In this document: piece by piece, positions 1 through 64,000 of the stretch
Layout: each line of letters starts with the position of its first letter
Numbering within the stretch: position 1 is the first letter of the stretch
Assembly: GCA_019752535.1 (NCBI GenBank)
Contig: JAIEMA010000003.1
Coordinates: forward strand, 1 to 64,000
Direction of reading: 5' to 3'
Length of the DNA: 64,000 nucleotides
Source of the DNA: Bacteriovoracaceae bacterium
GTDB taxonomy: Bacteria; Bdellovibrionota; Bacteriovoracia; Bacteriovoracales; Bacteriovoracaceae
The notes under the pieces: generated by a model
What the model was told of the DNA's origin: nothing
What the model saw: only the letters and a program-made list of their open reading frames with translations
The model's database searches: none
Program-made: the position numbers and the translations under genes

Positions 1-1005
1 TAGTTCCTTAGTCTCATCCGTGATTAGAACCTGCACAAGGTGCTTCGCTATGAAATGTTCAAATAATAGGGCAATGTCTTCTTTTCGTTCTCTTAGGGGA
101 AGTAGATTAACCTGGAAGGTTGATATCCTCGCAAAGAGATCACTACGAAACCGGCCAGCACTGATGAGTTCTTGAATATTCTCACAGGTTGCCGAAATGA
201 TCCTGAAATTGGATTTGACTGATTTATTTGAGCCAACTGGGTAAAATTCTTTCTCTTCAATTGCCTTCAATAGTGTTTTCTGAGATCTGATAGAGAGGGC
301 ATGGATTTCATCTAGAAATATAATTCCATTATCAGCTTTTTCTAATAGGCCCATCTTGTTTTCATTAGCACCTGTGAATGCACCTTTTTTATGTCCAAAC
401 AATTCACTGGCGATTAATTCATCACTAAACTGAGAACAATTTAATTCTAGGAATTCACACGAACCAGATATCTTTTTGATAAGATGGCCGATAACTCTTT
501 TTCCTGTACCTGTTTCACCACTAATGAAAATCGGACGATCCGATATTGTTAGGTTCTTAAGTTTGTAGAGTTCATCCGTCTGCTTCTGTGATTTTGTGAT
601 GAATGACTCATTTATGATCTTCTCAAAATCGGAATGCTTTCTATTATTAAAAAAGCGGTTTAGAACTTGTGTAAGTTTTTCTTTGTCAAAAGGTTTAAGT
701 AAGTAATCTTTTGCGCCGTTTAGAAATGCATCTTTTAATACTTCCTGTCTGGTTTCTCCGGATACGACAATTGAATAAATATTTTTTGCCTCAGCGTATT
801 TGATTAACTTCAATCCATCTAGTTGTCCGTGGAGGTTGAGATCAAAAAATGCGATATCAATTTTTTGATTCGCAATTATAGCCTCGGCCTCACTTGTTGA
901 TGTGGCCGTTTTGATAGACCCGTAATCGGCCAATATACGTTTATTGGTTTGAAGCGTGAGAGAGTCGTCTTCAACTAAGAGGATAGAGATTTCGGTATTT
1001 TTCAT
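1..1005 (-). CDS. Sigma-54-dependent response regulator, NtrC type (partial)
   Basis: Two-component activator; its C-terminal end lies beyond the left window edge. Residues 1-115 form a receiver domain with acidic pair E12/D13, phosphoacceptor D55 (FFDLNLHG), S82 and K104. A sigma-54 AAA+ domain follows, with Walker A GETGTGK, the sigma-54 contact loop GAFTGA and Walker B IIFLDE. The DNA-binding domain is not visible. The gene is divergent from the conjugation operon, whose upstream region carries a -24/-12 promoter and two palindromes, so it is the likely activator of transfer. The partner kinase is not in view. Start chosen at the ATG giving a standard receiver N-terminus ([14 protein letters not shown]). 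Confidence 0.93.
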
Positions 1006-1058
1006 AACACCGGAATAGTTCAATGCTATCTGCTTAAGCAAGTATTAAATCAATATTT

Positions 1059-1073
1059 GATAACAGTGTTATC
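1059..1073. promoter_or_regulatory. Perfect palindrome, candidate upstream activator site
   Basis: GATAACAGTGTTATC has 7-bp arms around a single G. It shares the GATAAC/GTTATC half-sites with the second palindrome at 1191-1208. It lies just upstream of the response-regulator gene, so it could serve both autoregulation and activation of the transfer operon. Confidence 0.55.
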
Positions 1074-1190
1074 TAATCCATACCGGTCGGAGCCGCGTGC
1101 TGGCGCGCAGCATTTCGGTAAGTGCCCGTAAACTTGTTGGTTATGTTGTTACCACAAGTGACGTTGATTTCTCCCATTCGTTGCAAATTC

Positions 1191-1208
1191 GATAACGGCC
1201 TTGTTATC
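1191..1208. promoter_or_regulatory. Second GATAAC/GTTATC inverted repeat, candidate enhancer site
   Basis: GATAACGGCCTTGTTATC has the same half-sites as 1059-1073 but with a 6-bp spacer instead of 3. Its centre is roughly 85 bp upstream of the -24 element, a usual distance for activators of sigma-54 promoters. Confidence 0.5.
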
Positions 1209-1281
1209 CGATGTGTACCACTCGATCTGGGTGACCACAGCTAAACCATTCTAAATTCAAGAAAAGCTTCAAACAAATTCT

Positions 1282-1297
1282 TGGCACGCTTTTTGAC
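1282..1297 (+). promoter_or_regulatory. Sigma-54 (-24/-12) promoter of the transfer operon
   Basis: TGGCACG-N4-TTGAC matches the sigma-54 consensus TGGCACG-N4-TTGCA except for GA in place of GC at -12. Transcription would start near 1309, just before the first small ORF (ATG 1323, RBS AGAGGTGA). The rest of the 317-bp gap 1006-1322 holds the two palindromes above and no ORF that I recognise. Confidence 0.7.
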
Positions 1298-1322
1298 TAA
1301 GCAGTGGTCAAAAGAGGTGAAC

Positions 1323-1457
1323 ATGAATGGCTACTTTGAGGTTTTAAATTTTCAGATACCAAACGACCTGAAGTTACTTTACGAATCGATCTCAGAAGAG
1401 TTCGAGAAGCGCATCTACGATGCAATCAAATTAGGAGAAGAGCATGAAGAAAATTAA
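1323..1457 (+). CDS. Small protein, 44 aa, first gene of transfer operon
   Basis: Opens with a good RBS (AGAGGTGA, 2 nt before ATG) about 14 nt after the predicted transcription start. The product (MNGYFEVLNFQIPNDLKLLY...) is acidic with no signal peptide or membrane segment. I do not recognise a family. It overlaps the next small ORF by 14 nt, suggesting translational coupling. It is placed as a leader gene of the conjugation operon and may be regulatory. Confidence 0.55.
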   Translation: MNGYFEVLNFQIPNDLKLLYESISEEFEKRIYDAIKLGEEHEEN

Positions 1458-1548
1458 GTCACTTTTGGAAAAGTTTAGAGGCTGTATGAAGGCCAACGCA
1501 TCAGTTAGCGAATGTTATCGCCACTACTACGATCAGAAATTTTATTAA
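1444..1548 (+). CDS. Small protein, 34 aa, transfer operon leader
   Basis: Begins inside the 3' end of the preceding small ORF, preceded by GGAGAAGAGC as RBS. The product is basic at the N-terminus (MKKIKSLLEKFRGC) and ends in a Tyr-rich tail (RHYYDQKFY). No known family recognised. It is supported by its position between two other small ORFs with good RBSs and tight spacing; the ORF alone would be weak evidence. Confidence 0.45.
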   Translation: MKKIKSLLEKFRGCMKANASVSECYRHYYDQKFY

Positions 1549-1558
1549 GGGAGCGAGA

Positions 1559-1747
1559 ATGAGTAAGTCACTTAGAAACGTGAAAATGGAAGTCATGGAT
1601 CTTTTTGGTGCCATCAGTGTTGAGGAGCTTATCAAGAACATAAAGCTCCAGAATCTCATGCAAGAGATTTCAAGCTCATTAGATGATGACTCAATTGGAA
1701 TGAAGGCTAAAAACGAAAGGAGGATTTCATGGAAGGGACCAAGGTAG
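1559..1747 (+). CDS. Small helical protein, 62 aa
   Basis: ATG preceded by AAGGGAGCGAGA. The product (MSKSLRNVKMEVMDLFGAISVEELI...) looks wholly helical and soluble, with an acidic middle and basic end. It overlaps the next small ORF by 19 nt in another frame. Function unknown; it is the third of four small genes ahead of the secretion genes. Confidence 0.55.
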   Translation: MSKSLRNVKMEVMDLFGAISVEELIKNIKLQNLMQEISSSLDDDSIGMKAKNERRISWKGPR

Positions 1748-1887
1748 AAGAGTTGAGATTCAAGGTTGATGTTCTTGAACAGCTATTGTCTAAAGATGAG
1801 TTACAGCGATCCTCAGTAAATAAAAGGCTCCTTCGAATAAGAAGACGCTTAAATCAATTAATACATTTCAACGACGAGGGTGAGTAA
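1729..1887 (+). CDS. Small coiled-coil-like protein, 52 aa
   Basis: ATG at 1729 has a strong RBS (AAAGGAGG) lying inside the previous ORF. The product starts MEGTKVEELRFKVDVLEQLL and then turns very basic (KRLLRIRRRLNQ), which suggests a short helix pair or nucleic-acid contact. The stop TAA shares its last base with the ATG of the 631-aa lipoprotein gene, so the two are translationally coupled. No family recognised. Confidence 0.6.
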   Translation: MEGTKVEELRFKVDVLEQLLSKDELQRSSVNKRLLRIRRRLNQLIHFNDEGE

Positions 1888-3782
1888 TGAAATATTTTAT
1901 GTTTTCATTTTTTATTTTAATGGTGTCTTGTTCTTTCAAGTCGCCAGAAAAAGATAAGAAAAATAATGAAGCTCGGAACTACGAGGAAATTAAGCCAGAA
2001 GATTTATCCAAAATGGATACTGATGGTGATCGGATCAATGATCTTGAAGAAAAACAGAAAGGACTGAATCCATTTGTTGCGGATATTCCTGAGCTTCGAG
2101 CTAGATTCTTGCAAAATTATTCCATCAAGGTGAACTGGCATGTAAAGACTCCAGATGGAGTGGATCACACAGATGCAGCATGGGATTTTACAATTGATAC
2201 GCGTGTTGGTCGCAATGATCCAGATTTTAAGTATCGAGTGGGAGAAATTCTTGTAAGGAACAAAGCCTTCGAAGAAGCCTCTCGCATAGGTCGTTTTTCA
2301 ACTCATAGCTGGGGAGAAATTAAAGAGTCGGATCTAACAAGAGTCATCTACCCAGAAGTGGATACACGCTTTAGCGGGGTGAATGCACTAAAGACTGGCC
2401 AGTATTTTGATAATCTAGGAGTCGCCATAGATAAGGTGACGGTCGAACTGGAAAATACAGTTAAGCTTTTACCGAACTCTCTTTATAGCAGTGTGAAGAA
2501 CCTTGAACTCAACTTCTATTACTTTGATTATAAAACCGAATCTTACGAACTTCTGACTACCAAGACAGTAGACCGCCATTTCAACAGGGATGTTAATGAA
2601 ACATTTTCAGTCATCCTAGAGAATGTTCCATTGGACCTCATATCTCAAAACTATTTAAAACGTGGTGAGTTCATCATTTCGGAGGTGAAAGACTTTGAGA
2701 TTCCAGAGATCGGCATTAAGTATTCGGAGTTGATGGGATCAGTGAAAGCAAAAACCATTCAAATGGTGATGAATACTCCGCTTGAGACAACAAGTGCTTT
2801 CGTGGCCCCCTACAGTAAGAAGAATCGATTTTCGGATCTAATGGAAAACATCTACCCCAAACAACATAAAATTGAAGAAGACAAGCTTGTGAAGGTTGGG
2901 CAGTTTGAAAATAACCTACCTGACTATACTCATCTTAAAGAAGTGAAGATTGAGGATAAAAAAGGAAAATGGTTTGTTTTTACTGATCGCATGTCTCAGA
3001 CATATCTTGATCATGAATATCTTCCGGGAGAATCCATTGTCCTTTCATATGTGACTGGAAAAGAACTTTCTGCTCAAACTTCTGAGAAAGTGAATAGTCT
3101 TCGTTTCAGTGTTTCAGGGAATGATGATTTTGAGATTTATCCTTTAGGAAACGTGTCTCCGAATTCTATTGTGGATTTCCAGCTTTCGACAGGTAAACGA
3201 ACTGGCGAAGGCGTTGATAAAAAAGAAGATCATCCCGTCAGTGGGGGCGACTGTGGAAGTAACTGTCACGTCTGGCAGTATCAATGCCACTTCAAATTTA
3301 ATACTTTTAAGAAAAGAAATGAGGGGTATGAGTTTAAAAAAGACTTAACAGAAGAACTGACTCAACTTTCACTCATCATCAATGAAGAAGAATTCAATCT
3401 GAAGAAGCTAGTAGAAGAAAAAAAAGTAGAAGTTTTCTGGCAAGATCAAAATGCTCATTTTCGAATCAGTGATATTTCAAAGATCAAAGAAATTATTGAG
3501 GCCGATGAAAACGTCATTTCTCTCAAGTTAACAACTCTTACGGAGACAACTCACGATGGAGTCTTCTTAGTAAGTTACTCAGGGAGAGAATCCTATGGAT
3601 GCTTCGAACTTGCAGCAGCCGCGGCATATCACCAAAATATTCCCGTATATGAAGGATCAAAGGATTTTAACCAGTGGAGCCGCTTTTATAATTGGAATGT
3701 TCTTAAGATAGGGAAGGATCGCGCTTATAAGCAGCCGTTTACGATGAACGTGAGCAGTATCGTTAATAACTATTTTAACTAG
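1887..3782 (+). CDS. Large lipoprotein of the conjugation operon
   Basis: 631 aa. The signal peptide ends in a lipobox (LMVSC, Cys about residue 15), so it is probably anchored in the outer or inner membrane. Residues about 44-66 hold a calcium-binding, thrombospondin type 3-like segment (DTDGDRINDLEE). A Cys cluster (GGDCGSNCHVW) lies near residue 455. The remainder is beta-rich and not recognised. It sits directly ahead of the pilin gene, so it may be a surface or mating-pair component specific to this family of elements. Function is inferred from position only. Confidence 0.8.
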   Translation: MKYFMFSFFILMVSCSFKSPEKDKKNNEARNYEEIKPEDLSKMDTDGDRINDLEEKQKGLNPFVADIPELRARFLQNYSIKVNWHVKTPDGVDHTDAAWDFTIDTRVGRNDPDFKYRVGEILVRNKAFEEASRIGRFSTHSWGEIKESDLTRVIYPEVDTRFSGVNALKTGQYFDNLGVAIDKVTVELENTVKLLPNSLYSSVKNLELNFYYFDYKTESYELLTTKTVDRHFNRDVNETFSVILENVPLDLISQNYLKRGEFIISEVKDFEIPEIGIKYSELMGSVKAKTIQMVMNTPLETTSAFVAPYSKKNRFSDLMENIYPKQHKIEEDKLVKVGQFENNLPDYTHLKEVKIEDKKGKWFVFTDRMSQTYLDHEYLPGESIVLSYVTGKELSAQTSEKVNSLRFSVSGNDDFEIYPLGNVSPNSIVDFQLSTGKRTGEGVDKKEDHPVSGGDCGSNCHVWQYQCHFKFNTFKKRNEGYEFKKDLTEELTQLSLIINEEEFNLKKLVEEKKVEVFWQDQNAHFRISDISKIKEIIEADENVISLKLTTLTETTHDGVFLVSYSGRESYGCFELAAAAAYHQNIPVYEGSKDFNQWSRFYNWNVLKIGKDRAYKQPFTMNVSSIVNNYFN

Positions 3783-3791
3783 GGAGCTGTG

Positions 3792-4052
3792 ATGAGTTTG
3801 ATTTTAAGTATTTATCTCTGGAGCTTGTCAGATTCGTTATGGGCCAGAAGTCTCAAAGCGACTGCTGATAAGTTATCTCAAGAAGCAAGCAATGTCGGTA
3901 TCGCCATCGCGATTTTTGGAATTATTGTGGCTGGAATCTATTTAGTGCTTGGCCGCAATGATGCTTCAACCAAAATGACCTCTGCACTACTTGGGACTTT
4001 GGTTGTCATGATTGCTCCCACAATCGTGGGATTTGTAAAAACACTTGCGTGA
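3792..4052 (+). CDS. VirB2/TrbC-like pilin
   Basis: 86 aa from the ATG at 3792 (RBS AGGGAG); an in-frame GTG three bases earlier is less likely. The architecture is that of conjugative pilins: N-terminal hydrophobic leader ending near WAR, an amphipathic stretch, a membrane segment (VGIAIAIFGIIVAGIYLVL), a short polar loop with RND, and a second membrane segment (SALLGTLVVMIAPTIVGF). It is followed directly by VirB3 and VirB4 genes, the canonical order. It would be the major subunit of the transfer pilus. Confidence 0.8.
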   Translation: MSLILSIYLWSLSDSLWARSLKATADKLSQEASNVGIAIAIFGIIVAGIYLVLGRNDASTKMTSALLGTLVVMIAPTIVGFVKTLA

Positions 4053-4059
4053 GGTTGGC

Positions 4060-4299
4060 ATGAAAAGATATCCAAAGTTTTTGAAAGTGCTACCTGAGTT
4101 CTATGGTTTGAATTTTATAGATATTGGACTGGTGATGGTGGGTCTTTATGGTGGATTGATTCTGAAATTCCCACCACTCGTGACCATTTTGTTTGTTGGC
4201 GTTCTTATTGGAGCCTCAAAAACGATAAGAAAATATGTGGATGTTGTGGGATTTCTTTCACCAAGGAAGGTGAGAGTTGAAATTAAGGAGCAGGGATGA
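4060..4299 (+). CDS. VirB3-like inner-membrane protein
   Basis: 79 aa from ATG 4060 (RBS GAGG, 5-nt spacing); an upstream GTG at 4045 would overlap the pilin stop and is less likely. It has one or two hydrophobic segments (IDIGLVMVGLYGGLIL and VTILFVGVLIGA) and a basic tail. Size and position between pilin and VirB4 fit VirB3, which assists pilus assembly with VirB4. The stop overlaps the VirB4 start (ATGA). Confidence 0.75.
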   Translation: MKRYPKFLKVLPEFYGLNFIDIGLVMVGLYGGLILKFPPLVTILFVGVLIGASKTIRKYVDVVGFLSPRKVRVEIKEQG

Positions 4300-6176
4300 T
4301 TCCTTTATTTGAAACACAAGGGCATAAGCTGACTTCTCTGAAAGGAGAGGTCAGCTCCTTTTACGAAGTTCTGCCACCGGATCTTGAACAAGTGGACGGG
4401 GATTCCTGTACTAAGATCCTGAGGGAGATTGAACGAAGCCTGATGAATTTGGAAGGGGTTTTAAAAGTATATTGGTTGAAGGGTAAGCTCTTCCTAAATA
4501 CATTTTCAGATTTTGAAATTTCTTATGGAGAAATGATTCCCAGTGATAGACCAGTTGAAATCTATCTTTCGGAAAATGGCGGAGAGATTAATTATTATGA
4601 AAACTATCTCACGGTAGGGCCTGAGTTCGTTAGAGTCCTAACTCTAAAAGAGTTTCCAGATAATATTGGGGTCATGGACTCGTTTGGGTATCCCGACTTT
4701 GTAATGCATCTGCGGCGCTATAATCCCATTAAGGCAAAAAACAAGTTGAATTTTAAGCGTAAATTACACTTCTCTGCTCTTTATAAGGGAATGAGGGATC
4801 TGGAGTCTGAAAATGCTTTTAATGAAGCCGAAAGTTTGCTGGAAGATGTGACTCGTAATGAACGTGCCCTTTTTGATGTGGAAGTTTTTTTCTTAGTTAG
4901 AGGCAGTACCAAGGTTGAGCTGGATCACGCCACAAAAGATTTTATTGAACAATTCAAGCTATTAGGGGCGAGCTTTATCACAGAAGAGAGAGGCTTATCT
5001 TTTTTTCACCAGAGCACTATTCCTGGAGTAGGGCCTCGTTTTAAACGAGATCTTCCTGTTCCAAGTGACTATCTGTCGCATCTTATCCCTATGAACCGTG
5101 ATTTCGTCATGGATAAGGGGATGACCCTACATGCGAGGTCGGGCCAATCGGTAATGATTGAACTCTTTAATAGTAGTTCACCCAATTACAACGTGCTGGT
5201 GACAGGTTCCTCTGGTCAGGGAAAATCTATGATCGCGAATAAGATTTTAAGGTATGAGCTGGGTAGCGGAACGAAAGGAATCGTTCTGGATTTGGGGAAT
5301 TCATTTCGAAAGAATGCTCTTTATCATGGCGGGGTGATTCTTTCCGAAAAATTTAACCCGCTTCAGTTCAAAAATCCAAGGTATCTCAAAGAATTCGTTT
5401 TAAGTGTTATTGACGACAAACTTGGCAAACGAGAAGAGGGACGCCTCTATGAGATAATTAAGGAAACAATTGAAACTTATCAAAATATTGACTTTGATGA
5501 GTTTCTAAAAATTCTTGAAAATAATTTCAAAGGGATCAGCTTTTACTTTTCAGAAATAAAAGACTTTATCACTGATGAGGTTCTTGAGTTGAATGATTTT
5601 ACCTACTGTGACTTTGGACATTATCCAGAATCGATGAAGGCTCCACTGATCATTTATCTGATTGAATACTTCAAGCACCTTACTGGACGTAAGATTTTTA
5701 TTTTTGATGAGTGTTGGCACCTCCTCTCAAAAAATGCGGATTATATTGCTGAATGTTTCAGGACTTTTCGTAAATACGATGCTTCAGCCGTGGCGATTTC
5801 ACAAAACTTAGATGATTTTTGTGAAACGCAGTTGGGACGGGTTATTATGCAGAATACATTTTACAAACTCCTATTCAAGCAATCAGTAAAATCTAGTGAA
5901 TTCTTGGATGATCATCTCGTTGAAATGATGTCGAACATCCTTTCGAAAAAGGGTGAATATAGTGAGTTTCTCTTATTGACGGAAACCATTCGAAAACCCA
6001 TCCGCTTTTATCCAGATACATTCGAGTACCAGCTTTTTACCTCTGACAGGCGGGATAATGCCAAGTTCGAAGTCTATATGGAGGAAAAAGGGCGCTTTCT
6101 TGATTTTAAGGATGCGATGGAAAACTTTACTAAGATTAAAAATCCAAATTGGGGGATGCATGAAGAAGAGATTTAG
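4296..6176 (+). CDS. virB4: VirB4/TraC-like conjugation ATPase
   Basis: 626 aa, shorter than typical VirB4 (about 800). The N-terminal region is divergent; Walker A is GSSGQGKS at residues 304-311 and Walker B is IFIFDE near 466-472, followed by a VirB4-type SQ motif (AISQNL). It energises pilin extraction and assembly at the inner membrane. It overlaps VirB3 by 4 nt and the VirB5-like gene by 17 nt. No VirB11 partner is seen in the window, so this may be the only assembly ATPase. Confidence 0.93.
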   Translation: MIPLFETQGHKLTSLKGEVSSFYEVLPPDLEQVDGDSCTKILREIERSLMNLEGVLKVYWLKGKLFLNTFSDFEISYGEMIPSDRPVEIYLSENGGEINYYENYLTVGPEFVRVLTLKEFPDNIGVMDSFGYPDFVMHLRRYNPIKAKNKLNFKRKLHFSALYKGMRDLESENAFNEAESLLEDVTRNERALFDVEVFFLVRGSTKVELDHATKDFIEQFKLLGASFITEERGLSFFHQSTIPGVGPRFKRDLPVPSDYLSHLIPMNRDFVMDKGMTLHARSGQSVMIELFNSSSPNYNVLVTGSSGQGKSMIANKILRYELGSGTKGIVLDLGNSFRKNALYHGGVILSEKFNPLQFKNPRYLKEFVLSVIDDKLGKREEGRLYEIIKETIETYQNIDFDEFLKILENNFKGISFYFSEIKDFITDEVLELNDFTYCDFGHYPESMKAPLIIYLIEYFKHLTGRKIFIFDECWHLLSKNADYIAECFRTFRKYDASAVAISQNLDDFCETQLGRVIMQNTFYKLLFKQSVKSSEFLDDHLVEMMSNILSKKGEYSEFLLLTETIRKPIRFYPDTFEYQLFTSDRRDNAKFEVYMEEKGRFLDFKDAMENFTKIKNPNWGMHEEEI

Positions 6177-6825
6177 TTATTTCTTAATTTGTTTTTCACT
6201 AATGATCAATGGCTCTCAAGCTCAAATTATCAGTGCTGATACGGCCTTACTAGTGGAACTTGTTACGACGACAGCGAGCCAACTTAATGAACTTGAAAAG
6301 CTTCTTTCTAATGCTGAGAAATACACAGCGAAGATGCAGCAATATAATGAGCTGGTTCAAGATGAGTATTTTCGAGCTGAGAGGATTTTATATCTTGTGG
6401 AATCACTTGCAGCAAAAAAAGAAATTCAGGGTTTGGGTGATGTGAATAATGCCATTAGGGACTTGAAGTATTCCATGGCCGATCTGCAAGCGATGATGAA
6501 GGAGTATTCTATCATTATCGACGACGAGAAGAAAACGAAGGCGATAGTTAAAACCCAGAAAAATTTCAATGAAAAGAAAGCGAAACTAGCCGAAGGGCAA
6601 GTGAAGAAGTCTATCAATGCTAAAACATCAGGACGTGCCACTCAGCTTACGGCTCAGAATACAGCACTGATGCTGGAATCGAATGTGGATATGCACAATA
6701 CCCAACTTGATATGCTTGAAAAAGTTTCTACCACAAATCGCCTTCTCGCTGAGCAGATGGAAGAGAAGAGACGTGAAGAACTTGAAAAGAAGAAAACTTA
6801 TAATATAGGCAGGGAGATCAAGTGA
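6160..6825 (+). CDS. VirB5-like secreted coiled-coil protein
   Basis: 221 aa from ATG 6160, which gives a clean signal peptide (MKKRFSYFLICFSLMINGSQA); the longer upstream reading would bury it. The mature part is alpha-helical with coiled-coil character (NELEKLLSNAEKYTAKMQ and a C-terminal EEKRREELEKKK). VirB5 proteins are helical minor pilins at the pilus tip, and the position between VirB4 and VirB6 matches. Sequence similarity is low, so the call rests on architecture and order. Confidence 0.65.
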   Translation: MKKRFSYFLICFSLMINGSQAQIISADTALLVELVTTTASQLNELEKLLSNAEKYTAKMQQYNELVQDEYFRAERILYLVESLAAKKEIQGLGDVNNAIRDLKYSMADLQAMMKEYSIIIDDEKKTKAIVKTQKNFNEKKAKLAEGQVKKSINAKTSGRATQLTAQNTALMLESNVDMHNTQLDMLEKVSTTNRLLAEQMEEKRREELEKKKTYNIGREIK

Positions 6826-8159
6826 GTACCAACATCCTCAAAGAGATGCTCCTGATTGAAGACCCTTCTGTTTTCAAACTCTATAGTGAGATGACGAGTC
6901 TTGCCGGGTATTTTGTGGCTCCATTGTTCACCATTGCTTTGATCCTGGAGTATTTCGGAGATATGAATTTTGGGATGGTCGTAAAGAAGTTGGTTGTTAT
7001 CTCTATCTTCATGGGAGCATTTTATCAGTTTCACACGAACGCCGTAGACCTTTCACTTGAGACGGCATCTTATACGCTTAAGAAAGTGAGTCCACGCAAC
7101 CTGTTTGTTAAAAAATGGTATGAAATCAAGGTCAGAACAAAGCAAGACAAGGGATGGAGCTTTCTTGAAAAATTTGCTGTTCCAAATCTAAATGATTTAT
7201 TGGCCACCGCCTTCTTCCTACTCGCAAAAGTGTTTATTTGGCTTTTGAAATTAATTTACTCGACTGTTTACCATTTGGCCTACGTGTTTTCCGGAATCAC
7301 GGCCATTCTCTATTTTCTGGGTTGGACCAAGGATGCATTGAAAGGGACGATTCAGGCGAGCCTTTGGTGCATGTTGCTGCCTTTCGTGATTGTGGCAATC
7401 CTCTCTTTTGTCGGAAACAGCTTTGACCTTTCTGCACTTCGTGGGGAATTCGTCGGCTCTCAGATAGATACGATCATTTGGCTCTTTGGTGTGACTCTAC
7501 TTCTCCTGATTAGTCCCCTAATAACTCAAGGGCTAATAAAAGGTGATGGAGTCCATTCGGCTGGGGCCAAGGTTGGATCAATGCTTGTCAGTTCAGGCAT
7601 GAAAACCATGACCATGTTGCCACCGATGATGAAGCTTACGGAAAGAGTTACTGGCAAAAATTTAAGTTTCTTTGGAAGTGGCACAAAGAATTTTAAGCCA
7701 TCTGGACCCAATAATTTGAAGGAACCGAAAAAGGATTCAAGTCCTAATCAAGATGGTTCAAAAGAGACTAAATCTAATCAACGTTCAGAAGTGAAAAGCT
7801 CCGAAGGTAAAGTTGAAACGAAAGGTCAGAATCTGGGCACTGGGATTCAGAATAATAAAGAAAAAACTCTGAATACCTCCAATTCATCTAAGGAGACCAG
7901 AGGAGGAGATAAAACTCAAACAAAAGACAGTGTTCATCAGTCGAGGGATAAAATCCAGACCTCTCAAAAAAACAATGTGAATTCGACAAATGTGAGAACA
8001 CCACCTAAGGAAGGCAAGAGTGAAAAAGCGCAGTTTCGGCCACAACCTTTAAGGCAAACCAAGACGGATTCAAAAACTCAATTCAACAAAGGCAGAGAGA
8101 CAAAAGTTCAGTCAAGTATCAAGCCCCACATAAGGAGTGTGAAACGTGAGCTTCGATAA
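6822..8159 (+). CDS. VirB6/TrbL-like polytopic membrane protein
   Basis: 445 aa, GTG start overlapping the previous stop (GTGA). Residues about 25-60 and 125-235 hold several membrane helices, including LLATAFFLLAKVFIWLLKLIY and TIIWLFGVTLLLLISPLI. The last 170 residues are hydrophilic, Lys/Ser/Thr/Asn-rich and low-complexity, probably a disordered cytoplasmic or periplasmic tail. VirB6 proteins form part of the inner-membrane channel. The long tail is an unusual addition, though extended VirB6 proteins are known. Confidence 0.8.
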   Translation: MSTNILKEMLLIEDPSVFKLYSEMTSLAGYFVAPLFTIALILEYFGDMNFGMVVKKLVVISIFMGAFYQFHTNAVDLSLETASYTLKKVSPRNLFVKKWYEIKVRTKQDKGWSFLEKFAVPNLNDLLATAFFLLAKVFIWLLKLIYSTVYHLAYVFSGITAILYFLGWTKDALKGTIQASLWCMLLPFVIVAILSFVGNSFDLSALRGEFVGSQIDTIIWLFGVTLLLLISPLITQGLIKGDGVHSAGAKVGSMLVSSGMKTMTMLPPMMKLTERVTGKNLSFFGSGTKNFKPSGPNNLKEPKKDSSPNQDGSKETKSNQRSEVKSSEGKVETKGQNLGTGIQNNKEKTLNTSNSSKETRGGDKTQTKDSVHQSRDKIQTSQKNNVNSTNVRTPPKEGKSEKAQFRPQPLRQTKTDSKTQFNKGRETKVQSSIKPHIRSVKRELR

Positions 8160-8595
8160 ATTTCAGGCCGATTTCATGAAAGAAAATCGCAAACTTAAAA
8201 TCATCATCGGAATAAGTCTTATTATTTTCTCGATTGGGACAGTTTCGAATTTATTGGAACGAAAGTACTTCCTTTATAAGGGAGGAACCATTTTTGAAGA
8301 AAGACCGTTGGCCGAAGAGGTGTGTCGATTGGGCTTCATGAGTATTGTTGATGAAAATCCTAATCCGTTCGTCGTGAGCAAGGTCATTATTGATTTGGTT
8401 AAGAAAGAACCATTTATAATGTCGGTGGATAAAATCTTAAAACTTTCATCAAGTGAGCTTGGTAGTTGTCATTTAGTTTTGAAGGCAGACGGAAAGCTCA
8501 AAGCATTTAAAATTAAGCTACAGGGACATATCTCAAATCCATTCTTTTATAAACTATTAGAAATGGATGAACTTGCTGTGAAGGGGGAAGAATGA
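8146..8595 (+). CDS. VirB8/TraE-like inner-membrane protein
   Basis: 149 aa, GTG start within the end of the VirB6-like gene, RBS AAGGAG. A short cytoplasmic N-terminus, one membrane helix (KIIIGISLIIFSIGTVSNLL) and a small periplasmic domain match the topology of VirB8/TraE. It overlaps the VirB9-like start by 4 nt. The family call is by topology and gene order and is weaker than for the ATPases. Confidence 0.6.
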   Translation: MSFDKFQADFMKENRKLKIIIGISLIIFSIGTVSNLLERKYFLYKGGTIFEERPLAEEVCRLGFMSIVDENPNPFVVSKVIIDLVKKEPFIMSVDKILKLSSSELGSCHLVLKADGKLKAFKIKLQGHISNPFFYKLLEMDELAVKGEE

Positions 8596-9062
8596 TCTTT
8601 CATATTTTAATGAATCAGATGACAACACTTTTTCTTGCTTTGAATTTATTAACCACGATGACTTTTGATTCTGAAATCCAGAGTTATCTTTATGGAGGCG
8701 GCAAGGATGATTTTTTCTTTCAGGTCACTAATAATCAGCGAACTTTGGCTATTAGACCAAAAGTGGAAGGTGAGTTTTCAAATCTTTTAGTCATAACCAG
8801 AAAGCGTAAGTATTACTTCAATTTGAAATATGACAAGAGCGCTCCCCATCAGTTTATTGAAATCAAGGACGGTGTTATGAATCATGCTTTGACTAAAAAA
8901 TCTTCAAATGTGTCTTATGACATCTTTGAAGGTGATAATTCCATTTTGTTCGTTAATAAAACTGATCATGACATCACACTAAATGGAAAGAAGGTTAAGC
9001 AGTCAGACTATTTTTCCAAAGGGGTTCCTCTCATCCTTGAGGGAGTAAGAATCCTTTACTAG
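8592..9062 (+). CDS. VirB9/TraK-like outer-membrane-complex protein, short
   Basis: 156 aa. An N-terminal signal segment is followed by the beta-sandwich signature of VirB9 N-domains (FQVTNNQRTLAIRP... LLVITRKRKYYFNL). Typical VirB9 proteins are nearly twice as long and have a C-terminal domain that binds VirB7 in the outer membrane; that domain may be missing or strongly reduced here. It is followed by the VirB10-like gene, the expected neighbour. Confidence 0.75.
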   Translation: MIFHILMNQMTTLFLALNLLTTMTFDSEIQSYLYGGGKDDFFFQVTNNQRTLAIRPKVEGEFSNLLVITRKRKYYFNLKYDKSAPHQFIEIKDGVMNHALTKKSSNVSYDIFEGDNSILFVNKTDHDITLNGKKVKQSDYFSKGVPLILEGVRILY

Positions 9063-9083
9063 TTATTAACAAAGGACATTCAG

Positions 9084-9842
9084 ATGAAGAATTTAGCGGT
9101 CCTTGTGATCGTAGTGGGACTTCTTACCTTTGAAAACCACTCGATGGCACAAATTACGAGGCTTAAAAAGATTGAGCAAAAAGTGAATCGGTCTCAGATT
9201 AAGAGAAGGAGCAGCAACAATGATGAACTTTTACAAAAAATCTTTGAAAACAACAAAAAGGTTAATGCCTTACTTGAACAAAGGAGCAGCGTTCCTGTTA
9301 TTTGGGAAAACAACTCAAAAATCCTCACGGGGAAAGTATTCAGGGGTGCTCTTTTGAATTCGATTAATTCCACCAATATTGATTCGCCGGTTTTAGTAGG
9401 GGCCTATCCCAACCAAGGCCTACCATACAAGACGTTGTTCGCTTGTCAGGCAACCACACAGAACAAGAGGGTGTTCACTCTTTGTAACAAGATGATTACT
9501 CCTGACAAGGAAATTCCTATCGTTGCCCAAATCCTTAATGTTGATGGAACGAGTGGGCTCTTAGGTGAATACAATGACGGAAAGGAAGATCTGATCGTTG
9601 GTGCGGTTGTGAGTGACTTTTCTCAAGGCGTGTTATCGGCCGCTCAAACTCGAATTGCTGGGCCACTTGGTGGAGTAACTGATTCAAGTGGGAAGAATCA
9701 AGTTTTTCAGGGCCTAATCGAATCCGGTAAAAGGACTTCTGACATTTTACTGGATGAAATGAAGACCATGCAGCCAGTGGTAACGGTTAATGCAGGGGAT
9801 GAGGTGCTGGTTTACTTAATGGAGGCCGTAAATGAAATATAG
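9084..9842 (+). CDS. VirB10/TraB-like core-complex protein
   Basis: 252 aa. The C-terminal two thirds resembles the VirB10 beta-barrel domain (KILTGKVFRGALLNSINST..., VGAVVSDFSQG..., VTVNAGDEVLVYL). The N-terminus looks like a cleavable signal peptide (LLTFENHSMAQ) followed by a basic coiled segment, whereas VirB10 normally keeps an inner-membrane anchor and Pro-rich linker. It may therefore not bridge both membranes. It overlaps the downstream lipoprotein gene by 11 nt. Confidence 0.8.
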   Translation: MKNLAVLVIVVGLLTFENHSMAQITRLKKIEQKVNRSQIKRRSSNNDELLQKIFENNKKVNALLEQRSSVPVIWENNSKILTGKVFRGALLNSINSTNIDSPVLVGAYPNQGLPYKTLFACQATTQNKRVFTLCNKMITPDKEIPIVAQILNVDGTSGLLGEYNDGKEDLIVGAVVSDFSQGVLSAAQTRIAGPLGGVTDSSGKNQVFQGLIESGKRTSDILLDEMKTMQPVVTVNAGDEVLVYLMEAVNEI

Positions 9843-10341
9843 CTTCCTCGTTTGTCTTGTTGTGCTTTGTTCTTGTTCAACTCTAAAGCGTTCCATGATT
9901 GGCGGTGCTTTGATAGGGGGATTAGTTGGTGGTGGCGGTGGAGCCATCTTCTCACCTGATGAAATGTCGAGGGATAAGAATGCTTATATGTTTGGTGTTC
10001 TCGGGGCAGCGGTTGGAACTGGACTTGCTTATCTCTTCTATGATGAACCCAAAAAACCGGGCCTGAATAATCCCATGATGCTTGATGAACCCATTCAAAA
10101 TCACCAAGAGGTTCCTCTATTTGATTTTTCACCAGAACTTAAAGGCCTTAAGCCCGAGGTCAGTTTTAAGCCGGTGAAAAAATATGAAGTCCCACAAGAG
10201 AAGCTCCCCAATGAACTTATGGGGAAAGTTAAAAAGCAATACATCATCGAATATGAAGCTGAGGCCCGAACAATTGAGTTAGGGAACCGTACCATTCAAA
10301 TCAGCCCGTTCAAGGCATGGGAGCACACTTATGAAAAATAA
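9832..10341 (+). CDS. VirB7/TraV-like lipoprotein with glycine zipper
   Basis: 169 aa. Lipobox VVLCSC in the signal peptide; then a Gly-rich hydrophobic segment (IGGALIGGLVGGGGGAIF) and a second small hydrophobic stretch (GVLGAAVGTGLAYLF). It lies between the VirB10-like and VirD4 genes and overlaps both. Lipoproteins of this position stabilise the outer-membrane core complex. Longer than classic VirB7 and nearer TraV in size. Assignment by architecture. Confidence 0.65.
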   Translation: MKYSFLVCLVVLCSCSTLKRSMIGGALIGGLVGGGGGAIFSPDEMSRDKNAYMFGVLGAAVGTGLAYLFYDEPKKPGLNNPMMLDEPIQNHQEVPLFDFSPELKGLKPEVSFKPVKKYEVPQEKLPNELMGKVKKQYIIEYEAEARTIELGNRTIQISPFKAWEHTYEK

Positions 10342-11731
10342 ACAAAAATCTGGATCGGAACTTGATTTATTCACACCTGTCGTTGAAATCTTTCATGAAC
10401 TCTGCGTTTTATTGTTCTCTGTCTTATTTGAACTTGGAAAACTCACGTTCAGAAAAATAATGAACAAAGCTCCAGAAATGGAAAAGATAGAGCGAAAAGC
10501 TCTCAGAGTTTCACGGGAAACAAGCGCTGAGGATGCTTTGGGAATTGATACCAGGACGAAAAAAGAAATCAAGCTTGGTGATATTGATTTTGGCAAGCAT
10601 ACCTTTATTGTTGGCGCATCAGGTTTTGGTAAAACTAACTTGATCTCCATTCTTCAGGAGAATTCCCTTCTTAATAACAAGCCTATCATCTTTGTTGATC
10701 CAAAAGGCGATGCTGAAGCTTTGGATACTTTCAGACGTCTGTGCCAACAATACAATCGAACTTGTTATGTTTTCTCTGAGCATGACCCGGATTCAATTTC
10801 CCTAAACCCGATATTAGAAGGAACTGAAAGTCAGGTTTCTGATCGACTCATGGGTGCATTTGTTTGGAGTGAGGAGTTTTATAAAGATGCATGCCGTAGA
10901 AGCTTAAATAAGGCCCTTGATCATTTAAAACTGGAGGACAAGCCTTTTACGCTTAAAAATATTTACGATTACCTTTGCGCTCACGAAACAAAAGAGAACC
11001 TTGGAATAATTACAAAAATAGAAAACATTCTTAAGAGTGACTTTGGCAAGATTCTAAATGCTGGCCATGATGGACTGACCATTTCAAAAGTCAGGGAAGA
11101 GCGGGCCTGCCTCTATATCGGTTTATCTGTTCAGGGATATGGAGAAACTGCCGTGGCCATTGGGAAATTATTCCTGGGTGAGCTTCTTTTTAATTCCTAC
11201 AGTACCCTACTGAAAATAGGCAAGGACTCCCTCGCTAAAACTCATCCGATGAGTATTTATTTTGATGAGTTTGGCTCTCTCATCACACCACAGTTCATTG
11301 AACTTGAAAATAAGTGTCGAGGTGCTGGAATGGAGCTGACGATGGCGGTTCAAACTGCATCAGACATCAATAGAGTAGACCCAGAGCTGACAATTCAGGT
11401 GATAGAAAACACTGCCAATTTTTTCATCTTCAAACAACGAATGCAGGTCAATGCAGAGATCTTTTCTCAGGCCATCGGAACGATTTTGGCCAAGAAGCAG
11501 ACTTATAAAGTTGAGAACGGAGAGAAACAGGATTCGGCCAGTGAGCGGGAAGTGCATGAGATGATCGTCCATCCGGATGTCATTAAGAACCTTGGAGTCG
11601 GCCAGTGTGTTCTCTTAAGACAAGGAAGGCCTGCCAAAGTAAATCTCATCAATATCAGGAATAGGGACAAGGCCCTGATGAAAAAGATTGCGGTCTTGAA
11701 GATAAAAGAAGCAGGGGCATTTGATAAATAA
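10331..11731 (+). CDS. virD4: VirD4/TraD-type coupling protein
   Basis: 466 aa. Walker A GASGFGKT at residues 95-102 and Walker B YFDEFGSL around D312/E313, with the TraD/TraG-like follow-on CRGAGMELTMAVQTASD. The N-terminal hydrophobic segment (about residues 15-40) is short for a membrane anchor. It brings the relaxase-DNA complex to the secretion channel. It overlaps the preceding lipoprotein gene by 11 nt and is followed at once by the candidate relaxase, completing the transfer module. Confidence 0.92.
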   Translation: MKNKQKSGSELDLFTPVVEIFHELCVLLFSVLFELGKLTFRKIMNKAPEMEKIERKALRVSRETSAEDALGIDTRTKKEIKLGDIDFGKHTFIVGASGFGKTNLISILQENSLLNNKPIIFVDPKGDAEALDTFRRLCQQYNRTCYVFSEHDPDSISLNPILEGTESQVSDRLMGAFVWSEEFYKDACRRSLNKALDHLKLEDKPFTLKNIYDYLCAHETKENLGIITKIENILKSDFGKILNAGHDGLTISKVREERACLYIGLSVQGYGETAVAIGKLFLGELLFNSYSTLLKIGKDSLAKTHPMSIYFDEFGSLITPQFIELENKCRGAGMELTMAVQTASDINRVDPELTIQVIENTANFFIFKQRMQVNAEIFSQAIGTILAKKQTYKVENGEKQDSASEREVHEMIVHPDVIKNLGVGQCVLLRQGRPAKVNLINIRNRDKALMKKIAVLKIKEAGAFDK

Positions 11732-11741
11732 AGGAGGCCTG

Positions 11742-12503
11742 ATGATTAAAAGCATCGAAGATTTTCATTTAGTGAACAGTTTCCACCTAAGTTATCTAAG
11801 GCCACTTTTGAAGTGGCGAATCATGGACGTTAAAAGTTTAATGAAGGAGTCAGAGATTGAATCACATTATCACAACTTTTACAGGATCATCAGGCTGCTT
11901 GAATCAAAGAAAGTACTGGAAGGATTTAGAGATCCTTATAGCGGGAAGAAATACGTCTATCTCAGCAGTCGCGGGGAATCGGCGTTGTCGCTCAAGGAGA
12001 ACCCAACATCAGTTTCAACGAATACATTAATTCATGATCTGAAGGTTTCTGAAATTGGTCGCATGTTTTTGAATAATGGATGGGTCAATGAGGTAATGCT
12101 TGAACACGAAATTAACGACAAGAGTGTTTTTCTTTCAGCGGCAAAAGTAAACCCAGATGCACTATTTGAAGGGGAGCGCAAAGGAAAGAAATTCAGAATC
12201 GCTTTTGAGTTAGAGCTTACCAGAAAGTCCAAACAAAGGATTGTTCAGAAAGCCCTCTATTATTCTGAGAGCGATTACTATGACTATATCCTTTATATGT
12301 TTTCTCAGAAAAGCTTGGTCGATAGTTACATGGAAATCATCAGGGAGAAAGTTGGTCTGGAAAAGATGAATAAGTTTATGTTCTTTTTTAACCCGTTCCT
12401 GACTTCTGATAAATGTTTTGATTCAGATCCAAGCGGGTATTTTAAAGGAAATGAGACAAGCCTTTCGACCATATTCGCGACTGTGCAAATGGGGTCTAAA
12501 TGA
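11742..12503 (+). CDS. Candidate MOBC/TraX-type relaxase (Replic_Relax-like)
   Basis: 253 aa; ATG 11742 chosen for the strong RBS AAGGAGG (4-nt spacing) over an upstream TTG. The N-terminal half looks like a winged helix (YHNFYRIIRLLESKKVLEGF... YLSSRGESAL). The C-terminal half has a PD-(D/E)XK-like core: P138-D139, then E156-L-E158 in FELELTRKSK. The MOBC relaxases of CloDF13 (MobC) and pAD1 (TraX) are known to have this winged-helix plus restriction-endonuclease-like plan. It follows the coupling protein and precedes a nested inverted repeat, a fitting place for a relaxase next to oriT. No Tyr-type relaxase is visible. Confidence 0.65.
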   Translation: MIKSIEDFHLVNSFHLSYLRPLLKWRIMDVKSLMKESEIESHYHNFYRIIRLLESKKVLEGFRDPYSGKKYVYLSSRGESALSLKENPTSVSTNTLIHDLKVSEIGRMFLNNGWVNEVMLEHEINDKSVFLSAAKVNPDALFEGERKGKKFRIAFELELTRKSKQRIVQKALYYSESDYYDYILYMFSQKSLVDSYMEIIREKVGLEKMNKFMFFFNPFLTSDKCFDSDPSGYFKGNETSLSTIFATVQMGSK

Positions 12504-12539
12504 CTATCAAATGGGTATCAAATGCTGAACAATCAATTT

Positions 12540-12677
12540 TTTTGTTACCCGCTAAATCATCAGAATCAATTAGGAATTCCGCGCTCCGAAACTGACTCCC
12601 CACCCCCAACGAGTTGTGAGTATGGAGTCAGCTTCTATGCTTGGAAAAGAATGAGAGATGGTAAGCGGGTAACAAAA
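12540..12677. repeat. Nested inverted repeats, candidate oriT
   Basis: Outer arms TTTTGTTACCCGCT (12540-12553) and AGCGGGTAACAAAA (12664-12677) are perfect 14-bp reverse complements. Inner arms CTGACTCC (12592-12599) and GGAGTCAG (12624-12631) are perfect 8-bp ones. The inner loop is rich in C on this strand. The element fills the 191-bp gap between the candidate relaxase and the AT-hook protein. An operator or att role is possible instead. Confidence 0.55.
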
Positions 12678-12694
12678 TTATAAGAGGAGTAGTT

Positions 12695-13063
12695 ATGAAT
12701 AATGAAAAAATATTAAGTAGTAAGAAGAGGGGGAGGAAGCCCAAAAATCAAATAAGTGAGTATGTATTAAATAAAGATCGATCTAAGTTTTTCGTGGATC
12801 TGAGTTGTGAAAAAGTTGAGCTTGATTTGATTTTTGGGCTTCTAGAGCGGGCAAATCAAAAGGATTACGGCCGTGAGATTACCTTTAAGGACTTGGCATT
12901 GTTTTCAGTCACCAAGCTGACTGATAAAGACCTGGAGAAGATTCAAGAATCCACACTAAGCGACATGGAAAAGGTCGAAAGGGCATTAATTGAATTCAAC
13001 AAGAAAAATAATTCAAATCTTACCCTCGGCGAATTTTTAGTGAAAAGACTTAGCATTAATTAA
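12695..13063 (+). CDS. AT-hook-type small DNA-binding protein, possible relaxosome accessory
   Basis: 122 aa, RBS AGAGGAG. The N-terminus carries an AT-hook-like basic motif (KKRGRKPKNQ); the rest is helical and acidic and not recognised. It starts 17 bp after the nested inverted repeat, between the candidate relaxase and SSB. Accessory proteins that bind oriT often sit here. Function inferred from motif and position. Confidence 0.55.
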   Translation: MNNEKILSSKKRGRKPKNQISEYVLNKDRSKFFVDLSCEKVELDLIFGLLERANQKDYGREITFKDLALFSVTKLTDKDLEKIQESTLSDMEKVERALIEFNKKNNSNLTLGEFLVKRLSIN

Positions 13064-13071
13064 CAAAGGAG

Positions 13072-13386
13072 TTGCTTATTAATTCCACACATCAGGTTTT
13101 ATTTATTGGAAGGCTTGGTCAAAATCCTGAGCTTCGCTATACCAGAAAACAAGAAGCCGTATGTCGTTTGAATGTTGCCGTTCCAGTCGAAGGATCTGAA
13201 AAGCCTGACTGGCGTAAAGTTGTTGTCTGGGGAAAACAAGCAGAACTTTGCCAAGTATTTCTAATTAAAGGTGTTCAGGTTTTTGTGCACGGCCATAGAA
13301 CATTCAGGGAGCATCAACTCGATTCAGGTAAAATAAAAAGGTACGAAGAAATTACTGCTGACAAGGTTGGATTCATTAATTTTTAA
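13072..13386 (+). CDS. ssb: Single-stranded DNA-binding protein
   Basis: 104 aa, a bare OB-fold without the usual acidic C-terminal tail. SSB signatures are NSTHQVLFIGRLGQNPELRYT, AVCRLNVAV and DWRKVVVWGKQAE. The start is uncertain: TTG at 13072 lies only 1 nt past the RBS AAAGGAG, whereas an ATT at 13078 lies at ideal spacing and would give (M)NSTHQ, the normal SSB N-terminus. Probably protects transferred single strands during conjugation. Confidence 0.85.
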   Translation: MLINSTHQVLFIGRLGQNPELRYTRKQEAVCRLNVAVPVEGSEKPDWRKVVVWGKQAELCQVFLIKGVQVFVHGHRTFREHQLDSGKIKRYEEITADKVGFINF

Positions 13387-13396
13387 TGAGGTGTGA

Positions 13397-13660
13397 ATGA
13401 ATGAAAAACTTAAGATTTTTCACCAATACAACGAAAGGACTATGCAGTATAGTAGTCCTGCTGAAAATAATATTTCAGCAACGTTCTTTGACAAGCGAAT
13501 ATGGGTGGATACGAAGGAGGCAGCGAACTATCTTAGGATATCAGTCGGCTCTCTTCGCAATGCTGTTTATCGAAAACAAATCATTGCGAGGAAATTTAGG
13601 AGACGACTTTATTTTAAGTTAAGTGAGCTTAATCGGCTGTTGGACAATTCAATCATTTGA
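13397..13660 (+). CDS. Excisionase-like HTH protein (Xis 1)
   Basis: 87 aa. The C-terminal 50 residues form a MerR/excisionase-type helix-turn-helix (VDTKEAANYLRISVGSLRNAVYRK... FKLSELNRLLD). Directly upstream of the integrase gene with 12 bp between. Probably a recombination directionality factor. The same Xis-Int arrangement recurs at 32911-34220. Confidence 0.8.
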   Translation: MNEKLKIFHQYNERTMQYSSPAENNISATFFDKRIWVDTKEAANYLRISVGSLRNAVYRKQIIARKFRRRLYFKLSELNRLLDNSII

Positions 13661-13672
13661 TAGGAGGTTCCA

Positions 13673-14815
13673 ATGTCGATTAAAGAATACCATGAAAATG
13701 GTAAAACCTTATTTGAAGTGTATGTTCACGTTAAAAGTAGCTCTGATCCCTTGCTTAGGGTGCAGAGGCGCAAACGTAATATTCTTTCAATGAGGGAGGC
13801 TGCCAAAGAAGAGATTAGAATGACTAAAGACTCGCTTATGGTGCTTGGTGCTTTAGAAGAAAAGGGAAATACATGGGAGCGAATTATTGAACTTTGGTAT
13901 TATGACCAAATTCAAAATGGCTCTGACCGTTACGCAAATAAGTTTACGATTGAGGACTATCATAAAATGCTAAGACGCTATACTGCGGATTGGTTTAAGA
14001 GAAGACCCCAGGAGTTAACGAGAGGTGATGGAAAAAGAGTATTGGAAAATCTTTATGTTTTGGGCAAATCAAAAAGCTACATCATGAAGATTAAAAATAC
14101 GATCAATGTTGTTTTTCAGTGGGCCATAGATAATCGTCAGGTTAAGGACCTTCTTTTTAGTCCCATGCAGGGAATGAAAATTGATAAGAAGGAAGAAAAA
14201 TTTCCTGAGATATTGAATCTTACTGAGATTCGAACTTTTCTCTTTGAAGCAAAAAGACGTTCACATGAGTGGTATCCCGTTTGGGCCATGGCACTTTTAA
14301 CAGGTATGAGAAGCGGTGAGCTTTACGCCCTTGAATGGAATGATATTGATTTTGAGAACAAGCTTGTACGCGTGAAACAATCTTTCAGCAAACGTACAAA
14401 CGAAATAAAATCTACCAAAGCAGGGTATTGGCGGAATGTTCCTATTTCAGTCGAGCTTAATAACCTGATCGTGGAACTAAAATCTTTTACTGGTCATGAT
14501 CGTTGGGTCTTACCCCGATTAAGGGACTGGGAAAGAGGAGAGCAGGCAAAGCCTTTAAGGGCCTTCCTTAAAGACATTGGCCTTCCCTCAGTTAAGTTTC
14601 ACACGTTACGTGCTTGCTTTGCGACTCAGCTATTAGCGAATGGCGTGGAGACAAGCAAGGTGATGAAGATAGGGGGCTGGAAGGATCTCAAGACCATGCA
14701 GATCTATATGAGGCTTGCAGGAGTTGATGAGAGAGGGGCCACTGAGAATCTCAGGTTTTTACCTAGTGATGAGGCTGTTATGGGAAAAGTAGCCGAGCTT
14801 TTTGTTTCGAGATGA
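13673..14815 (+). CDS. Tyrosine integrase (Int 1)
   Basis: 380 aa phage/ICE-type integrase. The catalytic set is complete: R213 in TGMRSGE, H310-T-L-R313, the GGW segment and nucleophile Y345 (IYMRLAG). A SAM-like core-binding domain precedes it (residues about 65-165). It closes the conjugative module and would integrate or excise the element with Xis 1. A 20-bp stretch at 14679-14698 encoding GWKDLKTM is identical in Int 2, showing that the two are related. Confidence 0.93.
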   Translation: MSIKEYHENGKTLFEVYVHVKSSSDPLLRVQRRKRNILSMREAAKEEIRMTKDSLMVLGALEEKGNTWERIIELWYYDQIQNGSDRYANKFTIEDYHKMLRRYTADWFKRRPQELTRGDGKRVLENLYVLGKSKSYIMKIKNTINVVFQWAIDNRQVKDLLFSPMQGMKIDKKEEKFPEILNLTEIRTFLFEAKRRSHEWYPVWAMALLTGMRSGELYALEWNDIDFENKLVRVKQSFSKRTNEIKSTKAGYWRNVPISVELNNLIVELKSFTGHDRWVLPRLRDWERGEQAKPLRAFLKDIGLPSVKFHTLRACFATQLLANGVETSKVMKIGGWKDLKTMQIYMRLAGVDERGATENLRFLPSDEAVMGKVAELFVSR

Positions 14816-14930
14816 GTACTCTTAGCTCCAAGCTTGGCTTTTTTGTTATTTCAATTGCTTGCATTGATTCTGCAAGAATGCTTGCATCTGTAAGTCACTA
14901 ATTTTCATGGTGTTTTCCGAGAGGGGCAAT

Positions 14931-14966
14931 TTTTCTACAATTTTTGCCCCTAAATATTGTAGAAAA
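14931..14966. repeat. Inverted repeat TTTTCTACAAT...ATTGTAGAAAA, operator candidate 1
   Basis: Perfect 11-bp arms, 14931-14941 and 14956-14966. Overlaps another inverted repeat, GGGGCAA (14923-14929) with TTGCCCC (14944-14950), so two alternative structures compete. The same left arm recurs at 15055 in front of the Fic gene. Confidence 0.55.
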
Positions 14967-15054
14967 GTAAGGAAATGTTGGCCGGACTGCGTTGAGGGAA
15001 AGGCTTTTACGAATGAAATTAATGGCCTAAAAGAATGACTTTACATGTACCGGA

Positions 15055-15089
15055 TTTTCTACAATAATTGTTACAAATATTGTAGGAGG
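15055..15089 (+). promoter_or_regulatory. Second TTTTCTACAAT...ATTGTAGG inverted repeat over the Fic RBS
   Basis: Left arm TTTTCTACAAT (15055-15065) and right arm ATTGTAGG (15079-15086); the right arm runs into the RBS TAGGAGG. Either a repressor site or an mRNA hairpin that hides the ribosome site. With the copy at 14931-14966 this makes a two-site operator 124 bp apart. Confidence 0.5.
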
Positions 15090-15097
15090 TCTGGTAT

Positions 15098-16378
15098 ATG
15101 TTTTCTCCTAAAGAAGACTTTGATTTCATGAACTCGGAAACTTGGCTTAAGTATACTCATGAAAGGTACTTAGGGGAAGACGAGCTTAAGCACAGATCTA
15201 ATTTGGGCCATGAGCCTTTAAAATGGGATGAATATTGGCAAAGGATTATGGTCACTAGAAAGAGAGGCGCAGTTCCTGTTTTTCTTGATTCGATAAATTT
15301 GAAATTTTGGTTTTTTCCTTCTGACTCAATTCAAAAGAAGCTTATTGAAATAGAAAGACTAGGGACTCAACTCTACGACAAGATAGTTGCACATAGTGAA
15401 TTTAAGGAAAGTTTTTTAGCTGACGCTGAAATTGAGGAAGCGATTAGTTCCGCAATCTATGAAGGTGCCAATACAACAAGGGCAAAAGCTAAGCAATTAT
15501 TAGAATCCGGCAAAAGGCCTGCGAGCAAAGACGATTGGATGTTGCTAAATAATTTTGAAGCATTGAATTGGATTAAAGAGAATCGTTCAAATCAGCTTAC
15601 GACGGACAGTATTTTAAAAATTCACCAAATAGTCACAAAAAATACACTCACAGGCGATGATGCCAATTTTTGTGGAAAATTTAGAAATGACTCAGTTGTT
15701 GTTAACAGTGCTCTTGGAAGGATTGTTCATGAAGGGATTCATTTTTCAAAAATAAATGATGCAATTAAAGAAACAATACAAAAAGTGACTTCTCATCCGA
15801 GATACTTACATCCCCTTATTAAAGGGATATTGCTTCATTACTTAATTGCATACATACATCCCTTTTTTGACGGAAATGGAAGAACTGCGAGGACTCTGTT
15901 TTACTTTAAATCAATGAAGCATGATTTGAAATTCGTAGAATTACTTTCAATTTCGGCTCACCTTAAAAATTCGGGAAATCATTATGAAAGAGCTTTCGAG
16001 AAAGTAAAGAAGCATGACTGGGATCTCACTTATTTTATCGATTATTGCCTAGAATCTTTATTGGCAGCATTAAAGATAGTAGAAGGCAAGGTTGCTTATC
16101 TAATCAAAATTAATCTTTTAAAAGTGCCTTTCTCAATAAATGAAAATCAAATTGGATTACTTCAAAGGCTAGCTCTCAATAAGTACAGGCCTGTTTCCAT
16201 TGAGAAATATGCTGAAGAAATCAATAAGTCGAGAGAAGTGGCGAGACAAGAGTTGAAGACTTTGGTTGAGCTTGGATTCCTTAGAGAAGAAAAATCTGGC
16301 AAGAAGTTTGTCTATTTTGTCGAATCCAAGAAACTAAAAGAAAAAGTTTCTCATGAAGAAGTTATGAGCATTTTATAA
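15098..16378 (+). CDS. Fic-family AMP-transferase with internal inhibitory helix
   Basis: 426 aa. Fic motif HPFFDGNGR at residues 254-262. An N-terminal inhibitory motif S-A-I-Y-E-G (S118-G123) fits (S/T)xxxE(G/N), so activity is probably self-restrained (class II). The C-terminal 80 residues look like a winged helix (IEKYAEEINKSREVARQELKTLVELGFL), which could bind the inverted repeats upstream. Fic enzymes usually transfer AMP to a protein hydroxyl. It is the first gene of region B, co-directional with the membrane GAF-like gene 15 bp downstream. Confidence 0.9.
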   Translation: MFSPKEDFDFMNSETWLKYTHERYLGEDELKHRSNLGHEPLKWDEYWQRIMVTRKRGAVPVFLDSINLKFWFFPSDSIQKKLIEIERLGTQLYDKIVAHSEFKESFLADAEIEEAISSAIYEGANTTRAKAKQLLESGKRPASKDDWMLLNNFEALNWIKENRSNQLTTDSILKIHQIVTKNTLTGDDANFCGKFRNDSVVVNSALGRIVHEGIHFSKINDAIKETIQKVTSHPRYLHPLIKGILLHYLIAYIHPFFDGNGRTARTLFYFKSMKHDLKFVELLSISAHLKNSGNHYERAFEKVKKHDWDLTYFIDYCLESLLAALKIVEGKVAYLIKINLLKVPFSINENQIGLLQRLALNKYRPVSIEKYAEEINKSREVARQELKTLVELGFLREEKSGKKFVYFVESKKLKEKVSHEEVMSIL

Positions 16379-16393
16379 AATCCAGGACAAACG

Positions 16394-17194
16394 ATGTTGA
16401 AAGAAGCCTTTAAAGATACTTTAAAACATTTCATGCCCGTCTTTTGGGATGTTCTAATATCAGTTGGAACAACAACCTTGTTTCAAGTTTTAAAAGGCGA
16501 GAATATTGTTTTAACTCCGAAATTGATTTGTTTAATTGCTGCAGGTGTCATTTTATTGCATTTTATAAATCATGTTTACAAGAATTTTCGAAAGATGAAA
16601 GAGCTTAAGGATATTTCAGATAAAAAAATTGAAAATGAAATAAAGCAAATGACAATTGAATTTGGAAGAAAGTTTGTGTCAATACTAGGTAATGAAACTC
16701 GAACTACTGTTTTTGTAGAACAAGAGGTTGGAGATAAGCTATTTCTGAGGATTATTTCGAGGTTTAATAGCTACCGAGAAGACCAAAATGATACAACATG
16801 GCAACTGGATAGAAACTCGCATATGGGATGCGTAGGAATAGCAGGAAGAGCGTGGAGCAAGAACGAACCAGTATCAAGGCCACGACTTTTAGGTAAAAAT
16901 AAATTGAATCAACTGGTAAGATCTGAAGACGAAAATTCAATTAAAGCGCTTAATGATGAGCTTCGCGATTTAAATATGTCTAAAGAGGAACTAGTCCAAA
17001 GATTAAGTGAGCCTGATAGGAAATTCAAGTTTCCCATGTCTATGTACGCTAAACCTGGAACTTTAAGAAATGGCCGTAAATTTGTGATTGCCATTGATAA
17101 TGACAATAATAATACAAGCTTTCGAACTAATTTTATTAGTGATGTTTGCAGTTTTACAGATTGTTTAAAACATACAATGAACTTGAATGAGTGA
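16394..17194 (+). CDS. Membrane-anchored GAF-like sensor protein
   Basis: 266 aa. Two N-terminal membrane helices (about residues 18-35 and 44-63), a charged helical linker (MKELKDISDKKIENEIKQM), then a domain with GAF-like features (GCVGIAGRAWSKNEPVSRP and a final KFVIAIDND strand). No catalytic motif seen. Just downstream of fic and probably cotranscribed. It might sense a small molecule or stress at the membrane. Family assignment is tentative. Confidence 0.55.
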   Translation: MLKEAFKDTLKHFMPVFWDVLISVGTTTLFQVLKGENIVLTPKLICLIAAGVILLHFINHVYKNFRKMKELKDISDKKIENEIKQMTIEFGRKFVSILGNETRTTVFVEQEVGDKLFLRIISRFNSYREDQNDTTWQLDRNSHMGCVGIAGRAWSKNEPVSRPRLLGKNKLNQLVRSEDENSIKALNDELRDLNMSKEELVQRLSEPDRKFKFPMSMYAKPGTLRNGRKFVIAIDNDNNNTSFRTNFISDVCSFTDCLKHTMNLNE

Positions 17195-17336
17195 TGCTAC
17201 TTTAGTGCTACTTTCCTTGTAAGTATAAGCGATCATTCGAGTAACGAAGAATCCACCATTCGTAAAAGCGTATGTCTCAAAATCCCTGACCTCTAAATTC
17301 AGCAATGAAAACAGGAGTTTAAATTTTGGGACAAAC

Positions 17337-17380
17337 ACTTTCTTCCCACCCTTAATCATTTGATATCACGATGTATAATT
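17337..17380 (+). promoter_or_regulatory. Promoter block, copy 1 (TATAAT at 17374)
   Basis: A 44-bp block from ACTTTCTTCC to TATAATT. It aligns without gaps to 18527-18570 with 36 of 44 identical bases, including the -10 hexamer TATAAT (17374-17379 and 18564-18569). The -35 region is weak in both, so the conserved part may bind an activator or reflect a shared cassette end. Confidence 0.55.
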
Positions 17381-17418
17381 TGAGTTGTAGTTGAGATGTA
17401 GTTTTTCACTGTAGTTGA

Positions 17419-17438
17419 GGCAACTACATGTAGTTGCC
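17419..17438. promoter_or_regulatory. Perfect 20-bp palindrome with TGTAGTTG direct repeats
   Basis: GGCAACTACATGTAGTTGCC is a perfect palindrome 80 bp before the NERD start. TGTAGTTG also occurs nearby at about 17386 and 17410 and again near 35327 and 35336. Probably an operator for an unidentified dimeric regulator. Confidence 0.6.
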
Positions 17439-17472
17439 CAAGGTCTTCTGCATGATATGAAGAGAACAAGCA

Positions 17473-17489
17473 GGTTCTACGTCGAGATT
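17473..17489 (+). repeat. Dispersed repeat R1
   Basis: GGTTCTACGTCGAGATT, one base from the consensus GGTTCTACGTAGAGATT, whose core TCTACGTAGA is a palindrome. It lies 32 bp before the NERD ATG. See R2-R6. Confidence 0.65.
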
Positions 17490-17521
17490 TGAAAAGAACA
17501 ATTACTACTTATAGGAGCAGG

Positions 17522-18430
17522 ATGGCGGTTGTCTTTGGTGAAATTGATTGTTTAAAAAATCTGATCGATATTCTAAAGCGAAGTGGGATTGAACACATAA
17601 AGTCTCTCGACGATGTAATTAAGTTCAAGAATGTTTGCGATGATAAAGTCAAAGAAGCTGAAGCTATCGCACGGCAAGAGCACCATCTTAAATTGACTCA
17701 ACAGAAAGAGATGATTTCAAATCATGTTGCGGAGCAGGTTAATACTCAAGAAAATCTATCGTACTTGCGTAAGGTTTTTCGATCTGTAGTGTCTTGGTTT
17801 AAACTGTTTAATCTAAGAAGAGAATTAAAGAGGCTTGAGAGAAAATCAGAGAAGATCATTCGTAATAAGATTTCTCAAATGACGGGGTCATTTTTAACGT
17901 CAAAATATCTACTTGATTCAAATTACGCTTTGATTCAAGGTGCCTCTGGAGAACAGCAAGCACTTGATGAACTCAGAAAACTTCCTGATTCTTATAACGT
18001 AATCAACAATGTTCAACTTCGTTTCTTGAAACCTGTTTATAACCCAAGGACTCGGCAAAGAGTTTATACGGCACAAGCTGACCATGTAGTGCTTGGCCCT
18101 TCCGGTGTCTTTCTTGTTGAGACCAAGAACTGGTCAAACGGTACAATAAAAAGAACGACTAACTTCAGTGCATTTGATCAGATCAAGCGCACCAACTTTG
18201 CTTTGTATTGCCATCTTAATCCACGAACGAATGGCTTTTTTTCATTTTTCTCTGAAGCAAAGAAAATACCAGTAAAGAGTGTACTGCTGATGACGGGCCA
18301 AACAACAGGGGAGAGAGATTCCTTCGTAAAGGTCGTTAGTCTCTATGAGCTAAATAGCTACATTACTAACTGTGCTCCAGTGATGACTGAACTAGAGATT
18401 AAGAAAGTTTTGAACAAACTATTGTACTAG
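17522..18430 (+). CDS. NERD-domain nuclease-related protein
   Basis: 302 aa from ATG 17522 (RBS AGGAG); an upstream TTG is possible. The N-terminal half is helical and charged. The C-terminal half is a NERD domain: GASGEQQALDEL, then ADHVVLGPSGVFLVETKNW, which supplies the D...E-x-K core of the PD-(D/E)XK fold. NERD proteins occur in defence and DNA-processing settings. The gene is bracketed by repeats R1 and R2 with its own promoter block, as a single-gene cassette. Confidence 0.82.
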   Translation: MAVVFGEIDCLKNLIDILKRSGIEHIKSLDDVIKFKNVCDDKVKEAEAIARQEHHLKLTQQKEMISNHVAEQVNTQENLSYLRKVFRSVVSWFKLFNLRRELKRLERKSEKIIRNKISQMTGSFLTSKYLLDSNYALIQGASGEQQALDELRKLPDSYNVINNVQLRFLKPVYNPRTRQRVYTAQADHVVLGPSGVFLVETKNWSNGTIKRTTNFSAFDQIKRTNFALYCHLNPRTNGFFSFFSEAKKIPVKSVLLMTGQTTGERDSFVKVVSLYELNSYITNCAPVMTELEIKKVLNKLLY

Positions 18431-18443
18431 GCTCAGTGATTAA

Positions 18444-18460
18444 GGTTCTACGTAGAGATT
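18444..18460 (+). repeat. Dispersed repeat R2
   Basis: GGTTCTACGTAGAGATT, exact consensus, 13 bp after the NERD stop and upstream of the DUF2971 promoter block. Confidence 0.7.
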
Positions 18461-18526
18461 CCTGAATCAAACCGACAGCTCTTGTCTGGTAATTGAACGG
18501 TTTTAATAATTCTTAAGATCGTTGAT

Positions 18527-18570
18527 ACTTTCTTCCACCACTTATTCATTTCAAATCACGCTGTATAATC
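18527..18570 (+). promoter_or_regulatory. Promoter block, copy 2 (TATAAT at 18564)
   Basis: Matches 17337-17380 at 36 of 44 positions without gaps. Downstream, at 18601-18628, lie GTATTCGA and GTATTCGAC words that recur (22832-22840) at the XRE regulator promoter. Confidence 0.5.
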
Positions 18571-18647
18571 AAAGACATAATTAATTCGTACTTTATTGCT
18601 GTATTCGATTTGAGTACACGTATTCGACTTTTTCATAAGGAAGACTA

Positions 18648-19382
18648 ATGCCAAAAATAGTTAGATATTTTTCTGAAGATAAATTTTTCAGCTCTGTAGC
18701 CGACAATTATTATTTCATGCCATCTCTTGCGATGATGTCAGATGAGCTAGAGGGCGTGAAGACACATCCGGACTACGTAGAACTTATAAAAGGCTTTTCC
18801 TATTGGAAAGAGATTGGAGAGAAGCTTGAAGAAGAGAATCTTAAAGTTAAGAAGCTGAGAAGCTCTTTCTACATATCGAGTTGGTCTAAGCTAGATGCTG
18901 CGAAAGAATGCTATGCACTTTGGAAAATCTACTCCGGAGGGAAGCCCGCATTTTCGATTCATGGAGAGGATAATAAAATACTTGAGTTTATAAGAAGAGA
19001 AAATGAAGAAATCCGAAGCCTCATAGACATAGCAGAGATTGAATACATTGCGGACAATGTACTCTTTATTAAGCCTGGTCTTCAAAAGTTTAAATATTAT
19101 ACATACGAGAAAGAAGTCCGACTGATGGTCCCATTTGAGAATGTTCTCAGATATCCGGATGACAAAAGGACTGAGATGTTAAAGAAATATTTTTTAGAGA
19201 AATATTTGAAGTTAAAATTGAACTGGAAAGAGGGGTTCAAAAATGGAGATGTCTTTGAAGGAATTACTCTGAGCCCATTTAATAAAAAAGAAGATGATGA
19301 TAGGCTGAGAAAGAAGTTAGATGACCTTTTCCCAGGCGTTCTGATTCGAAAGTCAATGATTCATGAATTGGTGGAGTACTAA
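18648..19382 (+). CDS. DUF2971-like protein
   Basis: 244 aa, RBS ATAAGGAAG. Motifs typical of DUF2971 appear in order: FYISSWSK, an ALWKIYSG segment (family LWxxY), and F.YEKEVRLMVPF. The biochemical role of this family is not established; members are common in accessory islands. First gene of a two-gene unit with the HNH-like gene whose GTG start follows its stop by 1 nt. Confidence 0.65.
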   Translation: MPKIVRYFSEDKFFSSVADNYYFMPSLAMMSDELEGVKTHPDYVELIKGFSYWKEIGEKLEEENLKVKKLRSSFYISSWSKLDAAKECYALWKIYSGGKPAFSIHGEDNKILEFIRRENEEIRSLIDIAEIEYIADNVLFIKPGLQKFKYYTYEKEVRLMVPFENVLRYPDDKRTEMLKKYFLEKYLKLKLNWKEGFKNGDVFEGITLSPFNKKEDDDRLRKKLDDLFPGVLIRKSMIHELVEY

Positions 19383-19383
19383 A

Positions 19384-20007
19384 GTGAAGATTGACGGCCA
19401 TGAAATGTTACGAAAGGTCCTGTTAGAAAAAGCTGGATATTTAAGTCTCTCAGAAGCTATTGCCGAAATGACCGTCTTCATGCACCCGGATACTGTTTCT
19501 CAGACTAATAATCAAAACATTTTTAAAATTATCCGTGACGCTCCCAAAAGAGGAACAATTTCTAATGATGGGCTTATGTATGATGATAATAATGGCCCTG
19601 CAAGAGCTTTTGAATGGGCGATAAATGAAAAGTTGAAATGGAAGGATGTGCAGTTTAACCATATCTATTCTGATTCACAAAATGAGAAGTTTTATACATC
19701 ACTTGCGAACCTGTGTTTGACTCCTGCCTTTCTAGCAAAGCTTACTGATACCGATAACGAAATACAGAATCTCTTAAAGTATAGGTCATATGATCTTTAC
19801 GGCTTTGCAGCTATTGCTGATCAGATACCTACTAAGCCTGATAGCTATGACAATCTAAAGTGGCATCCATTTCCTGAAGCAGTTCCTAACTTGGAACTGA
19901 GTTATCGACAGCGTATGAAAAAATGTTTGAGTAATCGAGCAACACTTTCAGCCATACAACTCGGTTGGCATTTTTCTAAATATCTTCCAGACAATAATAT
20001 TAAATAA
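19384..20007 (+). CDS. Possible HNH-like protein
   Basis: 207 aa; GTG 19384 chosen as it follows the previous stop and has GGAG upstream. An earlier in-frame ATG would overlap the DUF2971 gene. The middle part (WKDVQFNHIYSDS... SLANLCLTPAFLAKL) resembles the His-x(n)-N-L layout of HNH nucleases but the second His is not evident, so it may be inactive or unrelated. Coupled with the DUF2971 gene and ended by repeat R3. Confidence 0.5.
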   Translation: MKIDGHEMLRKVLLEKAGYLSLSEAIAEMTVFMHPDTVSQTNNQNIFKIIRDAPKRGTISNDGLMYDDNNGPARAFEWAINEKLKWKDVQFNHIYSDSQNEKFYTSLANLCLTPAFLAKLTDTDNEIQNLLKYRSYDLYGFAAIADQIPTKPDSYDNLKWHPFPEAVPNLELSYRQRMKKCLSNRATLSAIQLGWHFSKYLPDNNIK

Positions 20008-20031
20008 TCGATGTGATGAAATTTGATTTCA

Positions 20032-20048
20032 GGTTCTACGTAGAGATT
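20032..20048 (+). repeat. Dispersed repeat R3
   Basis: GGTTCTACGTAGAGATT, exact consensus, 24 bp after the HNH-like stop and 64 bp before the ASCH-gene -10 element. Confidence 0.7.
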
Positions 20049-20111
20049 TAGCGAGAGTCTTGCTGATGGTAATAGTCAGCTATTCACTTTCACTCTTCAT
20101 CCCCATAAATC

Positions 20112-20117
20112 TATAAT
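20112..20117 (+). promoter_or_regulatory. -10 element of the ASCH gene
   Basis: TATAAT 27 bp before the chosen ATG. It argues against an earlier in-frame ATG at 20126, which would sit at the transcription start. Confidence 0.5.
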
Positions 20118-20143
20118 ACAATTTCATGATCAGGAGCGATGAC

Positions 20144-20599
20144 ATGAAAAGTTTCAACTCATTAGACATGAGAGCACTTAGCATTATGCAGCCATGGGCT
20201 GAGTGCATTATTTTCCACGGAAAGAATGTCGAGAATCGCTCATGGTCAACACAGAAGCGAGGGTACATAGCTATTCATGCGTCCGCCAGAATGGACAAGG
20301 GTAGATATGAGCGAGTCCGTGAAGAGTATGGGCTAAAACTAGATCCAGAAGAGTCCAGCTTCGGTTCTATTCTCGGCTTTGCCAAAATCGTAGATGTCGT
20401 TGATAAGAAGTCGCTCACCCGTAAAACCAAGAAGTGGTTCATGGGCGACTATGGATTTGTTCTTGAAGATATTATCATCCTTAAAGAGCCAGTTCCCTCA
20501 AAAGGGTCATTGAGCTTCTGGAAGATCCCGCCAGCAGTTATGAAGAAGTGCTTAGCCCAAATGTCAAAATCTGAGATCAGGAAGCTAATGGCCCAATAG
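20144..20599 (+). CDS. ASCH-domain protein
   Basis: 151 aa from ATG 20144 (RBS AGGAG, 7-nt spacing). A complete ASCH fold: LSIMQPWAECIIFHGKNVENRSW, RGYIAIHAS and FGSILGFAKIVDV. ASCH/PUA-like domains bind RNA or modified bases; some are nucleases or read modified DNA. A single-gene unit with its own promoter between repeats R3 and R4. Substrate unknown. Confidence 0.8.
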   Translation: MKSFNSLDMRALSIMQPWAECIIFHGKNVENRSWSTQKRGYIAIHASARMDKGRYERVREEYGLKLDPEESSFGSILGFAKIVDVVDKKSLTRKTKKWFMGDYGFVLEDIIILKEPVPSKGSLSFWKIPPAVMKKCLAQMSKSEIRKLMAQ

Positions 20600-20669
20600 G
20601 CACCATGCACAGAGCTCATATGTTCTCCGATAAGTGATCAATTAACCTGGTCACATGAGGAGAATTTTT

Positions 20670-21332
20670 ATGGGCATCCCTTTGAACGAGCTTCTAGGTA
20701 TCATTATTAGCGACAAGTTCTACGTAGAGAAGAAACCCAAGGCAGCAATCGCTCGAGAAATGGGCCTTTCAAGAAACACAGTCAAGAAGTACATAAAACT
20801 CAAATGGCCTGAGATGGCTGCTAAGATTGCTAAGAACGCTGAGATATCTGTCCTCAAACAGCCTGAAATGACAGCAACTCCTACTGGCTCTCATCTTGGT
20901 TTGAAAGCTGTATTGGCCAAGATTATCAATGAGGGAGACGGAGAGTTAAAGCATCTGAACTTACTTAAAGTAACTGAAGAAATTGCATCTTATCTTGGCA
21001 TCAACTGTGAATCAGACCTACTTACGTTACAGACGGCAATTGAAAATTACATTCTATACCGATCCTTTATGAACCGGGTCAACTATTTGAATGGTCAAAT
21101 TCTGGATGTTAGCTGGTTAGAAAACGCTGATAAACTTTCAAAAGTGGTCAGCAGATACTCAGTGGCGGTCAATAATCATCTCAAGATTTATCAGGGTTTC
21201 ATCAAAGAACTAGAGATCAAATACAACAAAAGATTTCCAGATATTGGTCGAGTTCAAAATTTGAACATACAGAGAAATGATTTCAGTCTTTCTTCATCTG
21301 CTGCTTATGAAACGCTTCCAGGCCAATCTTAA
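20670..21332 (+). CDS. HTH protein of unknown role
   Basis: 220 aa from ATG 20670 (RBS GAGGAG, 7-nt spacing). The N-terminal 50 residues hold a resolvase/IstA-type helix-turn-helix (KPKAAIAREMGLSRNTVKKYIK); the rest is helical and not recognised. Repeat R4 lies inside codons for FYVEKK just ahead of the HTH. The 3' end overlaps a convergent minus-strand gene by 50 bp. Confidence 0.65.
   Translation: MGIPLNELLGIIISDKFYVEKKPKAAIAREMGLSRNTVKKYIKLKWPEMAAKIAKNAEISVLKQPEMTATPTGSHLGLKAVLAKIINEGDGELKHLNLLKVTEEIASYLGINCESDLLTLQTAIENYILYRSFMNRVNYLNGQILDVSWLENADKLSKVVSRYSVAVNNHLKIYQGFIKELEIKYNKRFPDIGRVQNLNIQRNDFSLSSSAAYETLPGQS
20716..20730 (+). repeat. Dispersed repeat R4 (inside a CDS)
   Basis: AGTTCTACGTAGAGA, 14 of 15 consensus bases. 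Unlike the others it lies in coding sequence, so it could be chance or a captured repeat used as coding DNA. Confidence 0.4.
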
Positions 21333-21480
21333 TGAGCTTAATGAGAGTTTCTGACTTGGAGACTTTAGAGAGATGAGGGTCACGCTGACTCTCAAGTATC
21401 TCGTGAGCTTCCTCAATATCTTTATTGAGGGCCTCTGTAATTCTGAGAGTTAGCATTTTGTCTTTAGATTGGCCTGTCAT
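21283..21480 (-). CDS. Small ribbon-helix-helix-like protein
   Basis: 65 aa, GGAG 5 nt before ATG. The N-terminus KMLTLRITEALNKDIEEAHEIL suggests a ribbon-helix-helix DNA-binding fold; the C-terminus is helical (SETLIKLIKIGLEAF). Last gene of the minus-strand operon that starts at 22792. It overlaps the 3' end of the convergent HTH gene. Confidence 0.6.
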   Translation of the reverse strand: MTGQSKDKMLTLRITEALNKDIEEAHEILESQRDPHLSKVSKSETLIKLIKIGLEAFHKQQMKKD

Positions 21481-21492
21481 GTCATCTCCGTT

Positions 21493-21822
21493 TTATATAG
21501 CTTTAGAAAATTCATCATCTTCAATGTCGTATTCACCATCTGGATCAGAGTCGTAAACAAGTCTGTAGCTCAATTCCTCGAGCTGTTCATCCAAGCACAT
21601 ATCAAGAGAATACTCTTTACCTTGAAAGCCAGAGAGCTCTACAAAGCCATTTGGATTGGCTGGCATTCCGTCGCTCCCATCGCCCTTGATGTTCTCGGGT
21701 TGAGCATTCGCTACAATCTCAATTTTTCTGTACGTCACCGATGAAGCTTGAAAAATGTTAGGCCAATAGCCATTTTGATTTTTAAATCTCAAGCAAGAAG
21801 CATTTAGCTCGTTAGCCCACAC
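21493..21822 (-). CDS. Downstream frame of a probable frameshift protein (acidic)
   Basis: 109 aa if read from GTG 21822, but no ribosome site precedes that GTG. The frame stays open upstream to the A9 run at 21888-21896 (coding RLKPDSDQPVF...), so it is more likely reached by a -1 shift from the 203-aa frame, giving a fused product of about 333 aa. The tail is very acidic (SDPDGEYDIEDDEF). No family recognised. Confidence 0.6.
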   Translation of the reverse strand: MWANELNASCLRFKNQNGYWPNIFQASSVTYRKIEIVANAQPENIKGDGSDGMPANPNGFVELSGFQGKEYSLDMCLDEQLEELSYRLVYDSDPDGEYDIEDDEFSKAI

Positions 21823-21881
21823 ATGGAGATCGTGAAACTGATGTGATTTTTTGATGAAAACTGGTTGGTCAGAATCAGGTT

Positions 21882-22493
21882 TTAGTCTTTTTTTTTAATC
21901 AAAGCAGACTCAATCTCTTCAATTATGGACTGATCATCTTTATCAATCTGAATATCGCTAAGCTTTGGAGATTGAAATACACTACAGAACTTTCTGTCTA
22001 TTTCAAAAAGCTTATCTGTCAGATCCGGGTAGAGTGATGAAGTGAAATCAAGTTCATCGTCGCTGAGCTGATTAACAGATCCTGAAATGAGGTAGCTCTC
22101 TTTATTTGATTCATTCATAAAGAGAGCAGGTTCACTTACGAAAAGAAACTCATCCTCTATAGGTTCAGTCACTTTGTATAGGTTTCCCCTGCGGATCATA
22201 AGCTCAGTAAAGAAGGATAAATCTTTGTAATTGAGTTGAAAGATTGTCTTGCCGAGTGCTGCATAAATGTTTCTACGATTCAGTCGTTTCTGCATTCTTA
22301 AATCTGCAACACTATCAAGAAAATCATAATGGTTTGGCATAGCATGGAGATATCGCAAATCCAGCGTATTGTATGAAGCTTTCATGAATTCATAAGGATC
22401 AATGGCAGCACTGTAGCCTTCCATATAAGTTTCAATACTTCGGGTGATTATGTTGAGTAAGAAATGAAGCTTTGAAATGTCTTGGTTCTTCAT
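21882..22493 (-). CDS. Unknown protein, upstream frame of a probable frameshift
   Basis: 203 aa, starting within the last bases of the XRE gene (4-nt overlap). Helical N-terminus and acidic C-terminus (DKDDQSIIEEIESALIKKKD). The zero-frame ends directly after nine A residues followed by GAC-TAA. Not recognised as a known family. The operon order XRE, this gene, its -1 frame and an RHH-like gene suggests a regulated accessory module. Confidence 0.65.
   Translation of the reverse strand: MKNQDISKLHFLLNIITRSIETYMEGYSAAIDPYEFMKASYNTLDLRYLHAMPNHYDFLDSVADLRMQKRLNRRNIYAALGKTIFQLNYKDLSFFTELMIRRGNLYKVTEPIEDEFLFVSEPALFMNESNKESYLISGSVNQLSDDELDFTSSLYPDLTDKLFEIDRKFCSVFQSPKLSDIQIDKDDQSIIEEIESALIKKKD
21888..21896 (-). 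other. A9 slippery run at the end of the 203-aa frame
   Basis: The mRNA reads ATT-AAA-AAA-AAA-GAC-TAA. A -1 slip gives AAA-AAA-AGA-CTA and continues open for about 130 codons into the acidic frame. Programmed frameshift, polymerase slippage, an inactivating mutation or a sequencing error would all look like this. Confidence 0.6.
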
Positions 22494-22792
22494 TTTCTCT
22501 CCTTCACTTTCTTGATTGTGATCTCAAAAGTACCTGAGACAAAGTCTTCTTTAATTATCTGTTCAATCTGGAGTGGCTCCTTGCGATCTTCCTCATCAAA
22601 TAGTAGTTGATTCAGACTAATCTCAAGAGCATCTGCAAGCTTCTTAGTTTTGATAGGGTCTCTGGGAACACGACCGTTGGCCCATTCGTGAATAGTTGAG
22701 CTAGGAACACCTGACATCTCAGAAAGCTCTTTAATGCTAAGACGCTTCTTGGTTATCAGACGATTTAATACTTTTGCTAATTTCAATTCCAT
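22490..22792 (-). CDS. XRE-family transcriptional regulator
   Basis: 100 aa from ATG 22792 (RBS AGAGGTA); a longer frame upstream would run through its own operator-like promoter. The HTH is clear (KKRLSIKELSEMSGVPSSTIHEWANGRVP), followed by a short tail with KEDFVSGTFEITIKKVKE. Upstream on the minus strand are several GAGTCGG words and GTCGAATAC; the latter matches, in reverse, the GTATTCGAC words before the DUF2971 gene, so it may control both units. Confidence 0.85.
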   Translation of the reverse strand: MELKLAKVLNRLITKKRLSIKELSEMSGVPSSTIHEWANGRVPRDPIKTKKLADALEISLNQLLFDEEDRKEPLQIEQIIKEDFVSGTFEITIKKVKERK

Positions 22793-22928
22793 TACCTCTA
22801 TTCTAAGTTGGTTCAAGTTTTGTATTACGTTGTATTCGACTGACTCGAACAATTTCCGACTCACGGGACTTTTTGTCCGACTCGAGAGATGATCATGTCT
22901 CTTAACCAGATCGTTTTGAGACTTTCCA

Positions 22929-22943
22929 GGTTCTACATAGAGA
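22929..22943 (+). repeat. Dispersed repeat R5
   Basis: GGTTCTACATAGAGA, one base from consensus, 27 bp beyond the 3' end of the serine recombinase gene. Confidence 0.6.
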
Positions 22944-22969
22944 CGCTGAATTTTCGATAACTTCCATCG

Positions 22970-23608
22970 TTAGATTTCTCCACCATTTTGGGACAGAGAC
23001 TTTAATGCTCGCTCTACGCTTGATTTGGATATCTGAAGAATTCGAGCAATGGCCCTGATTGAATGTCCTTTTGCTCTAAGCTCATGAACTCTCTTTTCAA
23101 TTTGATCAGTCACAACTGTAGGTCGGCCACACCGCCAATTAGTTTTGTTCTGCTGCGCTATAATCTTTTTAGCAGCTAGAGCTGTACGTATTCGTTCTCT
23201 GATCAATTCTTTTTCGAGCTGAGCAACTGCTCCTAATATTGTGAGTGTGGCTTGCCCCAGCGGAGTAGAAAAGTCTAGGGCTTCCCTCAGGCTGATAAGA
23301 CTGACCCCAAAATGGCTAAGATCATTTATAAGATTTAAAAGGTGTCGAGTATCCCGTGCAAGACGGTCTATTGAGTAAATTATAAGAATCTTGAATTTAC
23401 CGGCTCGAGCTGCTTTAACCATTTCGTCCAAGGCTGCTCTGCGGTCTTTGGAGCCACTAACACCACGATCAACATATTCTTCAATTAGATCGTAGCCACG
23501 AGCTTGACCGAGTTGTCTGATAGACACCAGCTGATTTTCTGGGTCTTGGTTTAGTAATGTAGAAACTCGAGCGTATGCAACTGCTTTGATTGATTTTGGT
23601 GTATCCAT
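22970..23608 (-). CDS. Serine recombinase (resolvase/invertase family)
   Basis: 212 aa, usual length for Tn3-resolvase/Hin-type enzymes. Catalytic S16 in AYARVST, arginines in YSIDRLARDTRHLLNLI, the long E-helix segment (ATLTILGAVAQLEKELIRERI) and a C-terminal HTH (GHSIRAIARILQISKSSVERAL). It could act on the R1-R6 palindromes, one of which lies beside it. That link is inference. Confidence 0.92.
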   Translation of the reverse strand: MDTPKSIKAVAYARVSTLLNQDPENQLVSIRQLGQARGYDLIEEYVDRGVSGSKDRRAALDEMVKAARAGKFKILIIYSIDRLARDTRHLLNLINDLSHFGVSLISLREALDFSTPLGQATLTILGAVAQLEKELIRERIRTALAAKKIIAQQNKTNWRCGRPTVVTDQIEKRVHELRAKGHSIRAIARILQISKSSVERALKSLSQNGGEI

Positions 23609-23713
23609 GTTGAATTATAACACACCACGGTATTGAAAGTCAATGTGAAAACGTATTGAAAATCATTACAAACCGTGAGAATATTATGTAATTGTAATAA
23701 CAAGGACTTCCGA

Positions 23714-23935
23714 ATGAATAACTCAATAAAAAGAAAGACACCTGAAGAGTTAATTTCGAAAGCGAAACGACCACTCTCATCTCGAATAGATGTTCGAGCA
23801 TATAAGGCTCTGGAGCAAATAGCTAAAAAACTCGATACTTCATTGTCAGATTTATCCGCCGGGATTTTGGAAGACTATGTTCATTGGTATGAGCAAGAGG
23901 GAAGAGAGCCTAATAAAAAGAATACAAAGAAATAG
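23714..23935 (+). CDS. Small RHH/CopG-like protein
   Basis: 73 aa from ATG 23714 (AAGGA upstream). Basic N-terminus and a ribbon-helix-helix-like segment (SSRIDVRAYKALEQIAKKLDTSLSDLSAGIL). No toxin gene is adjacent; the divergent neighbour is the serine recombinase, which it might regulate. Confidence 0.6.
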   Translation: MNNSIKRKTPEELISKAKRPLSSRIDVRAYKALEQIAKKLDTSLSDLSAGILEDYVHWYEQEGREPNKKNTKK

Positions 23936-24172
23936 AACCTTATAAGCATCACCCAAAAATTATACGACTTACATTCTTGCGTTGGATCATTTAGCTAGTT
24001 CCTGACTGTCGCACTAAACTACACAGCTATATGATTCACAACCTGCCAATTTAAGTAGGAAAGTCTTGCCACTTTTACCTCCGTTTTTTTCTCCTTCACC
24101 TGGGATCCGTGATGGCCCATAATTTACTAAAGCATAGGATATGCTCGTTCGAAGTTTGCACATGGAGGTGCT

Positions 24173-25231
24173 GTGAGGAATTTACAAGAAAAACCACTGG
24201 TTCAAGGTGAACCCTTACAAAATTTTCCAGATACTCGTTATATGGGAAGCAAGAGGAAACTGCTTCCTGAGCTACACAAAATTTTTGATCAACTAGATTT
24301 CACTACTGCACTTGATGCTTTTTCTGGAACATCCTCAGTTGGGTACTTACTTAAATCGATGGGCAAGTCAGTTGATTCAAATGATTACTTAAGATTTAAT
24401 TACTACACTGCGAAAGCAATAATTGAAAATTCTAAGTACAAACTATCTCCGGATGAAGTCGCTGAGATAATCAGGTTTAATCCAGACAAAGATAATTTTA
24501 TTGAAAAAGAATTTTCCGATCTTTATTACACAAAACTGGAATGTCGTTGGCTTGATTCTGCAATGGCCAATATTCAATTTATTACTAATCCATATAAAAA
24601 AGCGATTGCATTATCTGCTTTATGTAGAGCATGTATTAAAAAAAGACCAAGAGGGATTTTTACATATACAGGTATGAGATATGACGATGGACGAAAAGAT
24701 CTAAAAATTGAACTCGCTGACCACTTCGCTGAAGCAGTACGAATGTTAAATAATTCAGTGATTAAAACAGGTGAAACAGGCAAGGCCTACAATCAAGATA
24801 TAATGACCTTCAAAAAAACAAATTATGATTTGATTTATCTTGACCCTCCTTACTTCTCACTCAAGTCAGATAATGAGTATTCTCGTCGGTATCACTTCTT
24901 GGAAGGCTTAGTTTCATATTGGGATCATGTTGAGATTAATAGATCAACAAAGACAAAGAAATTCGACAGACCTGAATCTCTGTTTACAAGTAAAAATACG
25001 ATTGTTACTGCATTTGAAGAACTGTTCGATCGTTTTGAAAAGAGCACTTTGGTTCTTTCGTATTCTTCAAATTGTTATCCGGATGCTTCTACGCTTAAAA
25101 GTTTAATTAAGAATAGTGGAAGAGAAGTTGAACTTGTTAAAATTGACTATGTTTATTCTGTCGGTACTCATAGCCACAAAAAAGATAATCAATCTAACAA
25201 AGTTAAAGAATACGTTTTTTTAGGGATCTAA
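24173..25231 (+). CDS. D12-class DNA N6-adenine methyltransferase
   Basis: 352 aa, GTG start with RBS GGAGG. N-terminal DTRYMGSKRKLLPEL, SAM motif LDAFSGTSSVGYLL and catalytic D224-P-P-Y227 (LIYLDPPYF) place it with Dam/DpnM-like enzymes. The 3' end overlaps the convergent restriction-type gene by 29 bp, a common layout in restriction-modification pairs. Probably protects host DNA at the site cut by that neighbour; the recognition site is unknown. Confidence 0.93.
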   Translation: MRNLQEKPLVQGEPLQNFPDTRYMGSKRKLLPELHKIFDQLDFTTALDAFSGTSSVGYLLKSMGKSVDSNDYLRFNYYTAKAIIENSKYKLSPDEVAEIIRFNPDKDNFIEKEFSDLYYTKLECRWLDSAMANIQFITNPYKKAIALSALCRACIKKRPRGIFTYTGMRYDDGRKDLKIELADHFAEAVRMLNNSVIKTGETGKAYNQDIMTFKKTNYDLIYLDPPYFSLKSDNEYSRRYHFLEGLVSYWDHVEINRSTKTKKFDRPESLFTSKNTIVTAFEELFDRFEKSTLVLSYSSNCYPDASTLKSLIKNSGREVELVKIDYVYSVGTHSHKKDNQSNKVKEYVFLGI

Positions 25232-27311
25232 TTTCTTGTTGGCTCTCCCACATGTGGAGAGTCATAACTCTGAACTGTTGAGCTTGGGCTAGAGTTAAGA
25301 GCCTTCTGAGATCTTTATCTCTAGAGAGCCAACCTGGGCCATCTGCAATTAGAATCCACTCATCTTTATGGTTAGTTTCACAAAGAGCTTCAATTGTTTT
25401 GACTAAATCAGACATCACGGAGCCACTGGTTGAATAGTATTTGCATAGAACATGGTTCAATTTGCCTAGAGAGTCGACAAAAGAAAAATTGGATTTAATT
25501 TTCAATCCACTCGCAAGATTTAAGCTAACAGTATCCTCTTTAATTTCAAAGGATGTCTTCGCAATACATTGGGCAATAAAAAGGCTACTAGCTTCTTTCT
25601 TCTTCTTTGCCCAACCTGAAAGACCAAGTTCTCTCGATATAACGAGATCCGAAAGTGAGAGTGAGGTTTGAAAGAAATTTTTTACAGAGTCTCTTTCCGT
25701 GGGGTTGAGATGCTGGGCGAGGCCTTTAACAAGAATAGAAATAGAATCAAAATCTGTTAGCTCTGACTTCCATCGACTAATAGAATCTGGAATTGCGAAT
25801 TTGATATAACCTTCCATCCTAGATTCAGACCAGTTTAGAATCAATCTGAGACATTGAATTGCAAATGGTGTTTGGGAGATCCATGTTTGAAGTAAAGACT
25901 CAAACGACATATATGAAACTCTTGAGTATCTATTAAGCCAATTAGTGGCGTCAATTAAACCAAGCTCGTCTTCATTTTCTGGAATTGACCAGGTAGATGT
26001 TTTTTCATCGAGATCTAACCTTAAATCATTCGGATTAACTTCCTTAGGAAATTTAAATCGTTTAACACCTGAAGGAGATAAATTTTTTAGATCTTGGGGA
26101 GTCAGAACAAAGTCTATCTTCTTCTCATCATAGAGTGATTTAATAGATGCCCAAGTTGATTTGTCTTCGATGAAGCCTTGGCCAGCAATAGCTATACCAA
26201 CTAAATAATCAGGATGGTTCGCCTTAACTTTAGAAATTTCAGAAAGATCCTTGATTGCCCCTGCATGTTTTGTACCGCTTGTTTTAGAATATTTTGCTTC
26301 AATCACAAGCCCAATTGATTTAGAAAAAAAATCACAATTTTTCGAAAGGCCCTCAAAAAGATAATGAGTTTCATAGTCGACGTTATGATTTTTGAACCAT
26401 GTTTCAATTGTTCGTTCTAATCCACCTCCGCCAATCGAAGCAGAAGTTGCAGCACTTTTAAGAGATCTGAATCTCTCTAATAAAACTCTTTCCGGAGTAA
26501 GCTCTTGCTTTTGGAGATCTTGAATCTCATTAAGCAATTGTTCGAAATCAATCTCTTCTTTCTCTGAGATTGCTAGAATGAGTCTCGCTGATTTTTCATT
26601 TTCCTCAGACACCAATATAAATTTCTTCAGTTCATCAGGTGTTTCAACTTTGACTATATCAATTATGCTTTGACTTAGGATTGGAGAGATAACCATGCTT
26701 TCTTCGTCACTGGTAAGATAGGGAAGAATCCCTTCTATAAAAGAGTCATAAAGTGACATGATTTTCTTTGAAGGCTTTGATCTGACGGGAACGTAGGGAA
26801 CGACCTGATATGTTTCTTCAGCTTTCCCAGATTGTTTTTTATCTCGTTTGGTTAATAGTCCCACTTGATCTAGCCAAGAAATGAAGGTTGATAATCTTCT
26901 AGGTGCAGTGGTTTCATTAGGGTCTAAGCCAGATATAGAAATCATTGCCTCAAGAAACTGTTCTTTCGTTACATTCTCTTTGTCTTCGAAATACTCCAAT
27001 ACCTCACGGATAATTGGGATCTGAATTATATAGGGTTTAAGCAATTCTAAATGATTAGGGTTAGAGTGCATGGCCGATATGAAGTCCATTCCGACTACTG
27101 TCAAACTAGATTGATTGTTTAGTGTTGTGATGAAGCCAAATATCTCGACAGCTCTCCTATAATAGCGAGCCTGTCTTGGGGTATACCCAATGTACTGAGC
27201 AATATCTTTATCACTTCTAGAGCCCTTATATACCGCCTGAAGGGTGTCTAAAACTTTGAGCAAGTTATTCGCTTGAGGAATGTCCGAGCTATCCAGTTCT
27301 ATTGTCGTCAT
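25203..27311 (-). CDS. Winged-helix PD-(D/E)XK restriction-type endonuclease
   Basis: 702 aa. Residues about 10-70 are a winged-helix-like region (SDKDIAQYIGYTPRQARYYRRAVEIFGFI). A central nuclease core has D327, then E338-A-K340 (LVIEAKYSKTSG). The C-terminal part (LIADGPGW at about 654-661, then RVMTLHMWESQ) resembles the ends of type II enzymes. It overlaps the D12 methylase tail-to-tail and is divergent from the UvrD-like helicase by 64 bp. Probably the cutting subunit of an unusual three-part restriction system. Confidence 0.7.
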   Translation of the reverse strand: MTTIELDSSDIPQANNLLKVLDTLQAVYKGSRSDKDIAQYIGYTPRQARYYRRAVEIFGFITTLNNQSSLTVVGMDFISAMHSNPNHLELLKPYIIQIPIIREVLEYFEDKENVTKEQFLEAMISISGLDPNETTAPRRLSTFISWLDQVGLLTKRDKKQSGKAEETYQVVPYVPVRSKPSKKIMSLYDSFIEGILPYLTSDEESMVISPILSQSIIDIVKVETPDELKKFILVSEENEKSARLILAISEKEEIDFEQLLNEIQDLQKQELTPERVLLERFRSLKSAATSASIGGGGLERTIETWFKNHNVDYETHYLFEGLSKNCDFFSKSIGLVIEAKYSKTSGTKHAGAIKDLSEISKVKANHPDYLVGIAIAGQGFIEDKSTWASIKSLYDEKKIDFVLTPQDLKNLSPSGVKRFKFPKEVNPNDLRLDLDEKTSTWSIPENEDELGLIDATNWLNRYSRVSYMSFESLLQTWISQTPFAIQCLRLILNWSESRMEGYIKFAIPDSISRWKSELTDFDSISILVKGLAQHLNPTERDSVKNFFQTSLSLSDLVISRELGLSGWAKKKKEASSLFIAQCIAKTSFEIKEDTVSLNLASGLKIKSNFSFVDSLGKLNHVLCKYYSTSGSVMSDLVKTIEALCETNHKDEWILIADGPGWLSRDKDLRRLLTLAQAQQFRVMTLHMWESQQEIRSLKKRIL

Positions 27312-27375
27312 TACCCGCTTATCGGTCTAAACAAAAGATACTAAAGGAGGGATAGCTAATAGCCGATCAAAGAGC

Positions 27376-30327
27376 ATGACAAATTTTTCAAAAGATTTCC
27401 AGGCTCGCTGGTTTAGTAAGCTTGATCCAAACAAAGTGAAAATATTGCTAGAGAGCTATCTCAATGGCTTGTCTGAAGAGCAGGCTGATGCAGCAATGCA
27501 CTTTGAGGGACCTTTGCTTGTAATTGCTGGGCCAGGCTCAGGAAAAACAGAAACAATGGTGAGAAGAACTGCCATTCTTATTGATCATTATAAAGTAGAG
27601 CCTGCGTGTATATTACTGACGACTTTTACTGAAAAAGCCGCTGCTAATTTAGTCAGTCGAGTTAAGTCTAGAATTGCAGACCCATTGCTTGTCGAACAAA
27701 TCACAATTGGTACAATCCATGGAATCTGTTTGAAGATTCTGGAAGATTTCGGAGTTCAAAGAGGACTCTTTACAAGAAGCCTAAGAGTTCTTGACGAGCA
27801 TAAGCTTAGTCTTTTTTTGTTCAAGAATTTTGAAGCATTGGGTTTAAAGCAATTCTATGAAAAACCATCAGCTTCAAGTATCTCAGCAATGTCGTCCTAC
27901 TATAGTTCATTTCAAGAGAAAGGAACTGATGTAGAGGCTTTAAAGGCTCAGATGGCCGGGCTTGATGAAGTGGATCTTGATTTGAAAGCAGCCATGGATA
28001 CTTATGCAACATATCTAAAGTTGTTAGACGAAAATCAAGCACTCGATTTTTCTTCAATATTATCTAGAACTTTTCAACTGCTAACCAGCGATAATGATGT
28101 TCTTAATGAAGTAAGAAAAAAATATAAGCATATTATTGTGGATGAGTATCAGGATACCAATCCTCTTCAGGATCAAATACTCAGACTAATTTCTGAACCT
28201 CAGAATAATGTTGTGGTAATTGGAGATGACGATCAAAGTTTGTATCGTTTTAGAGGAGCGACAGTCACTAATTTTCTTGAGTTTTCGAAAAGAGTTCCAA
28301 ATTGTAAAGTCACAAAATTGAGCGAGAACCGTCGTAGTACGCCTCAGATCCTTGAAGTGAGTAGGCTTGTAGTTGATAGAATTCCTGAAGAAGGAAGAAC
28401 GAAAAAAGATCTTATTACTAATAACCCTAAAGGGCAGGCCGTAACGATCACTTCATTCAAGACTGATGATGATGAAGTATCGGGAATAGCGGAAACGATT
28501 TCTGAACTATATAATTCAGGGAAAATAAAAAATTATAGCGATGTTGCGATCCTCAGTTATAGTCTATCAAGTATTTTTGGTCCTCTGAAAGAGCAGCTTG
28601 ATGCACGGGGTATCCCTTTTATAGCAAAAGGGGATAAGTCATTTAGTGGTGAAATTGCAGTTACTCAGATTGTTGAACTAATGAACTTTGTGACAAGGAA
28701 AAAGGGGAATATCAAAGACCTTAATTCTTTCAAACCACCAGTCTTTAGATTTTTAAGTGATAAAACAGTAGATGAAATATCAGGTCTTTCTTTTGAGATT
28801 GATGTGATTGAGGCCATAACGGATATTGAGAGCCTAAAGGTTAAATCTCCCCACGATCGAAAACGAATCTTTGAAATGATTGAACTGAGGCGAAAAATTG
28901 TAGGCTCCAATTACCATAAAAACAGCTATACTGACCTCGTCGATATGTTCTTTCAGATTTTAACAATCACTGAAACAATAAAATTCTTTTCGTTGGAAAC
29001 GAATGCTGATGAGGCGGATTCCGTTTTGGATCAACTCGGAAAGTTTTCACAGCTACTTAGTGATTATTCTAATGAGACAATGAAGCGAAGTTTTAGTGAT
29101 TTTAGAGATTTCTTTACCTATATCATACGCAATACCTTAGATTCACCAGCGAACAAAAATCAAGAGGATGCTGTCGTCATTCAAACCATTCACCAATCTA
29201 AAGGTCTAGAATACCCAGTTATATTTATGCCAGGTTTGGTTGACTCAAGGTTCCCAAGTAAACGGGCCGATGACTCTAGCTCCATCCCATACTATACTGG
29301 AGTACATAAGTTTTGGACTCATTACTCAAAGCATGAAAATGTAGATACGGACTTTAGGCGTGTCTTGTATGTTGGAGTTACTCGTGCAGAGAAGCTGCTT
29401 TATTTATCTTACTTTAATAAGAAGAGTAGGAAGTTCGAAGCTTCACGATATCTTAAAGAATTAATCGAATCGAAAAAAGTTAAAGTAGTTGAAGATTGTG
29501 AAGTGCCATCTTCCGTAATCACTTCGAAAGCAAGAAACAATAAAGAGAAGTTAAGGATCAGTTCGTCTCATCTTCAGTATTATCTCTTCTGTCCAACTCG
29601 ATTTAAGTTTGCCCTAAAGCATAATCTTTCTGCCCCACACAGAGGATATTTTTCGTTCGGTTCGAATCTACATTCAGCCATAGAGGAAATATCAAATCTT
29701 GTAAGAACGCAAGGAAGAGGTATTCTCGAGAAGATAGATCCTAATATTATTTTTGAAAGACATTGGAATAATTTTGGATTTGACAGTAAAGGAGCAGAAG
29801 AAAGACAGAAAGAGCATGCTAGAAGGTATTTCTCTAGCTTCGTTAAGAATCAGGGTGACTTGCTTGAGACAATAACCGTATCCGAGAAAAAGTTTACGTT
29901 AGAGGAATCGAACTTCATTCTAACTGGAAAGATTGATGCAATTGCTTCTCCTGGCAAAAATGAGTTAGTTGTAATCGATTTCAAAACTGGTAAAAAAGAA
30001 AAATTTGATAAAGAGCCGGATAGTACCTTTGTAAGTCATCAGGCCAACATTTACATAGAAGCAGTTGAAAGAACGACGGGTGAAACTCCGAAAGGATTTT
30101 ACCTTCATTTCCTGGGTGAAGATCAACAGAAGCCTGACGATTTTAAACGAGATTTTGCTGTAGACAAACAATCAAGAGGCAAGGTTCTAAGTCTTCTTGG
30201 TGAAACAGTTGATCGTATTCAAAAAAGAGACTTTGCTCCAATTCAGGAAGAGGAGAGAGTTAGCAGATGCGGACTTTGTGAGTACCGAGAAGTTTGTGCT
30301 TTTAGACTTAAAGCCAGAGCAGCATAA
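27376..30327 (+). CDS. UvrD-like helicase fused to RecB-type nuclease
   Basis: 983 aa. UvrD/PcrA SF1 helicase: Walker A GPGSGKT (52-58), IVDEYQDTNPLQ, GDDDQSLYRFRGA, and motif VI VLYVGVTRAEKLLYL. The C-terminal third carries a RecB-like PD-(D/E)XK domain (VVIDFKTGKK) and four cysteines, C739 plus C965, C968 and C974, as in AddB/AdnB iron-sulfur nucleases. Divergent from the restriction-type gene and followed by two co-directional genes. Likely degrades DNA opened by the neighbouring nuclease, or acts alone in defence. Confidence 0.92.
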   Translation: MTNFSKDFQARWFSKLDPNKVKILLESYLNGLSEEQADAAMHFEGPLLVIAGPGSGKTETMVRRTAILIDHYKVEPACILLTTFTEKAAANLVSRVKSRIADPLLVEQITIGTIHGICLKILEDFGVQRGLFTRSLRVLDEHKLSLFLFKNFEALGLKQFYEKPSASSISAMSSYYSSFQEKGTDVEALKAQMAGLDEVDLDLKAAMDTYATYLKLLDENQALDFSSILSRTFQLLTSDNDVLNEVRKKYKHIIVDEYQDTNPLQDQILRLISEPQNNVVVIGDDDQSLYRFRGATVTNFLEFSKRVPNCKVTKLSENRRSTPQILEVSRLVVDRIPEEGRTKKDLITNNPKGQAVTITSFKTDDDEVSGIAETISELYNSGKIKNYSDVAILSYSLSSIFGPLKEQLDARGIPFIAKGDKSFSGEIAVTQIVELMNFVTRKKGNIKDLNSFKPPVFRFLSDKTVDEISGLSFEIDVIEAITDIESLKVKSPHDRKRIFEMIELRRKIVGSNYHKNSYTDLVDMFFQILTITETIKFFSLETNADEADSVLDQLGKFSQLLSDYSNETMKRSFSDFRDFFTYIIRNTLDSPANKNQEDAVVIQTIHQSKGLEYPVIFMPGLVDSRFPSKRADDSSSIPYYTGVHKFWTHYSKHENVDTDFRRVLYVGVTRAEKLLYLSYFNKKSRKFEASRYLKELIESKKVKVVEDCEVPSSVITSKARNNKEKLRISSSHLQYYLFCPTRFKFALKHNLSAPHRGYFSFGSNLHSAIEEISNLVRTQGRGILEKIDPNIIFERHWNNFGFDSKGAEERQKEHARRYFSSFVKNQGDLLETITVSEKKFTLEESNFILTGKIDAIASPGKNELVVIDFKTGKKEKFDKEPDSTFVSHQANIYIEAVERTTGETPKGFYLHFLGEDQQKPDDFKRDFAVDKQSRGKVLSLLGETVDRIQKRDFAPIQEEERVSRCGLCEYREVCAFRLKARAA

Positions 30328-30330
30328 CAA

Positions 30331-30708
30331 ATGAAAGAAGATATGGAGAAATTCAAAATTGGTTGTGAATATAAGTTGGATGAAATACGGTCTGTATTGG
30401 GTGGTCCTTTGTTGGCTTCAATAGCAACAAAAAATAGTGAAATTTTATATGTGAAGTTTAAACGTGAGAAATCAAATCCAAACTTACCAAAAGAAGTGTG
30501 GATAAAGAATGGGCCAATTCAGTTAAAATCTGCGATGACTTGGGCTAAGAGTGGCATTGCCAAACCTATGTTCTTCAAAGACTCAACGAAGAACTCTCAG
30601 TGGAAGTATTTGGGTATGGCAGTAGCGAAAGTTCTATATGTAGATAAAGAAGCTATCGGCTACACAAAGAGCAAAGAAATTTCTCTCGTTCTTACCATTG
30701 AATTTTAG
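30331..30708 (+). CDS. Unknown small protein, possibly SRA/PUA-like
   Basis: 125 aa, 3 nt after the helicase stop, so almost surely in its operon. Segments KLDEIRSVLGG, EVWIKNGPIQLKSAMTWAKSG and NSQWKYLGMAVAKVLYV recall SRA-like modified-base readers seen with McrA-type enzymes, but the match is weak. If right, it could recognise modified or unmodified sites for the nuclease-helicase pair. Confidence 0.5.
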   Translation: MKEDMEKFKIGCEYKLDEIRSVLGGPLLASIATKNSEILYVKFKREKSNPNLPKEVWIKNGPIQLKSAMTWAKSGIAKPMFFKDSTKNSQWKYLGMAVAKVLYVDKEAIGYTKSKEISLVLTIEF

Positions 30709-30756
30709 TGCAAGGTTTGTCGAGATTGTTCATTTAAGACTAGAGCGAGTAGTAAC

Positions 30757-31515
30757 ATGGCGAGAATTAAAGGTGTCCCTAAACCCGTTGGCAAGCTTGG
30801 AGACAAGGAAGTAGTAGAACGAGTAAGGGAACTTAAGGCTGTCTGGGAGATTATTAAAACTGCAAAGCTTGTAGAGCAGCTTAAGAAAGACAGAGTGGAC
30901 TATTCAACTTCAACTCTTGTATGGCAATTCATTAGACTTAATAAAAACTACATTAAATATTACGAAAAAAATAGAAAGAAGAAGTTAAAATCTATCGCCA
31001 ATTCCTATGCTTGGGGGTTTGAATCTCTTCTAGACCCCTCAATTTTAATTCCAGCAAGATCATTCACGATTGAACTTAGGCAGGTTAGATTTATCGACTT
31101 AGATGCAACGGCTAAAACACCTGAGAGAGCATTTAAAACGCTTAAGTCCCTATCGAGAATTTCTCAGGGAGCTGGTGTAAATCTGAAGCCGGTAATCTTA
31201 TATTTTAATAAAAGCTTACGTGCGGAAGAACTCGAACGATTAGTTTCAAAGGAAATAAAAAGACATCTAGTCAAATCAAAAGCCCTTTGGAGTTACAAGC
31301 CCTCAAAGGTTGAAAATAAAGTTCTCGCTAAGCTTGTCCTCAATGCAAAACAAGACTTCAACCTTCCGAAAGAGAGTTGTCGTGAATTATATCATTTGAT
31401 ACAAAACACATCTAATGCTGACCTAATTGCTTTTCATAGACTGAAGAAGATGGCTGATGACTTTGATTCTCTTGCCTCGAATTCCCCTGGCATTTTCTAC
31501 AGCAAGTCTCAATAA
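30757..31515 (+). CDS. Transcriptional-regulator-like domain protein
   Basis: 252 aa. The region WQFIRLNKNYIKYYEKNRKK followed by WGFESLLDPS matches the WEFLRRNpdY...WGL..DP pattern of regulator-like proteins found in conjugative elements. The C-terminal half is basic and helical, unrecognised. It lies 48 bp after the SRA-like gene and before the DUF559-type nuclease. Confidence 0.55.
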   Translation: MARIKGVPKPVGKLGDKEVVERVRELKAVWEIIKTAKLVEQLKKDRVDYSTSTLVWQFIRLNKNYIKYYEKNRKKKLKSIANSYAWGFESLLDPSILIPARSFTIELRQVRFIDLDATAKTPERAFKTLKSLSRISQGAGVNLKPVILYFNKSLRAEELERLVSKEIKRHLVKSKALWSYKPSKVENKVLAKLVLNAKQDFNLPKESCRELYHLIQNTSNADLIAFHRLKKMADDFDSLASNSPGIFYSKSQ

Positions 31516-31714
31516 TCTACTAACCACCCCCTCCCCGTAGAGTCCTATTTATCATGTTACTCCATTGCTAGTTTGAGTTACAGGAATCGTGACGAACATG
31601 TTCATTTGCAACATGCTCTGACCATCCTGGGTAACTTATTAAAATTAGCTGATTGTTAAAGTGAAAATGAAGTCATTCATGCTTAAGCAGTCTAATGCCT
31701 TTAAAGGAGGGTAT

Positions 31715-32533
31715 ATGAAATCATCAGGAATAAAACCTAGCAACGTATTTAGTCACATTGAGAGTCACACTTCAATGTTTAAGCTCCCTGACATTAAGTA
31801 TGAAGCGTTAATTGGTAAGCATGAAGATCGTTTTCTTTTAATACAAACGCACTTCGTTCTTACTTGTTTCGGACTTACTAATGTTACTAAGCGAACCAAG
31901 CGTGAGGTACTACATGTTCTTAGACCAACCGGAGCTCTCGGACCGGTAGACTCCGTTCGCTATGATGATATCCAAAAAAAGTATTATGCTGAAGCTGATA
32001 TTGCTAAAAGAGAAAATTGGAAACTATTCAGAAGAACAGATAAGGAGAAAGAGTTTTATAAGATTTTAAGATCCAAGACTAAGCTTAAAGCTGATGTTTC
32101 AGTATTGTTTGGGCCGACATCACTTGATTTGTATCTTCACCCAATGGGAGTAGCTGCTGAGGTTGATGGCGATGTTCATAATAGCGAAGCTAAAATGATT
32201 CTCGATCAGATAAAATTAAATATTTGTGCTGAGCTAGGAATTAAAATGGTTTCCTTTTTGAACGATGATCTCAAGAGTCCTGCTGTTACTTCTTTCTTCT
32301 CTCAAGTTAATAAAATCCCAGTGTTGAATTCGACCAAGAGAAGAAAACTATTTCTTGCTTTGATGCTGTTCACTATCCTCTATAGAGACATTGGTTATAT
32401 TGAGGCTACTTTTGGAATTTCAAAAAGACGATTAGAAGAGCTTTCAATCTTAGGTCTAGACAAAATGCTTTTGAAATATCCTCTTAAAGAAAGAGATTAC
32501 GATAAAATTAAAACGATCTTCGTACGCTTTTAA
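31715..32533 (+). CDS. DUF559/Vsr-like PD-(D/E)XK protein
   Basis: 272 aa from ATG 31715, chosen for a strong RBS (AAAGGAGG, 4-nt spacing); 18 more codons upstream are also open. The core ADVSVLFGPTSLDLYL, GVAAEVDGDVHNSE and LNICAELGIKMVSF reproduces the DUF559/Vsr nuclease pattern (D, E-x-D-G-x-x-H, D/R helix). The C-terminal region includes an HTH-like segment (IEATFGISKRRLEEL). Probably a further nuclease of the island. Confidence 0.7.
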   Translation: MKSSGIKPSNVFSHIESHTSMFKLPDIKYEALIGKHEDRFLLIQTHFVLTCFGLTNVTKRTKREVLHVLRPTGALGPVDSVRYDDIQKKYYAEADIAKRENWKLFRRTDKEKEFYKILRSKTKLKADVSVLFGPTSLDLYLHPMGVAAEVDGDVHNSEAKMILDQIKLNICAELGIKMVSFLNDDLKSPAVTSFFSQVNKIPVLNSTKRRKLFLALMLFTILYRDIGYIEATFGISKRRLEELSILGLDKMLLKYPLKERDYDKIKTIFVRF

Positions 32534-32587
32534 ATCGCACGTGAGGTCTATGATAAAGTTTAATAATTTAAGTTGATAGAGGTAAAC

Positions 32588-32848
32588 ATGAAGACAGCTA
32601 AGAAAAATAACTCGAACCCAAAAGTGACTCCCACTTCCATCCTTGACATTGACGATTTAGATCGTCTCCTGAGCTATGATTCGAATGTTAAAGAGTTCAG
32701 ACATTTGAAAAATGAAGTTAGAAATTCAACGATGTATAGATTTGATAGAATAGAAGCACTTATTGTTAAGTATGAGCAGATTCGAATAGAAATTGATGAT
32801 GAAATGTCGGAGCTCTTTTTTGAGCATGATCGTCATTTTCATTTTTGA
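32588..32848 (+). CDS. Small acidic helical protein
   Basis: 86 aa from ATG 32588 (RBS AGAGGTAA). A basic, disordered N-terminus is followed by an acidic helical body (DIDDLDRLLSYDSNVKEF... EIDDEMSELFFEHD). Unrecognised. It lies between the DUF559-type gene and repeat R6, possibly an inhibitor or partner of the upstream nuclease. Confidence 0.5.
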   Translation: MKTAKKNNSNPKVTPTSILDIDDLDRLLSYDSNVKEFRHLKNEVRNSTMYRFDRIEALIVKYEQIRIEIDDEMSELFFEHDRHFHF

Positions 32849-32864
32849 GATAAGTTGTACCGCT

Positions 32865-32877
32865 GGTTCTACGTAGA
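32865..32877 (+). repeat. Dispersed repeat R6
   Basis: GGTTCTACGTAGA then ACA instead of GAT; core palindrome intact. 33 bp before the Xis 2 ATG, the right-hand limit of the repeat-bearing region. Confidence 0.55.
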
Positions 32878-32910
32878 ACAATTACGAGACTAACTTTTAG
32901 GGACAATTTT

Positions 32911-33141
32911 ATGAACATTGATAAAGAACAAATAGATTTTCAAGGCTTGCTTGATAAGATTGGCGCAGATCCAATGCCGTTTTTGTCATCGGCCGAAGCC
33001 GCCAAGTTTTTAGATGTTTCTGTAGGAACCATCAGAAACTGGGTGTCGCAAGGTCTTCTTAGACCTTACAAGCTTGGCGGAAAGTACAATAGATACACCA
33101 GAGAGCAATTACTTCAAATGTTAAAAGTGAGTGATATATGA
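32911..33141 (+). CDS. Excisionase-like HTH protein (Xis 2)
   Basis: 76 aa. MerR/excisionase-type HTH: SSAEAAKFLDVSVGTIRNWVSQGLLRPYKLGGKYNRYTREQL, a clean match to the HTH_17 pattern. Overlaps the integrase start by 4 nt. Shares layout with Xis 1 at 13397. Confidence 0.85.
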   Translation: MNIDKEQIDFQGLLDKIGADPMPFLSSAEAAKFLDVSVGTIRNWVSQGLLRPYKLGGKYNRYTREQLLQMLKVSDI

Positions 33142-34220
33142 GCGTAAAACAAATTGGTACTGACGAGAAGGGTGCTTATTACGGTGTGTATACAAGCAAG
33201 CGAATCAAGGGCAATAAGAACCCTGTGCCAAAACAAGCATTGCTAAATTTAAAAGGTGAGCGAATCAGAAGCATCGCTGAGGGAAAAAGAGTTGAGCAGA
33301 AATTAAAAGACATGCTGGCGCAGAAATGTGTTCAACAGGTTCAATCAAAAACTCCCACATGGAATGATGCAATTGATATGTATAAACTGCAAAGCATTCA
33401 GAATGGACTTAGTGATGACACAATTAAAAATGTTGATATCTGCTTAAAGGGTATTACTTCATGCAAATGGGGGATGCTAAAAGTGGATGCTATCAATGCC
33501 AATATGATACGTGAAGTTATCAACGTCGATTTAAAGGGGAAGTCCGAATCATATCGTAAGAGTGTTCTGAAATACATAAGACTTTGTTGTAAAAATCTAG
33601 TGGATGGAAAGATATTAGATCAAAATCCCGCACCTGAAATTAAATTTTCTGTAGGTCAAAAATTAGAGGACGTTTTATCTGAGACAGAAGCAAAGTTATT
33701 TCTTCAAAAAGCCAAAGAGTATAATGATGAATTGTACCCGCTGTGGCGTTTTGCGCTCCTTACGGGGATGAGATCTTCGGAAATTGCTGGTATGACCTGG
33801 GATAAGGTAGACTTCGTTAATGGCAGGATGAAAGTAGATTGCCAATGGAAAAAAGCGACAGGTTTTAAGGATAATACTAAGACCTATAAAGATCGCTATA
33901 TCGATATTTCACCAAATCTTCTAGAGCTTTTGAACGAGTTGAAAGCAGACAGCGTTGATAATTTTGTCATTCCCCGATACGACATCTTCATAAGGGGAGA
34001 GGCCGCAAGAGAGACTAGGAAGTTTCTTAAAATGATAGGCATTAAACCAATACATTTCCACGCACTAAGGGCTTCTTGGGCAACGATAATGATGCAAAAA
34101 GGTATTGCTCATATCATTGTTATGAAGCTAGGTGGATGGAAGGATCTCAAGACCATGGATAGATATGTTCGTTTGTCAGGTATTGAGATCAAAGGAGCTT
34201 TAGATAAGCTTGATCTATAA
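33138..34220 (+). CDS. Tyrosine integrase (Int 2)
   Basis: 360 aa. Catalytic R212 in TGMRSSE, H308-A-L-R311, the GGW segment and Y343 (RYVRLSG) are intact. Core-binding domain around residues 65-165. Related to Int 1 (identical GWKDLKTM and a shared 20-bp DNA stretch at 34138-34157). It would integrate region B or a larger composite. Confidence 0.93.
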   Translation: MSVKQIGTDEKGAYYGVYTSKRIKGNKNPVPKQALLNLKGERIRSIAEGKRVEQKLKDMLAQKCVQQVQSKTPTWNDAIDMYKLQSIQNGLSDDTIKNVDICLKGITSCKWGMLKVDAINANMIREVINVDLKGKSESYRKSVLKYIRLCCKNLVDGKILDQNPAPEIKFSVGQKLEDVLSETEAKLFLQKAKEYNDELYPLWRFALLTGMRSSEIAGMTWDKVDFVNGRMKVDCQWKKATGFKDNTKTYKDRYIDISPNLLELLNELKADSVDNFVIPRYDIFIRGEAARETRKFLKMIGIKPIHFHALRASWATIMMQKGIAHIIVMKLGGWKDLKTMDRYVRLSGIEIKGALDKLDL

Positions 34221-34255
34221 AGCCTAATTTATATGATTGTTCTCGGCCAACCAAA

Positions 34256-34261
34256 GTATAA
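34256..34261 (+). promoter_or_regulatory. -10 element of the RX4H gene
   Basis: TATAAT, 34 bp before the chosen ATG at 34295. No good -35 is seen. It suggests that the gene is expressed independently of the integrase. Confidence 0.4.
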
Positions 34262-34294
34262 TCTTTGTCTCAGGCATATATGGGAGCATTTCTT

Positions 34295-35317
34295 ATGGGT
34301 TATAAATATTCTGCGTTGTTAATTCCTAGTATTCCTTTTTTTCCAAAAGTTGTTTCAAAGGTTAATTTAGGTTCAGGTGTTTTTTTAGAACGAGGCTATC
34401 TGAAAGATTACCTAGTGGTGGGAGAGTCAGATCATTGGAAAGATTGGCTGGGTAAGCTTAATTGGGAATCATTGAACGAAGAAATGATTTTTCTAGTGGC
34501 AACTTCTGAATCTGAGACCCCAGAAATACTAGATAAAGAAAACCGTGACCTTGATAGAAAAGTCTTTCGAGCTTACGACGTAATGCTATTAGTTGCTCCT
34601 TTCTTGCCACCTACAAGTCAGCCATTTGCAATAAATGGTAGAGCGGAAGTAAGTAGCGACGAGATCAAGTTCAAGGACATAAGAAGCTATTCACGATTAA
34701 ATACTTGGAGAAAATCATTTTATAGCACTGAATGCTCTGACGAAGTGATCAAGTGGGAGCTTCAAGTCTCTAGCGATATAAATAATTTTGTATTGTGGGA
34801 AAAAGTTTTAACTAGCTTTAATTCATTGGTTCAGGATAGTAGCAAGCTTCCTTACTTGATAGAGTCCTATCGGTCTTTCAGAGAGGCATTCTATTCACAT
34901 CATTTAGAGTTCAAAATTCCAAATCTCACTAGATCGATTGAGTCTTTGATTGCCTTAGGTCGAGCAAAAAATGCTGGAGGATGGGAGAATTTTGTTTCTC
35001 GAACATTCAGCTTGATCAAAGCAATGCCTTCGGTTCCTATAATTAATGTTCAGGAAGAATTTCTTAGAAATGATTTAAAAGAACTTTACTACGTAAGAAA
35101 CGATTGTTCTCATGGGAAGTTAATTACGGACTCATTATCAAGTATGGAGCAGTATAAGGACGGTGTAACTCCAGGCCATATTGCACTTCTCGAAATGTTG
35201 GCAGAAAGCTCAGCTCGATATATTTTGAGAAGTGTTCTGCTAGGTAACGCTATAACACCTTATTGTGATTCAAGAGCGAAGCTTGAGCAGGCGTGGGAGA
35301 CTGGTAAGTTACCCTGA
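34295..35317 (+). CDS. HEPN-like (RX4H) protein
   Basis: 340 aa from ATG 34295 (GGGAG 8 nt before); ATG 34280 is an alternative. The C-terminal helical part has R-N-D-C-S-H (LYYVRNDCSHGK), the RX4H signature of HEPN ribonucleases and Apea-like proteins. The N-terminal 200 residues are unrecognised. It lies outside the integrase gene but inside the putative attachment end, a typical spot for a late-acquired cargo gene, possibly abortive defence. Confidence 0.65.
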   Translation: MGYKYSALLIPSIPFFPKVVSKVNLGSGVFLERGYLKDYLVVGESDHWKDWLGKLNWESLNEEMIFLVATSESETPEILDKENRDLDRKVFRAYDVMLLVAPFLPPTSQPFAINGRAEVSSDEIKFKDIRSYSRLNTWRKSFYSTECSDEVIKWELQVSSDINNFVLWEKVLTSFNSLVQDSSKLPYLIESYRSFREAFYSHHLEFKIPNLTRSIESLIALGRAKNAGGWENFVSRTFSLIKAMPSVPIINVQEEFLRNDLKELYYVRNDCSHGKLITDSLSSMEQYKDGVTPGHIALLEMLAESSARYILRSVLLGNAITPYCDSRAKLEQAWETGKLP

Positions 35318-35379
35318 TTTTGCTTTGTAGTTGTTTGTAGTTGACGACTGTATTTACGCTTTTAAAATTCATTACTTAC

Positions 35380-35401
35380 AATCCGCTCACCACCTCCACC
35401 A
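35380..35401 (+). other. Possible attachment end: tRNA/tmRNA 3'-end-like sequence
   Basis: The segment ends in CACCTCCACCA, as tmRNA and some tRNA genes do, and directly abuts a strong terminator. An intact T-arm is not seen, so only the acceptor end could derive from the target gene. If correct, the complete RNA gene lies left of this window and all of 1-35.4 kb is inserted DNA. Confidence 0.35.
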
Positions 35402-35437
35402 AATAATAAAGCCACCCTCGCGGTGGCTTTATTATTT
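35401..35437. terminator. Strong bidirectional terminator
   Basis: Perfect 16-bp arms (35401-35416 and 35422-35437) around the loop CTCGC, with A-rich left and T-rich right ends. It separates the accessory DNA from the host genes. Confidence 0.85.
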
Positions 35438-35530
35438 TAGCGCTGAAGCTGGAAGCGACATTCCCGTTTAATCTAAATTTAATCTGTAGTTCCAAATTTA
35501 TTGAGTCTCCATGTTAAACTTAAGATTCAT

Positions 35531-35755
35531 ATGAATCGAAAATTTGTTTTGAGAAAATTAGTTAGGGAAAGTTATCGACTAAGGCGATGGGCACTTAATA
35601 ACACATCTGAGCTTTTGATTTTGTTCGCTGTAGTGTGTTTTGTTTTATTCAAATACAAGAATAATATAGAGAATTGGTATTTTAAAGAAGATCGTCAAAA
35701 AGATTTTTATTATCGCTATTACGATTATGTTCCTCCCAAGAGCCTTGATATGTAG
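35531..35755 (+). CDS. Small single-pass membrane protein
   Basis: 74 aa from ATG 35531. Basic N-terminus, one membrane helix (ELLILFAVVCFVLFKY) and a Tyr-rich tail (DFYYRYYDYVPP). No RBS of note and no family recognised. Confidence 0.45.
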   Translation: MNRKFVLRKLVRESYRLRRWALNNTSELLILFAVVCFVLFKYKNNIENWYFKEDRQKDFYYRYYDYVPPKSLDM

Positions 35756-35913
35756 AATCTTTTACAAAAAGTCACCAACGGACTTATCTTTAATAAGTGC
35801 TTATTTGAAGTGCTTTAAACTCGAGAAATAGATGATTTTGGATTTTTTTATAAATAACATCGTCTTCATCGCAACGAGCGCTGATGGGGACATTGACTCT
35901 CAAGGGAGATTGT

Positions 35914-36366
35914 ATGAATGAGAGCATTGATTTTTTAAGTGCCGTTTTGCTGGTCTCAAAGGATCCAAAAAGACTCGCTGCTTTTTATCGTGATGTGGTC
36001 GGACTTCCTCTAGAAGATGAAGAGCACGGTGACACTGAAAAACACTACGGATGCGAGTTGGGCGATCTTCATTTCGCTATTCACCCCCTCACAAACTTCG
36101 AGGGAGCGGGGTCTGGTGTTGGATCTGTAAAACTAGCTTTCACTGTTTTTGATATGAATGGGTTTGTAAAAAAGATTGAATCTAAAGGAATTAAACTCGC
36201 ATACCCGCCTAAAGATACAGGCTTCGCATTAATGACTGCGCTTAGTGATCCGGACGGCAACTACATCGAATTTACACAACTGTCTGATCGTTGGTTTAAG
36301 TACCTCGAAAGTCGAAAACAAAAAGGCTATGATGTCGTCTCACGCTGGCAGAAATCTAAGAACTAA
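35914..36366 (+). CDS. VOC-family (glyoxalase-like) protein
   Basis: 150 aa from ATG 35914 (RBS AAGGGAG). Two beta-alpha-beta-beta-beta halves: AVLLVSKDPKRLAAFYRDVVGLPL and VFDMNGFVKKIESKGIKLAYPPKD, ending in SDPDGNYIEFTQ. Metal-binding positions are plausible (H in DLHFAIHP, E in YIEF). Substrate unknown. Monocistronic. Confidence 0.85.
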   Translation: MNESIDFLSAVLLVSKDPKRLAAFYRDVVGLPLEDEEHGDTEKHYGCELGDLHFAIHPLTNFEGAGSGVGSVKLAFTVFDMNGFVKKIESKGIKLAYPPKDTGFALMTALSDPDGNYIEFTQLSDRWFKYLESRKQKGYDVVSRWQKSKN

Positions 36367-36435
36367 TTTTAATGAAATCCGGATGAAGTTGGTCAACTGT
36401 TAAGAGTTTTTGCCAAATATCCCGATAAAACTGTG

Positions 36436-37749
36436 ATGAATATTCGCCTTATTTTGATCTTCTCATTTCTGATTCTGGCTGAAGCTCACGCAAGCGAAAC
36501 CATTGCGCAGATCTGCGGGCTTCATCAACCAGCACGCACGTTCAGCTCTGCAGGAGAGGCCCGTGGGGCCATCTGTGATGTGCTCAATACCTCATTAAGC
36601 CCCGAGACACAGAAGCTTGCCGGAGAATCGTTTGCAATTCTCACGAAGCTTCAGTCTGAGGGTGAATCCTTTCAGTCGGGAGAGTACTTTCAATCACTAG
36701 ATCGTCTGGCGCAGACAGTGAATTCGTCTCTGGTGACCCCGCAGGCAGATGCAGGGCTTGGAGGATTCATCGCGAAGTATCAATCTCCAATGAGACGAAA
36801 AAATCAATCGGCCTACTTGGAAGACATCAAGGCGATAATGGCGACCTCTGCCATCGGACGTCAGGCACTGGATTGTTTCAGTCAAAACAGTGCGCCTTTC
36901 AAGTCGAGCGAAGTTCGCTTTGCCACTCCAGAGCAAATGAACATTCTCGGAACCTTCTCTGTGGAGAAGACGGAAGATGGAAGCTTCAAGAAGGTTCTCC
37001 AGTTTAATCTTGAATCCTCATCGCCCGATCGGGCGCTCTCGCTGGTGGCGCATGAGATGATGCACGCGTGTGACGCCGGGAACTTCGCGCATCAGGAAAA
37101 TGAATTCGAAGCTTCTCAATTGGCTCTTGAACAGAGAGCCAATGAGAAAACTGAAGCCGTGGCGAAGATTCTGGCCAGCATCTCCGCTAATCCGAATCTT
37201 TCAAAGAAAGAGAAAGCGCGCAGAAGTGAGCTGGTTGAAAACTATGAGTTTAACATCACCACGAAAGAAGAACTCGAAGGAGTCATTCCTGCTGAAGACG
37301 TCGCCGTGCTCGATCACGTAATCGCGAAAATGCGAGAAGCCGCGCGATCAGCCGATCAGGTGAGGCGCATCGCTGATCAGAACAATGCGATCTCGGAGCT
37401 TAAGGTCTATAAGCTCGTGAACGTTGATTTCTTTAAAGAGCTAGCAAAACAATCGCCCGCTTATTTCTGCAACAGCCTCACTCCATCTGCTTTTCAAGGG
37501 GGCATTGTCTCAACGGGAGAGAGCCGTGCTTTCTTAGAAGACTCGATCAACAATCAAACATTCATCAATACTCTCATCGCGCAATATGCAAAGTCGGGTA
37601 TGTTCGATCCTTACAGCTTCTATGAACCGAAGTATGATGAAAGTGGTAGCTCCGTTATGGAATTTTCACTGGAAGAAATCATGAAGCGCAAACCGGATGC
37701 GCGCTTCGAGAAAGCGATCAGAGAGACCTACGGGATGTTTTCAAAATAA
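36436..37749 (+). CDS. Secreted HExxH metalloprotease-like protein
   Basis: 437 aa from ATG 36436 (GTG three bases before is also possible). Signal peptide MNIRLILIFSFLILAEAHAS. Zinc motif H206-E-M-M-H210 in LVAHEMMHACD. The rest is helical and charged with no known family recognised. Probably periplasmic or exported; a peptidase role fits a predatory lifestyle but is unproven. Confidence 0.65.
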   Translation: MNIRLILIFSFLILAEAHASETIAQICGLHQPARTFSSAGEARGAICDVLNTSLSPETQKLAGESFAILTKLQSEGESFQSGEYFQSLDRLAQTVNSSLVTPQADAGLGGFIAKYQSPMRRKNQSAYLEDIKAIMATSAIGRQALDCFSQNSAPFKSSEVRFATPEQMNILGTFSVEKTEDGSFKKVLQFNLESSSPDRALSLVAHEMMHACDAGNFAHQENEFEASQLALEQRANEKTEAVAKILASISANPNLSKKEKARRSELVENYEFNITTKEELEGVIPAEDVAVLDHVIAKMREAARSADQVRRIADQNNAISELKVYKLVNVDFFKELAKQSPAYFCNSLTPSAFQGGIVSTGESRAFLEDSINNQTFINTLIAQYAKSGMFDPYSFYEPKYDESGSSVMEFSLEEIMKRKPDARFEKAIRETYGMFSK

Positions 37750-37778
37750 AGCGCAGCAGGCGAAAAGCTCAGAATCTG

Positions 37779-38678
37779 CTAATTTATAAGCGTCGGTATC
37801 ATCTCAAAAGCTTGCTTCAAAAATTCACTGAGCCTTGGCGGCAGATGTTTCTGTGGGGGATAAACCAAGTGAACGGGCTTTGAGCTCGAACTCCACTCCG
37901 GCAGAACGCGCACCACTTCTCCTCTCGCCAGCTCATCTTTAATCAGGAAGGCCGGAAAAAAAGCAATGCCATTCCCCAGCATGAGAAGAGATTTGAGTGC
38001 TGAGAGATTATTAAGCTCAACGCGATGAGGGATAGAGATTTTGGTTGGGCCACTCTTGCTCTCAAGCTTCCATTCCACAGATCCAAAATCACTGCGCCCT
38101 GGATTGAAGGCGAGGCAGGAGTGCTGGCGCAAATCGCGGGGATGTTTGGGGCGAGCATTTTTTTTCAGATACTCAGGAGTCGCAAAGAGAGCGTATTGAA
38201 TGACTCCAACCTTTCTCGCGACAAGTGTTGAGTCTTGAAGCTTTCCAATCCGAAGGGCGACATCAAAGTTGTGACTAATAAGATCTGTGACGTTGTCAGA
38301 GAGTTCAAGCTTCACTTGGACATTTTGAAATTTTGAGAGGTAGCGAGAGATCACAGGAGGCAGAACTTTACTCCCAAGCTCCACGGGTGCTGTCATGCGA
38401 ATGAGACCCTGAGGGGCGAGCTGAGTGGAGAGAACTTCGCGCTCGGCATTTTGAATCTCTTGCAGGCTAAGATTGCACTTCTCAAAATAAGCCTCTCCCG
38501 CGGCTGTGACTTTGAGCTGACGTGTCGTGCGCTGAATAAGTGTGGTGGCAAGTCTTCGCTCGAGTGAGGAGACTTTGCTACTCACTGTTGAGTTCGGCAT
38601 TCCAAGCTTTTTAGCCGCTTTACTGAAGCTTCCTTCTTTAACGACCTGAATGAAGACGGAGATTTCGTTTAGATCCAT
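37779..38678 (-). CDS. LysR-family regulator
   Basis: 299 aa from ATG 38678. N-terminal HTH (GSFSKAAKKLGMPNSTVSSKVSSLERRL) and a LysR substrate-binding domain of the CrgA/DsdC-like group. Divergent from a metallo-beta-lactamase-fold gene, which it probably controls. The spacer contains TGAAAT-ATA-ATTTCA (38700-38714), a T-N11-A LysR box. Confidence 0.9.
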   Translation of the reverse strand: MDLNEISVFIQVVKEGSFSKAAKKLGMPNSTVSSKVSSLERRLATTLIQRTTRQLKVTAAGEAYFEKCNLSLQEIQNAEREVLSTQLAPQGLIRMTAPVELGSKVLPPVISRYLSKFQNVQVKLELSDNVTDLISHNFDVALRIGKLQDSTLVARKVGVIQYALFATPEYLKKNARPKHPRDLRQHSCLAFNPGRSDFGSVEWKLESKSGPTKISIPHRVELNNLSALKSLLMLGNGIAFFPAFLIKDELARGEVVRVLPEWSSSSKPVHLVYPPQKHLPPRLSEFLKQAFEMIPTLIN

Positions 38679-38699
38679 AAAATGGATTATACAATACAA

Positions 38700-38714
38700 T
38701 GAAATATAATTTCA
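38700..38714. promoter_or_regulatory. LysR-type operator
   Basis: TGAAATATAATTTCA, a perfect inverted repeat with T-N11-A spacing, between the LysR gene and the divergent hydrolase gene. Confidence 0.6.
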
Positions 38715-38776
38715 AATAATACATGCTAATAAATAATCAAAAGTGGCGCTAGACTTTATCAAAAATGGAGTCTTTT

Positions 38777-39733
38777 ATGCTTAAACTCACTATTGCCCTC
38801 ATGTTTTCAAGCCTCATCTCTTATGCCGGCGAACCGGTCTGGGACGCGAATAAGGTTCAACTTCAGGGAGAAAAACTCGCTGAAGGTGTGTTTGCCCTCT
38901 ATCCGACTCACTCCGAGGAGCTGAATGCCAAGGGGGGCGCAGCGGCGACCACTGGTGGATTGATTGTCGGGACTAAAGGCGTGCTGATGATTGAGACGAT
39001 GATCAATGAGCGCTTGCATCGTCAGGCCCAAGCCTTAAATAAAAAACTCACGGGAAAAGAGATTATTTTTGCCGTCAACACCAGCGCCCATGGCGATCAT
39101 TCGTTTGGGAATATGTATCTTCCGAAGAGCACGCGAATCATTCAACATGTGAACACGCACAACTACCTTGCGACTCATCTAGAAGACGATAAGGCGTTTA
39201 TGCTGAAATACTTCGGAACTGGCCGTGGCATTGAAGGCATTAAGCCTCGAGTGGCGGATATTTTAGTCACTCCTATGTCACGTCTCTCACTTGATCTGGG
39301 TGGAAAGACGGTTGAGATCATTGATTTTGGTTTTGCGCAAACGGGCGGTGATCTTTTTGTCTGGCAGCCAGACTCAAAAGTCATGTGGGCCGGTAATCCT
39401 ATTATCGCTTCAAGACCTTCTCTTCCTTGGCTCTTAGATGGTCATCTGGTGGCCACACTTGAAACACTCACTCGAGTGTATGAGTTTCTGCCGGCCGATG
39501 CACGGGTGATCCCAGGGCATGGGAAGGCGATTGGTCGCGAAGAGCTCAAGTGGCACATTGATTATCTTGCGGCAGTAAAGATGAATGTTCAAAAAGCGAT
39601 AGATAAGGGGTTGAGTCTTGAAGAGACCGTGAAGTCGGTCGCTATGCCGGAGTACAAGGGCTATGTGATTTTTGATTGGGTCCACTCGGGCTTAAACGTG
39701 CCAGCGGCTTATAAAGATTTGATGAAGAAATGA
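38777..39733 (+). CDS. Metallo-beta-lactamase-fold hydrolase, exported
   Basis: 318 aa from ATG 38777 (GGAG 6 nt before); another ATG lies 12 bases upstream. Signal peptide MLKLTIALMFSSLISYAG. The MBL metal motif appears as HGDH in NTSAHGDHSFGN, then VIPGHGKAIG. The family is broad (hydrolases of esters, thioesters and lactones). Substrate not predictable. Confidence 0.85.
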   Translation: MLKLTIALMFSSLISYAGEPVWDANKVQLQGEKLAEGVFALYPTHSEELNAKGGAAATTGGLIVGTKGVLMIETMINERLHRQAQALNKKLTGKEIIFAVNTSAHGDHSFGNMYLPKSTRIIQHVNTHNYLATHLEDDKAFMLKYFGTGRGIEGIKPRVADILVTPMSRLSLDLGGKTVEIIDFGFAQTGGDLFVWQPDSKVMWAGNPIIASRPSLPWLLDGHLVATLETLTRVYEFLPADARVIPGHGKAIGREELKWHIDYLAAVKMNVQKAIDKGLSLEETVKSVAMPEYKGYVIFDWVHSGLNVPAAYKDLMKK

Positions 39734-39754
39734 GAGGCGAGAATAGCTCCTCTC

Positions 39755-40054
39755 TCATTTTCGATGACCCAGCCACTTGCCCAATAAGAGGGCAAGAGTG
39801 CTAGAAGCAATGATTGTTATTCCTAAAAGATGCGAGCCATTTTTATCACGAAACTGTACCAGCAAGAGATAGAGTGGTGCAGAACCAAGCAGCATGTAAA
39901 AGCTTTGGCTTTTTTTGTTTTTAGTGACGTAGTAACTCACCAGAAAAAAGGCTAATGCGACCGTACTTTGAATCCACTGATTCACTCCGGTCCAAAGGAT
40001 ACCTAAATTTAAAAAAGAGAGTAGAGCACCGGTAAAGACTAATATCATTTTCAT
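39755..40054 (-). CDS. Small four-helix membrane protein
   Basis: 99 aa from ATG 40054, picked because it starts at the first membrane helix (MKMILVFTGALLSFLNLGILW). About four hydrophobic segments, ending LALLLGKWLGHRK. Earlier in-frame ATGs exist and no clear RBS decides. No family recognised. It lies behind the YhcG-type nuclease gene in the same direction. Confidence 0.6.
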   Translation of the reverse strand: MKMILVFTGALLSFLNLGILWTGVNQWIQSTVALAFFLVSYYVTKNKKSQSFYMLLGSAPLYLLLVQFRDKNGSHLLGITIIASSTLALLLGKWLGHRK

Positions 40055-40123
40055 GAGTTTAGTATAATGTAGAGTTTTAATTTTAACCATCTTCACCATC
40101 GCCCAAAAGGCGAGTGTCACCTT

Positions 40124-41137
40124 TTAGAGCTTAAAGAGTGTTTCCATTTGCTCCAGTGTCGGAAGTTCCTTTTTGAGCTCTTCTGGCAGCTCAGTCATAA
40201 GGCTATAGGTAGCAACCGCCATGGGGTGCTTAACGGTCTTGAGAGCGTATTCCACAATGGTGCGCTTTTTTGACTTACAGAGAATGATGCCGATCGAAGG
40301 CCTCTCATCAGGAAGCTTGATCTCTTCATCGAGTGCCGAGAGATAGAACTGCATCTTACCGGCGTACTCCGGTTTGAAATCGCCGAGCTTCAGTTCAATC
40401 GCCACTAGTGCGCGAAGGCGGCGATGAAAGAGCAGAATATCGATGAAGAAGTCGTCTCCGTCGACGGTCAGTTTGAATTGATTACCGACAAAACTAAAAA
40501 CTCCACCTATCTCACAGAGAAAGGCATTGATTTTTTTGAGCAGAGCAAGTTCCAGCTCACGTTCAGAAAAATCCTCGCGAAGAGCGAGGAAGTCGAAGAC
40601 GTATTCATCTTTGAGAGCTGAACCTAGCTCTTTTAAGACGGGAGCAGGGAAGTTGTGTTGAGTCAGGCCAGATCGCTCAAAGAGTTTGAGTTCAATTTGA
40701 TGTTCAAGCACACGCACGGACCAACCGAGCTCCACTGTTTTTTGGGCGTAGAAGTTGAGGTGGGTGGGTAAGTCATTGAATTTGTCCAAAAGTAACGAAA
40801 TATGAGTCCAGCTCAATTTTCCCATCAGTGATGGGAAAATTAGATTTTCTTCTCCAATTCGATAGAATTTGATCATTCGGTAAAGATTCGACTTCGAAAA
40901 ACCCATTGCTCCCTGAAACTCTGCCCGCAAGTCTTTAGCGAGTTTTCCGATCACGGCTGAACCCCAGTTTTGCTCTTTAATCCGCTGATCCAGACTTTTA
41001 CCGATAGACCAATAGAGTTGCACCAGTTCATGGTTCACCCTTTGAAGCGAGCGCGCTTGCGCGGCCCGAGCTTCGGTTTTGATTTGTTGAAGGAGATGAA
41101 GATAGTTCGAGTCATGAGAGAGTTTGTTTTTTTTCAT
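40124..41137 (-). CDS. YhcG/DUF1016-family PD-(D/E)XK nuclease
   Basis: 337 aa from ATG 41137 (MKKNKLSHDSNYLHLLQQI). N-terminal DUF1016 helical part (HELVQLYWSIGKSLDQRI, GFSKSNLYRMIKFY) and a C-terminal nuclease domain (FFIDILLFHRRLRALVAIELKLGDFKPEYAGKMQFYLSAL). Related proteins are linked to mobile DNA and restriction loci. The coding DNA carries a 27-bp perfect palindrome at 40815-40841. Confidence 0.9.
   Translation of the reverse strand: MKKNKLSHDSNYLHLLQQIKTEARAAQARSLQRVNHELVQLYWSIGKSLDQRIKEQNWGSAVIGKLAKDLRAEFQGAMGFSKSNLYRMIKFYRIGEENLIFPSLMGKLSWTHISLLLDKFNDLPTHLNFYAQKTVELGWSVRVLEHQIELKLFERSGLTQHNFPAPVLKELGSALKDEYVFDFLALREDFSERELELALLKKINAFLCEIGGVFSFVGNQFKLTVDGDDFFIDILLFHRRLRALVAIELKLGDFKPEYAGKMQFYLSALDEEIKLPDERPSIGIILCKSKKRTIVEYALKTVKHPMAVATYSLMTELPEELKKELPTLEQMETLFKL
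40815..40841. repeat. Perfect 27-bp coding palindrome in the YhcG-type gene
   Basis: 13-bp arms AATTTTCCCATCA and TGATGGGAAAATT around one G. It encodes FPSLMGKL on the minus strand, between the helical domain and the LSWTH motif. Confidence 0.75.
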
Positions 41138-41284
41138 ATGCGCGGGTATGCAAAAACACGACAGAGAGTAAAATGGGCAAGCCCTCAATTTATGAGGAGT
41201 GAAATTGAGAGGAGAGGAAATTTTCCCGACAGTGTCTAGAAAATTGGAAGCCAAAACCCCGCCATATTCTGCTAAAATCTCAAT

Positions 41285-42388
41285 ATGAAGCGAAGAAATT
41301 TTTTAAGCCTCCTCCTCTTGTATCCCGCCACAGCCTTGGCTACAGGATTCTTTGACTTCTTTAAATTCTTTAAAAAGCCGAGTTCTTCAATGATCACTCA
41401 AATGTCTCCTATCGATTTACACTGGCCCACGCAGGAGCCGTTTCTCTTCTGCGCGCATCATCTCGACCGATACCCCGCGGGCAACGCCAGTCTCGGGCTC
41501 GATGCCCATCACTTCACGGGCCGCAACATGGGCTCAGACTTTGAAGAAAAAAATGGCTTTCGCCTGTATCACGGACGCGAGATCCCAGGCTTTCCCGTTC
41601 ATCCCCACCGTGGCTTTGAAACCATCACCATCGTCCGTCGTGGCTACGCCGATCACGCCGACTCGCTTGGAGCCGCGGGCCGCTATGGTGAGGGCGATGT
41701 GCAGTGGATGACAGCGGGCTCTGGTGTGCAGCACTCGGAGATGTTTCCGCTCCTGCATCGTGATCAAGAAAACACGCTTGAGCTCTTTCAAATTTGGCTC
41801 AATCTTCCGAAAAAAAATAAAATGGTGGCACCGGATTTTAAAATGCTCTGGGCCCATAAGATTCCCAAAATCTCCAAGGATCCAAAAGTTGAAGTGACTC
41901 TCATTAGTGGTGAGTATGAGGGAGTGAAGTATTATGAGGCCCCGAAGAATAGCTGGGCATCAGAGGCAGGGAATGCGGTTACGATCCTTCTCGTGAAATT
42001 GCAGAGCGGGGGAGTTTTTAAAATGCCCAAGTCAGCGATTCAGACCAATCGCTCGCTCTATCTCTTTCAAGGTGCGGGTGTGAGCATTGATGAAAAAAAT
42101 ATCACAGGCAAGCAGGCGCTCTTTTTAGATGAATCTCAGGAGCTAGAAGTGGTGGCCCTGAATGGAGACGCAGAATTTTTATTTCTCGAAGCCAAACCCA
42201 TCGGTGAGCCCGTCGTGCAACACGGGCCCTTTGTCATGAACACCAAACAAGAGATCATGCAGACCTTTCAGGATTATCAGGCTACGCATTTTGGCGGATG
42301 GAAGTGGGAGCGTGAGGATATGATTCACGGAGCGAAAATTGAAAAATTTGCGAAATACCCTGATGGAAGGATTGAGAGGCCGGGGTAG
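41285..42388 (+). CDS. Pirin-family protein with signal sequence
   Basis: 367 aa. Pirin cupin: HPHRGFETITIVRRGYADHADSLG and MTAGSGVQHSEMFP give the metal-binding His/Glu set. The C-terminal cupin half ends GPFVMNTKQEIMQTFQDYQ. The N-terminus MKRRNFLSLLLLYPATALA looks like a twin-arginine or Sec signal, which is unusual because pirins are normally cytoplasmic. Role may be quercetinase-like or unknown. Confidence 0.9.
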   Translation: MKRRNFLSLLLLYPATALATGFFDFFKFFKKPSSSMITQMSPIDLHWPTQEPFLFCAHHLDRYPAGNASLGLDAHHFTGRNMGSDFEEKNGFRLYHGREIPGFPVHPHRGFETITIVRRGYADHADSLGAAGRYGEGDVQWMTAGSGVQHSEMFPLLHRDQENTLELFQIWLNLPKKNKMVAPDFKMLWAHKIPKISKDPKVEVTLISGEYEGVKYYEAPKNSWASEAGNAVTILLVKLQSGGVFKMPKSAIQTNRSLYLFQGAGVSIDEKNITGKQALFLDESQELEVVALNGDAEFLFLEAKPIGEPVVQHGPFVMNTKQEIMQTFQDYQATHFGGWKWEREDMIHGAKIEKFAKYPDGRIERPG

Positions 42389-42855
42389 ATAAAAGTGGGT
42401 TGGAAACTGATTAAATTTTAGAATGCAGACCGTAAAAATAGAGTAGGCATAATCTCTATGCATTTACTGGCGAGGGTCGGGGCCATCGGTGGATTTCATG
42501 GATGAGACGTATATGAACGATCACTTGAGTTTAAAACGAAGGCCAGAAGACTCAAGCGGAAGGCTGCAGACGGCGAGATGAGAACGTCACCATAAATAAC
42601 TCGGCCATACTTCAATGGTGTTAACTCGAAACAGAGACGTAACGCTGGCAAGTTGTTGTTTAATTTCCTATCTGCCCTGGCTATTTGTAGCGAGATAGAC
42701 TTTAGCGCTCATAACCCGAAGGTCGTATTAGTAAAGGATATTTTTCCGTTGCAAAGACATTTTGAGGATACATAATAATACAGACGAATGCTGATACTAA
42801 AGTGTGTAGAAAGATCTTTTTGTATTTCATGTAATTCAAGAAATTACCTTTTTCA
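42389..42855. other. 467-bp gap with tRNA-fMet-like fragment
   Basis: No convincing gene. A 30-codon frame beginning near 42490 (FMDETYMNDHL...) is unsupported. GCTCATAACCCGAAGGTCGT at 42707-42726 matches the anticodon-loop and variable part of initiator tRNA, but both flanks depart from tRNA sequence. It may be a recombination scar. Confidence 0.5.
42707..42726 (+). other. Initiator-tRNA fragment, possible att scar
   Basis: 20 bases identical, from memory of the E. coli initiator-tRNA sequence, to the segment from the anticodon loop (CAT) to the variable loop. No D-arm, T-arm or acceptor stem can be formed. It marks the left side of the accessory island at 42.8-50.9 kb. Confidence 0.45.
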
Positions 42856-43083
42856 CTACTTATTAGCAGCTGCCTTTGCACTACTCTTAATATGTTTTTT
42901 GTTTCCATTTACACTAGCAGGTACTCTCGTTTTCACCTTCGACTGCTTCGTTACATCATCACTTTTATGACAATGATAACCACCGTTTTTTCTATCATGG
43001 TGACATCCATTTGAATCTGTCCCACCTGAATGTGCAATGGCCGAGAGAGAAATTAACAAAGTTAGGGGCGTGAGAAGTTTCAT
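42856..43083 (-). CDS. Small exported His/Cys-motif protein
   Basis: 75 aa. Signal peptide MKLLTPLTLLISLSAIAHS, then the motif SGGTDSNGCHHDRKNGGYHCH, known from small exported proteins of unknown function in many bacteria (YHYH-like). The tail is Lys/Ala-rich. The His/Cys arrangement suggests metal binding. Confidence 0.7.
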   Translation of the reverse strand: MKLLTPLTLLISLSAIAHSGGTDSNGCHHDRKNGGYHCHKSDDVTKQSKVKTRVPASVNGNKKHIKSSAKAAANK

Positions 43084-43095
43084 TTTATCCTTGAG

Positions 43096-44004
43096 TTAAG
43101 CAACGTTTTTAGTTTCTTCTGTTTGCTGTGGTTGCACTTTCTGCTCTGTGCTTGTCGCTTCAGCAGTAGCGGGCTCTTGTTGAGATTTTGCTGTCTTTTT
43201 TGTTTTGCTCAGCTGTTTAATTTGGCTTTTAATATATTTTTTGAACTCTGCATCTTTCTCAGGGTTGAATGCTTCTTTCATTGTGTCATCTAGTCCATAA
43301 GATAGAAGGTTGTAGACCTTGTCATAGAGTAACTCTGTGCTTGCTTTGTATTCATGCTCTCCGCGAATTTCTTTTGTTATAAACTTCATAACACTTGAAG
43401 ACAGAATCGCCTTTGCAAGAGAGTCTGGGGAGAAAGCGGTCGCCTCTTTTGCATAATCGGCCCACTCTTCATTACTATGGGCTGACTCATGAAAGCTCGT
43501 GAATTCATAGCAAAGCTCTTCGACCATTTTTTTAGAGTTTTCTATCAGAGCTCCATCAGGCTTAAAGCTTACTTTTTGAATTTCAATAGGATTTTGTTTA
43601 TTCGAAAAGTCATAGAGCTTCCAGTCATACCCATTACAAAGAAATCCATATGAGACCTCCTCATAAGCTGACAAATACTCTTTGAGTTGAATCTTTCCGT
43701 TTCTAAAGTCAGACTTATCAAAGTCAAAACCAAGTTTTTTGACTTCAATTACAAAAATAGGCTTTTCACCTTTAAAGATGACTAAATCAGGACGAAGCTT
43801 GCCTTTCTTATCTTGAGACTTAATGCTGTAACCATTACTCACTGAATATCCAAGACAGTTCTTAAGAAACGTCTCAGCCCACTTCTCAACAGCTGACTCT
43901 TTACAGTTATTGTCAGATTCGAATGCTTTTAGCTCAATTAAGTGCTCAGTCATTTGGTCAGTCATTTGACGTGCTAATCGATCTTGCTTTGTTTCTTTTG
44001 ACAT
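43096..44004 (-). CDS. HsdR-N-like PD-(D/E)XK protein
   Basis: 302 aa, RBS GGAG. Residues about 35-130 form a type I restriction R-subunit-like nuclease fold: LRPDLVIFKGEKPIFVIEVKKLG gives D...E-x-K. No helicase or specificity subunit accompanies it. The C-terminal end is a low-complexity Gln/Glu/Thr-rich tail. An isolated nuclease-like protein, possibly a defence effector. Confidence 0.75.
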   Translation of the reverse strand: MSKETKQDRLARQMTDQMTEHLIELKAFESDNNCKESAVEKWAETFLKNCLGYSVSNGYSIKSQDKKGKLRPDLVIFKGEKPIFVIEVKKLGFDFDKSDFRNGKIQLKEYLSAYEEVSYGFLCNGYDWKLYDFSNKQNPIEIQKVSFKPDGALIENSKKMVEELCYEFTSFHESAHSNEEWADYAKEATAFSPDSLAKAILSSSVMKFITKEIRGEHEYKASTELLYDKVYNLLSYGLDDTMKEAFNPEKDAEFKKYIKSQIKQLSKTKKTAKSQQEPATAEATSTEQKVQPQQTEETKNVA

Positions 44005-44153
44005 TAGAATCTCCTAGTTAAGATTCATGCCTTTCGGAATATGAAAAAAATGGATAAGCTTATTTAATCTGTATTTTTTCTTAAGACCAAAGCTGATTAA
44101 GACGCTTGGGAATATAAAAAAGTACAAACTAATAAAGTTTAGGGTGGTAGTAA

Positions 44154-44561
44154 ATGAAAATAATTATTCTCCTTTCATGTCTCATCATGTTGCAATCGTG
44201 TGCAATTATTAAATGGGCAAACACTTCAGCTAAAACAACATCTTCAGAATTAACTGAAAGCAGATCGAACAAAGAGTTGTGGATTGGAAAAGTCGCAGAT
44301 GATTTAGTTTTGCATCCGATCTTTGCAACCAAAGAAATGAACTCAAGGAAAGCTTCAAATGGCATTGAAGTCATTACATTTAAAAATTCTGCTGGCATCA
44401 ATGGCAAGAATCAGATGGGTACATTTGGATCGAGCTATTCAAATTCAATGGAAGTAGCATGCAATCATGTGTTCTATTTGAAAGAGAAAATTATTTATGA
44501 TTATCAAAGGGTAGGGGACTGTACTGTCGAAGAAGATCCTAATTACGCACCAAGAAATTAA
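44154..44561 (+). CDS. Lipoprotein of unknown function
   Basis: 135 aa. Signal peptide with lipobox (LIMLQSC, Cys about residue 16). The body has two cysteines (VACNHVFYL, VGDCTVEED) that may pair. No family recognised. Its promoter region lies divergent from the HsdR-N-like gene. Confidence 0.7.
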   Translation: MKIIILLSCLIMLQSCAIIKWANTSAKTTSSELTESRSNKELWIGKVADDLVLHPIFATKEMNSRKASNGIEVITFKNSAGINGKNQMGTFGSSYSNSMEVACNHVFYLKEKIIYDYQRVGDCTVEEDPNYAPRN

Positions 44562-44584
44562 TCAAAATTTATATTATGAATTAG

Positions 44585-44893
44585 TTAGGGGGAGTATTTC
44601 CTTAAATGATCTTTTACAATTTGAGCTACTGTATTCGCGTTTATATTTTTCGAAGCGCAATACTTTGAACCCAGCCAAACCGCTAAGGGCTTATTCCCTT
44701 TACTCGCATTGCAGCTCACGCAACATAAGGCGATATTATCTGCAGAAGTGATTCTAATATCGTTAATGATATGCTCCCAAGAGGCTTTTCTTTTTCTCTC
44801 TGAAATTGAAAACGGAGTATGACAATAGACGCATTCCTTATCTCGCTCTCTTACCAGAATCTCTATCACAATAGGAATTCCCCATTTATTCAT
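44585..44893 (-). CDS. HNH endonuclease, small
   Basis: 102 aa. Classic HNH with zinc knuckles: CVYCHTPF, WEHIINDIRITSADNIALCCVSCNASKG. Overlaps the end of the methyltransferase-HNH gene by 4 nt, so both are in one operon. Probably cuts DNA in a restriction-like role. Confidence 0.85.
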   Translation of the reverse strand: MNKWGIPIVIEILVRERDKECVYCHTPFSISERKRKASWEHIINDIRITSADNIALCCVSCNASKGNKPLAVWLGSKYCASKNINANTVAQIVKDHLRKYSP

Positions 44894-46536
44894 TTATCAC
44901 CCAATTCCCAAACCCCAACCACCTTCTGATAGCTCAGCCTCGTCACTGTCTCTAAAAACGACAAAAAGAGTTCATTCTCCCAATTACTTCCATTGATTCG
45001 ATGACTCTTTTGCAGCTGATACTTAAAGCGCTCTGGATAGGCTTTTGAATAAATATCCCAGTAATGAATAAGACAATCTTTGCGCTTAGTCACGAGCTCT
45101 GGGTGGGGGATAGAGTCTGATTTGGCAGAATTAATTTTTGCACTGGCCGGAAGAAGATTCCAAAGATCATTGTTCTTCCAAAATGAATAGGGGATGGCGT
45201 GATCAATATGAAAATCATTCGTTTGATTTCCACTCCACACACATTCAATCGTCTGCCCCTGAAAGAGCTTCCTGATGTCTTGAGTCGTGCGATCATCAAA
45301 GGTCGGAGTGGTGAGAAGTTTATAAATATCCGCAAAACTCGCCTCCGCATTATATTTCTCAGTAAACTCCGCCCAGCGCATAACCACTGAATCTTCAATC
45401 CATGATCCAAAGAGAATAAGGTCATGCCAGATCTCAGTTGGAACTTGCATCATCCCCATCTCGAAATCAAATTTAAATCCAGGACTCTCTTTGGCTTTCT
45501 TTCCCGTGAGATAATTAAAGACACCGTACTCAGAGTCTCCAATATATTTCAAAGGGCCCTGAATAATGGTGTCAGAAATTTTCTTTAAAACGGGGTCAAT
45601 AGTATCTCTATTAATTGATTCATCATATTCATTCACCAATCTTCCAAGCTCAGCTTGTGTGTAGCCAAGATTCATCAAGTCTTTTTGAAAGGCGAGAAAT
45701 TCATGAGTTTTACTTTGTCTTAAACCAGTAAGCGGCATGTAAAACTTTAACCAATAAAAAGCTACACGCTTTAATGGCAGCCACACATGATCTGATCCAA
45801 GGTCGCTGAAAGCTGCAGCTGGCTCATAGCGAGACATCTGACAAAGGGCGCGCAACAATGCGAGCTTATAGCTCGTGTCTTTTTTATCTTTAGTGATGAT
45901 CTCTTGAAGGGATTCAATTCCAGTGCGCTTAGTGAGATCACGCTTTTCAAAAACAAAATTATCCCAACTCACATTCGCTCTCATGTTATCAACCTGCTCT
46001 TCATGAAAGAGAGTCTTAGCTCCTAATCCTTCAAAGAGTAGTGTGAGCTTTGGGGCCATGATTTGCGTATGCAAGCGCCCCCAATCATCGCGCTCAGGCG
46101 CATTCATGGATCTCTTCTTAGTCGAGACAATGAGTCTTCCGCCTGGCTTGGTGAGGCGCAGAAGATTGATCACGGCCTCAATCAATTCACTGGCCGGCAG
46201 ATGCATCAGCACCGCACTCACGAGGACGTTATCGAAAGTATTGTCTTTCATCCCTTGAAGCTTGGGCAGCTGATCCAGATGAGCAGGAATCGAGGGAGTG
46301 CTCTCTTTGATGTGAGCGATGAATTCAGGGACCGCATCAAGGCCTTCGATCTTAAAGCCTGAGCCCTGAAGGAATGCGAGATCACGGCCAGAGCCGCAGC
46401 CGACATCCAGAGTGCTCGCCTGGCGATGAAAGAAGGTCGCAATCAGCTCATAGAGCCTGCGCGGCTTCATCGTCGTGTAGGACTTGATAAGCCGATCGGA
46501 ATTGTCAGAGTAGGCTTTGAGTGTGATGGGGTCCAT
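44890..46536 (-). CDS. Methyltransferase-HNH nuclease fusion
   Basis: 548 aa. Residues about 30-200 are a class I SAM methyltransferase (LDVGCGSGRDLAFLQGSGFKIEGLDAVPEF, DNTFDNVLVSAVLMHL). Residues about 445-500 are an HNH nuclease (TIECVWSGNQTNDFHIDHAIPYSFWKNNDLWNLLP, then KINSAKSD). The linker of about 240 residues is unrecognised. The next gene is another HNH enzyme. The methyltransferase half looks like a small-molecule or RNA type, not a DNA adenine or cytosine enzyme (no DPPY or PCQ). Confidence 0.82.
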   Translation of the reverse strand: MDPITLKAYSDNSDRLIKSYTTMKPRRLYELIATFFHRQASTLDVGCGSGRDLAFLQGSGFKIEGLDAVPEFIAHIKESTPSIPAHLDQLPKLQGMKDNTFDNVLVSAVLMHLPASELIEAVINLLRLTKPGGRLIVSTKKRSMNAPERDDWGRLHTQIMAPKLTLLFEGLGAKTLFHEEQVDNMRANVSWDNFVFEKRDLTKRTGIESLQEIITKDKKDTSYKLALLRALCQMSRYEPAAAFSDLGSDHVWLPLKRVAFYWLKFYMPLTGLRQSKTHEFLAFQKDLMNLGYTQAELGRLVNEYDESINRDTIDPVLKKISDTIIQGPLKYIGDSEYGVFNYLTGKKAKESPGFKFDFEMGMMQVPTEIWHDLILFGSWIEDSVVMRWAEFTEKYNAEASFADIYKLLTTPTFDDRTTQDIRKLFQGQTIECVWSGNQTNDFHIDHAIPYSFWKNNDLWNLLPASAKINSAKSDSIPHPELVTKRKDCLIHYWDIYSKAYPERFKYQLQKSHRINGSNWENELFLSFLETVTRLSYQKVVGVWELGDK

Positions 46537-46662
46537 GGGGGTAGTGTAGATTCAAAAATGGGTTTTAGCTTGGAGATTTTTTCTCGCGTGATTTTTTTAG
46601 CTGCCTGATAGCGGGAGTTTATGTGTCTTGAAGTGTAGTGACTGACTTGCATAGGGAGATTC

Positions 46663-47157
46663 ATGCAGCCAAAAATTTTCACTATTCGAGATCAAAAAGT
46701 CATGTTGGATTATCAACTGGGGGAGCTTTATGGAGTCCCCACAAAGCGACTCAATGAGGCGGTTAAACGCAATATTGAGCGATTTCCTGAGCACTACATG
46801 TTCCAACTAACTTCTGATGAGTTAGAGCATATGTGGTCGCAATTTGCGACCACATATGCTCTAAATAACCGAAAGTATGTGAGAGCCGGTGCACGGCCAT
46901 ATGTCTTTACTGAGCACGGCGTTTTGATGCTCGCCTCTGTTTTGAAATCTGAAAGAGCCACTCAAATCAGCATTGCCATCGTTGATATTTTCGTCAAACT
47001 CCGCGACCACTACAACGATCCTTTGCTGCAAAGAGTTCACCGATTGGAGCAAGAGTCGGCATATGTCATGAAGCTCTTCGATGATGTCTTTAAGCGTCTT
47101 CATCAGATTCAGGAGAGTGGGCTGCCGAAGAGACAGAAGAAGATTGGGTTGAAATGA
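46663..47157 (+). CDS. ORF6N-domain protein
   Basis: 164 aa, RBS AGGGAG. ORF6N/KilA-N-type pattern: VMLDYQLGELYGVPTKRLNEAVKRN, RFPEHYMFQLTSDEL, and PYVFTEHGVLMLASVL. The coding DNA for HMWSQFATTYAL is a 43-nt palindrome (46822-46864). Fragments of the same family occur at 47573-47640, 48622-48657 and 49937-50014. Often phage-derived regulators; function here unknown. Confidence 0.85.
   Translation: MQPKIFTIRDQKVMLDYQLGELYGVPTKRLNEAVKRNIERFPEHYMFQLTSDELEHMWSQFATTYALNNRKYVRAGARPYVFTEHGVLMLASVLKSERATQISIAIVDIFVKLRDHYNDPLLQRVHRLEQESAYVMKLFDDVFKRLHQIQESGLPKRQKKIGLK
46822..46864. repeat. 43-nt palindrome in the ORF6N gene (copy 1)
   Basis: Two perfect 21-nt arms (46822-46842 and 46844-46864) flank a single T. 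Core TGGTCGCAATTTGCGACCA. Two related palindromes follow at 47573 and 49967. Confidence 0.85.
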
Positions 47158-47183
47158 CAACTGATGTCCAATTTGAACATGTC

Positions 47184-47197
47184 TGCCAAATATGGCA
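47184..47197. promoter_or_regulatory. Short operator before the HTH gene
   Basis: TGCCAAATATGGCA, an inverted repeat 10 bp ahead of the ATG at 47208, typical of antitoxin autoregulation. Confidence 0.4.
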
Positions 47198-47207
47198 TAC
47201 TCATAAA

Positions 47208-47558
47208 ATGAAAAACAAAAGTAAAAAGAGCGATGTGATGAACATCCATGTCAGTAAGCTTAAACTCCCTAGGGTGAAGAAGCTTAACCGGGTAGGTCTG
47301 AGTTCTCACAAATCAAGTTTGAATCTAAGTAATCCCAAGAAAGTGCGCAGCCATCTGATTGAGTTCTTCACTGACGGTGACCATGAGGCCTTCATGGATT
47401 TGCTTGAGCTCTACATCGATCATATCGGTAAGCGGCGTATGGCGCAGCTCACTGAGATTCCCGAGCGATCCATTTATAATTTTAAAGATAAAAAGCATAA
47501 GACGGCGGCGGAGAATATTTTCAGGATCATGAAAGTGATCGGTGAGATGGCGGCGTAA
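47208..47558 (+). CDS. Antitoxin-like HTH protein (orphan)
   Basis: 116 aa from ATG 47208 (an earlier in-frame start would overlap the ORF6N stop). Basic N-terminus; the C-terminal part resembles Xre-type addiction-module DNA-binding proteins (KRRMAQLTEIPERSIYNFKDKKHKTAAENIFRIMKVI). No toxin gene stands next to it. Confidence 0.6.
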   Translation: MKNKSKKSDVMNIHVSKLKLPRVKKLNRVGLSSHKSSLNLSNPKKVRSHLIEFFTDGDHEAFMDLLELYIDHIGKRRMAQLTEIPERSIYNFKDKKHKTAAENIFRIMKVIGEMAA

Positions 47559-47640
47559 GAAGTTCTAGAGACTTAGCGGATTTGCGGTCACAATTTGTGA
47601 CCGCAAATCCGCTAAATATAAGAAAATATTTGAGGCTCAC
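47559..47640 (+). pseudogene. ORF6N gene remnant (middle part)
   Basis: The frame SRDLADLRSQFVTANPLNIRKY matches the ORF6N centre; homology stops just after RKY. A C-terminal ORF6N piece appears at 48622-48657, with the wHTH-nucleotidyltransferase pair between the two pieces. Confidence 0.6.
47573..47615. repeat. 43-nt palindrome (copy 2) in an ORF6N fragment
   Basis: Perfect 21-nt arms (47573-47593 and 47595-47615) around T, core GCGGTCACAATTTGTGACCGC. It translates as LADLRSQFVTANPLNIRKY, the ORF6N core, but no complete ORF6N gene surrounds it. Confidence 0.85.
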
Positions 47641-47658
47641 GATGACCTTCTTTTTAGG

Positions 47659-47687
47659 TTGTATGACCTATTAATTAGGTCTATAAT
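47659..47687 (+). promoter_or_regulatory. Promoter with operator in the spacer, AbiE-like operon
   Basis: -35 TTGTAT (47659-47664) and -10 TATAAT (47682-47687) are separated by exactly 17 bp. That spacer is the inverted repeat GACCTATTAATTAGGTC (47665-47681). The start codon at 47694 lies where transcription should begin, so the mRNA is probably leaderless. Confidence 0.65.
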
Positions 47688-47693
47688 CCTCTT

Positions 47694-48041
47694 ATGAATG
47701 AGAAAATCTTTGGTAACAAGACAGCCCTTCTAGTTCTTCTTCAGCTTTATCATCATCATGAAGTTCACGCTCGCGGTGTGGCCACAGATCTCGACGTTTC
47801 TCTCAGTCCCGTGCAAAACCAACTTGATCGCTTTGAGCAAGCCGGCGTTTTGGTTTCAAAAAAGATGGGTCAGACCAGGATCTATACTTTTAACATGAAG
47901 TCGCCTCTCACCAAGCCTTTTAAAGAGCTGGTGGGAATCATTTATGAAACGCTTTCAAGAGAAGATCATCAAGAACTGTTTCCTACTCGTCGTAAGCCTC
48001 GAGTTAAAGGTAAGCCTGTCCTTATTCGCAAGGGGACATGA
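47694..48041 (+). CDS. Winged-helix regulator (AbiEi-like antitoxin candidate)
   Basis: 115 aa, no RBS; probably translated from a leaderless mRNA. Winged helix similar to nucleotidyltransferase-linked regulators (HHHEVHARGVATDLDVSLSPVQNQLDRFEQAGVLVSKKMGQTRIYTF). Basic tail (RRKPRVKGKPVLIRKGT). Overlaps the next gene by 4 nt. Likely represses its own promoter through the 17-bp inverted repeat. Confidence 0.75.
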   Translation: MNEKIFGNKTALLVLLQLYHHHEVHARGVATDLDVSLSPVQNQLDRFEQAGVLVSKKMGQTRIYTFNMKSPLTKPFKELVGIIYETLSREDHQELFPTRRKPRVKGKPVLIRKGT

Positions 48042-48595
48042 ATTTGAAAATTGATCTAAAAGTTTGCACCGAAGAGCAACTCTGGAAGTATGTTGCTTCA
48101 CATTTAAGTAAGAAAGGCATTGATACAGTACTTGTGGGTGGTGCTGTTGCTGCCATCTATTCAAATGGCTTGTATCGATCAGGCGACTTAGATTTTGTTC
48201 ACATGAGTTTGACAGTTAAAGGCCTCGAAGAAGCGATGCTTGAGCTAGACTTTAAGAAAATGGATACTCGTCGCTACCAGCATCCCGAGTGCAAGCATAT
48301 CCTCATCGAATTTCCTGGAGGTCCACCTGTCGGCATCGGAGAGGATTATAAAATTAAGCCACGTGAGGTTGAATTTGAGGGAGTCATAATCAAGATTTAT
48401 TCGCCGACTGATTGTGTAAGAGATCGACTTGCAGGGTACATTTACTTCAAGCATGAAGAAAATCTTAACCAAGCAGTCATGGTTGCGAAGGTGCAAAAAG
48501 TAAATTTCGCTAAGATCAAATTATGGTGTGCCGGTGAGAAAGCTGACTGGGCTTATGACAATTTCTTAAAAAAATTGAAAGACAGTCGGCTTTAG
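48038..48595 (+). CDS. Nucleotidyltransferase-fold protein (AbiEii-like toxin candidate)
   Basis: 185 aa. The core VLVGGAVAAIYSNGLYRSGDLDFVHM gives the GG...(x)DxD signature of the NTase fold; ECKHILIEFPGGPP may supply the third acidic residue. With the winged-helix gene it fits the AbiE plan, although shorter than AbiEii of lactococci. Toxin function is inferred. Confidence 0.7.
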   Translation: MNLKIDLKVCTEEQLWKYVASHLSKKGIDTVLVGGAVAAIYSNGLYRSGDLDFVHMSLTVKGLEEAMLELDFKKMDTRRYQHPECKHILIEFPGGPPVGIGEDYKIKPREVEFEGVIIKIYSPTDCVRDRLAGYIYFKHEENLNQAVMVAKVQKVNFAKIKLWCAGEKADWAYDNFLKKLKDSRL

Positions 48596-48621
48596 TCTTG
48601 AAAATCAATTCAAGCTTTCGA

Positions 48622-48657
48622 GGATTGCCGAAGAGGCAAAAGAAGATTGGGTTATGA
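48622..48657 (+). pseudogene. ORF6N C-terminal remnant
   Basis: Encodes GLPKRQKKIGL and stop, matching the end of the intact ORF6N protein at 47121-47157 at the nucleotide level with few changes. It is separated from the middle fragment by about 1 kb holding the AbiE-like pair. Confidence 0.65.
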
Positions 48658-48706
48658 GGTTTTGAATGATTTTGCAGCCACTCTTTATTTCATTTATAAT
48701 TTGAAG

Positions 48707-49177
48707 ATGAACCTCTCCCTCAAATCCATCACTATTGTCGCCATTGTGTTCGCTGCATTTCTCGCGCGAGGAAAAGTATTCAATCTCTTTCTCTCAAGAG
48801 AGATTCCGGCCGCTTTGACTCAGCAGGGTTCATGCTTAGGTAAAAAAATGTGCACTGTCGTCTATCTCGCCCCCTGGTGCCCAGCCTGCAATCGATTGGT
48901 CCCAGACCTGAGAATGTTAGGAAGTCTCTCGTTTAATCAACCCGACAGTGGTGTGCTGATTATTGTGGGCCAAGGAAAAACGAGTGATGAGAACGAAGAC
49001 AAAAAAATTGAATTAGGCGAGGCGGCGATCACAGACAACGACGGTCAATTGGCCAAGGATCTAGGCATTCAGCATTTCCCCACATTTCTCGTGATCAATC
49101 AAGCGCGAAAAGTTATCCATGAAGATCAAGACGCCTTAGCTTACATGGATGAAACGTTTGGTTTTAGTGTGCAATAA
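48707..49177 (+). CDS. Thioredoxin-like membrane-anchored protein
   Basis: 156 aa from ATG 48707. One N-terminal membrane helix (SITIVAIVFAAFLARG) followed by a thioredoxin fold with WCPAC (VVYLAPWCPACNRLVPDL) and cis-Pro region FPTFLVI. Periplasmic thiol-disulfide activity is likely. Confidence 0.85.
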   Translation: MNLSLKSITIVAIVFAAFLARGKVFNLFLSREIPAALTQQGSCLGKKMCTVVYLAPWCPACNRLVPDLRMLGSLSFNQPDSGVLIIVGQGKTSDENEDKKIELGEAAITDNDGQLAKDLGIQHFPTFLVINQARKVIHEDQDALAYMDETFGFSVQ

Positions 49178-49191
49178 ATCCAGCAGGCAGA

Positions 49192-49428
49192 TTACGACGC
49201 CTGTCCTAGCTTTTCTTCGACGATGAGACGAATCCATTTCTGGTAATCGAGACCTTCGCGCTCAGCACGAAGTTTAATTGCTTCAAGTAAGCTTTCACTC
49301 ATACGCAGAGTCACCACTTTGTTTTTTGGTTTGAGCTCATAGCGGACGTGCTTCCAGTCTTTGCGGTCAAAGAGAGGGGAGAGATCACCCGCCAAAGGAT
49401 CAGAGCTCTTCTTTTTTGAATTTTTCAT
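49192..49428 (-). CDS. brnA: BrnA-type antitoxin
   Basis: 78 aa. CopG/BrnA-like ribbon-helix-helix at the C-terminus (NKVVTLRMSESLLEAIKLRAEREGLDYQKWIRLIVEEKL). It starts inside the brnT end (29-nt overlap), the standard brnTA order. Neutralises BrnT and represses the operon in known pairs. Confidence 0.85.
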   Translation of the reverse strand: MKNSKKKSSDPLAGDLSPLFDRKDWKHVRYELKPKNKVVTLRMSESLLEAIKLRAEREGLDYQKWIRLIVEEKLGQAS

Positions 49429-49696
49429 ATCTCAAGTATTCCTTTTTTCGCATGTAGCGGGCAGAGATCAATCGTATTTTATCTCTCCTTACCGTATAGC
49501 ACACAAACATGAAGCGATGCTTTGGACCTAAACCAACCGCGATTAAGCGCGGTTCTATTTTTGAATGCACGTAATCTGGAAATACACTGAGATCTTGCTG
49601 AAAAAAATCTTCAAGCTCAGTTATTGAAAAGCGAGTGGTTAGTTTTTTTAAATTGCCCTCGTCCCAATCGAATTCCACCGCAACCCCCTGGATCAT
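49400..49696 (-). CDS. brnT: BrnT-type ribonuclease toxin
   Basis: 98 aa. BrnT pattern: VEFDWDEGNLKKL, the vF-like stretch LSVFPDY, then RLIAVGLGPKHRFMFVCYTVRRDKIRLISARYMRKKEYLRYE, including the R..R..E residues of the RelE-like fold. Confidence 0.88.
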   Translation of the reverse strand: MIQGVAVEFDWDEGNLKKLTTRFSITELEDFFQQDLSVFPDYVHSKIEPRLIAVGLGPKHRFMFVCYTVRRDKIRLISARYMRKKEYLRYEKFKKEEL

Positions 49697-49936
49697 AGCA
49701 CATGTAAATACAAGTGTAAATACATGCGGATAATCGAGGTTTGACTCAAATGGGAAAAGGATTCATTTAAGCGAGGATAAAGAGTTCAGATATGAAGCAT
49801 GCTTCTTGAATATATGATGTCCAAAAATCTGCTCTCGCTTGGTGGTTTTTTCTTCCCTGATTTTTTTATCTTCCTGATAGCGCGAATTTATATCTCGAAT
49901 GTGTATCGACTCTCTTGCATGAGCTTCGAGATCACC

Positions 49937-50014
49937 ATTTTTAACTTAATTTCGAAGACTTAAGTCGTATGTGGTCACAAATTGTGACCACATACAAGCT
50001 AAGTAATCGAAAAT
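49937..50014 (+). pseudogene. ORF6N relic with palindrome (copy 3)
   Basis: The frame FEDLSRMWSQIVTTYKLSNRK then stop matches residues of the intact ORF6N protein (LEHMWSQFATTYALNNRKY). Palindrome arms are 49967-49980 and 49982-49995. Homology ends straight after NRK, the same place as copy 2. N- and C-terminal coding parts are missing. Confidence 0.7.
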
Positions 50015-50030
50015 AGTATTGAGGCAATTT

Positions 50031-50060
50031 TTAAAAGTTACAAAATTACGTAACTTTTAA
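50031..50060. promoter_or_regulatory. Inverted repeat operator before the 50.1-kb toxin-antitoxin pair
   Basis: Arms TTAAAAGTTAC (50031-50041) and GTAACTTTTAA (50050-50060), perfect 11-bp reverse complements, 28 bp before the first ATG. Confidence 0.65.
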
Positions 50061-50087
50061 TATGTATAAATCAATAAGGATGATAAG

Positions 50088-50462
50088 ATGACGAAGAGAG
50101 GATCTGAAAGAGGTAGGATTGAGGAGATCAAGCTTAAGAGATCAATTAAGCTCAATTCATATCGAATCTTGAGGGCTTTAATTGAAATTGATCATATTAA
50201 TTATGGACTTGATAAGAGTGGGCGGCTCAAGAGAGTTAAAAGAACAAACTTTACAGTTAAAGAGATTGAGATTTTTATCATGATGTTGGATCAAGAAGAT
50301 ATTCTGCCAAGAAAGTATAAAGGGGCGATTTCTCAATTTGAGATTAGAATTGATTGCCCAATAAAAGGTCCATTTTTCCAAAGAGAATTTATTATGATCT
50401 TTGACATTGATCACAATAAGCCAGAAATGATTCACGCGATAACCATTTATCCAGGCTGGTAA
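50088..50462 (+). CDS. Toxin candidate of a HigBA-like pair
   Basis: 124 aa. Basic N-terminus (MTKRGSERGRIEEIKLKRS); the rest is mixed alpha/beta (FEIRIDCPIKGPFF, EFIMIFDIDHN). No known toxin fold is certain. The call rests on size, position ahead of an HTH gene (2-bp gap) and the operator upstream. Confidence 0.5.
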   Translation: MTKRGSERGRIEEIKLKRSIKLNSYRILRALIEIDHINYGLDKSGRLKRVKRTNFTVKEIEIFIMMLDQEDILPRKYKGAISQFEIRIDCPIKGPFFQREFIMIFDIDHNKPEMIHAITIYPGW

Positions 50463-50464
50463 AT

Positions 50465-50887
50465 ATGACAACAAATGCAGAACTCATAAAAAGAGTGGCG
50501 AAAGCCAAAAAAGAGTCCAGTAAGCTCACTCATATTACGGCTAAGAAGGATCTTTCTACAGAAGACAAGTTTAAGATTGGATTGTGTCGTCACTTTATTC
50601 AATTTGCGATTGCTAAGAAAATGAAGCTCAAGGATTTGGCCGAGATGACTGAAATACCTGTCACGAGGCTCTCTGAGATCACCAATTATAAGATTAAGAA
50701 ATTCACAGTCGATCAGCTTTTAAAAAACCTAAGTATTCTGGCGGAGCACGACGCTGCTGTTAAAGCCTATTTATCCTTTCTTGTAGAGGCCATTGAACTG
50801 CCACTGTTAAAGATTAGTGAAACAAAAAAACTGAAAAAGAAAATTCAGGATGTTTCTAATTCTAATAACCAATTTAAATACGCCTAG
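50465..50887 (+). CDS. XRE-type antitoxin candidate
   Basis: 140 aa. HTH segment KMKLKDLAEMTEIPVTRLSEITNYKIKKFTVDQLLKNLSIL. Lys-rich C-terminus. Second in the pair, as in higBA. It probably binds the 11-bp inverted repeat at 50031-50060. Confidence 0.65.
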   Translation: MTTNAELIKRVAKAKKESSKLTHITAKKDLSTEDKFKIGLCRHFIQFAIAKKMKLKDLAEMTEIPVTRLSEITNYKIKKFTVDQLLKNLSILAEHDAAVKAYLSFLVEAIELPLLKISETKKLKKKIQDVSNSNNQFKYA

Positions 50888-50950
50888 CTTTGGATCAACT
50901 TCCAGCTATTAGACTTACGACGCCTGTCCTCGTTTTTTTTGATAAGAAAA

Positions 50951-51577
50951 TTACGGATTTAATTTTCCATTCTTATATATGCGCCCACCTGCCTCGAGTG
51001 TTTCATACTCCACGCGAGTGACATCACTCGGCTTAAGTCCCTCGAGCGGGACGTAATCGTAGTACACACGACTCTCATCGGACTGATAAAAGCGATTGAG
51101 GATTTTAAAGCTCGATCCCTTCGCTCCAGGCAGGATGCTTCCTTTGACATACACATGGTCACGGTCAACGGCGATGTGATTGAAGAGGAGAACTTTGAAG
51201 CTCGCTGCATCTGCCGGCAGAACTTCTCCATGATAGTACACAGCTCCCTTGACGATCGAGTAATCAAACGGCTCGATGCCTCTTAAGACCAGGGTGCTGA
51301 GCCTCCAGGTATTTCCCATAGTGTGAAGGCCCAGCGAGATCAGCGCAACTGTGATGAAGACATATTTTGCAGGCATCCCAAAAAAGCGCCAGTCTTTGAG
51401 GAGGTAAACAACTCCTGCGATCAAGGGAACACTCGCACAGGCCACACCGATCCACAGAAGCTGCGGATTCTCGACCAATCCTTCAGCGCCTGATCCTAAG
51501 GGGGAGAGAGAGAAGATGGCCCCCATGATCGCCATTCCAACGAAGAAGATAGTGAATAAGTCTAAAAGAAGGCCCAT
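50951..51577 (-). CDS. DKNYY-family membrane protein
   Basis: 208 aa from ATG 51577 (ATAGGA upstream). Two or three membrane helices at the N-terminus, then DKNYY-like repeats (VYVKGSILPGAKGSSFKIL, YDYVPLEGLKPSDVTRVEY). The family has no known activity. Confidence 0.75.
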   Translation of the reverse strand: MGLLLDLFTIFFVGMAIMGAIFSLSPLGSGAEGLVENPQLLWIGVACASVPLIAGVVYLLKDWRFFGMPAKYVFITVALISLGLHTMGNTWRLSTLVLRGIEPFDYSIVKGAVYYHGEVLPADAASFKVLLFNHIAVDRDHVYVKGSILPGAKGSSFKILNRFYQSDESRVYYDYVPLEGLKPSDVTRVEYETLEAGGRIYKNGKLNP

Positions 51578-51621
51578 AATTTTTCCTATATATAAAGGGT
51601 CCAGCAAAATAATCAAAAATA

Positions 51622-52488
51622 TTAAGAATTAAACTTCTCCGAATTCTCCAAACAAAAATCAATAAACACGCGAGAGATTCTTGAAATATTTTTCTTTGAT
51701 GGATACACAAGATTAATATCCAACTCTGGCATCGGGTATTGGGGTAAAACTTCTTTTAGAGTCCCATCCTCTAATCCCTTACGACACAAGAAGGGTGGCA
51801 CCTCTGAAATATAGCCCCCAGAGTGAACGAGTGATTGAATGAGAGCATAATCATTTGCAATTATTTTGGGTTGAATCTTGATTGTTTGACTTCCCAGTCT
51901 CCACTCTCTATTTGAGCTCTTTGTTCCCCAGAGAATACAATGATGAGACAAAAGATCATTAGGATTTTTTATTTTAGTGTTTGAATATTTTGATGATGCA
52001 ATTAATTTGTGTCTATAGGTGGTAATCTTACGGGCCACTCCAGAGAGTGTATCGATAGAACCAACTCGCAAGGAGAGATCGATACCATCTTCAATATAAT
52101 TCACTCTTCGCTCGCTTACAAAAACTTCAATATCAATTTTTTGATACTGATTTTGAAACTTCTTTAACAAATCCCAAAGTGGCTCAAATGATGGAGGCAT
52201 TGAAATGCGAAGGACTCCATGAAGTTCATCTTCTTTATCCGTTATGGCGAGAAGGCCCGCTTCAAATTCTTCAACTCCGCGAGAGGCAAATTCATAAAGC
52301 GTACTCCCAGCTTCGGTAACCCTTAAATTGCGAGTCGATCTTTCCAGCAAGCGAAGATTAAGTGACTCTTCAAGCTCGGCAATCCTTCGGCTGACGGTCG
52401 CAACAGGAACTCCCAGCTCCTTTGCAGCGCTGGTAAAGCTTCCTTTGGAGACGACAGAGACGAACATTCTTGCGGAATTAAAGTCCAT
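51622..52488 (-). CDS. LysR-family regulator
   Basis: 288 aa from ATG 52488 (MDFNSARMFVSVV). HTH KGSFTSAAKELGVPVATVSRRIAELE and a LysR substrate-binding domain. Divergent from the NTF2-like and quinone oxidoreductase genes; two identical half-site pairs lie between, so it is their likely regulator. Confidence 0.9.
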   Translation of the reverse strand: MDFNSARMFVSVVSKGSFTSAAKELGVPVATVSRRIAELEESLNLRLLERSTRNLRVTEAGSTLYEFASRGVEEFEAGLLAITDKEDELHGVLRISMPPSFEPLWDLLKKFQNQYQKIDIEVFVSERRVNYIEDGIDLSLRVGSIDTLSGVARKITTYRHKLIASSKYSNTKIKNPNDLLSHHCILWGTKSSNREWRLGSQTIKIQPKIIANDYALIQSLVHSGGYISEVPPFLCRKGLEDGTLKEVLPQYPMPELDINLVYPSKKNISRISRVFIDFCLENSEKFNS

Positions 52489-52522
52489 AATACTACCTGG
52501 TTTCAGTAACTTATGATGCATA

Positions 52523-52579
52523 TTCTCATATTTGAGAAAGTTATTCAATAAAAAACGATCTAATTCTCATCAGTGAGAA
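52523..52579. promoter_or_regulatory. Twin LysR operators
   Basis: TTCTCA-N4-TGAGAA occurs twice, at 52523-52538 and 52564-52579, centres 41 bp apart (about four helical turns), between the LysR gene and the divergent operon. Confidence 0.65.
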
Positions 52580-52619
52580 GTGCGATAGTAGTAAAGAGAA
52601 ACAAACAAAGGAGATCTCA

Positions 52620-53066
52620 ATGAAGGCCTTATTTTTAATTTTAGGAGTGATTTTTATGAGCAATCAAAGTTTCGCAGCAAACGACAAAGCTGAAATAACA
52701 GAAGTCATTAAGACCTACGAAAAAGCCCTTAATGGAAATGATGTACCAGCGATTATGAAACTCTACGCAGAGAAGCCCATTTTTATGCCACAACATGCTC
52801 CAGCTCAAATTGGAACTGAAGCAGTTGAGAATGCATACAAAGGCGTATTCAAAGCTCTTGATTTAGATATTAAGTTTGAAATTTATGAAATTGAAGCCAT
52901 GGGAAATACGGCCTGGGCGCGAACCAGCAGCGCTGGGAAAACTAAAATTCTTGCCAACAATGCCATCGTCTCAGAGGGCAATAATGAGTTGTTTGTCTTT
53001 AAGAAAGAGAAAGGGATGTGGAAAATTCATCGCTATCTTTTTTCAACAAATCAGCCAAGACAGTAA
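52620..53066 (+). CDS. Exported SnoaL/NTF2-like protein
   Basis: 148 aa, RBS AAAGGAG. Signal peptide MKALFLILGVIFMSNQSFAA. DUF4440/SnoaL-like cone fold (ITEVIKTYEKALNGNDVPAIMKLYAEKPIFMP, WKIHRYLFS). Cotranscribed with the oxidoreductase gene 21 bp downstream and probably under the divergent LysR regulator. Confidence 0.82.
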   Translation: MKALFLILGVIFMSNQSFAANDKAEITEVIKTYEKALNGNDVPAIMKLYAEKPIFMPQHAPAQIGTEAVENAYKGVFKALDLDIKFEIYEIEAMGNTAWARTSSAGKTKILANNAIVSEGNNELFVFKKEKGMWKIHRYLFSTNQPRQ

Positions 53067-53087
53067 ATTATTCTTAAGGGGACGAGT

Positions 53088-54071
53088 ATGAAAGCCGTAG
53101 TAGTCAAGAAAGCGGGTGGCCCAGAAGTTTTAGAATTAGTTGATATCGATGAGCCACAAGTATTAAAAGATGAAATAAAAATCAGAGTCAAGGCCTTTGG
53201 CCTTAATAAGGCTGAGTCCTATTATCGAAGTGGAAACTATGGACAGCTTGTTCCGGGACAAGCTCTAGGGATTGAAGCAGTCGGAGAGGTTCTTAATGAT
53301 CCGTCTGGAAAATTTAGAATAGGACAAAAAGTCGGCACGGCCATGGGAGGAATGATGTTTGCTCGCCATGGCGGCTATGCGGAAATTATCTCAGTTAAAG
53401 CGAGTAACGTTTTTAGTTTTGATGGCCAATTAAGTTTCGAAGAATTAGCAGCATTGCCCGAATCGTATTTAACGATCTGGGGTGCTCTTGATAAAAATTT
53501 AAAAATTGCAAAAGGTGAAAGCTTACTCGTAAGGGGCGGAACTTCGGCGGCAGGGTTAGCGGCCATCAGTTACGCCAACGCAAGAGGTGTTGAAGTCATT
53601 GCGACAACAAGAAATGAAAATAGCTTTGAAGTGCTTAAGCGAGCTGGAGCACGTTACGTGGTGATTGATAATGGCGAGATCGTCGATAAGGTTCGAGCCA
53701 TCTATCCAAGTGGAGTAGATAAAGCCCTTGAAGTCGTTGGTGCTGCAACTGTCAAAGATACGATGAAATGTATTAAAGTTTGGGGGAGTGTCGCAGTTAT
53801 TGGCCTTCTGGGTGGTGCACCTGTTTTAGAAAAATTTAATTTAATGGCAGATCTTCCGAATACAGTGAACTTAAGTTTTTTTAGCAGCGGCTTATTGGGT
53901 TCAGAGAGCTTACCACTGGCGGAGTCTCCGCTTAATTGGATTGCTCATCAAATTGAGTCAAAGAAGATGCCAAGCCTTTTGGCAAAAGTTTTTTCGATTG
54001 AAGAAATACAAGAGGCACACAGATTGCTTGATAGTGGTAAAGCAGGTGGAAAAATAGTTGTGAGTTTTTAA
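53088..54071 (+). CDS. Zinc-independent quinone oxidoreductase (MDR family)
   Basis: 327 aa, RBS AAGGGG. MDR fold: N-terminal GroES-like part (GLNKAESYYRSGNYGQLVPGQALGIEAVGEV) and Rossmann signature GGTSAAGLAAISYANARGVEVIATTR. No zinc-ligand cysteines, so it is of the NADPH:quinone reductase type. Second gene of the LysR-controlled unit. Confidence 0.88.
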   Translation: MKAVVVKKAGGPEVLELVDIDEPQVLKDEIKIRVKAFGLNKAESYYRSGNYGQLVPGQALGIEAVGEVLNDPSGKFRIGQKVGTAMGGMMFARHGGYAEIISVKASNVFSFDGQLSFEELAALPESYLTIWGALDKNLKIAKGESLLVRGGTSAAGLAAISYANARGVEVIATTRNENSFEVLKRAGARYVVIDNGEIVDKVRAIYPSGVDKALEVVGAATVKDTMKCIKVWGSVAVIGLLGGAPVLEKFNLMADLPNTVNLSFFSSGLLGSESLPLAESPLNWIAHQIESKKMPSLLAKVFSIEEIQEAHRLLDSGKAGGKIVVSF

Positions 54072-54082
54072 AATTTAAATAG

Positions 54083-54110
54083 GCTAAGGAGTTTTAAAAG
54101 ACTCCTTAGC
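54083..54110 (+). terminator. Hairpin after the oxidoreductase gene
   Basis: GCTAAGGAGT (54083-54092) and ACTCCTTAGC (54101-54110) form a perfect 10-bp stem. The U-tract afterwards is weak, so termination may be partial. Confidence 0.55.
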
Positions 54111-54170
54111 ATTGATTTGTGAAAAAATATTACCGAGAGGGCTGCCTAAGGCGTATCGGGGGGGGCCTAT

Positions 54171-54782
54171 TTATTTCCTAAGACTCTGGTACTTCTGAAA
54201 AGCCGCTCTCTCATTCATTGAACTCAACCAGTTTTTGATATGAGGGTATTCTGCAAAATCAATTCCAATCATCGGGCAGATACTGACCACACTGGCCGCA
54301 TTGATATCACCGATCGTGAATTGACTGCCGGCTAAATACTTTCTCTCTTTTAAAGAGTGATTCAAAACGCTCAAGAGGTTTGGAAGTTTCTTTAGGTTGT
54401 TTTCAATGATGTTTTGATCACGCTTATCATCGGGCATAAAAACTTTTTGAATGAAGACTTCAATGATGGGTGGCTGAAGTTCTGAAGTGGCCCAGAAACT
54501 CCACTGCATCGCAAGGCCTTTCTCCAAATCATTCGTACCGAGAAGCTCTTTCTTATACTTTTGAGCAATATAATAATTAATCGCCATCGATTCAAAGAGA
54601 GTAACCTCTCCATCAGTCATCGCTGGAACTTTACCCATCGGGTTAATTTTTAAATAGGCTTCTGACTTATGCTCTTTATTCCTCATATCTACATCTTTTA
54701 ATGTATAGGGAATTCCAGCTTCTTCTAAGGCCCAGATGCATCTTCCAGCACTTGTTCTTGGGCTTCCATAAAGTGTAATCAT
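54171..54782 (-). CDS. Glutathione S-transferase
   Basis: 203 aa. N-terminal thioredoxin-like GST domain (LYGSPRTSAGRCIWALEEAGIPY, NPMGKVPAMTDGEVTLFESMAINYYI) and C-terminal helical domain (AGSQFTIGDINAASVV). Convergent with the oxidoreductase gene. Confidence 0.9.
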   Translation of the reverse strand: MITLYGSPRTSAGRCIWALEEAGIPYTLKDVDMRNKEHKSEAYLKINPMGKVPAMTDGEVTLFESMAINYYIAQKYKKELLGTNDLEKGLAMQWSFWATSELQPPIIEVFIQKVFMPDDKRDQNIIENNLKKLPNLLSVLNHSLKERKYLAGSQFTIGDINAASVVSICPMIGIDFAEYPHIKNWLSSMNERAAFQKYQSLRK

Positions 54783-54877
54783 AGTCGATCCTTGTTATAA
54801 ATAATGAGCTGCAATAATCTATAGCAGCACTGACAATAGTCAATAACATTAAGAGAAAACCTGCTAAAGTGCTAACT

Positions 54878-58729
<3,852 letters not shown>

Positions 58730-58770
58730 GACATCATCATGATTTAAGAAATTCGAATTGTCTGTGAAGA

Positions 58771-59724
58771 TTATTTAGCACTTCCAAGGATCGCATTGAT
58801 CATGAAAATACAATAGTGCCCACTGCCAATCTCCCAAGGCCCATTTCCAGGTTCGCTATATTGGGGCCATCCTCCGACCTCAGGTACATTGGGTCGTTGA
58901 GTGGGACAAATTTTTAAAATTTTCTGAGCAGAAGACTCATTAGGTCCATAGACAAGATACTCATAAAATGGAACATCTGGTACTCGTCGATGAATAATTT
59001 TGGCAATTTTTTTATAAACATTTTTGTTACGAAGATTTGCACCCATATCTTGCATTTTTTTATAAGTGTAGAGCATTTCTGCGGTTAGGATCATTTCATA
59101 ATGAGTTGGTTGAGTCATTGCTTCGATCGGTGAATAGAGAGCCTCAATAGCAAACTTGTAGTTTTTCATCTTCTTTTTGTCTCGAGGAAGCTCTAACCAA
59201 TCAAAAACTTGAGTAACAAAAGTCCAATATGTTGCTCTTGTCGTACAAGCGTTCCAGTTTTCAATGCTTCTAGGGCATAGATGATAATCATTCTCTTTCA
59301 CAAAACTCATGTAGCGTAAGGCGGCCTCTTTATCTTTTGTCGCTACAATATAACCCCAAACTCCTCGATCCATGTCCCGACTAAATGTTGCTTCTTTTTC
59401 ATTTGGATCAGGGTTATGTCTAAATCCAGGTGATCGCCACCATCTTCCAGTTTCATCCTGTGCGTCTTTTACTTGAGAGCAATACTCTGTCTCGCCTGAC
59501 AAACAAAGCATCCCCATGTACTCAACTGCATCCCAAAAAGGGCAATTGTGCATCGTCAGTGAACCATCACTACATTTTGGAGCCCAACTACGTAGGATTT
59601 CTCTTCTTTCCTTGAGTGCAAGAATTGTATTCGTTTGAATTGGCATGTTGACTTGCGAATCTTCAGCAGCAAAAACGGACATGTTGCAGATGAGAAAAGT
59701 AGAAATGATTAATAAATATTTCAA
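58771..59724 (-). CDS. Exported protein of unknown function
   Basis: 317 aa. Signal peptide MKYLLIISTFLICNMSVFAA. Several Cys (HNCPFWDAVEYMGMLCLSGETEYC) and a Trp-rich helical body (YWTFVTQVFDWLELP). No catalytic motif recognised. Monocistronic. Confidence 0.75.
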   Translation of the reverse strand: MKYLLIISTFLICNMSVFAAEDSQVNMPIQTNTILALKERREILRSWAPKCSDGSLTMHNCPFWDAVEYMGMLCLSGETEYCSQVKDAQDETGRWWRSPGFRHNPDPNEKEATFSRDMDRGVWGYIVATKDKEAALRYMSFVKENDYHLCPRSIENWNACTTRATYWTFVTQVFDWLELPRDKKKMKNYKFAIEALYSPIEAMTQPTHYEMILTAEMLYTYKKMQDMGANLRNKNVYKKIAKIIHRRVPDVPFYEYLVYGPNESSAQKILKICPTQRPNVPEVGGWPQYSEPGNGPWEIGSGHYCIFMINAILGSAK

Positions 59725-59965
59725 GAAATTAACCTTTGCAGAATGATTGATACAAGGTCTTATAAAATATCACGTCCTCAAAAAAATCCAAATTTTAAAA
59801 ATCAATATTGCGTTGAAACAGTTTTTGTTTTTTAAAGAAAGTTCTGAATGCCTTTGCCATCGTGCTCATTGATCTATAAATTAGATTAACATTATTTATC
59901 TATCTATATTGTCAATATCTCTCTTTCTAGCTAAAACCCGCTCATCTTAAACCACGGGGGACCCA

Positions 59966-60481
59966 ATGAAATTACTCACGCTTGCTTTGTCACTTATGAT
60001 CACTCACTCTGCTATCGCATCAGTTGCGCAAGACGTGAAAGCCTTGGGAAATCTGGCGTTCGGTTCTGACGTGACCGCGGTAAAGGGCAAGGACGCAAAA
60101 GAGATCTTCGAGGCGTTCCTTAATGAAGGTGAGGAGCTCGTCTTTAAAGAGATTGATGACATGGATTACGGCGATGAGATCGATGAGGGGTTCACTTCTC
60201 TTCAATCGGCTAAGCGCATGGGTGAATTTGCGGAAGGTGTGTATGAGGAGCAGCTTGAGCAAGCCGAAGACGCTGATCGCAGAGCCCTTGAAGCAACACG
60301 CTTATCCTTAAAGCGCGGATGGGCTGGGCTTATCAATAAACTTCATCAGCAAGGCGTGCAATTCGGCTACACCGGCCATGGCCCCGGCTATTGTGGTGTT
60401 TCATTCATTGAACTCATCATCATTGATGCCAAAGCTCAGAAAGTTTATGAGGTTTATCTCTCTCAGGGCGGCGAGTGCTAA
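59966..60481 (+). CDS. Small exported protein
   Basis: 171 aa. Signal peptide MKLLTLALSLMITHSAIAS, acidic helical middle (EGVYEEQLEQAEDADRRALEA) and a conserved-looking end (GHGPGYCGVSFIELIIIDAKAQKVYEVYLSQGGEC). No family recognised. RBS GGGGGA. The 241-bp gap 59725-59965 before it shows nothing besides AT-rich sequence. Confidence 0.7.
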   Translation: MKLLTLALSLMITHSAIASVAQDVKALGNLAFGSDVTAVKGKDAKEIFEAFLNEGEELVFKEIDDMDYGDEIDEGFTSLQSAKRMGEFAEGVYEEQLEQAEDADRRALEATRLSLKRGWAGLINKLHQQGVQFGYTGHGPGYCGVSFIELIIIDAKAQKVYEVYLSQGGEC

Positions 60482-60556
60482 ATTTTCAGCGATTTACTGA
60501 TAAAGCTCATGTTCGTTCGCCCCTGCTGGCTTATGATTAAGATAACAGGAGCGAAC

Positions 60557-61018
60557 ATGAGCGAGAAAATTCAAAGTATTATGACCCGTCACCCCTCTAC
60601 CGTTTTTGTAGCCGAGTCTCTACAAAACGCTTATCAAAAGATGCGTACACTCAAGGTGCGTCACCTCCCAGTTATCAATGGGTCAGGAAAATTGGTGGGA
60701 ATCATCAGTGATCGAGATTTTCAACGGGTGATGAATCGTGAGCGCGTCTCTGAGACGGAAGAAACTTTTACTTTTGATTCTCGCGAGATTGTGGAAGATA
60801 TTATGAGTTGGCCCGTGATGACGATTCCAGAGGGAACTTCTATTCGTTCAGCCGCTCGACTAATGGTTAAAGATAAGCTGTCTGCTCTAGTCATTACGAG
60901 TGTGGATCAGCATCCGATGGGTATAGTCACAACGGATGATTTTTTAAATTACTTAGTTGAATCTGGAGATCAACATTTTGAGCGCCCTGTTCTATTTGGG
61001 CTAGAAACTCGAATGTGA
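60557..61018 (+). CDS. CBS-domain protein
   Basis: 153 aa from ATG 60557 (RBS CAGGAG). Two CBS motifs: IMTRHPSTVFVAESLQNAYQ and IMSWPVMTIPEGTSIRSA. CBS pairs bind adenine nucleotides. Convergent with a second CBS protein 4 bp away. Confidence 0.88.
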   Translation: MSEKIQSIMTRHPSTVFVAESLQNAYQKMRTLKVRHLPVINGSGKLVGIISDRDFQRVMNRERVSETEETFTFDSREIVEDIMSWPVMTIPEGTSIRSAARLMVKDKLSALVITSVDQHPMGIVTTDDFLNYLVESGDQHFERPVLFGLETRM

Positions 61019-61022
61019 ATCC

Positions 61023-61616
61023 CTACAATTCATCCATATGGATCACAAATTTTAAAATATCACTCAAGGTGATGATGCCGACAAGTTTGTGATGAATATT
61101 GACCACTGGAAGGGCGTTGATCTTTTCATCCAGCATGAGATGGGCCGTATCCTGAATTCGAGCCGAATCAAGGGCAACAATGATTTGTGGATTCATAATT
61201 TCTGAAACACCTCGTGCCGTTTTTGCACACAAAATATCACGCTGAGAGATCATGCCGACCAAATGATCCACACCCTCAAGAACCGGCAAGTGGCGAAAGC
61301 CCATTCGGCTCATGATCTCTGTCGCTTCAGCAATGCTCTGATGTTTCTGTATAGTATGAAGGGGAGAGCTCATGATGTCTTTGGCATGAATGCGCTTTTT
61401 CTTGGCCTCAAATTGTTTCACTTGTTTTTGATAAGCGCCGACTCCAGCATTTTTCTGGACCACTTTCCCATCACCCTCAGCTGTCTCTTGGGCCTGGATC
61501 AATTCAGTCTCGAAGTCTTTCATCGGAGTGAGAGTCTGAATCCTCACTGAAGGTGAGCCTTCAGTTTTATAGACGTAAGGAGAGTACTGGCCATTGAATG
61601 AAACAAGAAAGCTCAT
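61023..61616 (-). CDS. CBS-domain protein with N-terminal extension
   Basis: 197 aa. N-terminal 80 residues unrecognised (MSFLVSFNGQYSPYVY...), then two CBS motifs (IMSSPLHTIQKHQSIAEATEI, IMNPQIIVALDSARIQDTAH). Tail-to-tail with another CBS protein. Confidence 0.85.
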   Translation of the reverse strand: MSFLVSFNGQYSPYVYKTEGSPSVRIQTLTPMKDFETELIQAQETAEGDGKVVQKNAGVGAYQKQVKQFEAKKKRIHAKDIMSSPLHTIQKHQSIAEATEIMSRMGFRHLPVLEGVDHLVGMISQRDILCAKTARGVSEIMNPQIIVALDSARIQDTAHLMLDEKINALPVVNIHHKLVGIITLSDILKFVIHMDEL

Positions 61617-61687
61617 GGTTCATCTTAGCGAGGAATGGGAATAAATGCCAATGGAGTAAATTGCTGTCATTAATTAAAAGCACGTAG

Positions 61688-61733
61688 CGTAAAGTAAACT
61701 TGACGGTTGTGTTTGCGTAAAGTATACTTTACG
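61688..61733 (+). promoter_or_regulatory. Promoter and twin operators of the XRE-membrane operon
   Basis: O1 CGTAAAGTATACTTTACG (61716-61733) is a perfect 18-bp palindrome; O2 CGTAAAGTAAACTTGACG (61688-61705) is an imperfect copy 28 bp upstream. -35 TTGACG (61700-61705) and -10 TATACT (61723-61728) are 17 bp apart and lie inside O2 and O1. ATG follows 2 bp after O1. Confidence 0.7.
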
Positions 61734-61735
61734 TT

Positions 61736-61939
61736 ATGAAAGTTGAACTTAATAGATATCTAGAGGATCACCCCTTATCAAAAGTAGAAATAGCCAACAA
61801 AATAGGTGTTTCTAGACAAACGTTGCATGCCATTGAGACCTCTAAATATTGCCCCTCTATTTTTATTGCCCTGAAACTTGCAAAAATACTCAAAGTCGAT
61901 GTGACTGAGATTTTTAAATTAGAAAAGGAAGATTTATGA
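61736..61939 (+). CDS. Small XRE-family regulator
   Basis: 67 aa, nearly all HTH (LSKVEIANKIGVSRQTLHAIETSKYCPSIFIALKLAKIL). Probably leaderless and self-repressing through O1/O2. Overlaps the downstream membrane gene by 4 nt. This layout resembles small YozG-type regulators paired with membrane proteins. Confidence 0.85.
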   Translation: MKVELNRYLEDHPLSKVEIANKIGVSRQTLHAIETSKYCPSIFIALKLAKILKVDVTEIFKLEKEDL

Positions 61940-62319
61940 AAGCAATTAATCCAAGCAAAAAAGCGATGATCGTTTTTGTCGTTTTGTTTAATTTGTTTTT
62001 GTCTGCTCTCATTTTTTACGGATTAAAACAGGCTTATAGTTGGAAGATGTCGGGGGCGATTTTATTTTGCTCTCTCCTCATTATTGGCAATTGGTTACCC
62101 AAAACACCCCAAGAGATGGATGAGCGTGAAAAAAATATTTATGAGAGAAATGGTTACTTCCTTTTGAATATCTCATTTGTTTTACAGACCCTTGTCTTTG
62201 TCTCCCATCTGATTTTTTTCCCTCAGATGACTGTCATCGAATTTATGCTCTTTTATGGTTTGCCAACAGTTCTTATTATGAGTTTTAAGAACATTAAGTT
62301 TCGCCAAGAAATGCTTTAG
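61936..62319 (+). CDS. Membrane protein paired with XRE regulator
   Basis: 127 aa. Four membrane helices (IVFVVLFNLFLSALIFYGL, GAILFCSLLIIGNWL, YFLLNISFVLQTLVFVSHL, VIEFMLFYGLPTVLIM). Function unknown; translationally coupled to the XRE gene. Confidence 0.8.
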   Translation: MKAINPSKKAMIVFVVLFNLFLSALIFYGLKQAYSWKMSGAILFCSLLIIGNWLPKTPQEMDEREKNIYERNGYFLLNISFVLQTLVFVSHLIFFPQMTVIEFMLFYGLPTVLIMSFKNIKFRQEML

Positions 62320-62459
62320 GGTGATTGCACTCTCTTTGATTAATGATTTTTAATCGTGTGAATCCTGTTTTGCCGAATTCGTATTTCTTTCTTGCCATGC
62401 CAACCTCTCAATGAGGAAGATAGGGCTTCTTTTTGAACCCTATTGAGGAAAGGTTATCT

Positions 62460-63419
62460 ATGTCTAATTTAAAAGTGCTTTTGTTCATACTTTCTACTGC
62501 ACTCTCTCTCTCTGTATTGGCCCAGACGACTGATACGAAAGAGAAAAAAGAGACTAAGGCAGAGAAGACTGTTGAGAATGGTGAGACGAAAACAACTGAT
62601 GAGGCCGACGAAGTGATCACGAATCGTCGTCTGCGCGCTGCATCTGGTTCACTCTCAAAATGGAGTGGTCAAGTCTCGTTTAACTACAACGCTGGATCGG
62701 TTGAGAAGCCTTTTGCAGCTCAGCGCCCGAATCTCTCAGCAGGCGCCAATAACCTCACACTTGCAAACATGAACGCCAACTTAGGCTTCAGATACCGCAT
62801 GAATCCGTTGAACAGTCTAACATTTGCGGCCGGGGCCTTCATGTCTACGCCGTTCAACAATTCAATCAAGACTAACGATGCGGCTTTGAAAGCAAGATTT
62901 AAAAAGACGAAGCAAGTTCTTACTGTGAATGATCCGAACATCATCTACACCAATCTTGCGAACTACAAAGGGTTTCAATTCGTTAACCAATTAACTCCTA
63001 CGTACACAACAAACTCTCAGCAAAGAAACCAGGGTTACACTGGGAACTTGGACTGGACGACAACTATTATGAAGGATGTGGGAAGCACAGGACTCTCTTT
63101 AGGTGGTGCTTTGGAGTTCACGACTTACTTCTTTGATAAAACTGACAAGACTTTGGGTCAACACTACTGGCAGGTTTATCCAGTGGCCGAGTACGTTATC
63201 AACGACACTTTCAATTTAAGAACTGTCTTGGGCTACCAGTGGGAGCAGTTGCGCGAAACGAAATCAACAACCTTCCGCAAGCTTGATGTGTTCCAATCTG
63301 TGGGGTTAGGAACGACTCTTACTCGCGATATTTTCCTTTATCCAAACATTCAGTATCTTCCAAGCAATGCGAGCTTGAAGAACACGAACGTGGGTCTTAG
63401 CGCTTACATCAATATCTAA
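62460..63419 (+). CDS. Outer-membrane beta-barrel protein
   Basis: 319 aa from ATG 62460 (RBS AGGAAAGG). Signal peptide MSNLKVLLFILSTALSLSVLA, then a Lys/Glu/Thr-rich segment and a body of alternating strands (VSFNYNAGSV, NLGFRYRMNPLNSLTFAAGAF, NLRTVLGYQWEQL). Fits a small porin or surface barrel. Followed by a strong terminator. Confidence 0.78.
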   Translation: MSNLKVLLFILSTALSLSVLAQTTDTKEKKETKAEKTVENGETKTTDEADEVITNRRLRAASGSLSKWSGQVSFNYNAGSVEKPFAAQRPNLSAGANNLTLANMNANLGFRYRMNPLNSLTFAAGAFMSTPFNNSIKTNDAALKARFKKTKQVLTVNDPNIIYTNLANYKGFQFVNQLTPTYTTNSQQRNQGYTGNLDWTTTIMKDVGSTGLSLGGALEFTTYFFDKTDKTLGQHYWQVYPVAEYVINDTFNLRTVLGYQWEQLRETKSTTFRKLDVFQSVGLGTTLTRDIFLYPNIQYLPSNASLKNTNVGLSAYINI

Positions 63420-63428
63420 TGAATTTAG

Positions 63429-63459
63429 GGCCAGCACTTTAAGTGTGCTGGCCTTTTTT
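63429..63459 (+). terminator. Rho-independent terminator
   Basis: GGCCAGCAC (63429-63437) pairs with GTGCTGGCC (63445-63453), followed by TTTTTT. Ends the barrel gene; the convergent LysR gene stops within it. Confidence 0.85.
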
Positions 63460-64000
63460 CATTTCATCGGCAATAAAATCTATAAAAGTTCTTAGTTTTG
63501 TAGATATAAATCTCTGGCTTGGATAAATTAAGTGAATAGGTATCTCAACGGAGTGCCATTGATTGAGTACAGGCTTCAGTTCTCCATTCTTCAGCGCCTC
63601 TGTCACTAAAAAACGAGGCATGAAGGCCACACCTGATCCACGAATAGCCGCCATTTCAATGACCCAATAATTATTCGAAACAATTTTAGGTTCGATGGAA
63701 ATTTTTTCGAATTTATCTCCATTCACAAGTTTCCACTCATTTCTCTGGCCAGCTCTTGAGAAGGCAAGCTTCGGGAGTGATCCTAAATCAGAAATCTTTT
63801 TTATGGCGGAATTCGTTTTAAGAAATTCTGGAGAAGCGAAAAGACCATAGGAGAATGATCCGATCTTTCTGCAGTTTAGGGATGAATCATCGAGAGGACC
63901 AATTCGAATTCCTACATCAAAACCTTCATAGGCGAGATCTACGTATCGGCCAGTTAAATCAATTTCGATATTAATTTTAGGATAAAGTTTTTGAAATTTT
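63439..64000 (-). CDS. LysR-family regulator, partial (C-terminal part)
   Basis: The frame runs off the right edge; only the substrate-binding domain is visible (FDVGIRIGPLDDSSLNCRKIGSF, LFASPEFLKTNSAIKKISDL, EWKLVNGDKF, GVAFMPRFLVTEAL). Similar in pattern to the LysR genes at 37779 and 51622. The DNA-binding half is outside the window. Confidence 0.88.
   Translation of the reverse strand, partial: KFQKLYPKINIEIDLTGRYVDLAYEGFDVGIRIGPLDDSSLNCRKIGSFSYGLFASPEFLKTNSAIKKISDLGSLPKLAFSRAGQRNEWKLVNGDKFEKISIEPKIVSNNYWVIEMAAIRGSGVAFMPRFLVTEALKNGELKPVLNQWHSVEIPIHLIYPSQRFISTKLRTFIDFIADEMKKGQHT

Follow-up and report, generated by a model that had tools for sequence, protein, structure and literature searches.

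In Vibrio, the LuxN/LuxPQ-LuxU-LuxO relay joins hybrid kinases through a separate histidine phosphotransfer protein to an NtrC-type receiver-AAA+ activator that acts with sigma-54, and LuxO-type activators work without signal. Quorum sensing by PhcB/PhcS in Ralstonia involves a methyltransferase and a sensor kinase (PMC8578825, PMC11960443). Conjugation of ICEBs1 is governed by an element-encoded signal and receptor, RapI-PhrI, and its self-signal represses a reporter (PMC8055654). TraR/TraI of Ti plasmids is another element-encoded signal and receptor controlling conjugation. Two-component control of a DNA-exporting type IV secretion system (T4SS) is exerted by VirA/VirG in Agrobacterium. Control of conjugation by sigma-54 and a phosphorelay, or of the transfer of an integrative conjugative element (ICE) by sigma-54, was not reported in the open-access literature searched, its absence elsewhere being unproven. 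The same search returned nothing on conjugation in Bacteriovorax, and in one Azorhizobium ICE paper RpoN appears only in a reference title.

Here we analyzed a window of 64,000 nucleotides, the start of a 96-kb contig (C9) in a 3.49-Mb draft genome (G000) whose VirB4 relatives are Bacteriovoracaceae. We infer that the window likely holds the control region of an ICE of ~18.6 kb. As in the Vibrio relay, a hybrid kinase is found with a separate His phosphotransfer protein and an NtrC-type receiver-AAA+ activator with sigma-54, and in some related elements a periplasmic binding protein and a kinase accompany an MTA/SAH nucleosidase, which belongs to AI-2 metabolism. In contrast to that relay, these cassettes lie on a mobile element, their output is a transfer operon rather than small RNAs, the His protein resembles a stand-alone DHp hairpin rather than a LuxU-type HPt, and enzyme and sensor vary. 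The window version resembles PhcB/PhcS in having a SAM methyltransferase gene beside that of a membrane histidine kinase; it differs in that the activator is sigma-54 dependent, PhcA being LysR-type, and in that the methyltransferase model is nearest to histamine N-methyltransferase (no PhcB sequence was compared). ICEBs1 and the Ti plasmid differ in using peptide or acyl-homoserine-lactone signals, with neither sigma-54 nor a phosphorelay. VirA/VirG differs as well: VirG is OmpR-type and sigma-70 dependent, plant phenolics are sensed, and there is no separate phosphotransfer protein. By analogy, the locus would work like a LuxU/LuxO relay joined to element-encoded signaling of the ICEBs1 kind; it would differ in having an output at a sigma-54 promoter of the transfer operon and an exchangeable input cassette.

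RESULTS

An NtrC-type activator gene diverges from a conjugative transfer operon

The genes of the element that lie within the window are as follows.

1-1005, minus strand: NtrC-type response regulator, receiver plus AAA+ sigma-54 activation domain (Pfam and motifs)
1323-1457, 1444-1548, 1559-1747 and 1729-1887, plus strand: four short ORFs opening the transfer operon, no family known
1887-3782, plus strand: 631-aa protein with lipoprotein-like N terminus, conserved in most of these T4SS operons
4296-6176, plus strand: VirB4/TraC-type conjugation ATPase (P-loop_TraG 6.6e-18; TraC-F-type 7e-39, below cutoff)
6822-8159, plus strand: VirB6/TrbL-like membrane protein (weak NCBIfam TrbL match, 0.0027; conserved position)
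9084-9842, plus strand: VirB10/TrbI (PF03743, 1.1e-12)
10331-11731, plus strand: VirD4/TraD coupling protein (PF02534, 7.3e-10; SXT_TraD 8e-34, below cutoff)
11721-12503, plus strand: candidate MobC (replication-relaxation family) relaxase (NF041423, 2.5e-5, below cutoff)
13673-14815, plus strand: tyrosine integrase (PF00589, 1e-21)

The preliminary description of the sequence had proposed a conjugation operon and a divergent, receiver-linked activator with a GAFTGA motif, and both claims held. VirB4/TraC, VirB10/TrbI, the VirD4/TraD coupling protein and the integrase were matched within one unit, the relaxase resting on the sub-cutoff MobC match. The 631-aa protein matched no Pfam or NCBIfam family. 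Short ORFs follow the promoter in related loci too. The regulator matches Response_reg (4.7e-17) and Sigma54_activat (3.7e-52), and its phospho-acceptor Asp, Walker A motif, GAFTGA loop and arginine finger are present. Receiver, Walker A and GAFTGA/GSFTGA-type motifs were intact in the family activators checked, the motif reading GSFSGA in locus L054.

The missing half of the regulatory operon encodes a small His protein, a methyltransferase and a hybrid kinase

The contig end truncates the regulator gene, and the preliminary description had missed what follows it, i.e., the kinase, the small His protein and the variable enzyme, which form the most unusual part of the locus. The regulator C terminus is found at the start of contig C28 of this genome, with ~31 bp missing in between as judged by synteny. 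Next on C28 come genes for a 66-aa histidine phosphotransfer-like protein, a SAM methyltransferase and a two-receiver hybrid histidine kinase; start/stop overlaps occur between genes of the operon. A sister element (L102, genome G095), split over contigs C37 and C92, is 86.9% identical to the window over 4.3 kb and 95.0% over 10.5 kb. Its regulatory operon is complete, with an activator of 462 aa, a 66-aa protein, a 274-aa SAM methyltransferase and an 826-aa membrane kinase. HATPase and receiver domains were found in this kinase, the second receiver being read from the sequence by eye.

The 66-aa sister protein gave a weak HisKA match (7e-4). No Pfam match to a C-terminal Fis-like helix-turn-helix (HTH) was obtained with the full-length sister activator; an HTH-like C-terminal motif aligns across activator family members. 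LuxO was among the structural relatives found. The best structural match of the methyltransferase model is histamine N-methyltransferase (Z 22.9; next family 16.5), predicting a small-molecule enzyme whose substrate is not given by the match.

Homology with the sister element ends at 14790, at the integrase end, and at position 3832 of C28, 30-odd bp past the kinase. Thus, the shared unit consists of the two divergent operons and spans ~18.6 kb. At the element ends we found no shared repeat of ≥10 bp, no direct or attachment repeat and no tRNA target. Past the integrase, the region 15098-34220 resembles an adjoining island: its genes, named by eye from translations, include a Fic-type protein, a serine recombinase, a DNA methyltransferase with a restriction-like partner, a UvrD-like helicase and a second tyrosine integrase (33138-34220).

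A sigma-54-like site precedes the transfer operon

The intergenic region contains the following elements.

1059-1073, unstranded: distal palindrome GATAACAGTGTTATC, GATAAC-N3-GTTATC, exact
1191-1208, unstranded: proximal palindrome GATAACGGCCTTGTTATC, GATAAC-N6-GTTATC, exact; putative activator enhancer
1282-1297, plus strand: sigma-54-like -24/-12 promoter TGGCACGCTTTTTGAC, TGGCAC-G-CTTT-TTGAC, expected start at ~1308
1291-1313, overlapping the -12 element and the 5' leader: inverted repeat TTTTGAC-N9-GTCAAAA, role unknown, partly kept in G095

The -24/-12 element that had been proposed upstream of the transfer operon was confirmed at that location, with one reservation. GG is present at -24, which is exact, and TTG at -12, which is one base off consensus: GA replaces GC, giving GG-N10-GA. 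A scan of the 64-kb window for two-mismatch sigma-54 matches returned 3 against 6 expected, i.e., no more than chance. The single-window scan being uninformative, the weight of the site rests on where it lies and how well it is kept. Among matches to a sigma-54 position weight matrix on either strand of the upstream region it ranked first (p=0.02 versus shuffles); the values of this matrix were not derived from a database. The same genome encodes RpoN on contig C11, with an intact RpoN box (ARRTVAKYRE).

A sequence search of 950-1500 found no sigma-70-type promoter. The TTGAC at -12 was also considered as a sigma-70 -35 hexamer and rejected: a -35 at 1293 puts the start beyond the ATG at 1323, and no -10 was found. 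Inverted repeats directly downstream of promoters also occur in L100, where the repeat covers the ribosome-binding site, and in L105, L107 and L108. Such repeats past several sigma-54 sites possibly represent a leader hairpin or an operator, their role being unknown.

The site is conserved in related loci and in the sister element

VirB4 searches of the phylum gave matches in 60 of 369 genomes. Among related Bacteriovoracaceae there are 15 non-redundant loci in which the type IV secretion operon has a homologous activator upstream in divergent orientation, and all 15 carry a TGGC-N7-YTG site aimed at the transfer operon. Operons without a known activator reach the same site score in 8 of 30 cases (Fisher p 1.4e-6). 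The site is the best or near-best match near the operon, with competing matches in the long gaps of L097, L101, L105 and L108. We note that loci were selected with the same matrix, which makes agreement at matrix positions partly circular, and that the search regions were not identical. Downstream TTA columns, outside the matrix, are also common to the loci. A post hoc family pattern requiring TA was dropped; it had 0 matches at the window site, where TAAG lies one base earlier. The -12 elements of the family read TTG followed by C, A or T, and GA or GT occurs in other loci too. L007 and L048 have a good sigma-54-like site at the T4SS operon with no activator seen; the contig of L007 ends close by, and L048 has 8 kb upstream without one.

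Comparison with the sister copy provided a footprint. The TGGCAC and TTGACTAAG blocks are identical in window and G095 at 15 of 15 positions, and the five bases between them keep 2 of 5. Identity drops to 64% in the middle of the intergenic region (1074-1159).

Palindromes lie at enhancer distance

Two GATAAC/GTTATC palindromes had been described at enhancer distance. Both were confirmed as exact, with the qualification that the distal one differs in half-site spacing (N3 versus N6) and lies 54 bp upstream of the regulator start codon, 223 bp upstream of the -24 element. The proximal one begins 91 bp and ends 74 bp before the -24 element, in keeping with the ~80-150 bp looked for in an enhancer of an NtrC-family activator. 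The pair is well beyond expectation for the window (2 seen versus 0.02 expected; no shuffle held two), and the whole 3.49-Mb genome has just one further match. As an additional target this third palindrome was discarded: it lies within the coding sequence of an RND transporter and is taken as chance. Because of its different spacing and the regulator start 54 bp away, autoregulation by the distal palindrome was considered, and it is possibly a second enhancer or an autoregulatory site. Both palindromes are identical in G095 (distal 15/15, proximal 18/18); the proximal one sits within a block of 90-95% identity, and its conservation is therefore no independent evidence.

In most of the 15 non-redundant loci, palindromes occur ~75-140 bases upstream of the sigma-54-like site. 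Those centered ~70-130 bp upstream exceed shuffles across loci (combined p 1.9e-6), and this zone is richer in palindromes than neighboring zones (p 0.003 and 0.011). Single-locus p-values are weak (0.13 for the window locus), and L006, L046 and L105 gave no palindrome signal in the enhancer interval test. The palindrome sequences differ from locus to locus, as do the activator C termini. Such differences would be expected if each palindrome fits the HTH of its own activator, a possibility for which there are no binding data.

A small His protein is constant and its neighbor enzyme variable

A protein of 58-72 aa is encoded directly behind the divergent activator in every readable locus. Among 18 such sequences, His9 is the one invariant residue. 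Structure modeling gave a confident two-helix hairpin (mean pLDDT 89). DHp domains are among its nearest folds, with nonsignificant E-values. The gene that follows changes family between elements, and a kinase then comes in nearly all readable loci; hybrid kinases with receivers were found behind the activator. Every ICE cassette read has an enzyme or exporter in this slot, always inside the regulatory operon.

Methyltransferase: window, L102, L105-L108
MTA/SAH nucleosidase: L152/L097, L100, L098
Cyclase/kynurenine-formamidase-like hydrolase: L148/L004, L150/L005, L046, L154/L008
Short-chain dehydrogenase: L054
Glyoxalase/VOC: L101, L006
Cupin_5: L099
LysE exporter: L104

In many cassettes, a gene for a secreted protein, periplasmic ligand-binding or other, lies between the slot gene and a kinase. 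Another arrangement (L014/L156, L015, L111) runs kinase-activator-alpha/beta hydrolase, without the small His protein; its T4SS lies farther away and also has a good sigma-54 site.

Many homologous activators lie away from T4SS genes, followed by a His protein and then a secreted protein, without enzyme. In L080, L082, L084-L086 and L088-L096, the His protein is of the HDINSS type and the secreted protein is conserved (~270 aa). These sets possibly represent an uncharacterized phosphorelay of the family, maybe the ancestral one.

Individual loci depart from the common picture. In L105, L107 and L108, the activator-His protein-methyltransferase-kinase cassette of the window stands beside a very different T4SS (VirB4 ~26% identical) and the -12 elements read TTGTA; the methyltransferase frame of L107 is broken. 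In L109/L153 (G123), three stop codons interrupt an activator relative, with His protein and kinase still adjoining.

Cassettes have been swapped between transfer backbones

The activator tree and the VirB4 tree conflict, and the conflict is strongly supported. L005 and L014 share 75% identity in VirB4 versus 34% in the activator, and their enzymes differ. The reverse is seen for the window and L105 (VirB4 26%, activator 58%, same enzyme type) and for L014 and L111 (VirB4 38%, activator 79%). The window and its near activators (61-66% identical to it) have four different families in the enzyme slot. Cassettes have thus been exchanged between transfer backbones, and the enzyme changes together with the sensor between elements.

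DISCUSSION

In the mechanism that we propose, a regulatory operon (activator, His protein, methyltransferase, hybrid kinase) stands divergent to a transfer operon (T4SS, coupling protein, candidate relaxase, integrase). The membrane hybrid kinase would sense a ligand, and phosphate would pass from the kinase His to the kinase receiver, to the small His protein and on to the activator receiver, an order inferred from the domains. The activator would bind the proximal palindrome, and RpoN polymerase would form an open complex at 1282-1297, leading to transcription of the transfer operon; the binding step is inferred without binding data, and the last one is an inference supported by comparison. 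In the least certain step, the kinase ligand would be a small molecule made or modified by the element's own enzyme, i.e., element-specific self-signaling.

These parts are not equally secure. Control of transfer by sigma-54 and the divergent activator is very likely, on in silico evidence without experiment. The preliminary description had read the locus as controlled by sigma-54 and a phosphorelay, and comparative evidence beyond the window, likewise in silico, supports this reading. With the kinase and the small His protein, the missing half of the operon supplies the components that a His-Asp-His-Asp relay needs. As judged by sequence, the set is complete: a hybrid kinase carrying a receiver, a His phosphotransfer protein and a receiver-AAA+ activator, with no claim of LuxU homology. 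A relay through the small His protein is probable, as an inference without phosphotransfer data. Since the enzyme differs per element and travels with the sensor, its product, or a small molecule that it modifies, is the best candidate for the ligand; product and ligand being unknown, this link between enzyme and sensed signal is an inference whose chances we would put no better than evenly balanced.

The rival that survives best keeps the same sigma-54/phosphorelay switch and lets the kinase sense an environmental, prey or host-metabolic cue, the enzyme degrading or modifying this cue or being cargo, without self-signaling. In its favor, the MTA/SAH nucleosidase, glyoxalase, cupin and cyclase-like hydrolase could serve detoxification or degradation, the sensors include periplasmic ligand-binding proteins, and the homologous activators elsewhere in these genomes have a His protein paired with a secreted protein instead of an enzyme. 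Against it, the slot inside the regulatory operon is filled by an enzyme or exporter in every ICE cassette read and changes with the sensor. We consider this rival slightly more likely to be wrong than right.

Alternatively, an unlinked host kinase might phosphorylate the activator, with the linked hybrid kinase and small His protein serving another output. Neither hybrid kinases nor orphan activators are rare, the sequences here do not reveal partner specificity, and G000 encodes many other histidine kinases. However, diverged elements have retained the order activator-small His protein-enzyme-kinase, genes of the window copy overlap at start/stop codons, and this alternative is unlikely. It is very unlikely that the -24/-12 match is fortuitous, a sigma-70-type promoter driving the transfer operon and the NtrC-type protein controlling something else: the window match alone is within chance, its -12 is off consensus and TTGAC is readable as a -35 hexamer, but no sigma-70-type site was found in 950-1500 and the site is kept in 15/15 loci and in the sister-copy footprint.

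The sign of the response, i.e., whether the signal turns transfer on or off, is not determined. Because LuxO-type activators are active without signal and the ICEBs1 self-signal represses its reporter, transfer when few neighbors carry the element is an attractive option, though no more than a possibility. A bolder extension is polymorphic self-recognition, in which each ICE would have its own signal-making enzyme and matching sensor on a common phosphorelay/sigma-54 output. Elements would then count carriers of their own kind, time their transfer and exchange cassettes as 'signal types'; taken jointly, we lean slightly against this reading.

That sensor and companion enzyme differ per element suggests that each element awaits its own chemical signal before moving. 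If this is true, a modular switch that accepts different enzyme/sensor cassettes would control a whole family of mobile elements carried by relatives of predatory bacteria. The cassettes would offer a natural series of enzyme-kinase pairs for identifying new small-molecule signals, and it would become testable how mobile DNA senses whether neighbors already carry the element.
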